The notes below the pieces were generated by a model. The model was not told where the DNA came from and made no database searches. It worked only from the letters and a program-made list of their open reading frames with translations. From positions 1-39,421 of the forward strand of contig NZ_JAPFGB010000043.1 in assembly GCF_026241095.1 (NCBI RefSeq): a stretch of DNA of 39,421 nt. The letters are read 5' to 3'. Shown here in pieces: positions 1-39,421 of the stretch. Source of the stretch: Saccharopolyspora sp. NFXS83 (GTDB lineage: Bacteria; Actinomycetota; Actinomycetes; Mycobacteriales; Pseudonocardiaceae). The translations under genes and the position numbers were made by a program. Numbering within the stretch: the first letter of the stretch is position 1; the number at the start of each line of letters is the position of its first letter.

Positions 1-181
1 ATCATGCCGAGACCATGCACCGAGTCGATCAAACATCGCCATCAGACACGCCGATCATTCTGAAACGAGCTGTAAAGAAGACCTTCCACCGCACCACAGC
101 AACCACACACCCAAACCGGGGAAGGCCCTAAAACCCACCCCACCCGCCAAGCCGAGCGAACTCCCCCAAGCCGAACCCGGC
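1..181. other. Intergenic stretch downstream of the aldehyde dehydrogenase remnant
   Basis: No gene is supported here. The plus-strand frame that runs through the segment is rich in Arg, Trp and Val and has no ribosome binding site, so it is not convincing. A small hairpin, AGCCG-AACC-CGGCT, lies just beyond the stop codon of the minus-strand dehydrogenase at 182 and could help end its transcript, but it has no T-run. Confidence 0.4.
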
Positions 182-1642
182 TCAGAACGGATACGTAGGA
201 GCGGTCGGTTTCAGGGTTACCCATTGGGTTTCGGTGAAGGCCTCGGTGTTCGCGTGCGGACCGCCGACCCTGGACGAGCCCGACGCCCCGACCCCGCCGA
301 ACGGCGCGTTGGCGTCGTCGTTGAACGTCTGGTCGTTGATGTGGACCTGCCCGGACGGGATGCGGTCGGCGATGGACATCGCCGTGGCGAGGTCGTCGCC
401 GAGCACGCCGAGGCTGAGGCCGTATTCGCTGTCGGCCGCCAGCGTTACCGCTTCGTCCGCGTCGGAGAACGGGCGCACGCAGGCGACGGGCCCGAACACC
501 TCCTCGGCGTAGGCCGGGGTGCCGGAAGTGCAGTCGGCGAGCACCGTCGGCCGGTAGAACAGCCCGTCGTGGGTGCCGCCCGCGACGAGCCGGGCTCCGG
601 CGGCGACGCTGCGGTCGACGAGGTCCTTCGCGCGGTCGAGCTGCTTGCCGTCGATGATCGGGCCGAGCTGCACGTCGTCCCGGTAGCCGTCGCCGACCCG
701 CAGCGCGTCGGCTTTGCGACCCAGCACGTCGACGTACTCCTCCTAGATCGATTCGTGCACCAGGTGCCTGCCCACGGCCATGCAGACCTGTCCGGAGTGG
801 ATGAAGTTGCCGAACGCACCGCAGGACGCCGCGGCCGTCACGTCCACGTCGTCGAGCACGATCAGTGCGCTGTTGCCGCCCAGTTCCAGGTGCGTGCGGG
901 TGAACGTCTCCGCCGCTCGCGCACCGATGGCCCGGCCTGCGGGGGTGGAACCGGTGAACGACACCACCCGCACTTGCGGCGCGTCGATCAGTGCGCTGCC
1001 GACTTCGACGCCGCCCGGCAGCAGTTGCAGCACTCCCGGCGGCAGTCCGGCTTCTTCGAAGATGCGGGCGATCACGACTCCGCCGCAGACCGCGGTGCGC
1101 GGGTCGGGTTTGAGCAGGACCGCGTTGCCCAGCGCCAGCGCCGGTGCCACCGACCGGATGGAGAGGATCAGCGGGAAGTTGAACGGGGAGATGACCGACA
1201 CGACGCCTGCCGGGACGCGGCGCTGCACGCTGAACCGGGGCATCGGCGAGTGCAGCAGTTCACCGTGCGGCGCGGAGGCGAGCGCGGCGGCTTCGGTGCA
1301 TTCGGCGGTGGCGGCACCCGTTTCGATGCCGGCTTTGAACCGGGTGGAGGCGGATTCGCGCACGATCCAGTCGCCGATCTCGGCGGCGTGCTGCTCGAAC
1401 AGGGCGGCTGCGCGGGACAGCACCGCGGCGCGTTCGATGACGGGTGTCGCGGCCCAGTCGCGTTGCGCCCGCGCGGCGCGGCCCGCGGCGTCGAGGGCGT
1501 CTTGCGCGCTCGCCTGCCCGACTTCGGTCAGCACGGTGCCGGTGGCGGGTTCGATCGCCTGGTGCGGCGGCCCGCCGGTGCCCGGTTCCCAGCCGCCGGT
1601 GAAGATCCGGCCGGTCCACTCCGCGTCCCGCAGCAATCCCAT
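182..1642 (-). pseudogene. Aldehyde dehydrogenase (benzaldehyde dehydrogenase-like), interrupted by an in-frame TAG
   Basis: This is an NAD(P)-dependent aldehyde dehydrogenase of about 486 codons, which would oxidise an aldehyde (perhaps aromatic) to the acid. The start at 1642 (MGLLRDAEW) is preceded by GGGAGCGG. The general-base Glu in LELGG (residue 253) and the nucleophilic Cys in SGQVCMA (residue 287) are present. Codon 300 (745..743) is TAG. The same frame continues with EEYVDVLGRKADALRVG and the complete C-terminal half, including the EEVFGP motif, to 182. Relatives usually have a Tyr where the stop sits, so a TAC to TAG change is the simplest explanation. The truncated product would lose the oligomerisation domain. 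It lies downstream of a MarR gene and carries a matching operator palindrome at 1672-1684. Stop-codon suppression or a sequencing error cannot be excluded. Confidence 0.8.
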
Positions 1643-1671
1643 GATCCGCTCCCGTTCACCACCTTGAGAAC

Positions 1672-1684
1672 TCAGGATTCCTGA
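1672..1684. promoter_or_regulatory. Palindrome upstream of the aldehyde dehydrogenase, candidate MarR operator
   Basis: TCAGGATTCCTGA is a perfect 13-base palindrome centred on 1678, about 30 bases upstream of the dehydrogenase start. Its half-site TCAG(G)A matches the half-site TCAG(C)A of the longer palindrome in front of marR, and the central T is shared. The two sites therefore look like targets of the same regulator. Confidence 0.55.
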
Positions 1685-1787
1685 TAATGTTACATCGACG
1701 AGCGAAGAACAAGGCACAACCGGACATCAAGACCCGAACCCCGATCCCGCGCCGGACGCGTGCGCGCAGCGCCCGCCGACGCGCGAC

Positions 1788-2291
1788 TCAGGCCCGCCGG
1801 GCCTCGGAGACCGCGGCGAGCGTGGCGATGCCGTGCTCCAGCCCTTCCCGGAACGTTTCGCGCTGCCCCGGACTGAGGTCGGCGAGCAACTCGTCCTCCA
1901 ACTCCAGCACCGCGGGCGCGCACTCGGCGAGCAGCCGCGACCCGGCATCGGTCAGCGACGCGAGCAGCACCCGCCTGTTCGCCTCGTCCTGCCCGCGCGT
2001 GATCAAGCCTCGCTTTTCCAGGGTCAGCACCATTTCGTGCATGGTCTGCGGACGCAGGAACGAACGGCGGGCCAGCTGCGCAGAGGACAGCGAACCCTTG
2101 TTCTGCAGCACGGTCAACGCCGTGTACTGCAACGTGGTCAGCCCGAGCGGACGCAGCGCGTCGTCCATCAACGCCCGGATCACCAGCTCCAGCCTCTTGA
2201 CGAGGTACAGCGTCAACGGCGGATGCGGGATCGCGGCATCCGCCTCGTCCACCGGACCGGATTGCTCTGGTTGGCTGCTCACCCGCGCCAT
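1788..2291 (-). CDS. MarR-family transcriptional repressor
   Basis: A 167-residue winged-helix regulator of the MarR family. The start at 2291 (MARVSSQPEQ) has a near-perfect GGAGGTGA site, so the frame open upstream is not used. After a polar N-terminus, helices around LYLVKRLELVIRALMDDALRPLGLT form the dimer region. The helix-turn-helix is SSAQLARRSFLRPQTMHEMVLTLEKRG and the wing carries the usual D-x-R-like stretch (DEANRRVLLASLTDAG). MarR proteins bind palindromes of about 16-20 bases and are released by small, often aromatic ligands. A 19-base palindrome lies 60 bases upstream (2351-2369), and a related one precedes the neighbouring aldehyde dehydrogenase, so autoregulation plus control of that gene is likely. 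The ligand is unknown. Confidence 0.88.
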   Translation of the reverse strand: MARVSSQPEQSGPVDEADAAIPHPPLTLYLVKRLELVIRALMDDALRPLGLTTLQYTALTVLQNKGSLSSAQLARRSFLRPQTMHEMVLTLEKRGLITRGQDEANRRVLLASLTDAGSRLLAECAPAVLELEDELLADLSPGQRETFREGLEHGIATLAAVSEARRA

Positions 2292-2350
2292 GATGTCACC
2301 TCCGGGCGGACGCATCCGCATCACCTGCACGACCGGCACATCCCACGATC

Positions 2351-2369
2351 AGATCAGCATTGCTGATCT
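2351..2369. promoter_or_regulatory. 19-base perfect palindrome upstream of marR, candidate operator
   Basis: AGATCAGCATTGCTGATCT has 9-base perfect arms around one central base (2360). It lies between the divergent marR (start 2291) and the cold-shock gene (start 2561). Size and symmetry are typical of MarR operators. The inner core TCAGCATTGCTGA matches the TCAGGATTCCTGA palindrome before the aldehyde dehydrogenase. Confidence 0.65.
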
Positions 2370-2560
2370 TCTTCGCGAGTCGCCCTCCCCGAGCCAGGTC
2401 CCGCATCAATCTACTGTGGACCCACGACGGAGGTCGTCTGCCGCACGGACCATCCTCGGCGGCCGATCGGCCGAGCCGACTCCCGCCTGCTGCGAGCGCG
2501 TCATTACTATGCCAACCGGCACCACTTCAGCTCTGCTACGAACTCATGGGGGTTCACTCG

Positions 2561-2956
2561 ATGGTGAACGGCAAGGTCGTCCGGTTCGACGACGATCGCG
2601 GTTACGGCTTCCTCGCGCCCGACGACGGCGGCGAGGACGTGTTCGTGCACGCGAACGACATCCAGGAGGCCAAGCAGCAGTTCCGGCCGGGTGCCCGGGT
2701 CGAGTTCGCGATCGAGGCCGGCGACCGCGGCCTGAAGGCCTCGAACGTCCGGCTCCTGGACGCCGAACCGGAAGGCCGACCGCGCCGGGACCACGACGAC
2801 GACGGCCTGTGCGACGTGCTGTCGGTGCTCGAATTCCGCACCGAACTCACCGAAGCCCTGCTGGACGCGGTCCCCACCCTGACCGCCGCGCAAATCGTGC
2901 AGGTGCGCCGCAAGCTCACGGACCTCGCCCGCGCGCACAACTGGATCGAAGCCTGA
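2561..2956 (+). CDS. Cold-shock domain protein with C-terminal extension
   Basis: A 131-residue protein. Residues 1 to about 67 are a cold-shock OB-fold with both RNA-binding motifs, RNP1-like GYGFLAPDD and RNP2-like DVFVHANDI, so single-stranded RNA/DNA binding (RNA chaperone role) is expected. Small Csp proteins stop at about 67 residues. This one adds some 65 residues: an acidic, Arg-rich linker and then a helical segment (LTEALLDAVPTLTAAQIVQVRRKLTDLARAHNWIEA) that could mediate dimerisation or protein contact. The start at 2561 (MVNGKVVRF) is chosen because the domain begins there and GGGGG lies 8 bases upstream; ATG 2546 is an alternative adding five residues. The transcript probably has a long 5' leader, since the gap to marR is 269 bases. 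Confidence 0.85.
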   Translation: MVNGKVVRFDDDRGYGFLAPDDGGEDVFVHANDIQEAKQQFRPGARVEFAIEAGDRGLKASNVRLLDAEPEGRPRRDHDDDGLCDVLSVLEFRTELTEALLDAVPTLTAAQIVQVRRKLTDLARAHNWIEA

Positions 2957-2974
2957 ACCTCGGCCGCGGCGCGG

Positions 2975-3297
2975 TCAGGTCACGGCGCGCAGCGCGAACC
3001 GGGCCGCGGCGATCTCCATGACGTACCGCCCGCACCCCGAGTTCGCCGTCCGCTCACCCAGGCGGTAGCAGGCGTCCCGGTCGATGAGCCCGTCCGCAGC
3101 GCGATCTCTTCCAGGCAGGCGATCCGCACTCCCTGCTGGCGCTCCACGACCTGGGCGTACTGCCCCGCTCCCGTCGACGACTCGTGCGTGCCCACGTCCG
3201 ACCGAGCGAAACCTCGCCCCAGGTCGACCAGCTCCGCCGCACCGCGCGCCGAGTGCGCGCCGTTGACGTCGGTGATCTCCAACTCGGGCCGACGACC
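2975..3297 (-). pseudogene. Glucose-1-phosphate thymidylyltransferase (RmlA-type) C-terminal fragment, frameshifted
   Basis: Two minus-strand frames together spell the last ~95 residues of a sugar-nucleotide thymidylyltransferase. From 3282 down to about 3095 the frame reads LEITDVNGAHSARG, AELVDLGRGFA, DVGTHESS and GQYAQVVERQQG with IACLEEIALR. After a single missing base near 3091-3095 the adjacent frame continues DGLIDRDACYRLGE and GRYVMEIAAARFALRAVT to the stop at 2975. These blocks are the conserved C-terminus of RmlA, which makes dTDP-glucose for deoxysugars. The catalytic N-terminal two-thirds is absent, and a TGA at 3300-3298 precedes the fragment in frame. This is a gene relic, not a working enzyme. 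Confidence 0.75.
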
Positions 3298-3424
3298 TCA
3301 GTCCGGCGGCGAAATGGAGCACGTCGGCCCGGAAAACTTCGCAGAAGCATCCGCGCTCGTCCGCCAACTGATCAGGCAGCACCCGGAACACTCCGGGCAG
3401 GGCGACATCCTGAAACTCCTCCAT
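3298..3424 (-). pseudogene. dTDP-4-dehydrorhamnose 3,5-epimerase (RmlC-type) N-terminal fragment
   Basis: About 42 residues (FQDVALPGVFRVLPDQLADERG, then CFCEVFRADVL) match the start of RmlC-type epimerases, whose N-terminus has the pattern lpGvf-x-P...DeRG-x-f-E-x-FRad. The match stops abruptly and runs straight into the RmlA fragment in another frame. This looks like a deletion that fused two neighbouring genes of a dTDP-deoxysugar operon. The usual length is about 180-200 residues and the cupin core with the catalytic His is missing. Confidence 0.6.
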
Positions 3425-3482
3425 CGGATCCGCGGCTCGACGGCGCGTCGAGCCGCGCTCGAACCGGTCGGCCCGGTGGCGG

Positions 3483-3768
3483 TCACCGGAGGTTTCGGCG
3501 GAGGTGGACCCGGTCGTAGTAGTGCTCGGGGAGGGAGTGGCTCACCGCGAGTTCCACGGGCACACCCGTCGTGTCGCGATCGGCCCGGTCGATCCGGCAG
3601 CAGGTCTCGACGCTGTTCGCACCTCAGGTGCTCAGCCACGGTCGACGAAGCGTGGCCGACGGTGATGCGCGCTGCTCGGCTTCCTCGATCGGGTCGGTCA
3701 TCCGCTCGTCGAACAACCCGATGATCGTCACCTCGCTGCGGGCACTCACCTCGGCCAGCACCGGTACC
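3483..3768 (-). pseudogene. Possible remnant of a GntR-family (UTRA) effector domain
   Basis: One minus-strand frame gives VLAEVSARSEVTIIGLFDE and, after an in-frame TGA, IDRADRDTTGVPVELAVSH followed by SLPEHYYDR. The phrase G-x-PVELAVS-x-LP resembles the end of UTRA ligand-binding domains in GntR regulators. The match is short, broken, and lacks any helix-turn-helix, so I place little weight on it. The rest of 3430-3872 shows no coding signal I can support. Confidence 0.22.
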
Positions 3769-3872
3769 GATCCCGAGCGGCGAGTTCACCTTGCCGACGG
3801 CCCAAACCGCTCGGCACCCGCCGCGCTCGCCCGCCTCGTCGGCGCCGGCGGTAGCCGGCCCCGCCGGGCCGC

Positions 3873-4322
3873 TCACGCGTCCAGACCGCCGCGCGACACG
3901 AGCTGGGAGACGATCACGTTCCGCTGGATCTCGTTGGTCCCCTCCCCCACGATCATCAGGGGAGCGTCGCGGAAGTAGCGCTCCACGTCGAATTCGGTGG
4001 AGTAGCCGTAACCACCGTGCACCCGCACCGCGTTCAGCGCGATCTCCATCGCCGTTTCGGACGCGCAGAGCTTCGCCATGCCCGCCTCCATGTCCGCCCG
4101 GCGGCCCGCATCGGCCTCCCGCACCGCGTGCAAGGTGAGCTGGCGGGCCGCGGTGAGCTTGGTGGCCATGTCGGCGAGCAGGTTCCCGATGGACTGGTGC
4201 TTCCAGATGGCGTCGGCGTGTTCGAGTTCCCGCGCAACGGGTTTGACGTCCTTGTCGACGGAGTCCCGGACCGTGTCGAGGATCAGCCGCTCGTCCGGGC
4301 CCAGGATGTCCAAGATGCTCAT
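3873..4322 (-). pseudogene. Acyl-CoA dehydrogenase with a large in-frame internal deletion
   Basis: An open frame of 149 codons with a good ribosome site (AGGAG) and start at 4322. Residues 1 to about 40 (MSILDILGPDERL to PVARELEHADA) match the N-terminal helices of acyl-CoA dehydrogenases. At residue ~41 the sequence jumps to IWKHQSIGNLLADMATKL, normally about 200 or more residues later, and then continues through the intact C-terminal helical domain, including VRVHGGYGYSTEFDVERYFRDA and the FAD/active-site block VGEGTNEIQRN. The family length is about 380-390. The middle beta domain and much of the FAD and substrate pocket are lost, so a working dehydrogenase is very unlikely, although the frame and its ribosome site survive. 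It is divergent from an acyl-CoA hydratase, suggesting a former beta-oxidation-like unit. Confidence 0.8.
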
Positions 4323-4409
4323 GATCTCGCTCCTGCCTGGCTGGCGCCGCGGGGCGCGCAGATCGTCGACGTCGGCGCCGCAACCCAGTTGTACGGCCAC
4401 ATGGAACGC

Positions 4410-4438
4410 CGGGTCAATGACCCGATTCGGTCACCGAA
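4410..4438. promoter_or_regulatory. Two adjacent palindromes, candidate operators
   Basis: CGGGTCAATGACCCG (15 bases, perfect 7-base arms around a central A) is followed one base later by TTCGGTCACCGAA (13 bases, perfect 6-base arms around C). Adjacent palindromes of this size between divergent genes are typical of TetR-family sites, which often control acyl-CoA metabolism. No TetR gene is present in the window, so the assignment is inference. Confidence 0.5.
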
Positions 4439-4458
4439 ATCGGCCACTGGTGCTCTCT

Positions 4459-4473
4459 TTTCCTTGCAGGAAA
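4459..4473. promoter_or_regulatory. Palindrome TTTCCT-TGC-AGGAAA
   Basis: A perfect 6-base inverted repeat with a 3-base centre in an A/T-richer stretch between the divergent genes. It could be an operator or part of the hydratase promoter. No clear -10/-35 pair accompanies it. Confidence 0.35.
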
Positions 4474-4668
4474 GGAAAATCAACTGATCAGGGTGTATCC
4501 AGCGCTTCGGCTCGCAGCAGCGTTGACACCCGCACACCTCGAACCACAAGCTGGCCAGGTGATTCGCACGGCGGAATCACCCGCTCGGCCGCTCGTCCCG
4601 AGCGCCGGGCCGCACCGACCGAACGGCTGCGCGACCGCGCGTCGCGCACCGAGATGAGAGGAGCACCG

Positions 4669-5520
4669 GTGCCGCACCTCGACGACCACCTCCGAGGATG
4701 GGCTCCGCGACCGGTCGTGGAGGCGGATCCGATGCCACCCGAACCGGCGCGCGCACTCGCCGCCGTCCTCGACACCGGCGACGGCTTCGCCGCGGGCGAC
4801 GAGCTGCCCGCGCTGTGGCACTGGGCGTACTTCCTGAGCTGGCCACCGCACGGCGAACTCGGCGACGACGGGCACCCGGCGGCGGGGCACTTCCTGCCAC
4901 CCCTCCCGGATCGCCGCCGGATGTTCGCGGGCGGCAGGCTCACCACCACCCGCCCGCTCACCGTGGGCGTTCCCGCCGAACGGACGCAGACGCTGGGCGC
5001 GGTCGCGGTGAAGACCGGCCGCTCGGGTGAGATGGCGTTCGTGACCGTGCGCAGCGAGTACCGCCAAGGCGGTGACGTGCGCCTGATCGAGGAGCAGGAC
5101 TACGTCTACCGCAGCGGCGAAAGCGCAGCGAAGACCCCGGAAGTGCCGCGACCACACCGGCTTCCGGCCTCCGACGCGGCGTGGCAGCAGCCGTTCACCG
5201 GCGACCCGGTGCGGCTGTTCCGGTTCAGCGCGCTCACGGCGAATTCGCACCGCATCCACTACGACGCGCCGTACGCGCGCGAGGTCGAGTCCTATCCGGA
5301 CCTGGTGGTGCACGGCCCGATGCTGGTGCTGCGGATGACCGAGCTCGCCCGGCACCGCACACCGGATCGACCAGTGTCCAGCGTGGACTACAAGCTTCGC
5401 AGGCCGGTGTTCGCCGGAGATCCCGTGCTGGTGGTGGGCGACCCCGCCGACGAGGCCGAGCTCTCGGTGCGAAGCCATCCCGACGCGGTGCACGCCCAGG
5501 CCGCGGTCCGCTTCGGTTGA
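4669..5520 (+). CDS. MaoC-like double-hotdog acyl-CoA hydratase (mesaconyl/itaconyl-CoA hydratase-like)
   Basis: A 283-residue enzyme of the FAS1-like dehydratase/MaoC type. GTG 4669 is preferred because AGAGGAG lies 7 bases upstream; ATG 4654 would overlap that site. The N-terminal hotdog half contains FLPPLPDRRRMFAGGRLTTT. The C-terminal half contains the hydratase signature FSALTANSHRIHYDAPYA followed by VVHGPMLVLRM, which forms the active-site and CoA-binding helix. Close family members hydrate short branched enoyl-CoAs such as mesaconyl-C4-CoA or itaconyl-CoA, and the specificity here is not visible from sequence. It is divergent from a decayed acyl-CoA dehydrogenase and is followed 17 bases later by an alpha/beta hydrolase. 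Confidence 0.8.
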   Translation: MPHLDDHLRGWAPRPVVEADPMPPEPARALAAVLDTGDGFAAGDELPALWHWAYFLSWPPHGELGDDGHPAAGHFLPPLPDRRRMFAGGRLTTTRPLTVGVPAERTQTLGAVAVKTGRSGEMAFVTVRSEYRQGGDVRLIEEQDYVYRSGESAAKTPEVPRPHRLPASDAAWQQPFTGDPVRLFRFSALTANSHRIHYDAPYAREVESYPDLVVHGPMLVLRMTELARHRTPDRPVSSVDYKLRRPVFAGDPVLVVGDPADEAELSVRSHPDAVHAQAAVRFG

Positions 5521-5537
5521 ACGACGATACTGCCCCC

Positions 5538-6323
5538 ATGCGCGAGTTCACCACCACCGACGGCGCCCGGATCGGCTACCGGGCCGAGGGCAACCAGGAC
5601 GGCCCGGCCCTGCTCCTGCTGCAGGGCCAGGCGAACTCACAACGCTGGTGGGACGGGGTGCGCACGGACTTCGAGGACCGGTTCCGCACGATCACCTTCG
5701 ACTACCGGGGCACCGGAGCCACGTCGGCTCCGGAGTCCGACTGGACGACCCGGTCTTTCGCCGCGGACGCCGCCGCAGTGGCCCGCGAGGCAGGTCACTC
5801 GCACGCGCACGTCTACGGCACGTCGATGGGCGGACGCATCGCGCAGTGGCTCGCCGTCGACCATCCGGAGCTGGTGGACCGGTTGGTGCTCGGCTGCACC
5901 ACACCCGGAGGCACGCACGCCGTGGAGCGCGACCAGCAGGTGCGCCGCTCGTTGATGAACCCCGATCCGGCGCGGCGCCGGCGCGCGCTGTTCGAGCTGA
6001 TGTACACCGACGCGTGGACCGGCACTCCGGAGCAGAGCACCGTCCTCGGCGACCCGTCGATGACTCCGGAAGCCACCCGCCTGCACCTGCGGGTCAGCGC
6101 CCGCCACGACGCCTGGGACCACCTGCCGGAGATCCAGGCCCCCACCCTGATCCTGCACGGCGACGACGACCGCTTCGCCCCCGTCGTCAACGCCGGCCTG
6201 CTGGCCGAACGCATTTCGCACGCCGTCGAGCACGTCCTCCCCGGAGCCCGCCACGCCTACTTCGACGAGTTCCGCGACATCGCCTCACCGCTGGCCCTGG
6301 AATTCCTGAACGGATCCCGCTGA
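5538..6323 (+). CDS. Alpha/beta hydrolase
   Basis: A 261-residue alpha/beta hydrolase of the 3-oxoadipate enol-lactonase/esterase type. The nucleophile elbow GTSMGG gives Ser96, HGDDDRFAP supplies the acid (Asp211 by spacing) and GARHAYFDEF supplies His239, so the triad is complete. The oxyanion region is LLLQGQANSQRWWDG, where the usual HG is replaced by QG. It starts 17 bases after the hydratase stop on the same strand and probably shares its transcript; no strong ribosome site precedes ATG 5538. The substrate is unknown; an ester or acyl-CoA intermediate of the same pathway is possible. Confidence 0.85.
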   Translation: MREFTTTDGARIGYRAEGNQDGPALLLLQGQANSQRWWDGVRTDFEDRFRTITFDYRGTGATSAPESDWTTRSFAADAAAVAREAGHSHAHVYGTSMGGRIAQWLAVDHPELVDRLVLGCTTPGGTHAVERDQQVRRSLMNPDPARRRRALFELMYTDAWTGTPEQSTVLGDPSMTPEATRLHLRVSARHDAWDHLPEIQAPTLILHGDDDRFAPVVNAGLLAERISHAVEHVLPGARHAYFDEFRDIASPLALEFLNGSR

Positions 6324-6334
6324 CCCGGTGGCTC

Positions 6335-6349
6335 ACGGCGATGCGCCGT
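6335..6349. terminator. Small hairpin between convergent genes
   Basis: ACGGCG-ATG-CGCCGT is a perfect 6-base stem between the convergent hydrolase (stop at 6323) and phosphatase (stop at 6351-6349). It may serve as a bidirectional terminator. There is no T-run, as is common in high-GC actinomycetes. Confidence 0.35.
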
Positions 6350-6783
6350 CAGCTCGCGCTCCAGCCGCGCACGAAGCTCCGCTGCCACGGGGTTTCGACG
6401 GCCCGCGGCGAGCAGTGCCGCCGGACGTAGCCGATCGCGTCCGCGCGCGGAACGCCGTCGAGCACGGCGAGGCAAGCGAGCGCGGTTCCCGTTCGACCGA
6501 CACCGCCCCCGCAAGCGATCTCGACGCGTTCGGCACCGGTCCGCTCCAGCAGTTCGCGCAAGGCATCGGCGAAGTCCCGCCGGTCCAGCGGGAGCCAGAA
6601 GTCGGGCCAGCGCACCCACCGGCTCTCCCACTCGGTCGGCCCAGGGCGACGACCGCGCAGGTGCAGCGCGAAATCGGGTACCGGACCGGCGGGCAGCGGG
6701 TCCCGCAGCCCGCGTCCGCGCACGAGTTTCCCCGAAGGCAGCGGGAGAACTCCCGCACCAGCGCACGGCCAGGTGTTCGCCAC
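6349..6783 (-). CDS. Protein tyrosine/dual-specificity phosphatase-like protein
   Basis: 144 residues from GTG 6783, with GAGGGA upstream overlapping the stop of the previous gene. The active-site loop ACGGGVGRTGTAL gives Cys91-x5-Arg97, the cysteine phosphatase signature (P-loop), followed by the usual helix. The sequence before it (WPDFWLPLDRRDFADALRELLER) contains an Asp that may act as general acid. The C-terminal VRRHCSPRAVETPWQRSFV resembles the YVR-x-h-R-x-AvE-TpeQ end of bacterial PTP-like proteins. It is short for the family (about 150-180 residues). It is probably translated with the membrane protein at 6795-7199, only 11 bases away. Confidence 0.75.
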   Translation of the reverse strand: MANTWPCAGAGVLPLPSGKLVRGRGLRDPLPAGPVPDFALHLRGRRPGPTEWESRWVRWPDFWLPLDRRDFADALRELLERTGAERVEIACGGGVGRTGTALACLAVLDGVPRADAIGYVRRHCSPRAVETPWQRSFVRGWSAS

Positions 6784-6794
6784 GGCGTCATCCC

Positions 6795-7199
6795 TCACCG
6801 AACGCTGCGGAAGTTGTCGGCGGGCACTTCCAGCGCCTCCCCCGATTCGAAGGACACCCGGACACCGTCGGGCAACCACCGCACCTCGCGGATCCGCGGC
6901 TCTTCGGCGGCCCCGAAGCCGACCTCCACCGGGTAGTAGGAGTCCTCGGCGTGCGGCCCCAGGTGCAACTCGTGCTCGACACCGGTCGGGCGCACCATCC
7001 GCAGCAGGTACAGATCGCTGGAGTACCGCGCCCCTCCGTACTCGTAGGTCACCCCGGCGTCCTCCGACCGCTCCTCGTGCAGCACTTCCTCCCGCAACGC
7101 CACGGACGACGGCCCGACCACGACCAGAACGGCCACGACCAGCAGCACCGCACCGAGGAGCACCTTGAGCACGATCGAGAACACACGCTTGCGCGCCAC
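6795..7199 (-). CDS. Small membrane-anchored protein of unknown function
   Basis: 134 residues. Residues 1-5 are basic (MARKR), followed by a single hydrophobic helix, VLKVLLGAVLLVVAVLVVVG (about 11-30), then an exported beta-rich, acidic domain (YEYGGARYSSDLYLLRM, EVRWLPDGVRVSFESGEAL). No lipobox is seen, so it is an N-in anchored protein facing outward. I do not recognise the family. It is first in a two-gene unit with the Cys-x5-Arg phosphatase. Confidence 0.7.
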   Translation of the reverse strand: MARKRVFSIVLKVLLGAVLLVVAVLVVVGPSSVALREEVLHEERSEDAGVTYEYGGARYSSDLYLLRMVRPTGVEHELHLGPHAEDSYYPVEVGFGAAEEPRIREVRWLPDGVRVSFESGEALEVPADNFRSVR

Positions 7200-7509
7200 T
7201 ACCAGCCAACTCCCTGCGACGACGAACCTTCACCCGCGCACCTCACGCGACCGGCTTCGCCCAGCGTGCCCAGCCACCGCAGGAAGAACCTCGGCCGAAC
7301 GGCCTTTTCGCCGGGAACCGCTGATACCAAGGTCACCCCCCAGCCTCAGCCCTAACGATCACGTCCGGCCCTCCTGCGAAGATCGCTACTACCTACCCGG
7401 AGCGGAGCTGATCCAGGACACTGCTTCAGCTCACGGCCCCCTGGTTTCTGCGGGCGATTCATGCAGTGCGGACACCATGAGCGTCACCAAACGCAACGCA
7501 GCATCCCAA
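7200..7509. other. Intergenic stretch beside the orphan RHS tip
   Basis: No intact gene is supported between the membrane protein (start 7199) and the orphan RHS module. A short stem, GGCC-GAAC-GGCC followed by TTTT (7294-7309), could be a weak terminator on the plus strand. On the minus strand, one frame that ends at 7431 gives a protein-like run (SQDDWDAALRLVTLMVSAL) directly after the RHS tip. It may be a frameshifted continuation of the tip or the relic of an immunity gene. Confidence 0.35.
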
Positions 7510-8240
7510 TCATCCTGAGAGAGGGATGGAAACTGTTCTCCAACCCCGCTCAAAGATCTCTTCACTGCACTTCTTCTTCCGGGCAAGACCAAGCGGGTCG
7601 GAGAACTCCAACGGATTCGAAACGTAGGCGTGACTATCCATGCCGCCGAGAAGCCCGATCGGGTCATTGCTCCCGCACCGGCCCGTAGCCGGGTCGTAGT
7701 GGCGGTGGAAGTTGTAGTTCAGGCCGGTTTCCGGGTCGGCGTACTGGCCCGGGAGGCGCAACGGCGTGTAGGCACCGGTTCGGCTGTGGTCGAGGGTGTT
7801 GCCCCACAGCGTGGTCCGGTGGAACCACGCCACTCCGCCCTGATCGTTGATCAGCTCCGCCGGGGAACCGACCAGGTCCGTGACGATCGAGTAGAACTGC
7901 TGGTCCACCCACTGCTGCGGCGCGTGGCGCAGCGGTGCGCATTCGCGCTGGGTCAGCGGGCGGAACGTGCCGGCTCGTAGTCCCACACCGTCACGTGCAG
8001 GTCGCCGCCCTGGAGGCTGCCGGGCACGCCGTCGATGTGGGCCTGCTCGGCGAGCACCACGCCGTCCCACGTGAAGTCGATCTGCTCCAGGACCCGGTCG
8101 CCCGGCCCGAGGCGCTGCTTGGCGACTCGGCGACCCAGCGGGTCGTAGCGGTAGCGCCAGCGCGAGCCGCCCGGCGTGAGCACTCCGGTCAGCCTGTCGT
8201 CGGCGTCCCAGAACGGCCATTTTCTCCCCCCGCAACCCAT
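7510..8240 (-). pseudogene. Orphan RHS C-terminal module, frameshifted, with a different tip
   Basis: The segment repeats the last part of the RHS core of the gene at 8744-12628, from FWDADDRL to DPLGL (about 8222 down to 7588; the parental stretch is about 9790 to 9150). The copy lacks one base near 7970-7973 (parent: YEPGTFRPL), which breaks the frame, so the upper part (VWDYEPARSAR) and lower part (GTFRPLTQRE...) are in different frames. After DPLGL the sequence no longer matches the parent tip: it reads ARKKKCSEEIFERGWRTV and stops at 7510. Displaced toxin tips of this kind are known downstream of rhs genes and can swap in by recombination. This one is probably dead because of the frameshift and very short tip. 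Confidence 0.75.
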
Positions 8241-8273
8241 GGGATCCGCCGCTCCAGGACCGCGGCAAGTCGG

Positions 8274-8747
8274 TCAGGACAGGCCGAGGCGGCAGCGCTG
8301 CAACGCGTAGCTGCCGAAATCCTCGGCGAGCCGTTCAGGCCCGCCGCGGTCCTCAGCACCCGGATCCCACGCCACCACCGGGTACTCGCGTTCCCCGCCA
8401 TGTCCTTCGGAATCCAGCGCGATGATGCCGCCCATGCCGTCGTATTCGATCACGAGCAGGCCGGGCGGGAAGCGCTCGTCGTCACGGGCGTCCAGAGTCG
8501 CGGAAACGGTTCCGCGCAAGCGGTCACCGCCGGTCGGCGTCCGGTTCACGCCCTTGATCTCCACACTGCCAGCCTGGCAGCTGCCGAGCTCGGCGACGAA
8601 AAGCCGGTAGGACGCGGGAAACCGAGCCCCGAGCTCGCTCTGCGCGCGTTCGATGTCCTCCTCGCTCATACCGCCCGTGTAATTGCATTCGTCCGGATTG
8701 TTCCTGACAATCTCGATGAGTTGCCACACTGAATCGACACTGCTCAT
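8274..8747 (-). CDS. SUKH (SMI1/KNR4) family immunity protein
   Basis: 157 residues from ATG 8747, which overlaps the RHS stop codon (ATGA), so translation is coupled to the toxin. The N-terminal region EEDIERAQSELGARFPASYRLFVAELG is the SMI1/KNR4-SUKH signature (acidic helix, lG-x-x-fP-x-sYr-x-f), followed by the beta core LLVIEYDGMGGIIALDSEG and VVAWDPGAED. SUKH proteins are immunity proteins for many polymorphic nuclease toxins and act in the cytoplasm by binding the toxin tip. The position directly after an LHH nuclease tip makes it the cognate antitoxin. Confidence 0.85.
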   Translation of the reverse strand: MSSVDSVWQLIEIVRNNPDECNYTGGMSEEDIERAQSELGARFPASYRLFVAELGSCQAGSVEIKGVNRTPTGGDRLRGTVSATLDARDDERFPPGLLVIEYDGMGGIIALDSEGHGGEREYPVVAWDPGAEDRGGPERLAEDFGSYALQRCRLGLS

Positions 8748-11700
8748 TTCTTCGGACACCACCCGAATCCTTTGGCTCGCTCTTTCCAATAATCCTTTTT
8801 CCATGCCTCGAAAGCAGGCCGGTCAATACCACTCGGAATGTCCGTACCAGACTTCCAATGCAACGTATTGTACGAACCGCTCCCCTTGTAGTCACCTTGA
8901 GCCAGGTGCATTGACTGAGTGACTTCGGCGAGCGGCCCGTCGTGCGTCTGCAGCACGTGGTGGATGTTGACCGGCTTGTCATCCGGCCCCATCGGCGCGA
9001 GTCCTTGGGTCATCCTCTTCAAGTTCGTCCGACCGTAGTTGTCCTCCGGGGATACGTAAGCCGGGTTCATCAAGTCATCTCGCTGGTAGACGCGCTGCCC
9101 TTGGTAGTCGACGGGGGACCATCGATTCGTGAATCCCAGCTGCAGCGGCGTGAACGCGGACAGCCCCAACGGGTCGATCCGCAGCAGTGGGTTGTCGAGG
9201 TAGCGGTGCGGGTTCGGCCCCGCATCCAACCCGAGCGGGTCGGCAGCGGTGTACCTCGCGGTGTCCGGGTCGTAGTGCCGGTGGAAGTTGTAGTTCAGGC
9301 CGGTTTCCGGGTCGGCGTACTGGCCGGGGAAACGCAATGGCGTGTAGGCACCGGTCCTGCTGCGTTCGAGGGTACGACCCCAGAGGCTGGTGCGGTGGAA
9401 CCAGGCGATTCCGCCCTGGTCGTTGATGAGTTCCGCCGGTGTGCCGACGAGGTCGGTGATGATGGAGTAGAACTGCTGGTCCACCCACTGCTGCGGCGCG
9501 TGGCGCAGGGGTGCGCGTTCGCGTTGGATCAGCGGACGGAACGTTCCAGGTTCGTAGTCCCACACCGTCACGTGGAGATCACCGGGCTGCAGACCGTCGA
9601 AGGCATCTCCGACGTGTGCCTGTTCCGCGAGGACGGCACCGTCCCAACTGAAGTGGACCTGTTCCAGCACGCGGTCACCGGGGCCGAGGCGTTGCTTGGC
9701 GACTCGCCTTCCCAACGGGTCGTAGCGGTAACGCCAACGGGAACCGTCAGGAGTGAGCACGCCGATCAAGCGATCGTCGGCATCCCAGAAGTACTGCCAC
9801 GTGTCGGGCTTATGAGACAAACGACGTTTCTGACGTAAAACCATGCGGCCTTGCTCGTCGTGCTCGTAGCGGACCGAGCCCGCCCTGCGGACCAAGGTGC
9901 CCGTGTACGCACGTTCACCGAGGGAGTCCGCGTCGGCAGAGCCCGCCTGCGCGGGCCAAACGGCGTCGGTGACGTTCCCTGCCGCGTCGTAGGCGTAGCG
10001 CTCCGTCCAACCCACAGCACGCACGGCGGTTACGCGGCCAGCGCGGTCCAGTTCGAAGGTGCGCGGGCCGCTGAGCGCGTCGTTGATCCCCGTGAGCATT
10101 CCGTCAGCCCGGTACGTGTACGAGCGCTGCTGCACATGCCGGCCGCCTGCACCGGTTATCCGCTGGGAGAGCAGCTGATGGTTGGCATTCCAGTCCTGGG
10201 TGAGGACAGCGTTCGGGCCGAGCGCACGAAAAATCTCGTTCCCGGCGACGTCGTAGTCGAACCGCAGCGTGCGATCAGTCGTGTGCAGAGCAACCGGCCG
10301 GTGGTCGGAGTCGTACTGCCACGTGGTTTCCGCACCGGACGGCGTCAGACGCCGAGTGCGCCGCCCCAACGCGTCGTAAGCGGAGACGACGGCGCGGCCG
10401 TTGACGGACTCGACCAAGACCCGCCCGGTCGCGTCGCGTTGGAGACGAACCTGGGTATCTGCGTCCATCGCCTCGTACAAGTGTCCCGCGGCGTCGTAGG
10501 TGAACGTCGTCGTGGCGCCAGGGGTGCGGCGTTCGATGACGTCGCCGAGGACGTTGCGCACGAACGAGATGGTCTCGCCGACGCCGTTGGTGCGTTCCAG
10601 CAGTTGCCCGGCCGCGTCGTGCCGGTAGGCGACCTGGCGGCCGTTGAAGTCGGTCTCGCGCACGAGGTTTCCGGCTTCGTCGTAGTCGTAGCGCCAGACG
10701 AGGCCCTGCTCGTTGGTGACGCTGGTCAGCCGCAGTTCGGTGTCGTAGCCGAACTCCAGCCGAGCGCCGTCGGGCCGCACCTCCGCCGAAGGCAGGTCGA
10801 AATGGGTGACCTCGGTGTGGGTGGCCTGGCCCAGCGGGTCGACGTGAGTCCGGAGGTTGCCTTCTCCGTCGTAGATCCAGCGCTCCGTCGCACCGTCGGG
10901 CAGCGTGCGCCAGGCGGGTTTGCCGTCGACGGTCCAGCCGATCCGGGTGGCACCGCCGAGCGGATCGATCACTGCGGACGCCCGGCCGAAGCCGTCCCGC
11001 TCGTAGCGGGTCGTCGCGCCGGTCGCCTCGGTGACGGTGAGCGGTAGTCCTGCCTCGTCGGTCTCGAACCGGCGTACCCCGCCGAGGGCGTCGGTGATCG
11101 CCGTGAGGTGGCCCTGTTCGTCGTAGGTGTACGTGGTGATCGCGCCCAGCGGGTCGATGATCCGCGTGAGGTTGCCGCGCTCGTCGTACTCGCGGCGGGA
11201 CACCGTGCCGTCCGGGGCGATCACCGTCGTCGGCAGCCGCAGGTCGTTGTACTCGAAGCGCGTCTGCGAGCCGTCGGGGCGGGTGGCGGCCAGCAGGTTG
11301 CCGGACTCGTCGTAGTCGTAGCGCACGGTGCGCCCGAGCGGGTCGGTCCGGGACAGCAGCCGGTCGAACTCGTCCCACTCGGAACGGACCTCAGCGCCCG
11401 CGGGGTTGACCTCGCGGATCGTCTGGCCGCGTTCGTTGAGGTGGTAGGCGGTCTGCTGCCCCAACGAGTTCGTCCACCGGGTCACGCCGTCCTCATAGGA
11501 CATGGTGCCGCTGAAGAAGCCGCCGGAACCGTCGGCCTGCACGACGCGTCCTTCGTGGTCGTAGCCGTAGCGGTACCAGGCGCCGTTGCGGTCGGTCCAG
11601 CTCGTGATCCGGCCCGTGTTGTCGTAGGTGAACGTCAACGGCAGGCCGGAGGCGTTGGTGACCTCGGTGAGCCTGCGACCGGTGTAGCGGTAGTGCACCA

Positions 11701-12628
11701 GCGGGAGGTCTTCGCCGTCCGCCGCCTCCCGCAGGTGCAGCGCGGTGATCAGGCCGCCCTCGGAGTCGACCCGGATGCGGTAGCCGCCGCTGTGGCGGAT
11801 CTCCAGGGGAGTTCCGGCCGCGTCGCGGTCGAAGTCGATGCGGTGCCCGTTGCGGTCGGTGATCGCCAGCAGCGGCAGCACCGCGCGCCCGAGGCCGACG
11901 CCGAAGTGCAGCGTGCGGCCCTGCTCGACGTCGGTGATCGTGAATCCGTCCGCCGTGCGGGTCAACGCGCGGCGCGGGCCGGTGCGCGGCTGGACCGGCG
12001 AGTCGTCCGCGGGCAGCGGGTAGAACAGCAGCGTTCCGTCGTCGGCGGCGAACGAGACCTCGCCGCCGTCGATCTCCAGCCGTTGGTCGGCGGTGGACGA
12101 CCAGCTCGGGCCGAAGTGCCGTCCCACCCGGTACGACGACAGGTGCGTCCGGTTCAGCACCAGCGGCAGCACGCCCGCCAGCTCCGCGTCGGTCTGCGGC
12201 AGGACCATGTCTCCGCTGGCGACGTCGATCGGGTCACCGCAGGTGTTCTTGTCCTTGTCCGGCACGCGCTCGGCGTCGGCGCCGCGGTTGTTCCCCTGGA
12301 TCGACGAGTCGTCCGGCGAACCGGTGCGGCCGGACGGCGACGTCCCGCTCGGCCCGCCAGGAGCATCGGTGCCCGACGGCTTGGTGCTGTCCGGCCCCGA
12401 ACCACCGAGGTCCGGGCCGGTCTGCTGGCCGTTGCCGGACGGCGGCGCGCTGGTGCTGCCGGTGGACGCCGGGCCGGAACCGCCCGGACGTCCCGCCTGC
12501 GCCGACTGCTGGATGCTGGACTGCGCGCCGGAAACGCTGCTGCTCGCGTCGATGTTCCCGTGGCGCTGCGAAGGCCTGCCGCTGGGCGCGTCACCGCCGT
12601 CGTTGCCGCCGTGAGGTTTCCTCGCCAC
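8744..12628 (-). CDS. RHS/YD-repeat polymorphic toxin with C-terminal LHH (HNH/Endo VII) nuclease tip
   Basis: 1294 residues, GTG start at 12628 (first start after an in-frame stop). Residues 1-130 are low-complexity Gly/Ser/Pro/Gln, a flexible export segment. CGDPIDVASGDMVLPQTDAEL (about 131-151) is the DUF6531 start of the RHS shell. Many YD repeats follow, with the core ending in GQYADPETGLNYNFHRHYDP and DPLGL at about 1156. The last 138 residues differ from the shell: NLKRMTQGLAPMGPDDKPVN, IHHVLQTHDGPLAEVTQSMH and IDRPAFEAWKKDYWKERAK match the LHH family of HNH/Endo VII nucleases (here IHH), predicted to cut DNA. The gene follows EspC- and WXG100-like genes, so delivery by a type VII-like system is likely. 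Its last bases overlap the SUKH immunity gene. Confidence 0.92.
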   Translation of the reverse strand: MARKPHGGNDGGDAPSGRPSQRHGNIDASSSVSGAQSSIQQSAQAGRPGGSGPASTGSTSAPPSGNGQQTGPDLGGSGPDSTKPSGTDAPGGPSGTSPSGRTGSPDDSSIQGNNRGADAERVPDKDKNTCGDPIDVASGDMVLPQTDAELAGVLPLVLNRTHLSSYRVGRHFGPSWSSTADQRLEIDGGEVSFAADDGTLLFYPLPADDSPVQPRTGPRRALTRTADGFTITDVEQGRTLHFGVGLGRAVLPLLAITDRNGHRIDFDRDAAGTPLEIRHSGGYRIRVDSEGGLITALHLREAADGEDLPLVHYRYTGRRLTEVTNASGLPLTFTYDNTGRITSWTDRNGAWYRYGYDHEGRVVQADGSGGFFSGTMSYEDGVTRWTNSLGQQTAYHLNERGQTIREVNPAGAEVRSEWDEFDRLLSRTDPLGRTVRYDYDESGNLLAATRPDGSQTRFEYNDLRLPTTVIAPDGTVSRREYDERGNLTRIIDPLGAITTYTYDEQGHLTAITDALGGVRRFETDEAGLPLTVTEATGATTRYERDGFGRASAVIDPLGGATRIGWTVDGKPAWRTLPDGATERWIYDGEGNLRTHVDPLGQATHTEVTHFDLPSAEVRPDGARLEFGYDTELRLTSVTNEQGLVWRYDYDEAGNLVRETDFNGRQVAYRHDAAGQLLERTNGVGETISFVRNVLGDVIERRTPGATTTFTYDAAGHLYEAMDADTQVRLQRDATGRVLVESVNGRAVVSAYDALGRRTRRLTPSGAETTWQYDSDHRPVALHTTDRTLRFDYDVAGNEIFRALGPNAVLTQDWNANHQLLSQRITGAGGRHVQQRSYTYRADGMLTGINDALSGPRTFELDRAGRVTAVRAVGWTERYAYDAAGNVTDAVWPAQAGSADADSLGERAYTGTLVRRAGSVRYEHDEQGRMVLRQKRRLSHKPDTWQYFWDADDRLIGVLTPDGSRWRYRYDPLGRRVAKQRLGPGDRVLEQVHFSWDGAVLAEQAHVGDAFDGLQPGDLHVTVWDYEPGTFRPLIQRERAPLRHAPQQWVDQQFYSIITDLVGTPAELINDQGGIAWFHRTSLWGRTLERSRTGAYTPLRFPGQYADPETGLNYNFHRHYDPDTARYTAADPLGLDAGPNPHRYLDNPLLRIDPLGLSAFTPLQLGFTNRWSPVDYQGQRVYQRDDLMNPAYVSPEDNYGRTNLKRMTQGLAPMGPDDKPVNIHHVLQTHDGPLAEVTQSMHLAQGDYKGSGSYNTLHWKSGTDIPSGIDRPAFEAWKKDYWKERAKGFGWCPKK

Positions 12629-12775
12629 TTCCGCCGCCTTCGGGTCGTCCCAGTACGAGTTCCGATTCGATGTTCAGGTCGGGGTCCACAACGGCTCCCC
12701 CTGAGAATCCGTTGCGGCGCCACCGGTTCACGAGATCAGCGGTGAGCGGACCTCGCCGCCGCCGTCCCGGATTCC

Positions 12776-13477
12776 TCACCCGTCGACGAGCTTGGTGAGG
12801 TTGGTCAGGCTGTCGATCAGGTCGCCGATGTAGCCGGTGATCCGCCCGACCCACTTGACCACGGCGGACGCGATCTGCGCGGCCACGACCGGGATGGTCA
12901 CCACGAAGATCGCCTCCGCGGCCCACACGATGACGCGCGCCACCAGGTCCGCGATCAGATCCCGCACCAGCTCACGGGTCATCTTCACCAGGCCGCCCGC
13001 GCCTTCGGTCGCGGCGGCCATCGCCGCCGAGGTCGCGCCCAAGCCCCCGATCGCGTCCACGTTCGCGCCCATCATGGTGCGGTACGCGTCGGCGGCCTGG
13101 CCTTCCCAGCCGGGCAGGTCCCGTTCCAGGTCCGCCTTCAAGTCCTCGGACATCGAAGCCAGTTCCGCGGCCATGTTCGTCCACGTGTTGGCGTGGGAGG
13201 TGACGACGTCGGGCATGCCGGTGAGCTCGTCGAGCATCTCCCGCAACGGCTCGAAGTGCTCCATCGCCCAGCCCAGACCGTTGGACAGCAAGGTGCCGAA
13301 CGGGTCGAGCACGGCGGAGGCGACTTCCAGCCCGACGCCGACGCCGGACAGCACGCCGCTGACCCAGTCTTCGCTCTGGATCGCCGTGACCAGACCTTCG
13401 ACGCTCTCGGCGGTACCGGCGCCGGTCCACGCCTTCTGCGTCGACTGGACCGGGGCGACCAGCGATTCCTCGCTCAC
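12776..13477 (-). CDS. WXG100-like type VII secretion partner with C-terminal membrane segments
   Basis: 233 residues from GTG 13477, with GGAGGTGG upstream; the start overlaps the stop of the EspC-like gene (GTGA). The middle is helical and carries LPGWEGQAADAYRTMM, a W-x-G turn flanked by helices as in ESX/WXG100 proteins. The C-terminal part has a hydrophobic stretch (WAAEAIFVVTIPVVAAQIAS) and an earlier one around SGVGVGLEVASAVLDPF. It is longer than the usual ~100-residue WXG100 proteins. Position upstream of an RHS toxin suggests it is a pre-toxin targeting or chaperone partner. A transport role is inferred; no ESX motor genes are in the window. Confidence 0.75.
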   Translation of the reverse strand: MSEESLVAPVQSTQKAWTGAGTAESVEGLVTAIQSEDWVSGVLSGVGVGLEVASAVLDPFGTLLSNGLGWAMEHFEPLREMLDELTGMPDVVTSHANTWTNMAAELASMSEDLKADLERDLPGWEGQAADAYRTMMGANVDAIGGLGATSAAMAAATEGAGGLVKMTRELVRDLIADLVARVIVWAAEAIFVVTIPVVAAQIASAVVKWVGRITGYIGDLIDSLTNLTKLVDG

Positions 13478-13788
13478 AGGCCACCTCCGGCGGCCCGCAG
13501 GTTCTGGCCGTGCTCGTCCTCGCGGCGGTCGTAGTCGTCGGCGGTGGAGCGCAACGCGGACGCCGCCTGCGCCAAGTTCTCCTCGACGTAGGCGAGCAGT
13601 TCGTCCTGCTTGGTGTGCCGACCTTCCAAGATGCCGGCGATCCACGAGCACAGGACGCCGTAGGCCTGGTCGTCCTGCGCGATGTGCCCGCTGGCCGATT
13701 TCACCGCGCCGAACCGCTCCTGGATCGCCTCGACCTTGCTCGCGTGCGCCCGCAGCTTCTCGGCGTCGACGTTGAAACCGTCACCCAT
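13474..13788 (-). CDS. EspC-like type VII secretion target protein
   Basis: 104 residues, ATG 13788. The pattern FNVDAEKLRAHASKVEAIQERF, a central AYGVLCSWIAGILEG and a helical DELLAYVEENLAQAASALRSTADDYDRRED fits the EspC/ESX-1 secretion-associated family of small helical hairpins that ride type VII secretion. It lies 2 bases after the YbaB-like gene and overlaps the WXG100-like gene by 4 bases, so the three are made together and probably pair as a heterodimer that delivers the RHS toxin. Confidence 0.8.
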   Translation of the reverse strand: MGDGFNVDAEKLRAHASKVEAIQERFGAVKSASGHIAQDDQAYGVLCSWIAGILEGRHTKQDELLAYVEENLAQAASALRSTADDYDRREDEHGQNLRAAGGGL

Positions 13789-13790
13789 GG

Positions 13791-14252
13791 TCAGCTCCGG
13801 AAGTCCGAGGTCACGTCGTAGTCCTCGTCGTCATCGGGAGGACGCCGCGCGGGAGCCGCGGGCTCCTCCGGGGCCGGTCCGCTGCGCAGGCGGTCGCCGA
13901 GCCGCTGCGCGATCTCGCGGCCCGCGGCGGAATCGGCTCCGAGGGTGTCGGTGACGATCTCCTGGGAGCGGTCCGCGGCCTGGTTGCGCGCTTGGCCCAG
14001 CGCCGTCATCACGGCCTGGGCGACGACGGCCGGGGCCTTGCGCTTGATCTCGTCGGTCAAGCGCAGGTCCACGAGCGAACCGGTGGAGTCGACCGTCACC
14101 TCCGCCAACCCCTGCGGATCCGAGGCGCTGACCCGGACCTCGTTGATCCGCTCGCTCATGGCCTGGGTGTTGGCGGCCACCTGCTCGGCCCGCTCCCGCC
14201 ACGCGGCCAGCCGCTCACGAGCGGCATCGGGATCCAGGACGTCGCCGTTCAC
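13791..14252 (-). CDS. YbaB/EbfC-like protein at the head of the toxin operon
   Basis: 153 residues from GTG 14252. The central part (ASDPQGLAEVTVDSTGSLVDLRL followed by a long helix AVVAQAVMTALGQARNQAAD) matches the YbaB/EbfC fold, known as nucleoid-associated dimers. In actinomycetes such proteins are often found beside ESX/WXG genes, where their role is unclear. The C-terminal tail is acidic and Pro-rich (EEPAAPARRPPDDDEDYD). It is the first gene of the minus-strand operon leading to the RHS toxin. Confidence 0.78.
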   Translation of the reverse strand: MNGDVLDPDAARERLAAWRERAEQVAANTQAMSERINEVRVSASDPQGLAEVTVDSTGSLVDLRLTDEIKRKAPAVVAQAVMTALGQARNQAADRSQEIVTDTLGADSAAGREIAQRLGDRLRSGPAPEEPAAPARRPPDDDEDYDVTSDFRS

Positions 14253-14424
14253 GCGGCGTCCCGATCAACCACACGTGCTTCGCTCGACACGGTCACTCCC
14301 CAGGAACGCTTGCGCAGACAGCTCGATCGCCAGCGTCCCACCCGCCGCCCGCGCGGGGAGCGAAAAGCCCGGCGATCACTCGATCAGCCTAGCGCCGCCG
14401 GTGATCCGGATGCGGTCGAGCGGG

Positions 14425-14450
14425 GCCGCCGCGGGCGAACCCGCGGCGGC
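14425..14450 (-). terminator. Strong GC hairpin after the FAD/4Fe-4S oxidase gene
   Basis: GCCGCCGCGGG-CGAA-CCCGCGGCGGC is a perfect 11-base stem with a 4-base loop, starting 8 bases beyond the stop codon at 14458. It has no T-run but is strong enough to be an actinomycete terminator separating this unit from the YbaB-RHS operon downstream. Confidence 0.65.
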
Positions 14451-14457
14451 GGGCACG

Positions 14458-17328
14458 TCACCGCTTCAGCGACGCGCGCACCAGTTCCAAGGGGTGGTGG
14501 GCCGCACGGGGTGTGCCGTGGGCGATCTGCTGGCGGCAGGACACGCCGGTGGCGGCGATGATCGTCGTGGCCGGTTCCGCGCGCACCGCCGGGAAGAGGC
14601 GGTCCGAGCCGACGGTCATCGACATCTCGTAGTGCTCGGCCTCGAAGCCGAACGAACCGGCCATGCCGCAGCACCCGGCGTCGACCTCTTCCACCGCCGC
14701 CTCCGGGATGCGCCGCAGCAGGCCGACCGTCGCGGCCGTGCCCACCTCCGCCTTCTGGTGGCAGTGCCCGTGGAACAGCACGCGCCGCCGCGCCGGCCAG
14801 GTGTCCTCGGACAGCTCCAGGTCGCCCGCGTCGATCGCCTCGGACAACACCTCCTCGATCTGGCGCACCCGGCCCGCGACGTCGCGGGCCGCCGGGTCGT
14901 CCGGCAGCAGCGACAAGGTCTCGTCGCGCAAGGTGAGCACGCAGGACGGCTCGCACCCGACGATCGGAGCGTCGGACCCGGCCAGCCGCGACACCAGATC
15001 GCGCGCCTTGGCCTTCGCGTCGTCGACCAGGCCCTTCGACAGGCTGGAACGCCCGCAGCAGCCCTCGTCGACCAGCCGCACCTCGTAGCCCGCGCGTTCC
15101 AGCAGCTCCACCGCCGCCCGTCCGATCGCCGGTTCGGTGTAGGTGGTGAACGAGTCCGCGAGGAACAGGATCGGCCCGCGCGGCGCCCGCTGCCGGAGGT
15201 GGCGCCCGCGGAACCACGAACCGAGGTGGCGGCGTTCGAAGCGCGGCAGCGGCCGGTGCTCGGTGATGCCCAGCGCACGCCGCATCAGCTTGCGCAGCAG
15301 CGGAATCCGTCCCGGCAGGTTCGACAGCGGAGCCGTGGCCGCCCCGAGCCGGTTCAGCGAGCGGATCGACCCGAACACCCGCGAACGCAGCGGCACCCCG
15401 TGCTCGTCGTGGTGGTGCGACAAGGTCTCGCTCTTGAGCTTGGCCATGTCCACGCCCAGCGGGCATTCGCTCTTGCACGCCTTGCACATCAAGCAGAGGT
15501 CCAGCACCTCGTGCAGCCGCTCGTCGCCGAGCGCGCGCTTCGGGTCCGGTTCGGACAGCGCCTTCACCAGCGCGTTCGCTCGCCCGCGAGTGGCGTCCTG
15601 CTCCTTGTTCGTCGCCATGTACGACGGGCACATCACGCCGCTCTGGCTCTTGCGGCACAACCCGATGTTCATGCACCGGTCGGCCGCTCCACGCATGCCG
15701 CCGACGACGTCGAAGGACAACCGGGTGCGGAACGGCCCCGGCACGGGGTGCTCGGCGTCGCGCAGGTGTTCGGTCATGGGCGGGGCTTCGACGATCTTGC
15801 CGGGGTTGAGGGTGCCCGCCGGGTCGAACAGGCGCTTCACCCGGCACATCGCCGCGTAGAGCTCCGCGCCGAACAGCTCCCGGTTGAACTCGCTGCGCGC
15901 CAGGCCGTCGCCGTGCTCGCTGGAGTTCACCCCGCCGTACTCGGTGACCAGCGACTTCACCTCCTCGGCGACGGCCCGCATCTTCTCCACCTCGCCGGGC
16001 CGCGCCAGGTCCACGAACGGCCGGATGTGCAGGCAGCCGACCGAGCAGTGCCCGTAGAAGCCGGCCTTCATGTCGTGGCGGTCGAGGATCTTCGCGAACT
16101 TCGCCGTGTACTCCGGGAGGTGCTTCGGGTCGACGGCGGTGTCCTCGACGAACGCCAGCGGCCGGCGCGTTCCCTCGCCCGCCGCCATCAGCAGGCCCAG
16201 GCTGGACTTGCGGACCTTCAGCAACGCCGACTGCTGCTGCGGCGTCACGGCCTCCAGCGCGTGGTAGCCGTGCCCGTGCTTGCGCCACAGCGCGGTGAGC
16301 CGCCGCAGCCGCGCCACCAGCTCGTCCTCGTCGTCGCCGGTGAAGCTGACGAACAGCAGCGCGTCCGGATCGCCTTCGAGGATGGTGCCGAGCGAGGCGT
16401 ACTCGAGGCGCTGCCGCGACAGGTCCAGGATGGTGCGGTCCATCAGCTCGACGCCGGACGGGTCGCAGGACAGCGCGTCGTCGGTGGCGGCGATGGCGGC
16501 CTGCGTGGACGTGAAGTGGCCGACGGCGATCACCGTGGTGCGCGGTTTCGGCACCAGGTCCACCAGCGCCCCGGTGGCCACGACGAGCGTGCCCTCCGAG
16601 CCCACCACGAACTCGGCGAGGTCGAACGGCGTCGGCTCGGCCAGCCGGTCCAGGCGGTAACCGCCCGCCCGGCGCCAGAACTCGGGAAAACCGCGGGAGA
16701 TCGCGTCCCGGTCCTCGGTGACGATCCGCGGGAGTTCCCGGTAGAGCCGCGCTTCCAGCGTCGACCCGGCCGCCCGCCGCTGCCGCTCGTCGTCGTCGAC
16801 CGGTCCGAACCGGGCCGTGGACGCGTCCGAGAGCACCACGTCCAGCTCCCGGACGTGATCGATCGTCATGCCGTGGCGGACCGAGCCGCTGCCCGCCGAG
16901 TTGTTGCCGATCATGCCGCCGAGCGTGGCGCGATTGCTCGTGGAGGTGTCCGGGCCGAACATCAGCCCGTGCGCAGCGGCGGCGCGGTTGAGCTGGTCCT
17001 GCACCACGCCCGGCTGCACTCGCGCGGTTCGCGCCTCCGGGTCCAGTTCCACGATCCGGTGCAGGTGGCGGGACATGTCGAGCACGATTCCGGGGCCGAC
17101 GGTCTGGCCCGCCAGGCTGGTCCCGGCGCCGCGCGGCACCACTGGCACGCCGTGCTCGGCAGCCGCGGCCACCGCCGCCGCGACGTCGTCGGCGTCGCGC
17201 GGGAACACCACGCCCAGCGGGGTGATCGCGTACATGCTGGCGTCGCGGGAGAACAGGTGCCGGGTGTAGTCGTCGAACTCGACCTCACCGGCCACGTCCG
17301 CCTTCAGCCGCCGTTCCAGGTCGCTCAT
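14458..17328 (-). CDS. Fused FAD-linked 2-hydroxyacid oxidase and 4Fe-4S/CCG subunit (GlcD-GlcF type)
   Basis: 956 residues from ATG 17328, overlapping the aminotransferase stop (TGATG). Residues ~30-250 are a PCMH-type FAD-binding domain (PRGAGTSLAGQTVGPGIVLD, GGMIGNNSAGSGS), followed by the FAD-oxidase C-terminal domain. Around 552 comes CMNIGLCRKSQSGVMCPS and at 612 CLMCKACKSECP, the ligands of two 4Fe-4S clusters. The last third has two CCG domains (GCCGRSSLSKG and AGCCGMAGSFGFE). The order matches GlcD and GlcF, or a membrane-linked D-lactate dehydrogenase, fused in one chain. It would oxidise glycolate, D-lactate or a related 2-hydroxyacid and pass electrons to the respiratory chain. 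The adjacent glyoxylate aminotransferase favours glycolate. Confidence 0.85.
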   Translation of the reverse strand: MSDLERRLKADVAGEVEFDDYTRHLFSRDASMYAITPLGVVFPRDADDVAAAVAAAAEHGVPVVPRGAGTSLAGQTVGPGIVLDMSRHLHRIVELDPEARTARVQPGVVQDQLNRAAAAHGLMFGPDTSTSNRATLGGMIGNNSAGSGSVRHGMTIDHVRELDVVLSDASTARFGPVDDDERQRRAAGSTLEARLYRELPRIVTEDRDAISRGFPEFWRRAGGYRLDRLAEPTPFDLAEFVVGSEGTLVVATGALVDLVPKPRTTVIAVGHFTSTQAAIAATDDALSCDPSGVELMDRTILDLSRQRLEYASLGTILEGDPDALLFVSFTGDDEDELVARLRRLTALWRKHGHGYHALEAVTPQQQSALLKVRKSSLGLLMAAGEGTRRPLAFVEDTAVDPKHLPEYTAKFAKILDRHDMKAGFYGHCSVGCLHIRPFVDLARPGEVEKMRAVAEEVKSLVTEYGGVNSSEHGDGLARSEFNRELFGAELYAAMCRVKRLFDPAGTLNPGKIVEAPPMTEHLRDAEHPVPGPFRTRLSFDVVGGMRGAADRCMNIGLCRKSQSGVMCPSYMATNKEQDATRGRANALVKALSEPDPKRALGDERLHEVLDLCLMCKACKSECPLGVDMAKLKSETLSHHHDEHGVPLRSRVFGSIRSLNRLGAATAPLSNLPGRIPLLRKLMRRALGITEHRPLPRFERRHLGSWFRGRHLRQRAPRGPILFLADSFTTYTEPAIGRAAVELLERAGYEVRLVDEGCCGRSSLSKGLVDDAKAKARDLVSRLAGSDAPIVGCEPSCVLTLRDETLSLLPDDPAARDVAGRVRQIEEVLSEAIDAGDLELSEDTWPARRRVLFHGHCHQKAEVGTAATVGLLRRIPEAAVEEVDAGCCGMAGSFGFEAEHYEMSMTVGSDRLFPAVRAEPATTIIAATGVSCRQQIAHGTPRAAHHPLELVRASLKR

Positions 17329-18494
17329 CACGCCTCCTCCAGCACCCGCAGCGCGGCGGTGATGCCGCCCTGGTCGATCGGCACGCCCGCCAGTTCCAAG
17401 CCCATCTGCACCCCCGCGAGCGTTCCGGCCAGCGACACGTCGTTGAAATCTCCCAGGTGGCCGATGCGGAACACGGTGCCCGCGACCTTGCCCAGGCCCG
17501 CGCCCAGCGACATGTTGAACCGGTTCAGCACCAGCCCGCGGAACGCGTCGGCGTCGTGGCCCGGGGGCAGCAAGACTGCGGTCAGCGCGGGCGAATGTTC
17601 CCGCTCGTCCAGGCACAACGTCTCCAGGCCCCAGCCGCGCACGGCCGCGCGCGTCGCGGCGGCGTGGCGCCGGTGCCGCCCGAACACCTCCGGCAGGCCT
17701 TCCTCGTCCAGCATGCGCAGGGCTTCGAGCAGCCCGTAGAGCAGGTTCGTCGCCGGAGTGCTGTGGAAGAACCCGCGCTCGTTCGCCGCCAGGATCGGCT
17801 CCCAGTCCCAGTAGGACCGCGGCAGCGTCGCGGATTCCCGCGCGCGCAACGCCTTCTCGCTGACCGCGTTGAAGCCGAGGCCGGGCGGCAGCATCAAGCC
17901 CTTCTGCGAGCAGGAGATCGTCACGTCGACGCCCCACTCGTCGTGGCGGAAGTCCACCGAGCCCAGCGAGGAGATCGTGTCCACCAGCAGCAGCGCCGGG
18001 TGCGCCGCGTCGTCGATCGCCCGCCGCACCTCGTCGATGCGGCTGGTCACCGCCGTCGAGGTCTCGTTGTGCACGGCGCACACGGCCTTGATCTCGTGGC
18101 CCGCGTCGTCGGCCAGCCGCTGCCGGACCACCTCCGGATCGACGCCGCGCCGCCAGTCCCCCGGCACGAAGTCCACCCGCAGCCCCAGCTTCTCCGCCAT
18201 CTCCCGCCACAGGGTCGCGAAGTGGCCGGTTTCGAAGGCGAGCACGCGGTCGCCGGGGCTCAGCGTGTTCACCAGCGCCGCCTCCCACGCCCCGGTCCCC
18301 GAGGACGGGTAGATCAGCACCGGTCCGCTGGTGCCGAACACCGGCCGCACCGCGGTCAGCACCTCGCGGGTGAGCGCCGCGAACTCCGGTCCGCGGTGGT
18401 CGATGGTGGGGGCGGACATCGCGCGGAGAACGCGGTCGGGAACGTTCGTGGGGCCGGGAATTTGCAGGAAGTGCCGGCCGATCGGCTGCGCCAT
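17328..18494 (-). CDS. Alanine/serine-glyoxylate aminotransferase (class V, PLP)
   Basis: 388 residues, ATG 18494 with AGGAGAG upstream. It is a fold-type I PLP aminotransferase of the AGXT/serine-pyruvate group: IPGPTNVPDRVLRAMS at the N-terminus, SSGTGAWEAAL for cofactor phosphate binding, LLVDTISSLGS with the PLP-pyridine Asp, and Lys198 in SCSQKGLMLPPG as the Schiff-base lysine. FNMSLGAGLGKVAGTVFRIGHLG near the C-terminus holds the substrate-carboxylate Arg. It converts glyoxylate plus an amino donor (Ala or Ser) to glycine. One-base overlap with the oxidase gene implies coupled production, so glycolate to glyoxylate to glycine is the likely flow. Confidence 0.88.
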   Translation of the reverse strand: MAQPIGRHFLQIPGPTNVPDRVLRAMSAPTIDHRGPEFAALTREVLTAVRPVFGTSGPVLIYPSSGTGAWEAALVNTLSPGDRVLAFETGHFATLWREMAEKLGLRVDFVPGDWRRGVDPEVVRQRLADDAGHEIKAVCAVHNETSTAVTSRIDEVRRAIDDAAHPALLLVDTISSLGSVDFRHDEWGVDVTISCSQKGLMLPPGLGFNAVSEKALRARESATLPRSYWDWEPILAANERGFFHSTPATNLLYGLLEALRMLDEEGLPEVFGRHRRHAAATRAAVRGWGLETLCLDEREHSPALTAVLLPPGHDADAFRGLVLNRFNMSLGAGLGKVAGTVFRIGHLGDFNDVSLAGTLAGVQMGLELAGVPIDQGGITAALRVLEEA

Positions 18495-18584
18495 CGGAAT
18501 CTCTCCTGGTCTATTCAGAACTCTTGACCGTCAATTGTGTCCGGGGTCATACTTCCCCGGCGGCGAGACGTTGATCTCGCATCA

Positions 18585-18599
18585 CGGAATTTGATTCCG
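18585..18599. promoter_or_regulatory. IclR-type operator candidate before the MatC-type carrier
   Basis: CGGAAT-TTG-ATTCCG is a perfect 15-base palindrome 42 bases upstream of ATG 18642, in the gap between the divergent aminotransferase and carrier genes. It resembles the E. coli IclR consensus TGGAAATnATTTCCA. An IclR gene lies next to the carrier, so it is the natural regulator of both directions. Confidence 0.6.
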
Positions 18600-18641
18600 C
18601 TCCCTCCCCGAGCCGACGACCGCCTCGAATCGAGGAGTCAC

Positions 18642-19961
18642 ATGTCCGTACAGATCTGGTCCATCATCGGTCTTGTCCTCATATTTCTCATCGCCACGTT
18701 GCGCTCGGTGAACATGGGAGCCGTGGCATTTCTCGGAACATTTCTGGTGGGCACATTCCTGGTCCACGACAGCGCCGACGATCTGTTCGCCGGTTTTCCC
18801 GGAGATCTCTTCGCGGTGCTCGTCGGCGTCACCCTGCTGTTCGCCATCGCCAAGAGCAACGGAACCGTGGACTGGCTCATCCACGCCGGAGTCCGCGCGG
18901 TGCGCGGTCGAATCGCCCTCGTACCATGGGTGATGTTCCTGGTCACGAGCTTGTTGACCATGGTCGGAGCGGTGGTTCCCGGCGCCGTGGCGATCACGGC
19001 CCCGATCGGGCTGAGCTTCGCGGCCCGCTACCGGATCAATCCGATGCTGATGGGGCTGCTCATCATCAACGGCGCCACCGCGGGCGGTTTCTCGCCGATC
19101 AGCATTTTCGGCAGCATCACCAACGGCGTCGTCGAGCGCAGCGGACTTCCCGGAAACCCGTTGCTGCTCTGGGGCAGCCAATTCGCGTTCAACCTGGCAC
19201 TCAGCGTGGTCGTCTTCTTCCTCTTCGGCGGGCGAGAACTGCTGCGCCGTAAAGTGGAAACCGAATCCGAGCCGACCGCCCGAATCGAGGAAGAACCGAC
19301 CGGTGGTGCCGGGACCACCACGGTCACCTCGACCGGAACCGCCACTCTCAGCGAAGTCACCTCGCTCAACTCGCAGCGGGCGCTGACGCTGACCGGGTTG
19401 ATCGTGCTCGCGATCGGTGCGCTCGCGCTGGAATTCGACGTCGGGCTGCTGTCGCTGAGCATCGCCACCGTGCTGTGCGTGATCTTCCCGCGGACCACCA
19501 CGGCGTGCGTGGGCCAAGTGGCCTGGCCGACGGTGCTGCTGATCTGCGGGGTGGTGACGTACGTGAGCATGATGGAACGCGTCGGCACCATCGAATTCCT
19601 CGGCGACGGCGTGGCGGGCATCGGTGTTCCGCTGCTGGCGGCGTTCGTGATCTGCCTGATCGGCGCGGCGGTGTCCGCGTTCGCCTCCACCACCGGCATC
19701 CTCGGCGCGCTCATCCCGCTGGCGGTCCCGTTCCTGCTCACCGGTCAGGTCGGCACCATGGGCATGATCATCGCGCTGACCGTGGCGTCGTCCGTGGTGG
19801 ACTCCTCGCCGTTCTCCACCAGCGGGGCCCTGGTCGTCGCGAGCTCTCCGCCGGAACTGCGCGACGGCGTGTTCCGGAAGCTGATGATCTGGGGCATGAG
19901 CATGATCGCCGTCGGCCCCGTGGTGGCCTGCGCGCTGTTCGTGCTGCCCGGCTGGCTGTGA
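18642..19961 (+). CDS. MatC-type/SLC13-like dicarboxylate (or hydroxyacid) carrier
   Basis: 439 residues from ATG 18642 with GAGGAG upstream. It is strongly hydrophobic with about ten or more membrane helices. The N-terminal half (VGVTLLFAIAKSNGTVDWLI, VPGAVAITAPIGLSFAARY, INGATAGGFSPISIFGS) fits the MatC N-terminal domain of the ion-transporter superfamily. Residues ~215-265 form a polar Ser/Thr/Glu-rich cytoplasmic loop. The C-terminal half repeats the motif as AFASTTGILGALIPLAVPF and SSVVDSSPFSTSGAL, the substrate/Na-binding hairpins. MatC proteins carry malonate or C4-dicarboxylates. Beside a 2-hydroxyacid oxidase and a glyoxylate aminotransferase, uptake of a small carboxylate or hydroxyacid feeding that route is likely. 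Confidence 0.82.
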   Translation: MSVQIWSIIGLVLIFLIATLRSVNMGAVAFLGTFLVGTFLVHDSADDLFAGFPGDLFAVLVGVTLLFAIAKSNGTVDWLIHAGVRAVRGRIALVPWVMFLVTSLLTMVGAVVPGAVAITAPIGLSFAARYRINPMLMGLLIINGATAGGFSPISIFGSITNGVVERSGLPGNPLLLWGSQFAFNLALSVVVFFLFGGRELLRRKVETESEPTARIEEEPTGGAGTTTVTSTGTATLSEVTSLNSQRALTLTGLIVLAIGALALEFDVGLLSLSIATVLCVIFPRTTTACVGQVAWPTVLLICGVVTYVSMMERVGTIEFLGDGVAGIGVPLLAAFVICLIGAAVSAFASTTGILGALIPLAVPFLLTGQVGTMGMIIALTVASSVVDSSPFSTSGALVVASSPPELRDGVFRKLMIWGMSMIAVGPVVACALFVLPGWL

Positions 19962-19967
19962 TCCGAT

Positions 19968-19995
19968 GGCCCGCCGAGCAGCGGCTCGGCGGGCC
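19968..19995 (+). terminator. Perfect 12-base-stem hairpin after the carrier gene
   Basis: GGCCCGCCGAGC-AGCG-GCTCGGCGGGCC lies 7 bases after the carrier stop and 20 bases before the IclR start. It is a strong stem-loop without a T-run, probably a terminator or attenuator that lowers read-through into iclR. Confidence 0.65.
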
Positions 19996-20015
19996 GAACC
20001 GGATAAACTGCTGAC

Positions 20016-20789
20016 ATGAGCGAAGGAATGCGCACCGTGCTCTCCGCTTTCCGGGTGCTCGAAGAGGTCGCGCACGCCCAGCCCGCCGGAGTCGGCGAAC
20101 TCGCCCGCAGGCTGCGGATGCCGAAGAGCACCGTGCAGCGCGCGCTCCGGACGCTGTGGACGGCGGGCTGGATCTGCCCGGACGGCGCCGACGTGACCCG
20201 CTGGGTGCTCACGACCCGCGCGTTCCAGGTGGGCCAGCACGCCGTGGCCGACCTCGGTGTGCGGGACGCGGCCACCGCGGTCATGCACGAGCTGCGCCGG
20301 GAGACTGGCGAGACCTCGCACCTGATGGTGCGCGAAGGCGATCACGCCGTGCTCATCGAACGGATCGAGACCGAGCACCCCATCCGGGCAGTGCTGCCGC
20401 TGGGCAGCACCGTGCCGCTGCACGGCTCGTCCAACGGCAAGGCGATGCTCGCCGGCATGCCGCGCGAGTCGGCGCGACGGATCGTCGGCGAGGACCTGGC
20501 GCGCTACACCGACAACACCATCGTCGACTGGGCGGAGTTCTCCGCCGAACTCGACCGCGTGGCCGAGCTCGGGTACGCGGCGAACTTCGCCGAATGGCGC
20601 GCGGACATCGCGGCGGTGGCTGCGGCCGTCTTCGACGACGCCGGGGAACCGATCGCGGGCCTGTCGATCTCCGCCCCCGCCGACCGGATCACACCGGACC
20701 TGCGGGAGCGCTACGGCGCGCTGGTCGTCGAGGCCGCGGCCAGGGTCAGCGCGACCCTGGGACATCGCCCGGCGGTGGATCCCCGTTGA
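20016..20789 (+). CDS. IclR-family transcriptional regulator
   Basis: 257 residues. The N-terminal winged helix-turn-helix (VLSAFRVLEEVAHAQPAGVGELARRLRMPKSTVQRALRTL) is typical of IclR. The C-terminal GAF-like effector domain has RRETGETSHLMVREGDHAVLIERIE, the PLHGSSNGKAMLA core and AVFDDAGEPIAGLSISAPADR. IclR members bind small carboxylates such as glyoxylate, pyruvate or aromatic acids. The palindrome at 18585-18599 and the adjacent carrier/oxidase/aminotransferase genes make these the likely targets. The two-gene CoA unit at 20805-22768 converges on it and is less certain as a target. Confidence 0.88.
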   Translation: MSEGMRTVLSAFRVLEEVAHAQPAGVGELARRLRMPKSTVQRALRTLWTAGWICPDGADVTRWVLTTRAFQVGQHAVADLGVRDAATAVMHELRRETGETSHLMVREGDHAVLIERIETEHPIRAVLPLGSTVPLHGSSNGKAMLAGMPRESARRIVGEDLARYTDNTIVDWAEFSAELDRVAELGYAANFAEWRADIAAVAAAVFDDAGEPIAGLSISAPADRITPDLRERYGALVVEAAARVSATLGHRPAVDPR

Positions 20790-20804
20790 ACCACCCACCG
20801 GTCA

Positions 20805-21578
20805 TCACCGGCCACGCCACTGCGGGCGGCGCTTCTCGGTGAACGCGCGCACCCCTTCGCGGAAGTCTTCGCTGCCGTAGCAGGATTCGACGAGGTCGTC
20901 ACCGGAGGGCAGCGCGTGCTCCCGCAGCCTGCGGATCGCCTCCTTGCTCGCCCGCATCGTCAGCGGTGCCTGGTCGGCGAGCTGCGCGCACAGCTCCGCG
21001 ACCCGTCCGTCCAATTCGGACTCCGACAGCACTTCGGAGGCCAGGCCGGCGCGTTCGGCCTGCTCCGCGCCGATGAATCCGGCCGTGCAGATCAAGTGCA
21101 TCGCGCGCCCGGCCCCGATCAGGCTCACCAGGCGCGCGTAGTTGCGCATCGACAGGCAGTTGCCGACGGTCCGGGCGATGGGCAGCCCGAACTTCGCGCT
21201 CTGCGAGCAGATCCGGAGGTCGCACGCCGCGGCGAGGGTGAGCCCGCCGCCGGTCGCGTAGCCGCCGATCACCGCGATCGTCGGCACCGGGATCCGCTCC
21301 ACCGCGTCCACCACGGCGTCGATGCGGCGCTCGTACTCGTGCCCGTCCGCGCCGGTGCTGAAATCGCGGAACTGGGCGATGTCGGTGCCCGCGACGAAGG
21401 CCTTGCCGCCCGCCCCGCGCAGCACCACGACCCGCACCCGCGGATCGGCGGCGACGCGCTCGCAGAACTCCGCCAGCCCGTCGTACATCTCCCAGGTCAT
21501 GGCGTTGCGCGCCTCAGGCCGGTCGAAGGTGGCGGTGGCGACGGTTCCGGTGAACTCGGTGCGCAGCTGCCCGGTCAT
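20805..21578 (-). CDS. Crotonase-fold protein (enoyl-CoA hydratase-like) lacking both classical glutamates
   Basis: 257 residues, start ATG 21578 overlapping the CoA-transferase stop (ATGA). The crotonase fold is clear: VVLRGAGGKAFVAGTDIAQF for the first oxyanion strand and CoA site, and GGYATGGGLTLAAACDLRIC for the second. In classical enoyl-CoA hydratases one catalytic Glu follows the GGG and the other sits in FG-x-PE. Here Thr114 and Ile134/Ala135 occupy those places (GGGLT; FGLPIART), so simple hydration is unlikely. Isomerase, thioesterase, decarboxylase or another crotonase reaction is possible. It works with the CaiB-type transferase on the same CoA-ester pathway. Confidence 0.82.
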   Translation of the reverse strand: MTGQLRTEFTGTVATATFDRPEARNAMTWEMYDGLAEFCERVAADPRVRVVVLRGAGGKAFVAGTDIAQFRDFSTGADGHEYERRIDAVVDAVERIPVPTIAVIGGYATGGGLTLAAACDLRICSQSAKFGLPIARTVGNCLSMRNYARLVSLIGAGRAMHLICTAGFIGAEQAERAGLASEVLSESELDGRVAELCAQLADQAPLTMRASKEAIRRLREHALPSGDDLVESCYGSEDFREGVRAFTEKRRPQWRGR

Positions 21579-22768
21579 TCCACGGCTCCTTCGGCTCGCA
21601 GCGCCCGGATCTCCTCGTCGGAGCGCCCGGTGGCGCGCAGCAGTTCGTCGGTGTGCTCCCCCAGCCCCGGCGCGACCCGGCGGACTCCGGCGGGAGTACC
21701 GCTGAGCTTCACCGGCACGCCCAGGGATCGGACGGTGCCTTCGGTCGGATGCTCGAGTTCCAGGACCATCTCGCGGGCGAGGGTGTGCGGATCGGCGCAG
21801 GACTGCGCGTAGTCGCGGATCGGCCCGGCCGGGACGCCCGCTTCCAGGAGCAGCTCCGCCCACTCGTCGGTGTCGCGGGTGCGCAGCGTCCGGGCGAGTT
21901 CGCCCGCCAGCTCCACGCGGTGGCGCACCCGATCGGTGTTCGTGGCGAACCGCTCGTCGGCCGGGAGTTCCGGCCGCTCCAGCACGGTGCACAGCCGCTG
22001 CCACAGGCGTTCGTTGTTCGCACCGATCGTGAGGTGGCCGTCGCGGGTGGGCAGCGCCTCGTACGGCGCGTTCACCCGGTGCGCCGAGCCCAGCCTTCCC
22101 GGCGCCTCGCCGGTCGCCCACAGCTCGGAGGTCTCCCAGATCGACAGCGCCAGCGCGGCGTCGTAGAGCGAGGTGTCCACGGCCTGGCCCCGGCCGGTGA
22201 CCACGCGGGACAGGCAGGCGCTGAGGATGCCGACCGCGCAGAACAAGCCAGCGGAGAGGTCCGCGACGGGCACGCCGGACTTGGTGGGCGGACCGCCGGC
22301 GTCCCCGGTCACGCTCATGATCCCCGACATCGCCTGGGCGATCAGGTCGTAACCGGCGCGCTGCGCGTACGGCCCGGTCTGGCCGAACCCGGAGATGGAG
22401 GCGTAGACGATCCGCTCGTTGCGGTCGCGCAGCGTCGGGTAGTCCACGCCGAGCCGGGCCGCCACGCCCGGCCGGAAGCTCTCCACCACGACGTCGGCCT
22501 CGTCCACCAGGCGGTAGAAGGCCTCCCGCCCGGCCTCGGACATGAGGTCCAGCGCGATGCCGCGCTTGTTCCGGTTCACCGCGAGGAAGGCCGCGCTCTC
22601 GCCGTTGGGCAGCCGGTGTCCGGTCGCCTGGCGGGTCGCGTCGCCCCGGCCGACCGGTTCGACTTTGATCACGTCGGCGCCGAGGTCGCCGAGCAGTTGG
22701 CAGCAGTAGGGCCCGGCCATGACCTGGGTCAGGTCGAGCACGGTCAGGTTCTCCAGCGCGAACGTCAT
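21575..22768 (-). CDS. CaiB/BaiF family CoA transferase (class III)
   Basis: 397 residues, ATG 22768. The family hallmarks are present: VLDLTQVMAGPYCCQLLGDLGADVIKVE at the N-terminus, NRNKRGIALDL for CoA binding, SISGFGQTGPYAQRAGYDLIAQAMSG, and Asp170 in VPVADLSAGLF as the residue that forms the acyl anhydride. The length is usual (about 400). It moves CoA between carboxylic acids; the acid pair cannot be read from sequence. A 4-base overlap couples it to the crotonase-like gene. Inverted repeats at 22785-22819 lie immediately upstream of its start. Confidence 0.87.
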   Translation of the reverse strand: MTFALENLTVLDLTQVMAGPYCCQLLGDLGADVIKVEPVGRGDATRQATGHRLPNGESAAFLAVNRNKRGIALDLMSEAGREAFYRLVDEADVVVESFRPGVAARLGVDYPTLRDRNERIVYASISGFGQTGPYAQRAGYDLIAQAMSGIMSVTGDAGGPPTKSGVPVADLSAGLFCAVGILSACLSRVVTGRGQAVDTSLYDAALALSIWETSELWATGEAPGRLGSAHRVNAPYEALPTRDGHLTIGANNERLWQRLCTVLERPELPADERFATNTDRVRHRVELAGELARTLRTRDTDEWAELLLEAGVPAGPIRDYAQSCADPHTLAREMVLELEHPTEGTVRSLGVPVKLSGTPAGVRRVAPGLGEHTDELLRATGRSDEEIRALRAEGAVE

Positions 22769-22784
22769 CGTTGCCCGCCGATCC

Positions 22785-22819
22785 GTGCCGTCATGCGGCA
22801 CAGCCTGTTTGTGACGGCA
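22785..22819. promoter_or_regulatory. Overlapping inverted repeats upstream of the CoA transferase
   Basis: Two nested symmetries share one arm: GTGCCG-TCATG-CGGCAC (22785-22801), and TGCCGTCA (22786-22793) paired with TGACGGCA (22812-22819) across 18 bases. They start 17 bases upstream of the ATG and are candidate operator half-sites. The rest of 22769-23064 shows no gene or other signal I can support. Confidence 0.4.
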
Positions 22820-23064
22820 TAACCGTACGAGCACACCGAAGACGAGGTCAACCGCCGCGAGCCGGCCCGAGGACGCGCGTGAAGCCACGTGACGCGCCTC
22901 ACGCGTCGACTTCCGGGGTGCTTGAGATACACCGGTCGAACGCGACGATGCACCGGACGGGAGATGGTCCGAGCAGTGGCAACGCGAGGCGGCTGGAAGC
23001 CTCGATCAGCCTTCACGACGTTTCCCGGACATGATCACGCCGCGTTGTCGCAGGAGTTCCCCGG

Positions 23065-23172
23065 ATGAACCACATCATCATGGCGCTCACGGTCGAAGCC
23101 ATCGGGCTGTTCTCGATCGCAGGAGCCATCACCGCCTGGACCCGCTCGGTCCTGCGCGCCACCGCCCGCTGA
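23065..23172 (+). CDS. 35-residue single-helix membrane peptide
   Basis: A short frame with a good ribosome site (AGGAG 9 bases upstream) encodes MNHIIMALTVEAIGLFS, then a hydrophobic stretch to about residue 24 and a basic end (TRSVLRATAR), i.e. one membrane helix with a positive inside tail. It lies alone on the plus strand, convergent with the MFS transporter. Small single-helix proteins can be accessory subunits of transporters, but nothing here ties it to a partner. I do not recognise a family. Confidence 0.5.
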   Translation: MNHIIMALTVEAIGLFSIAGAITAWTRSVLRATAR

Positions 23173-23200
23173 GTCCACTCGCGGGGAACGGTTCGAGTAC

Positions 23201-23224
23201 CGCCCTCGCTCGAACAAGAGGGCG
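23201..23224. terminator. Hairpin between convergent genes
   Basis: CGCCCTC and GAGGGCG form a perfect 7-base stem around a 10-base loop. It lies between the 35-residue peptide gene and the end of the MFS gene (23271), consistent with a bidirectional terminator. Confidence 0.45.
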
Positions 23225-23270
23225 CACCGCCATCGAGGGGTGTCGAGGCCCTCGGTCGTTCCCGGTCGGG

Positions 23271-24704
23271 CTACCTCTGGGCGGCGATCAGTTGCTCGGC
23301 CTCCTCGTGGTCCACGGCGGCCGGCGGGGAACCGGGCAGGCGCTTGCCCGCGGTCTCCTTCGCGAAGTACACCGCGATCGCGCCGATCACCCCGGCACCC
23401 ATCAAGTAGTAGGCGGGGATGTCGATGTTGCCGGTCACCGCGATCAGGCTCGCCACCACCGTCGCCGTCGTGCCGCCGAACAGCGACACGGCGATGTTGA
23501 ACGCGATCGACAGCCCGCCGTAGCGGATGTCGGTCGGGAACAGCGCGGGCAGCACCGACGGGCACGTGGAGTTGAAGCACAGCAACATCAATCCCATCAG
23601 CAGCAGGCCGCCGAAGGTCGCCACCGTGCCGCCGATCTTCAGCAGCATGATCGCCGGGATGGACAGCACCACCAGCAGCACGCATCCCGTGTACAGCACC
23701 GGTTTGCGCCCGATCTTGTCGCTGAGCCGCCCCACGAACGTGATCAGCACCATCGACACCAGCAGCACGAAGATCTGCAGCACCTCGGAGACCACGCTGG
23801 GCGTGCCCGCGTGCCCGTGCTGCGGCAGCGTCTGGGTGAGGTAGGTCGGCATGTAGCTGGTGAGCATGTAGTTGGTGACGTTGAAGACCAGCACGATCCC
23901 GCCGCACACCAGCATCGCGGGCCAGTGGTTGATGAAGATCTTGCGGAACTCGCTCAGCGTCTGGTTGCCCTCGCGGCCCTCGGACTCCGCGGCGATCTTC
24001 GCGAACGCCGGGGTCTCCTCCAGCTTCATCCGCAGGTACAAGCCGATGCCGCCGATCGGGCCCGCGATCAGGAACGGGATGCGCCAGCCCCAGCTGAGCA
24101 GGGCGTCCTCCGAGAGCACGGCCTCCAGCACCGTCGCGAACGTGGCGCCGAGCGCGTAGCCGGTCAGCGTGCCGAACTCCAGGAAGCTGCACAGGAAACC
24201 GCGTCTGCGGTCCGGCGCGTACTCGGCGATGAACGCCATCGCCCCGCCGTACTCGCCACCGGTTGAGAAACCTTGCAGCAGCCTGGCCAGCAACAACAGC
24301 ATCGGCGCCGCGACGCCGATGGCGTGGTAGTCGGGCAGGATGCCGATGATGAACGTGCTGATCGCCATCATGATCACGGTCAGCGACAGCACCTTCTGCC
24401 TGCCGATCCGGTCACCGAGCGGCCCGAAGAACAGCCCGCCGAACGGGCGCACCAGGAACGCCGCCGCGAAGGTACCCAGCGTCGCGATCGTGCCCATCGT
24501 CGGCGACAGGCCCGTGAAGAACACGCCCTCGATCTTGACGGCCAAGTAGGAGTAGACGCCGAAGTCGAACCACTCCGTGACGTTGCCGATGGCCGCCGCA
24601 CCGACCGCGCGCCGAATCACGTTCGGTTCGGTGACCGTCACGTCCGATACAGAAAATTCGCCCGAATTCGCGTCGGACGAGCCATCCCCTGACAAGGCGA
24701 ACAC
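23271..24704 (-). CDS. MFS transporter of the metabolite:H+ symporter (MHS, ProP-like) family
   Basis: 477 residues with 12 predicted membrane helices. Signature pieces are GNVTEWFDFGVYSYLAVKI in helix 1, the loop GPLGDRIGRQKVL between helices 2 and 3, LLARLLQGFSTGGEYGGA in helix 4, and GRLSDKIGRKPVL in the second half. These are typical of ProP-type proline/betaine and dicarboxylate symporters. The annotated GTG start (24704) gives a 25-residue polar leader; a later GTG in VSDVTVTEP is possible. The ligand is unknown. A long intergenic region with an 11-base inverted repeat lies upstream. Confidence 0.85.
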   Translation of the reverse strand: MFALSGDGSSDANSGEFSVSDVTVTEPNVIRRAVGAAAIGNVTEWFDFGVYSYLAVKIEGVFFTGLSPTMGTIATLGTFAAAFLVRPFGGLFFGPLGDRIGRQKVLSLTVIMMAISTFIIGILPDYHAIGVAAPMLLLLARLLQGFSTGGEYGGAMAFIAEYAPDRRRGFLCSFLEFGTLTGYALGATFATVLEAVLSEDALLSWGWRIPFLIAGPIGGIGLYLRMKLEETPAFAKIAAESEGREGNQTLSEFRKIFINHWPAMLVCGGIVLVFNVTNYMLTSYMPTYLTQTLPQHGHAGTPSVVSEVLQIFVLLVSMVLITFVGRLSDKIGRKPVLYTGCVLLVVLSIPAIMLLKIGGTVATFGGLLLMGLMLLCFNSTCPSVLPALFPTDIRYGGLSIAFNIAVSLFGGTTATVVASLIAVTGNIDIPAYYLMGAGVIGAIAVYFAKETAGKRLPGSPPAAVDHEEAEQLIAAQR

Positions 24705-24851
24705 CCCTCTACCTGCTTCTCACCGCAGGCTCGAGCGCCCCCGAGCCCTCGCGGAGCAACTGATCTCCAGGTCCCGGACCGCCACCCTAGTTCCCCCTTC
24801 GATCGACTCGAAAACCACCACGCGAATTGGAAGCCGCCCCCCGGCCACCTA

Positions 24852-24921
24852 GTCCGGTTTGTTCTTTTCTCAGCTCGTACCGCATACCTCGGACATGAGA
24901 TACAAGCACGACAAACCGGAC
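24852..24921. repeat. Perfect 11-base inverted repeat spanning 70 bases
   Basis: GTCCGGTTTGT (24852-24862) and ACAAACCGGAC (24911-24921) are exact reverse complements separated by 48 bases that contain no obvious gene. It could be an operator pair bound by a looping regulator, a large hairpin in the transporter leader, or the ends of a tiny mobile remnant. No flanking direct repeats are visible. Confidence 0.5.
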
Positions 24922-25126
24922 CGCCCGCCTCGTCGCATTGCCGGAGATCTTCACTCCAACGAAGGAACAAGCGCACCGATGCCCCCGGGGGAATAATTTC
25001 TCGGAAATGCGGATAATTTGACGTTAATCACGTTGGTGAAGCATGAGTCGCCATCGTTGCAAATACAATCTGCACGAGATGCATCGGCTCTCAATCCGCA
25101 CCTCGGCGGATCTCGAAGAATGAGCA

Positions 25127-25156
25127 TTGCCGCGACCTGAAGAACGGTGCTAGAAA
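25127..25156 (+). promoter_or_regulatory. Candidate promoter for the SARP gene
   Basis: TTGCCG (25127-25132) and TAGAAA (25151-25156) are separated by 18 bases. The fit to a housekeeping promoter is moderate. The start codon lies about 170 bases downstream. Confidence 0.3.
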
Positions 25157-25325
25157 GAGGCGATCGGATTCCGGTCTCGGCCCGGCGCGTTCCGCGGCGA
25201 CCGCGGCGCGCCGGGACTCACCACACGGGCAAGGGGAGCCCGCGATCAGGCGCCGGTGGACGCCAGGTGCCCGAGTTCGCGCACCGGCTCCCGCCGGGCA
25301 CGCACGCACACTGGGGAGGTTCGAG

Positions 25326-26132
25326 GTGAACCGGTCGCTATCGTTCCACGTGCTCGGACCGCTGTCGGTGCAGGCCGGTGGACGCGGACTCGCGGTTCCC
25401 GGCGGCAGGCAGCGCGTGCTGCTCGCGGCCCTGCTCGTGAAGTTCAACCAGGTGGTGTCCGTGGAGGAACTGGTCGACCGGATCTGGGACGCGACCCCGC
25501 CGCACCGGCCGCGCCGCGCGCTGCACACCTGCCTGACCAGGCTCCGGCACGCGACCGAGAACCCGCTCGGACCGGAGTCCGAACTGATCCGCACCTCGCA
25601 CGCCGGGTACATGATCGAGCTGCCGCCGGAGAACCTCGACCTCGCCCGGTTCACCGACCTGCTGAGCTCCGCGCGCGCAGCGGCCCGCGCGGGCGACCCG
25701 GTCCGGGAGTCCGAGGCCCTGCGCACCGCGCTGGGCCTGTGGCGCGGCCGGGCGCTGCCGGACGTCGCGTCGGACTCGCTGCACCGCGAGGTCGTTCCCC
25801 GGCTGAACGAGCAGTGGATGTGGGCGCTGGAACGCCGCGCGGCGCTGGGCCTCGCGATGGGGCGCCACCACGAACTCGTCGCGGAACTGCGCGCGCTGAC
25901 CTTCGAGCACCCCTTCCACGAACCGTTCTGGCGGCACTTCATGCTCGCGCTGTACCGCTGCGGCCGTCGGGTGGAGGCGCTGATGGCCTACGGCGAACTG
26001 ACGGTGCGGATCCGCGACGAGTTCGGCGTGGACCCGAGCGCGGAGGTGCGCGCGCTGCACCTGGCGATCCTGCGCGACGACGAGCGAGCGCTCGCCGCAT
26101 GCCGGGTACCCGCACCGCGGACCGCGCAGTAG
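25326..26132 (+). CDS. cinR1: SARP-family activator of the lanthipeptide cluster (CinR1-like)
   Basis: 268 residues from GTG 25326 with GGGAGG upstream. The N-terminal OmpR-type winged helix (FHVLGPLSVQAGGRGLAVPGGRQRVLLAALL, VVSVEELVDRIWDATPP, a wing ending IRTSHAGYMIELPPENLD) is followed by the bacterial transcriptional activation domain (ALRTALGLWRGRALPDVA to YGELTVRIRDEFGVDPS). With no ATPase or TPR extension, it is a short SARP like those that switch on Streptomyces antibiotic clusters. In the cinnamycin cluster the SARP CinR1 has this role; the symbol is by analogy. A direct repeat before the biosynthetic genes (29500-29517) is a candidate target. Confidence 0.85.
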   Translation: MNRSLSFHVLGPLSVQAGGRGLAVPGGRQRVLLAALLVKFNQVVSVEELVDRIWDATPPHRPRRALHTCLTRLRHATENPLGPESELIRTSHAGYMIELPPENLDLARFTDLLSSARAAARAGDPVRESEALRTALGLWRGRALPDVASDSLHREVVPRLNEQWMWALERRAALGLAMGRHHELVAELRALTFEHPFHEPFWRHFMLALYRCGRRVEALMAYGELTVRIRDEFGVDPSAEVRALHLAILRDDERALAACRVPAPRTAQ

Positions 26133-26134
26133 TG

Positions 26135-26770
26135 CTACGACACCGACTCCGCTTCCGCGCGCGGGTCCTCGTGCCGCTCGCGGCGACGGCGACGCCGCCA
26201 GAGCACGATGGCCAACGCCACGATCACGGCCGCGACCACCGGCACCGCGCCGAACATCCCGGACAGGCCCGTGTACGAGGCGCCGACGAGGTAGCCGACA
26301 CCGCCTTCGCCGCACGCCCACAGCACCCCGGCCAGCGCGCTGTAGGGCGCCATCCGCCGGTACGGCATGCCGGACGCGCCCGCCAGGTGCGGTGCCGCGG
26401 ACCGGACCAGCGGGACGAAGCGGCACGGGATGAGCGCGGGGCCGCCGTGGCGGCGGAACAGATCGCTCGCCCGGTCCCACGCACGGTGCGCGCGGCGGGC
26501 GACGCGGGTGGAGCGCAGCCGTGGCCCGAGCCGCAGGCCGGTGTAGAAGCCCAAGGCGTCGCCGCAGACCGCGCCGAGGGCGGCGAACACCACCACCAGC
26601 CACAGGTCGAGCGCACCGGAGTACGCGAGCGCTCCCGCGACCAGCAACGGCCCCAAGGTCGGTACGAACGGGCTGACCACGAGGATTCCTTCGACGAACA
26701 CCAGGCCCGCGAGCAGTCCGTACGCGGTCAGCGGTGGCAGCTGCGCGAGCCACTCGGCCGGCGCGGGCAT
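26135..26770 (-). CDS. DedA-family membrane protein, candidate PE-handling self-protection factor
   Basis: 211 residues, ATG 26770 overlapping the methyltransferase stop (TGATG). About five hydrophobic segments are present. The DedA/SNARE-associated signature is clear: VEGILVVSPFVPTLGPLLVAGALAY, and the Arg motif CRFVPLVRSAAPHLAGASGM with GVLWACGEGGVGYLVG. The tail is very basic (WRRRRRRRERHEDP). DedA proteins move phospholipids or lipid carriers across the membrane; B. subtilis PetA is reported to affect the distribution of phosphatidylethanolamine (PE) between leaflets. Being co-translated with a PmtA-like methyltransferase inside a cluster for a PE-binding peptide suggests a role in hiding PE from the product. 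That role is inference. Its stop is 2 bases from the SARP stop. Confidence 0.8.
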   Translation of the reverse strand: MPAPAEWLAQLPPLTAYGLLAGLVFVEGILVVSPFVPTLGPLLVAGALAYSGALDLWLVVVFAALGAVCGDALGFYTGLRLGPRLRSTRVARRAHRAWDRASDLFRRHGGPALIPCRFVPLVRSAAPHLAGASGMPYRRMAPYSALAGVLWACGEGGVGYLVGASYTGLSGMFGAVPVVAAVIVALAIVLWRRRRRRERHEDPRAEAESVS

Positions 26771-27447
26771 CAGGTCCGGTCCGCGTTCGGCGCGCGCAGG
26801 TGCCAGGCGTGCGCGGGCGGCAGGTTGCGCCAGACCGTCGCCCGGCCGAGCCCGTAGCGGTCGATGAACTCGCGCTCGACGGCCACGGCGCCGCGGTGCC
26901 GCCGCGCTTCGGCGCGACCGGCGAACGCGGATCGCGCCCGCTGGGTGCCGAGGTAGCCGAAGAAGGTCAAGTCCCCACCGGGCACCAGCAGGTCGACGTG
27001 CCGCTGCAGCATCGACCGCACCACGACCGGGTCGAAGTTCGTGAACGGCAGGCCGGAGACGACGACGTCGTAGCGGGATTCCAGCTCCGCGTCGAGGATC
27101 GACCGCTCGTGCAGCCGGATGCGGTCGGACGCCGCCGAGAGCGCGAAGTCGGTGCGCAGCGCCTCGGAGAGCATCCGCACGAAGCGGGGGTTGACCTCGA
27201 CCACGTCGAGCCGGTCGGCGGGGCCGAGCCGCCGGGCCAGCTCTCGGGTCACGACACCGCTGCCCGCGCCGACTTCCAGCACTCGCGCCGGGTGCCGCTG
27301 CTCCGGTGGCGCGAGCGGTTCGGCGAGCCGGGCGGCCAGGTGAGCGCTGCTCGGCGCGAACGCGCCGGTCGTGCGGAAGCTTCGGAAGGCCTCGCGGGAG
27401 AAGCCCAGCCATCCGGCTCTGGTGTTCGGGGTCTGCGTCTGGTCCAC
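26770..27447 (-). CDS. PmtA-like phospholipid N-methyltransferase, probable lanthipeptide self-resistance
   Basis: 225 residues from GTG 27447. The N-terminal FSREAFRSFRTTGAFAPSSAHLA is the FRxTGAxxPSS signature of phosphatidylethanolamine N-methyltransferases of the PmtA type. The SAM site is ARVLEVGAGSGVVTRELARRL with VVEVNPRF, and the catalytic motif region is DVVVSGLPFTNFDPVVV. In the cinnamycin cluster a PE methyltransferase (Cinorf10) gives self-resistance by turning PE into monomethyl-PE, which the peptide binds poorly. The same job is likely here. It is divergent from the histidine kinase gene and overlaps the DedA gene by one base. Confidence 0.85.
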   Translation of the reverse strand: MDQTQTPNTRAGWLGFSREAFRSFRTTGAFAPSSAHLAARLAEPLAPPEQRHPARVLEVGAGSGVVTRELARRLGPADRLDVVEVNPRFVRMLSEALRTDFALSAASDRIRLHERSILDAELESRYDVVVSGLPFTNFDPVVVRSMLQRHVDLLVPGGDLTFFGYLGTQRARSAFAGRAEARRHRGAVAVEREFIDRYGLGRATVWRNLPPAHAWHLRAPNADRT

Positions 27448-27502
27448 GTTCGCCCACGGTAGGGCGCGGTGAACGACTCGGCATCGGTCGCTCGGACACG
27501 GT

Positions 27503-27510
27503 TACCGGTA
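27503..27510. promoter_or_regulatory. TACCGGTA palindrome in the divergent kinase/methyltransferase promoter
   Basis: An 8-base perfect palindrome within the 131-base gap between the divergent methyltransferase and kinase genes. A site here could be bound by the response regulator encoded downstream. It is short, so the evidence is weak. Confidence 0.25.
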
Positions 27511-27578
27511 CGAAAGTAGGGGGTCGGCTGATTTCTATGCTCGACGGTCATGACCACGGACGCGGCGGGAGGTGTGCG

Positions 27579-28700
27579 GTGCGCGGGATCGAACGTCCGC
27601 TCCGGCCGTGGGCCGAGGCGGCGCTGCTGCTGGCGGTCGGCCTGCTGTCCGCGCAGGAGGGGTACGTGGTCGCGGGCGGCACCGTGCTCAGCCCGCAGGT
27701 CGGCGCGGCGGTGCTGACCACTGCCGCGCTCGCTTGGCGCACCAGGTACCCGGCCGTGCCCGCCGCGCTGGCGACGGCGCTCGCGGCGGCGCTGGGCGCG
27801 GTGCTGCCGCTGGTGGTGGTGCTGTTCTCGTTCGCCTCGCGCGGCAGGCTGGTGGCGGCGGCCTCGTGCGCGACGGCCGCCATGGTGGGGAACCTCCTGG
27901 TGCAGCCGCAGCAATCGCTGTGGAGCACCCGTTCGTACGGGCCGGTGCTGCTGCTGGTCTCGGTGGTGGCGCTGGGCATGTGGGCGAGCAGCCGCAGGCG
28001 GCTGCTGACGAGCATGACCGCGCAGGTCGAGCAGCTGCGGGTGGAGCGGGAGCTGCGGGCCGAGCACGCCCGGCTGGCCGAGCGGGTCCGCGTCGCGTCC
28101 GAACTGCACGACGCCCTGGCGCACTCGCTGAGCGTGCTGGCGTTGCACACCGGTGCGTTGCAACGGCATTCGGCGAACCTGCCCCCGCAGGTCGCCGATC
28201 GCATCGATCTGCTGCGGGCCACCTCCACGGACGCGTTGCGGGACCTGCGCGACGTGCTCGGCGGGCTGCGCGCCCCGGACACCGACGGGGCTCCGGGGCC
28301 GCGGCAGCTGCGGGAGCTGCCGGTGCTGCTGGACGAGGCGCGCGCGGCGGGCCAGCAGGTCGAGGCGGAGATCCGCGGCACGGCGACCGCGCTGCCGTTC
28401 AGCCACCGGCTGGCGATCTACCGCGTGGTGCAGGAGGCGTTGACCAACGCGCGCAAGCACGCTCCGGGTTCGAGCGTGCGGGTGCGGGTGGACCACGGAC
28501 CACCGGAGTCCGCAGTGGACGTGGAGAACACCGCGGGCGAGCCCGGCTCGCACCAGGAACCGGGCGGGCACGGCCTGCTGGGCTTGGCCGAGCGCGTGGA
28601 CGCGCTGCACGGGCGGCTGGAACACGGGCCGTCGGGCGCGGGCGGCTGGCGGCTGACCGCGCGCATCCCGGTCGGCGACCACACCCCGGAGGCGACATGA
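27579..28700 (+). CDS. cinK: Sensor histidine kinase (NarL/DesK-type partner), CinK-like
   Basis: 373 residues; GTG 27579 has GGGAGG 6 bases upstream and begins right before the first membrane helix. Residues ~8-140 contain four to six hydrophobic segments with very short loops, so it senses within or near the membrane. A coiled linker (VEQLRVERELRAEHARLAERV) leads to the HisKA_3 box ELHDALAHSLSV with His177. The HATPase has VVQEALTNARKHAP and GGHGLLGLAERV. Its stop overlaps the response regulator start (ATGA). Sitting divergent from the lipid methyltransferase, it may sense envelope damage or the peptide-PE complex; that is inference. The symbol is by analogy with CinK. Confidence 0.85.
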   Translation: MRGIERPLRPWAEAALLLAVGLLSAQEGYVVAGGTVLSPQVGAAVLTTAALAWRTRYPAVPAALATALAAALGAVLPLVVVLFSFASRGRLVAAASCATAAMVGNLLVQPQQSLWSTRSYGPVLLLVSVVALGMWASSRRRLLTSMTAQVEQLRVERELRAEHARLAERVRVASELHDALAHSLSVLALHTGALQRHSANLPPQVADRIDLLRATSTDALRDLRDVLGGLRAPDTDGAPGPRQLRELPVLLDEARAAGQQVEAEIRGTATALPFSHRLAIYRVVQEALTNARKHAPGSSVRVRVDHGPPESAVDVENTAGEPGSHQEPGGHGLLGLAERVDALHGRLEHGPSGAGGWRLTARIPVGDHTPEAT

Positions 28701-29341
28701 TCCGCACGTTGATCGTCGACGACGACACGCTGGTACGCCTCGCGCTCGCCGACATCCTCGACGACGCCCCGGACATCGACGTCGTCGCCCAGGCCGGCGA
28801 CGGGCTGGAAGCGGTCGAGCAGGCCACCGCCCGCCGGGTCGACGTCGTGCTGATGGACGTGCGGATGCCGCGCATGGACGGCATCCAGGCCACCGGGAGG
28901 CTTCGCGCGCTGCCCGATCCGCCGCAGGTCGTCACGTTGACGACGTTCGACCTCGACGAGTACGTCCACGGCGCGCTCGCCGCGGGCGCTGCCGGATTCC
29001 TGCTCAAGGACAGCGACCCCGCTGAGATCGTGCGCGCGGTGCGGGTCGTCGCGCGCGGGCAGGCGATGCTGCACCCGGCGGCGGCGCGCAGGCTCGTCGA
29101 CCACTACCACCGCGACACCGGCCTGCAGGCCGCCGCGGCGCGCGCGAAGATCGACCGGCTCACCCCGCGGGAACGCGAGGTGCTGGCCGAGCTGGCCGCG
29201 GGCGGCGGCAACGCCGACATCGCGACCGCGCTGGGAATGCGGGAGAGCACCGTGAAGGCGCACGTGAGCCGCATCCTCGCCGCGCTCGAAGTCGGCAACC
29301 GCGTCCAGGCGGCCCTCTGCGCCTGGACCGCGGACGGCTGA
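28697..29341 (+). CDS. cinR: NarL/FixJ-family response regulator, CinR-like
   Basis: 214 residues. The receiver domain has the acidic pocket at Asp8-Asp10, the phosphoacceptor Asp54 in VLMDVRMPRMDG, and the conserved Lys in GFLLKDSDP. The C-terminal LuxR-type helix-turn-helix is RLTPREREVLAELAAGGGNADIATALGMRESTVKAHVSRI. It is coupled to the kinase by a 4-base overlap. A hairpin at 29360-29388 follows. It probably regulates the divergent methyltransferase/DedA pair, its own operon or the biosynthetic genes. Confidence 0.88.
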   Translation: MIRTLIVDDDTLVRLALADILDDAPDIDVVAQAGDGLEAVEQATARRVDVVLMDVRMPRMDGIQATGRLRALPDPPQVVTLTTFDLDEYVHGALAAGAAGFLLKDSDPAEIVRAVRVVARGQAMLHPAAARRLVDHYHRDTGLQAAAARAKIDRLTPREREVLAELAAGGGNADIATALGMRESTVKAHVSRILAALEVGNRVQAALCAWTADG

Positions 29342-29359
29342 GAGCCCGTCCTCGAACCT

Positions 29360-29388
29360 GTTCCGCGTGGCGGTGCGGGCCGCGGAAC
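29360..29388 (+). terminator. Hairpin after the response regulator gene
   Basis: GTTCCGCG and CGCGGAAC form a perfect 8-base stem around a 13-base loop, 18 bases after the stop codon. It is likely the terminator of the two-component operon. Its 3' arm runs into a 16-base copy of the REP-like repeat found at 37146-37196. Confidence 0.55.
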
Positions 29389-29440
29389 CTCAGCGGCCTT
29401 CACGCTGCGGGATCGATTTCTCGTGCACGCCCTCTGCGCA

Positions 29441-29481
29441 GGTGCGGCGCGGCGGTTCCGCGCACAGGACGGCGCCGCACC
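29441..29481 (+). promoter_or_regulatory. 10-base stem-loop upstream of the biosynthetic genes
   Basis: GGTGCGGCGC (29441-29450) pairs exactly with GCGCCGCACC (29472-29481). It lies just before the putative promoter of the lanthipeptide genes and could be a second terminator for the regulator transcript or a regulatory element. Confidence 0.45.
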
Positions 29482-29499
29482 TCGTGCGGTGAAACAGGA

Positions 29500-29517
29500 T
29501 TGAAGGCGGACTGCAAC
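29500..29517 (+). promoter_or_regulatory. Candidate SARP box before the lanthipeptide operon
   Basis: TTGAAGG (29500-29506) and CTGCAAC (29511-29517) are imperfect direct repeats 11 bases apart, the spacing SARP dimers prefer. A possible -10 (TAGCGT, 29528-29533) follows about 10 bases later. The repeats share only four of seven bases, so this is tentative. Confidence 0.3.
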
Positions 29518-29570
29518 CGCTTTCTCCTAGCGTTGCCCCCACTGGCCTCCGACCAGAATGGGAACCGTCG

Positions 29571-29942
29571 ATGAAGCACTCGGATGTTCCGACCATCTAC
29601 CCGGAAGTCGACGCGATCCGGCAGATCCAGGAACTCGTCTTGTTCTGCTCCCTCCTCCCCCCTGACGGGAAACTGCGCGAGGTGCTGGAGCTCGCGCTCG
29701 CCCTGCACGAGGAGCCCATGTTGTCCCGGCTCACGCCGGTCACCGACCTGCATCCCTTCTCCACGAAGGAATGGATGGAGTCGCTGTGGATGCACGAAGA
29801 CCTGCCCGCGAACGAGAAGGAGGTGGTCACCTGGCAGAACAAGGACGAGAACATGAGCCCGGCGCTCGTGGAATTGAAGAACGTCGAACAACAACTGGGC
29901 ATCTCGCTCGTCGCCCGGTTGCGCGCTGAACCATCCGAATGA
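29571..29942 (+). CDS. cinorf7: Candidate lysinoalanine synthase (Cinorf7/DurN-like)
   Basis: 123 residues, ATG 29571. There is no signal peptide or membrane helix; it is mostly helical, with an N-terminal segment DAIRQIQELVLFCSLLPPDGKLREVLELAL and a C-terminal block WQNKDENMSPALVELKNVEQQLG. I recognise it by position and size: in cinnamycin and duramycin clusters a ~120-residue protein (Cinorf7/DurN) sits immediately before the precursor and makes the lysinoalanine bridge between dehydrated Ser6 and Lys19. Both residues are conserved in the precursor 40 bases downstream. I could not align it to DurN from memory, so identity rests on context. Confidence 0.65.
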   Translation: MKHSDVPTIYPEVDAIRQIQELVLFCSLLPPDGKLREVLELALALHEEPMLSRLTPVTDLHPFSTKEWMESLWMHEDLPANEKEVVTWQNKDENMSPALVELKNVEQQLGISLVARLRAEPSE

Positions 29943-29982
29943 TCGCAAGCATTCCGAGAAAGCCGATATTCAGGAGGAATTC

Positions 29983-30219
29983 ATGTCCGACACCATTCTT
30001 CGGCAAGCCGTCATCGACGCCGAGTTCCGCACCGCTCTGATCGAGAACCCGGCCGCTTTCGGCGTCACCCCGGGCGACCTGCCCGACGCGGTCGAGCGCA
30101 TCGACCAGGAGACGCTCGACTTCTGGACCGAGGGGGTCGCCGCCACCGAGATCTTCGCCTGCGCCTCCACGTGCAGCTCGGGCCCGTTCACCATCCTGTG
30201 CGACGGCTCGACCAAGTAG
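29983..30219 (+). CDS. cinA: Cinnamycin-type class II lanthipeptide precursor
   Basis: 78 residues, ATG 29983 with AGGAGG upstream. The 59-residue leader (MSDTILRQAVIDAEF..., ENPAAFGVTP, ETLDFW) resembles the CinA leader and ends EIFA, an A-x-A-like cleavage site. The core is CASTCSSGPFTILCDGSTK. By position it keeps Cys1, Cys5, Cys14, Thr11, Thr18, Ser6, Lys19, Asp15 and GPF (8-10) of cinnamycin. The expected bridges are 1-18, 4-14, 5-11 and lysinoalanine 6-19, with hydroxylated Asp15. Thr4 replaces Ser4, so the 4-14 bridge would become methyllanthionine. Other changes from cinnamycin are R2A, Q3S, F7S, F12I, V13L and N17S. The product should bind PE. Confidence 0.95.
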   Translation: MSDTILRQAVIDAEFRTALIENPAAFGVTPGDLPDAVERIDQETLDFWTEGVAATEIFACASTCSSGPFTILCDGSTK

Positions 30220-30289
30220 AGCACCGGCGCGGTGGGCCTCCGGGCTCACCGCGTTGCTCACCCGCCTCCGATCGCCGGACAGGAGTTCG

Positions 30290-33200
30290 ATGCAGACCGA
30301 CCGTGCACTCGATCTGGCGGCCCGCGCGGCCACGCTGAGCGAGCGGCTGCGCGTGGTCGCGGCGCTGCGCGCCTGCGGTCGTCCGCCGGACGAGCCGCTG
30401 TCCGACCCCGTCGAGCGGTGGCGCCTGGAACACCTGGCCGGGCGGCTCGCGGACAAGTTCGAGCAGGAAGCGCAGCACTGCTCGACCCCCCTGCGGCACG
30501 ACCGCGAGCAGCTCATCGACGGGCTCACCACCTACCACCGCTTCGAATCGGCCCCGGACGATGCCGCGACCGCGGTGCTGGAACTGCTCGACGACCTGCA
30601 CTCCGCCTGGCTGCCGACCTACCGGGCCGCCGTGCTCGGTTGGAATCCGGCGCTGTCCGACGCCCGCGCGACCTGGCGGCGGGTCGAGGTGTACTACGGC
30701 AGGCTCGCCACGGCCTGCGAACCGTTCCTCGTCGAACTCGGGCGGAGGCTGGCCGCGGCCCGCGCCGGGCTGCCGGACTCGATCGGCGACGGGCTGATCG
30801 ACGACCTGCAACGCCACTTGCACGACCGGTTCGCCCTCGCGCTGGCGTGGACGGTGGAGGCCGAGGCGAACGTGCACCGGGCGCGGCACGGGCTCGACCG
30901 GGAGCAGTCGGGCGAGGCCGGATACCTCGCCTACCTCGACGCGACCTTCGGCGATGCGGCGTCGTACCACGCCTTCTTCCTGAAGTACCCGGTGCTGGGG
31001 CGCTGGCTCGCCCACCTCACGGACCTGCTGGCCGGCTACGGCGCCGAGCTGTTCGGCCGCCTGGCCGCCGACGCCGAACGGATCGGCGCGGAGTTCTTCG
31101 GCCGGGCCGTCACCGAATTCCGCTCGGTGCGCCTGGGCACCTCGGACTACCACGCGGGCGGGCGCAGCGTGGCGGTGGTGACGGTCGTCCTCGACGGCGG
31201 CGGGACCGGCACCTTCTACTGCAAGCCGCGCTGCCTGCGTTCCGAGGCGGGCCTGCAGGTCGTGCTGGACCGGCTGCGCGAGCGGGACGTCGTGGCGTTC
31301 ACGACCAGGCCCGTGCTCGTCCGCGACGGGTACGGCTACGAGGCCGCGATCCCGTTGGGGCGCAACGAGGTGCGCGACGCGGAGGCCGCCGCGCAGGTGT
31401 ACCGGGAGCTCGGCGGCTACCTGGCGCTGTTCTACGTGCTCGGCGGCAGCGACCTGCACTTCGAGAACATCATCGTCGCCGACGGCCACGCGTTCGTGTG
31501 CGACGGCGAGACGGTGTTCGGCGCTTCCCCGCCCGGTCGCGACGGCGCGGGCGGGACGATGCAGGACTCGGTGTTCCGCACCGGACTGCTGGAGTGGCCG
31601 CGCGCGGACGTCGACGGCCCGGCGCAGATGCGGCTGAGCGGCTACACCGGCGGCGAGAGCTACGAGATGCCGATGCCGGTGCCGCGGATCAGCGAGCAGC
31701 GCCTCAGCTTCGCCGCCACGGTGGAGAACGTCACGGGCGTGCAGGTCGAACTCAGCGGCGCCAACCGGGTCTTCCACGACGGGGAGCTGGTGAACCCGCA
31801 CGACCACATCGAGTCCATCATGGACGGTTTCGACCGCGTGCACGAGTGGCTGGAGCACCACGCGGACGAGGCGATCGCCCTGCTGTCGCAGGCGTTCGAG
31901 GGCGCCCACGCCCGGTTCCTCAACTGGAGCACCCAGATCTACGCGCAGCTGCTGCTGACCGCGCAGCACCCCAAGAGCCTCGCGGAGCCGCTGGAAGTGG
32001 ATCTGCTGCTGAACACGGTGCGCACCTTCCCCCGCACCTGGGACCAGGACGGCGTGCTCGCCGACCGGGAGACGGCGTCGATGTGGCGGCTGGACGTGCC
32101 CATCTTCACGGCACCGGTGCACGGTGCGGACCTCGTGCACGACCACGCCGACGCGGTGCCGTCCGCGCTGGCCCGCTCCCCGCTGGAGCACGCCGCGCGG
32201 CGCATCCGGCACCTGACGCCGCGCAACCGGGAGCAGCAGGCCCGCTACATCGCGGCGAGCGTGTCGACCGGCGAGATCAGCAGCCCGGCGTTCGTGGCGA
32301 CCGCGCTGGACTACGCGACCCGGATCGGCGAGCGGCTGTGCGCGATGCTGCGCGACCCGTCCGCTCCCGCGCCGTGGACGTCGTTCCGGCGCAACGGGGC
32401 CGAGATGGAGGCCGTCGACATCGAAGGCGACCTGTACCAGGGCTCGGCGGGCGTGGCGCTGTTCCTCGCCTACCTCGACGACCTGGTTCCGCGCCCCGAA
32501 TTCCGGCACGCCGCGCGACGCGCGCTGCGGCACGCGCTCGACTCCGGGCAGCGGCGTCCCGGCGCCTTCGCCGACGTCGGGGGGCGGCTCTACCTGCTCA
32601 CCCACCTGCACCGGCTGTGGGGCGAACAGGAGCTGGCGGACCTGGCGGTGCGGCTGAGCGCGGACGTGCCCGAACTGGTCGACGCCGACGACCACCTCGA
32701 CGTTCTGCACGGCGCCGCCGGGCTGATCCCGGTGCTCCTGGAGCTGCGCCCGGTGCTCGGCGAGAAGGCAGTCGACCTGGCGCACCACTGCGCCGCGCAC
32801 GTGCTGCGCCACGCGCGCGAGCGCGACGACGTGCTGAGCTGGCCGTCGAACACCCCGGAGAACGTGCTGGACGACCTGACCGGCCTCGCCCACGGCGCCG
32901 GGGGCATCGGCTGGGCGCTGATCCTGCTCGGCACGCGCACCGGCCGCGAGGACTACGTCGCGGCGGGCCGGCGCGCGTTCGCCTACGAGGCGCGGCACTT
33001 CGACACCACCGAGCAGGACTGGTACGACCTGCGCACGAACACAGGGCAGGTCGCGAAGAACGGCCACCACTTCTCCAACGCCTGGTGCAACGGGGCAGCG
33101 GGCATCGGGCTGACCCGCATCGCGGCCTGGGCGCTGCTCGGCGGGGACGACGACGCGCTGCTGCGGGAGTCCCGCCACGCGCTGGCGGCGACCCTGCGCA

Positions 33201-33499
33201 ACTTCTCCCGGCTCCGCAACCACACGTTGTGCCACGGCACGGCGGGCAACTCGGAACTGCTGGTCCGCTACGCGCTGCTGCGCAGCGAGCCCGCCTTCCA
33301 GCTGGAGGCGAACGTGCAGGTGCGGGAGATGTGGCGGTCGCTGGACGACGCCGAGCACGGGCTCGGCGAGCACAGCGCCGACTTCTTCCCCGGCCTGATG
33401 CTGGGCATCGCCGGTTACGGCATGCACTTCCTGCGCATCGCGCACCCGGATCGGATCCCGTCGGTGCTGCTGCTCGATCCGCCGCCGGACCGTCCCTGA
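30290..33499 (+). CDS. cinM: Class II lanthipeptide synthetase LanM (CinM-like)
   Basis: 1069 residues, start ATG 30290 with AGGAG 5 bases upstream. The N-terminal two-thirds is the dehydratase, a lipid-kinase-like fold that phosphorylates and eliminates Ser/Thr: FYCKPRCLRSEAGLQ, GGYLALFYVLGGSDLHFENI and VCDGETVFGASPPG. The C-terminal third is the LanC-like cyclase, with zinc ligands Cys933 (NAWCNGAAGIG) and Cys981-His982 (NHTLCHGTAGNSE). Length is usual for LanM. It should install the three thioether rings of the precursor encoded 70 bases upstream. The downstream hydroxylase starts 33 bases after it in the same operon. Confidence 0.95.
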   Translation: MQTDRALDLAARAATLSERLRVVAALRACGRPPDEPLSDPVERWRLEHLAGRLADKFEQEAQHCSTPLRHDREQLIDGLTTYHRFESAPDDAATAVLELLDDLHSAWLPTYRAAVLGWNPALSDARATWRRVEVYYGRLATACEPFLVELGRRLAAARAGLPDSIGDGLIDDLQRHLHDRFALALAWTVEAEANVHRARHGLDREQSGEAGYLAYLDATFGDAASYHAFFLKYPVLGRWLAHLTDLLAGYGAELFGRLAADAERIGAEFFGRAVTEFRSVRLGTSDYHAGGRSVAVVTVVLDGGGTGTFYCKPRCLRSEAGLQVVLDRLRERDVVAFTTRPVLVRDGYGYEAAIPLGRNEVRDAEAAAQVYRELGGYLALFYVLGGSDLHFENIIVADGHAFVCDGETVFGASPPGRDGAGGTMQDSVFRTGLLEWPRADVDGPAQMRLSGYTGGESYEMPMPVPRISEQRLSFAATVENVTGVQVELSGANRVFHDGELVNPHDHIESIMDGFDRVHEWLEHHADEAIALLSQAFEGAHARFLNWSTQIYAQLLLTAQHPKSLAEPLEVDLLLNTVRTFPRTWDQDGVLADRETASMWRLDVPIFTAPVHGADLVHDHADAVPSALARSPLEHAARRIRHLTPRNREQQARYIAASVSTGEISSPAFVATALDYATRIGERLCAMLRDPSAPAPWTSFRRNGAEMEAVDIEGDLYQGSAGVALFLAYLDDLVPRPEFRHAARRALRHALDSGQRRPGAFADVGGRLYLLTHLHRLWGEQELADLAVRLSADVPELVDADDHLDVLHGAAGLIPVLLELRPVLGEKAVDLAHHCAAHVLRHARERDDVLSWPSNTPENVLDDLTGLAHGAGGIGWALILLGTRTGREDYVAAGRRAFAYEARHFDTTEQDWYDLRTNTGQVAKNGHHFSNAWCNGAAGIGLTRIAAWALLGGDDDALLRESRHALAATLRNFSRLRNHTLCHGTAGNSELLVRYALLRSEPAFQLEANVQVREMWRSLDDAEHGLGEHSADFFPGLMLGIAGYGMHFLRIAHPDRIPSVLLLDPPPDRP

Positions 33500-33532
33500 C
33501 GTCCCACCCGCATCGGCACGAAGGAGCCCGTC

Positions 33533-34435
33533 ATGTCCGTCGAATCCTGCGTGGACTTCCTGCAGGCGACCCAGGACCGCCCCGAACTCGCCCAGCAGCT
33601 CAAGGCCGTCACAGGGATGAACGAGATCATCGCGCTCGGCGGCAGGCACGGGTTCGACTTCACCGTCCTGGAACTCGCCCGCGGTTCCGCCACGTTCGCG
33701 GCCACGGCCGCGCCCGCGCCGACCGCCGCACCACCCGCGGAAACGGCCTTCTACCACCACGAGTACGACTTGGCGGCGGTGCCGGAGCTGGCGGGCCTGA
33801 TCGACGAGCTGCCCCGGCTGAAGGTGCGGCCTCCGGTGGACATGGGCGCGTTCCACTCCCGTTTCCGCGCCGAGGACCTGGAGTCCACGTCGCGGTCCCC
33901 CGCCGACCCGGACTTCCAGGACTGGCACCGGAAGATGATGGCGGCGCACTGGCGGGACCCGGCCGACGCGGACGCGCCACGACGGGACTTCCACTTGGTG
34001 AACCTCGACGAGCACGTCGAGCACCCCGGTTACGAGGACTACTTCGAGGCCAAGACGAACGCGATCCGCCTGCTGGAAGGGGTGTTCGGCGACGAGGTCC
34101 GGCTCTCCGGCGCCATGTGGTACCCGCCGCGCAGCTACCGGCTCTGGCACACCAACGAGGACCAGCCCGGCTGGCGGATGTACGTGGTGGACCTCGACGA
34201 CGACTTCGCCGACGGCGGCGAGACCTCGTTCTTCCGCTACCAGAACCCGCGGACCGGCGAGCTCGTGACGCTGCGGGAACGCCGCCGGATCGTGCGGTTC
34301 TTCAAGGCCGAGCAGGACCCGGAGAAGCTGTTCTGGCACTGCATCGTCAACCCGACCGAACGCCACCGCTGGAGCTTCGGCTTCGTGGTCCCCGAGGACT
34401 GGCGAAGCCGCCTCGCCGGCCTCCGCGACGAGTGA
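33533..34435 (+). CDS. cinX: Fe(II)/2-oxoglutarate Asp hydroxylase (CinX-like) with Nif11-like N-terminus
   Basis: 300 residues, ATG 33533 with AAGGAG upstream. Residues 1-50 (MSVESCVDFLQATQDRPEL, then LKAVTGMNEIIALGGRHGF with DFTVLEL) follow the Nif11 pattern normally seen in peptide leaders. An Ala/Pro linker (about 57-73) leads to the oxygenase domain: LSGAMWYPPRSYRLWHTNED with His206, FADGGETSFFRYQN, and distal His269 in FWHCIVNPTERHRWSFGF, with a nearby Arg for 2-oxoglutarate. In cinnamycin biosynthesis CinX hydroxylates Asp15, needed for PE binding; Asp15 is present here. The Nif11-like segment may mimic or bind the leader. Confidence 0.88.
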   Translation: MSVESCVDFLQATQDRPELAQQLKAVTGMNEIIALGGRHGFDFTVLELARGSATFAATAAPAPTAAPPAETAFYHHEYDLAAVPELAGLIDELPRLKVRPPVDMGAFHSRFRAEDLESTSRSPADPDFQDWHRKMMAAHWRDPADADAPRRDFHLVNLDEHVEHPGYEDYFEAKTNAIRLLEGVFGDEVRLSGAMWYPPRSYRLWHTNEDQPGWRMYVVDLDDDFADGGETSFFRYQNPRTGELVTLRERRRIVRFFKAEQDPEKLFWHCIVNPTERHRWSFGFVVPEDWRSRLAGLRDE

Positions 34436-34444
34436 GGAGCACCC

Positions 34445-35428
34445 GTGCGACGACTCCGGCGGGACGATGACCGCCACGCCCCCGCTGACGCGCCCGCCGT
34501 CCTGGTGCGCGACGTGCACAAGTCCTACCGGGGTGTGCACGCCGTGCGCGGGGTGGACATCACGGTGCGGCGCGGTGAGACGTTCGGCTTCCTCGGGCCG
34601 AACGGAGCGGGCAAGTCAACCATGATCGCGATGATGTGCACCTTGGCCCGGCCGGACTCCGGGCGCATCGAGATCGCCGGGTACGACGTGGTCCGCGACG
34701 GTCATCAAGTGCGCCGCAGGCTCGGCTTGGTCTTCCAGGAGTCGACGCTCGACACCGACCTGACCACCGCGGAGAACCTGAGCTTCCACGCCGACCTGTA
34801 CGGGATGCCGCGGGCGGTCGTGGCCGAACGCGTGGAATCGATGCTGGACCTCGTCGGGCTGCGCGAGCGGCGGGGCGATCGGGTCGCGACGTTCTCCGGG
34901 GGGATGCGGCGGCGGTTGGAGATCGCCCGCGGGCTGCTGCACCGGCCCCGCGTCCTGTTCCTGGACGAGCCGACCGTCGGCCTGGATCCGCAGACCCGCG
35001 CGGAGATCTGGACCTACTTGCACCGGATCGCCGAGCAGGAGGCCACCACGGTCTTCCTCACCACGCACTACCTCGACGAGGCGGAGCAGTGCGACCGGAT
35101 CGCGATCATCGACGAGGGCCGGATCGTCGCGCAGGGGACTCCGGCGGAGCTGAAGTCCGTCCTCGGCGCCGATCGCATCGCGCTGCGCACCGACGACGAC
35201 GCCGCGGCGGTGCGGGTGCTGCGCGACCGCTTCGACCTGGACGCCACCGTGCTCGACGGCGGCGTGCAGGTGCAGGTCGCCGACGGTGCGCGGTTCGTGC
35301 CGGTGCTGTGCTCCGGCCTGAACGTGCCGATCTTCGAGGTGACCGTGACCCGCCCCAGCCTGGACGAGGTGTTCCTGCACTACACCGGCCGGGCGATCCG
35401 CGACGCCCCCGGCGTGCCCGCCCGATGA
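34445..35428 (+). CDS. cinT: ABC exporter ATPase (DrrA/CinT-like)
   Basis: 327 residues, GTG 34445 with GAGGAG upstream, 9 bases after the hydroxylase stop. Walker A is GPNGAGKST, Q-loop LGLVFQEST, signature FSGGMRRRLEIARGLLH, Walker B VLFLDEPTVGLDP, and H-loop TTHYLDEAEQCD. The C-terminal ~90 residues (ADRIALRTDDDAAAVRVL..., PSLDEVFLHYTGR) are the DrrA-type extension of antibiotic exporters. It energises the permease encoded next, exporting the peptide or giving resistance. The symbol is by analogy with the cinnamycin cluster. Confidence 0.9.
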   Translation: MRRLRRDDDRHAPADAPAVLVRDVHKSYRGVHAVRGVDITVRRGETFGFLGPNGAGKSTMIAMMCTLARPDSGRIEIAGYDVVRDGHQVRRRLGLVFQESTLDTDLTTAENLSFHADLYGMPRAVVAERVESMLDLVGLRERRGDRVATFSGGMRRRLEIARGLLHRPRVLFLDEPTVGLDPQTRAEIWTYLHRIAEQEATTVFLTTHYLDEAEQCDRIAIIDEGRIVAQGTPAELKSVLGADRIALRTDDDAAAVRVLRDRFDLDATVLDGGVQVQVADGARFVPVLCSGLNVPIFEVTVTRPSLDEVFLHYTGRAIRDAPGVPAR

Positions 35429-35473
35429 CCGCCGCACGACCGGTTTCCGTCCACGGCCGCCTGAGGAGTTCAC

Positions 35474-36367
35474 GTGACCCGCACCGCACCACCCCGCCGC
35501 ACCCCCGCATCCCGTCCGTCCGAACAGGACACCGCTCCGCGCGGTCGCCTGGCGAACGAATGGCGGGCCGGGAGCATGGTGTGGCGCCGCGAAGTGCTGC
35601 ACTTCCTGCGGGACCGCACGAGGGTGGCGGTGTCGCTGCTGCCGCCGTTCCTGTTCCTGTACGTGCTCGGCGTCGGGCTGTCCCGGTTGTTCGCCGACGC
35701 GGGCGGTGGCGCGCGGGCCGCGAGCGACTACATGCTGTTCCTGTTCCCCGGCGTGCTGGTGATGGCCGCGCAGGCACCCGCGATCTCCGTCGGCGCGTCG
35801 ATCGTGTGGGACCGCCAGACCGGGTTCATGCGGGAGATGCTGGCCGCGCCGGTGTTCCGCGGCACGCTGCTGCTCGGCAAGTGCCTGGGCGGCGCCACGG
35901 TGGCGACCGCGCAGAGCGCCGTGGTGCTGCTCACCGCCGGCCTGGTCGGCGTGCCGTACCACCCCGCGCTGTTCGCGATGCTGGTCGTCCAGGTCTCGAT
36001 CGCCGCGCTGTCGATGACCGTGCTCGCCGCCGCCGTGGCAGTGCTGATCAAGCGGGTGCAGACGTTCAACACGGTGCTCTCCGTGCTGATCACGCCGCTG
36101 GTCTTCCTGTCCGGCATGATGTTCCCGATCAGCGCGATGCCCGGCTGGATGGCCTCGCTGACCCTGGTGAACCCGCTGACCTACGCGGTGGACGCGATGC
36201 GCCACACCATCCTCGGGCAGCTCGGCGCGCCGCAGTCGAGGTTGATCTTCACGCCGGTCGAGTGGGGAGGCTGGCCGGTGCCGCCGCTCGTGGAGATGGC
36301 CGTGGTGCTGGTGTTCTCGGCGGTGGCGCTGGTCGTGATCGGCCGTCGCTTCGCCCGAACCGGTTGA
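35474..36367 (+). CDS. cinH: ABC-2 type exporter permease (DrrB/CinH-like)
   Basis: 297 residues, GTG 35474 with GAGGAG upstream, 45 bases after the ATPase stop. A ~30-residue charged N-terminus is followed by six hydrophobic helices, among them VSLLPPFLFLYVLGVGLSRL and YMLFLFPGVLVMAAQAPAIS. The ABC-2 signature VNPLTYAVDAMRHTILG comes before the last loop. It forms the membrane channel with the upstream ATPase. No C39 peptidase domain is present in either, so leader removal needs another protease, consistent with an A-x-A cleavage site. Confidence 0.9.
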   Translation: MTRTAPPRRTPASRPSEQDTAPRGRLANEWRAGSMVWRREVLHFLRDRTRVAVSLLPPFLFLYVLGVGLSRLFADAGGGARAASDYMLFLFPGVLVMAAQAPAISVGASIVWDRQTGFMREMLAAPVFRGTLLLGKCLGGATVATAQSAVVLLTAGLVGVPYHPALFAMLVVQVSIAALSMTVLAAAVAVLIKRVQTFNTVLSVLITPLVFLSGMMFPISAMPGWMASLTLVNPLTYAVDAMRHTILGQLGAPQSRLIFTPVEWGGWPVPPLVEMAVVLVFSAVALVVIGRRFARTG

Positions 36368-36452
36368 CGCACGACCCGCTCGTCCGGTTCAGCGGCCGAC
36401 GACTTCAGGGGAACGGCGGTGCCGTGCGCAGCGAGGAGGAAGGCGCCATCGC

Positions 36453-37003
36453 GTGGAAGACGTGCTGGGGCCGGCCGTCTACGCCGGGTCCCTCGTGATC
36501 GCGGGCGCCGCGGTGCACTTCGTCCAGCGCCGGACCACGAGCGGGCGGCTGCGCGGCGGTCGAGGCCGTAGCGGGCGGCAGTCCCTGGTCCACGGCCTGG
36601 TCGGCGTCGCAGAGGGTGGTGATCGTGCGCGGGTGGTGCGGGAAAGTCCTCGGACGCGACCTGGCTGGCAGGTCATCGAGCCGCGGGGCCTCCGATGCCG
36701 ACCGCGGCGCGCACCGGGCAGGTCGCCGGTGCGGGCACCGCGGTGCTCGCGATCCTCCGGGCGCTGCACGAGATCGACCCGATGATCGCGCTGGTGTTGC
36801 CGCACGTCGGCCTGGCCCTGCTGCTGGCGTTCGCGGTGCACGGCACGGCGCTGGCCGACCGAGCTGTCGCTGCGCCACGTGTTCTGGCTCGTCCTCGGCA
36901 CCGCCTACCTCGCCTACCGCACCGAGCTGTTCCGCCTCCCAACCCCGGAAACCCACGACGCAACAGAACCCGAACCGGCCACCACCGCCCGGTGAGCGAT
37001 CAA
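36453..37003 (+). pseudogene. Remains of a small multi-helix membrane protein gene at the end of the cluster
   Basis: Three hydrophobic pieces lie in different frames. From GTG 36453, preceded by GAGGAAGG, comes VEDVLGPAVYAGSLVIAGAAV. In the frame of 36695 are VLAILRALHEIDPMIALVL and PHVGLALLLAFAVHGTAL. After a one-base shift near 36855 follows ELSLRHVFWLVLGTAYLAYRTELF to a stop at 36995-37003. The helices and joins suggest a decayed membrane protein, perhaps an accessory gene of the lanthipeptide cluster. The 36560-36690 part has no coding signal I trust. No intact gene exists between 36368 and 37226. Confidence 0.4.
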
Positions 37004-37145
37004 CCCGGACGGCACGTCGGAGATCCACCTCCGCCGTCCGACTCCCTTGTTTCGTCCACTTAGGACTCCACGTGGAGCGGCCCTCCCCCTGTCCCTCGCC
37101 GGCGGCGGAGCGCTGAGCAGTGACCACCAGAGCAAGACGACCACC

Positions 37146-37196
37146 GGTGGGTCCTCAGCGGCTTCCTCGCGAGGAAGCCGCTGAGGTTCCGCCACC
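37146..37196. repeat. REP-like perfect palindrome (17-base arms, no loop)
   Basis: CCTCAGCGGCTTCCTCG (37153-37169) is followed directly by its exact reverse complement (37170-37186), with outer arms GGTGG (37146-37150) and CCACC (37192-37196). Parts recur: GCGGAACCTCAGCGGC at 29382-29397 matches the reverse complement of 37177-37192 exactly, and the last bases of the window (39409-39421) start a similar copy. It looks like an interspersed extragenic palindrome family and may also terminate transcripts between 37060 and 37227. Confidence 0.7.
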
Positions 37197-37226
37197 CGGC
37201 CCGCTGCGCAGACCTCCCAGGAACCC

Positions 37227-37622
37227 TCACCCCACGGAGTTGAGCTTTTCGATTCGGATGCGGACCAGCAGGCGGTCCTCCTCGCGTTCGCCGCCGAACC
37301 ACGGGTACGGCATGCCCAGGTAGCGGTGCGAGAGCTCGTGGATGTGCTCCACGGCGCCGTCGTGGCGGATGTCCACGGCCCGGCCCCGCAGCGCGTAGTA
37401 GCGGGCGGAGCTCTCCGGGTCGGTGACGTTCACGGCGACCCGCGGGTCGCGGCGGAGGTTGCGCACCTTCTGCGCGCCTTCCACCGTGTTGATCAGGACG
37501 TGGTCGCCGTCGGTGTCGCACCAGGTCTGGGTGAGCTGCGGCGCGCCGTCGGGCATCGCGGTGGCGACGAAGCACGGGCTCGGCTTGCAGAGCAGGTCCA
37601 GCAGGCCTTCGGGCAGTTCCAT
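37227..37622 (-). CDS. PPOX-class (F420-dependent) oxidoreductase
   Basis: 131 residues, ATG 37622 with GAGGAGG upstream. It is a split-barrel flavin/F420-binding fold of the pyridoxamine 5'-phosphate oxidase-like family: PCFVATAMPDGAPQLTQTWCDTDGDHVLINT followed by GAQKVRNLRRDPRVAVNVTDPE, and YYALRGRAVDIRHDGAVEHI. Actinobacterial members of this length usually use F420. The substrate is unknown. It is divergent from the gene at 37704. Confidence 0.82.
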   Translation of the reverse strand: MELPEGLLDLLCKPSPCFVATAMPDGAPQLTQTWCDTDGDHVLINTVEGAQKVRNLRRDPRVAVNVTDPESSARYYALRGRAVDIRHDGAVEHIHELSHRYLGMPYPWFGGEREEDRLLVRIRIEKLNSVG

Positions 37623-37703
37623 TGCGCCGCCTCCTCGCGGGTGGATTCGATTCAGCGGTGATCGTCGCACGTGCGGCGGGGCCGAGTGCGCGATCATGCG
37701 GGG

Positions 37704-38336
37704 ATGTCGCTCGATCAGTCCGAACTCGACCTGGTCTGGTACGCGAGTTACGGCTCGAACATGCACGCCGACCGGCTCCGCTGCTACCTCGAAGGCGGCA
37801 CTCCGCCCGGCGGGCGGCGCGCCTGCCCCGGCTGCCGCGATCCTCGTCCGCCACGGCGCACCGCGGGCCACCGCGTCGCGGGTGGCGTGTACTTCGCGAC
37901 GGAGTCGCTGGCGTGGGGCGGCGGCCGGGCTTTCCTCGATCCGGAACTGGAGGGCTCGGCCGCCTTGCGCGCGTACCTGGTGACGCCCGGCCAGTTCGCC
38001 GACGTCGTGGCCCAGGAGATGTACCGGGAGCCGGGCACCGACCTCGACCTGCGCGAGGTCCGGCGCACCGGCCGTGACGTGCTCGGACCGGGTCGCTACG
38101 AGACCTTGCTGCACGTGGGCGACCTCGATGGACATCCGGTGCTGACGTTCACCGCGTCCTGGTCGAGCGCGGACGTGCCGCTGGTGGCGCCGTCGGCCGC
38201 GTACCTGCGGATGCTGCTCGGCGGCTTGCGCGCGGGCCAGGGCTGGGACCTCGGCACGGCGGCCCGCTACCTCGCGGCCCTGCCCGGAGCGCGGGGGCGG
38301 TGGGGCGCGGCGGAGATCTCCGCGCTCGCGACGTGA
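37704..38336 (+). CDS. Gamma-glutamylcyclotransferase-like protein
   Basis: 210 residues, ATG 37704 after a GGGG run; an upstream ATG 37671 is possible. VWYASYGSNMHADRLRCYLEGG carries the YGSNM substrate loop of the GGCT fold, and GGVYFATESLAWGGGRAFLDPE continues the barrel. Homologues in actinomycetes are often labelled histone deacetylase without basis. Possible reactions are release of 5-oxoproline from gamma-glutamyl peptides or amines. Specificity is not visible. It is convergent with the PEP mutase-like gene. Confidence 0.7.
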   Translation: MSLDQSELDLVWYASYGSNMHADRLRCYLEGGTPPGGRRACPGCRDPRPPRRTAGHRVAGGVYFATESLAWGGGRAFLDPELEGSAALRAYLVTPGQFADVVAQEMYREPGTDLDLREVRRTGRDVLGPGRYETLLHVGDLDGHPVLTFTASWSSADVPLVAPSAAYLRMLLGGLRAGQGWDLGTAARYLAALPGARGRWGAAEISALAT

Positions 38337-38348
38337 GGCGGCCTCCGA

Positions 38349-39191
38349 TCAGGTGTTGCCGAGGACCGCGTCGATCTCCGCGCCGGAGAGGACTCCGGCC
38401 TGGTCGGGCAAGGTGCCGTGCTCGGCGATCTGCCGAGCCGAGTGCACGACCGCGCTCAGCGCGGCGCGGGACAGGGTGGAGCCGAGGCTCACCCGGCGCA
38501 CGCCCAGCTCGGCGAGCCCGGGGACCGACAGTTCGCGGGCCGCACCGACCGCGAGCACGTTCACCGGCTTGGTCACCGCGGCGCACACCGCGCGGATCGC
38601 CGCGGCGTCCGGCAACGCCGGGGCGTAGAGCACATCGGCACCGGCCTGTTCGAAGGCGCGCAACCGGCGGATCGTGTCGTCCAGGTCGGCCCGGCCGTGC
38701 AGGAAGTTCTCGGCGCGGGCGGTGAGGGTGAACGGGAACGGCAACTCGCGCGCCGCTTCGGAGGCCGCCGCGATCCGCTGCACCGCGTGGTCGAACCCGT
38801 AGATCGGGTCGTCGTCGCGCCCGGTCGCGTCTTCGATGGAACCGCCCACCGCACCGGCCAGCGCCACGGCGCGCACCGCGTCGGCGGCGTCTTCCGGGGC
38901 ATCGCCGAAGCCGTTCTCCAGGTCGGCCGACACGGGCAGCTCCGTCGCCGCCACCACTTCCCGCACGTTGTGCAGGGTCTCGTCCCGGTCGACCCGGCGA
39001 GCACCGTCGCGACGTCCCAGCCGGTGCGCGAGCCCCCCGCTGGTCGTGGCCAACGCCCTGAACCCCAGCCCGGCCAGCAACCGCGCGGTACCCGCGTCCC
39101 ACGGATTCGGGACCACGAACGCCCCCGGCCCCTCGTGCAACTCCGCGAACGCGCTTCCACGACGCTGCCGCTCGACTGAGGTGATCTCCAT
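38349..39191 (-). CDS. PEP mutase/isocitrate lyase family protein
   Basis: 280 residues, ATG 39191 with GGAAGGGCG upstream. A TIM-barrel of the PEP mutase/isocitrate lyase superfamily: FVVPNPWDAGTARLLAGLGF at the start, LPVSADLENGFGD with the metal-binding acids, GSIEDATGRDDDPIY, and LTARAENFLHGRADLDDTI. The KKCGH lyase motif of true isocitrate lyases is missing, so it belongs to the broad group annotated as carboxyvinyl-carboxyphosphonate phosphorylmutase-like. A C-C or P-C lyase on a 2-oxo or hydroxyacid is likely; the substrate is unknown. Confidence 0.8.
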   Translation of the reverse strand: MEITSVERQRRGSAFAELHEGPGAFVVPNPWDAGTARLLAGLGFRALATTSGGLAHRLGRRDGARRVDRDETLHNVREVVAATELPVSADLENGFGDAPEDAADAVRAVALAGAVGGSIEDATGRDDDPIYGFDHAVQRIAAASEAARELPFPFTLTARAENFLHGRADLDDTIRRLRAFEQAGADVLYAPALPDAAAIRAVCAAVTKPVNVLAVGAARELSVPGLAELGVRRVSLGSTLSRAALSAVVHSARQIAEHGTLPDQAGVLSGAEIDAVLGNT

Positions 39192-39284
39192 GAACGCCCT
39201 TCCCACTCCGCACGACGGACCCAGCCCATCATCCCCCACCCCACCGACACCGACCCCGCGCAACGAGCAACACCGCCCACTTCG

Positions 39285-39357
39285 CGGCGAAGCCGTCCAG
39301 TAGGCGGCGAAGCTCGCCTGCCTTGCGGCCGAAGGCCGTGCCTGACGGCGAAGCCGT
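39285..39357. repeat. Array of small hairpins with GAA loops
   Basis: Four units follow each other: CGGC-GAA-GCCG (39285-39295), GGCG-gcgaagct-CGCC (39303-39318), CGGCC-GAA-GGCCG (39326-39338) and ACGGC-GAA-GCCGT (39345-39357). Units 3 and 4 share the text GAA(G)GCCGTGCCTG. The stems vary while the GAA loop is kept, so pairing seems to be what is maintained. The array lies in the 230-base gap upstream of the PEP mutase-like gene, which otherwise shows no gene. Confidence 0.55.
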
Positions 39358-39400
39358 GCCTGGATGCGCGCCAGCGCATAGCCCACGTCACAAAGCCGAC

Positions 39401-39421
39401 CACCCGCGGGTTCTCAGCGGC
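39401..39421. repeat. Start of a second REP-like palindrome, cut by the window end
   Basis: CACCCGCGGGTTCTCAGCGGC resembles the left arm of the palindrome at 37146-37196 (GGTGGGTCCTCAGCGGC). The second arm would lie beyond the window, so completeness cannot be judged. Confidence 0.4.

Follow-up and report, generated by a model that had tools for sequence, protein, structure and literature searches.

Genes and presumed regulatory elements of the locus

The window, that is the whole stretch of DNA that was analyzed (39,421 nucleotides, contig NZ_JAPFGB010000043.1 of Saccharopolyspora sp. NFXS83), carries ten identified cluster genes in the order SARP-MTase-HK-RR-DurN-A-LanM-X-T-H. They span about 25326-36367 and all are open from start to stop. 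The initial annotation had singled out the interval 29983-30219, which does hold the precursor gene, but the system extends over the longer span. The following features were recognized:

25326-26132, + strand: R1, SARP-type activator, open reading frame of 268 aa (KyaR1 260 aa; exact start uncertain); BTAD E 1.6e-39, Trans_reg_C E 1.7e-7
26770-27447, - strand: L, methyltransferase, presumed phosphatidylethanolamine (PE) N-methyltransferase for self-immunity (KyaL/CinL-like); Methyltransf_25 E 9.3e-10
27582-28700, + strand: K, sensor histidine kinase, 372 codons from the putative start; HisKA_3 E 3.2e-15
28691-29341, + strand: R, LuxR-type response regulator, 216 aa; Response_reg E 3e-26 and GerE E 1.3e-15 in the open frame 27572-29341
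29490-29517, + strand: presumed SARP operator, three TGAAA-like repeats (29490, 29501, 29512) with 11-base spacing
29571-29942, + strand: N, DurN-type lysinoalanine synthase, 123 aa; PF19375 DurN E 3.3e-39, PDB 6c0g (lysinoalanine synthase) E 2.8e-51
29983-30219, + strand: A, precursor peptide, 78 aa, with a 59-residue leader ending IFA and the 19-residue core CASTCSSGPFTILCDGSTK; PF19398, NF033431
30219-30259, + strand: hairpin between A and M, presumed transcription attenuator (folding)
30290-33499, + strand: M, class II lanthionine synthetase LanM, 1069 aa; DUF4135 E 1.6e-74, LANC_like E 4.1e-60
33533-34435, + strand: X, presumed Asp15 hydroxylase (CinX-like) with an N-terminal Nif11 domain; Nif11 E 1.9e-11
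34445-35428, + strand: T, ABC transporter ATPase (export); ABC_tran E 7.9e-34, drrA above its cut-off
35474-36367, + strand: H, ABC transporter membrane subunit (export); ABC2_membrane E 3.4e-27

Precursor A starts with ATG, with AGGAGG upstream at 29972-29977, and ends in EIFA followed by CASTCSSGPFTILCDGSTK and the stop codon; a single codon-biased open reading frame spans both leader and core. It was matched by the DurB-like family PF19398 (E 5.3e-32, 110 bits, cut-off 26.6) and by the NCBIfam model NF033431, cinnamycin_RiPP (E 2.1e-32, 112 bits, cut-off 35). Because of these two matches and of the full cluster around it, the precursor is not a chance reading frame, and its earlier assignment to the cinnamycin-type lanthipeptides was upheld. 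PDB 6c0h, a duramycin-type peptide, aligned to the part of precursor A that begins at FAC and reaches the C-terminus (E 0.0033), in agreement with a leader that ends in IFA.

The genes for LanM, DurN and the presumed CinX-type hydroxylase lie in one operon, and the ABC exporter T/H, the SARP and the KR two-component regulators are all present in the cluster. M scored 510 bits against TIGR03897 (cut-off 304), and its alignment with LicM2 revealed matching WC and CHG motifs. For X, a structural model of moderate quality (pLDDT 74.8) gave weak matches to 2OG/Fe(II) oxygenases such as PHD2 (E 3.2e-5, best TM 0.33). An N-terminal Nif11 domain, known above all from RiPP leaders, occurred in 9/9 X proteins examined (that of the window, 33533-34435, and eight homologues); it had been noted earlier for RumX (PMC6165096, in part). 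L was matched by the lipid-methyltransferase models OlsG (1.5e-13) and PmtA (7.7e-11), both under their NCBIfam cut-offs. The open frame of K begins at 27306, and its homology to the congener G005 starts at residue 92 of that frame.

The presumed operator is followed by a -10-like TAGCGT at 29528-29533, upstream of durN; this stretch is conserved in the congeners G003, G005 and G004, and more weakly in Kutzneria and G408. Three repeats and a -10 element have been described for the cin cluster, as has an attenuator separating cinA from cinM (both in passages of PMC5408092). Folding of 30215-30292 gave -41 kcal/mol with a z of -3.39, and 0/200 shuffles were as good. The kyamicin-type cluster is real and apparently intact. 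Beyond it, a PNPOx-like gene (37227-38135, - strand) and a PEP phosphomutase-like gene (38349-39386, - strand) were found.

The core peptide within the cinnamycin family

The core aligned without gaps to that of cinnamycin (string taken from PMC7759991, in part), as had been claimed. The differences are R2A, Q3S, S4T, F7S, F12I, V13L and N17S; these are seven including S4T and six besides, where the initial annotation had counted seven besides it. That annotation was right that the cross-linking positions (C1, T4, C5, S6, T11, C14, T18, K19) and D15 are kept, and CASTCSSGPFTILCDGSTK has the family core pattern C1, S/T4, C5, S/T6, GP8-9, T11, C14, DG15-16, S/T18, K19. The cluster is alike to those of cinnamycin and duramycin in ring residues, Gly8-Pro9, Thr11, Asp15-Gly16, Lys19 and enzyme types. 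The cin genes Y, Z, orf8 and orf9 are given as non-essential (Table 1, PMC6974636).

Kyamicin, from Saccharopolyspora sp. KY3/KY7/KY21, had been named as the first relative to compare. According to passages of PMC6974636, its gene set is common to the cluster of the window, the precursor (78 aa), DurN (123 aa) and T (327 aa) are of the same length in both, and the modified residues T4, S6, T11, T18, D15 and K19 are shared. In G005, the core CASTCSAGPFTFACDGSTK computes to C76H108N20O25S3 and 899.3551, equal to the published kyamicin values, and its six differences from cinnamycin match the statement of the same paper; we infer that G005 is a kyamicin-type strain. Identities between the window and G005 are 67.7% for R1, 72.3% for L, 73.1% for K, 83.2% for R, 72.4% for N, 78.2% for A, 74.2% for M, 77.7% for X, 89.3% for T and 81.8% for H. 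Compared with the kyamicin core thus deduced, CASTCSSGPFTILCDGSTK carries A7S, F12I and A13L (3/19; +24.06 Da).

Two other described peptides come close. Rubromidin from Actinomadura sp. RB29 shares with the window Thr4, Ser7 and homologues of DurN, CinM and CinX, but has Thr6 instead of Ser6 and a C-terminal Gly after Lys19 (PMC6165096, in part); over the first 19 residues its core lies 5 residues from CASTCSSGPFTILCDGSTK. Coerumycin from Actinomadura coerulea was compared by motif alone, and CASTCSSGPFTILCDGSTK fits its motif CxxxCSxGPFTxxCDGxTK as given in part of PMC12837462.

In order to place the core in the family, PF19398 was searched in a sample of 1469 genomes, drawn evenly for order and class and not exhaustive. 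Hits were obtained in 4/6 genomes of the genus, 5/390 of the family, 2/298 of the order, 6/394 of the class, 38/345 of the order of G822 and 1/35 of the family of G939, all these sets overlapping. A total of 37 CDG..K-type cores were tallied, 29 of them distinct; the class IV-like loci L022 and L054-L058 were excluded and four His-rich cores counted apart. C1, C5, G8, P9, T11, C14, D15, G16 and K19 were invariant in 37/37 cores, and positions 4, 6 and 18 were always Ser or Thr. The variable positions were occupied as follows:

Position 7: S 16, W 9, A 6, F 5, Y 1
Position 10: F 25, I 5, L 4, A 1, V 1, T 1
Position 12: F 16, I 13, A 5, V 3
Position 13: V 15, A 13, L 5, I 4

Thus F7S, put forward initially as the loss of one aromatic residue, is present but not special, Ser being the commonest residue at this position and a Ser7 core being already published for rubromidin (PMC6165096, in part). 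Likewise, the changes F12I and V13L are there, but I12 (13/37) and L13 (5/37) recur. S7, I12 and L13 are all seen in other cores as well; the complete 19-mer was found once; the nearest cores are those of G003 (F10A) and G1242 (F10L, S17T), and the core CASTCSSGPLTILCDGTTK, 2 residues away, occurs in another order. The exact string was printed nowhere in the running text of the open-licence literature searched, so that CASTCSSGPFTILCDGSTK is apparently an unprinted core. Plasmid sequences were without match, and a search of genome contigs returned one locus, in Kutzneria. What is new here is the core; the cinnamycin group and the kyamicin-type cluster were already known.

The summed side-chain volume at positions 7, 10, 12 and 13 varied less among the 29 distinct cores (sd 51.5) than in column shuffles (79.0), a fraction of 0.0004 of 10,000 shuffles being as low; this was driven by positions 7 and 12. 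After tree correction the volumes at 7 and 12 were anti-correlated (r -0.72, p 0.0006, leave-one-out -0.76 to -0.65), the best of 28 pairs and the sole one surviving correction for that number (0.0006 x 28 = about 0.017). On removal of the Trp7 cores the signal became weaker (26 tips, r -0.59, p 0.14), and on a hydropathy scale no trade-off between 7 and 12 was found (p 0.18). A volume trade-off at these two positions is put forward as an exploratory hypothesis.

Extra residues, 1-4 in number, followed Lys19 in 13/37 cores (G, A, N, Q, P, GQ, VG, and HHHH in L078); the loci concerned are L050, L060, L061, L063-L065, L068, L072, L074, L076-L078 and L080.

Predicted product and its expected binding to phosphatidylethanolamine

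The genes, their order, the conserved residues and the conserved operator and hairpin are observed here; the chemical steps, export, immunity, PE binding and regulation are carried over from cinnamycin, duramycin and kyamicin. On this footing we hold it highly probable that the locus is a complete kyamicin-type class II lanthipeptide cluster making a PE-binding lantibiotic. R1 would turn on the N-A-M-X operon. LanM would then dehydrate Thr4, Ser6 (or Ser7), Thr11 and Thr18 and form three methyllanthionine rings, 1-18, 4-14 and 5-11, X would hydroxylate Asp15 and DurN would join Lys19 to a dehydroalanine. After removal of the leader behind IFA, the product would be exported by T and H and sensed by K and R, and L would methylate the producer's own phosphatidylethanolamine. 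The initial proposal that Thr4 gives a methyllanthionine fits the family, kyamicin being described with modified Thr4, Ser6, Thr11 and Thr18 and three methyllanthionines (PMC6974636, in part).

The mature peptide is predicted as C76H116N20O26S3, with [M+2H]2+ at 911.384 (computed 911.3839); its deoxy form computes to 903.386 and a form with five dehydrations to 902.379. The underlying rule of four dehydrations plus one oxygen, taken from the initial annotation, reproduces the published values of kyamicin, duramycin (computed value equal to the printed 1006.9262) and rubromidin A. For rubromidin, the published m/z of 1914.73938 (PMC6165096, in part) is matched at -3.2 ppm by a peptide with four dehydrations and one added oxygen that keeps its C-terminal Gly.

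According to passages of PMC5408092, cinnamycin binds PE, with immunity through PE methylation, and solid-state NMR suggests contacts of hydrophobic residues with the lipid tails (PMC10092488, in part). By analogy with the family, the peptide of the window is expected to bind PE, through a predicted hydrophobic face S7-F10-I12-L13. Among the 20 of 76 literature matches listed for mutational data on Phe7/10/12, none dealt with duramycin. It is conceivable, although we think it rather doubtful, that the peptide is made and that Ser7 or the fewer aromatics lead to poor or altered PE binding. A single aromatic residue is left in CASTCSSGPFTILCDGSTK, and kyamicin, whose residues at 7 and 13 are small, acts on B. 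subtilis 8-fold less strongly than cinnamycin and 4-fold less strongly than duramycin (MIC 128, 16 and 32 ug/ml, respectively; PMC6974636, in part). Yet Ser7 is the most frequent residue at its position in the sample (16/37), and 4/37 cores have no aromatic residue at all, which indicates that the aromatics of cinnamycin are not a family requirement. Moreover, the summed volume of the four face residues is near the mean of the 29 distinct cores (612 versus 622); that of G003 is 511.

Ser7 also adds a second dehydratable serine beside Ser6 and a possible second lysinoalanine donor, which the initial annotation missed. With two adjacent serines, neither the position of the lysinoalanine nor the number of dehydrations is certain. 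In kyamicin the donor is Ser6 (PMC6974636, in part), and the authors of rubromidin proposed a link between Lys19 and dehydroalanine7 (PMC6165096, in part). Since the mass of rubromidin corresponds to exactly four dehydrations, an extra serine need not add a fifth one. Thr6 occurs in 3/37 cores, all three with Ser7, and Ser6 in 13/16 Ser7 cores. As a speculative and, in our judgement, improbable extension, Ser6-Ser7 cores might draw their lysinoalanine from Ser7 instead of or besides Ser6, giving a 7-19 bridge, while the face evolves by the size trade-off at 7 and 12. Such a bridge would be a ring topology unproven among the cinnamycin-like peptides compared, and with the Ser6-Ser7 pair one could test which site the lysinoalanine synthase chooses.

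A decayed or silent cluster without product is judged quite improbable. The wild-type kyamicin strains had no detectable product on 13 media, and production required forced expression of R1 and L (PMC6974636, in part), so that the cluster of the window may be silent too. Against decay, the ten genes are open from start to stop, the promoter repeats and the hairpin are conserved, and the leader differs from that of G003 by 6 synonymous codons and 0 replacements, which suggests selection.

The PE-binding lantibiotic favored here should, from its core sequence, not be kyamicin itself. The cluster appears to have been reported already for NFXS83, as "kyamicin, 100%" similarity with Kyaorf11 also listed (PMC10145562, in part). 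The identities to the kya genes printed there (R1 68, L 73, K 71, R 84, N 72, A 78, M 74, X 78, T 90, H 82) deviate from the window-G005 values by no more than about two points. That the product is kyamicin, as this annotation implies from the same gene set and order, has next to no likelihood, for the predicted formula differs from that of kyamicin (911.384 against 899.355) and the same paper gives a precursor only 78% identical (78.2% here against G005). This corrects a likely mislabel, since the product of the cluster listed as kyamicin should be another peptide.

Congeners and related loci

The flanking MFS and CoA-transferase genes are the same in G003, G005 and G004, which places the cluster at the same position in four congeners. 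In G003 (locus L014, precursor at 8850-9086, minus strand), the leader is identical to that of the window and the core CASTCSSGPATILCDGSTK shares 18/19 residues, F10A leaving no aromatic residue; Ala10 was seen in 1/37 cores. As the leaders are identical, one enzyme set could make both peptides. Together with kyamicin these cores form a natural series (kyamicin A7-F10-F12-A13, window S7-F10-I12-L13, G003 S7-A10-I12-L13) which would directly test the side chains needed in PE recognition.

A core exchange in G004 was considered and rejected; it had been prompted by a Kutzneria locus with core DNA 94.7% and leader 75.1% identical to those of G004. At the protein level, quartet counts favored window+G005 over window+G004 for N (8/4/2), A (6/0/0), M (44/22/6), X (14/4/3), T (14/3/1), H (17/2/1) and the core (4/0/0). 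Since these agree, the CVQS-type core of G004 can simply be retained. L (2/5/3), K (3/8/5) and the identities of two flanking genes favored window+G004, and R1 was split; because of this signal, recombination may have occurred within the cluster. Compared with Actinomadura-like CAST cores (4 loci), core DNA identity was 0.81-0.88, the 16-17 residues in common showing 3 to 7 synonymous differences, and in the LanM tree the window and the CAST-core loci lie far apart. This is taken as probable convergence rather than transfer.

Homologues of DurN and X were present in 35/35 clusters with an Asp15/Lys19 core and LanM in view. This count omits L021, whose contig stops shortly behind A so that it shows DurN but not the region of M and X, and L050, a precursor alone in a piece of 8.7 kb with no M, N or X found. 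By contrast, DurN and CinX were detected at E 1e-3 in 0/4 of L051, L052, L053 and L059, which have a CinA-type leader, LanM, T and H and a His-rich core without Asp15 and Lys19. In a LanM tree of 39 sequences, these four group as a single clade inside the cinnamycin-type synthetases (support 1.0), so that the absence of N and X is one evolutionary event. Their cores are such as CPATHHCIHTHVCRKTY, with the precursor near 7.4 kb of each in coding-strand count. By the NCBIfam and Pfam models, the L051 precursor still belongs to the cinnamycin family. In the two loci examined for it, L051 and L059, genes of the beta-lactamase fold (PF00144) are found close by.

K and R homologues were found in just 6/37 loci and L in 8 (L073 and L074 at 36% identity; loci L017-L020 and L060-L085), and immunity in many relatives must therefore lie elsewhere or differ. 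Finally, L022 (7663-7932) and L054-L058 encode short cores like CIRTCISGWTIRCDGATF, which resemble the C-terminal half of cinnamycin; that of L022 adjoins a class IV LanL synthetase.
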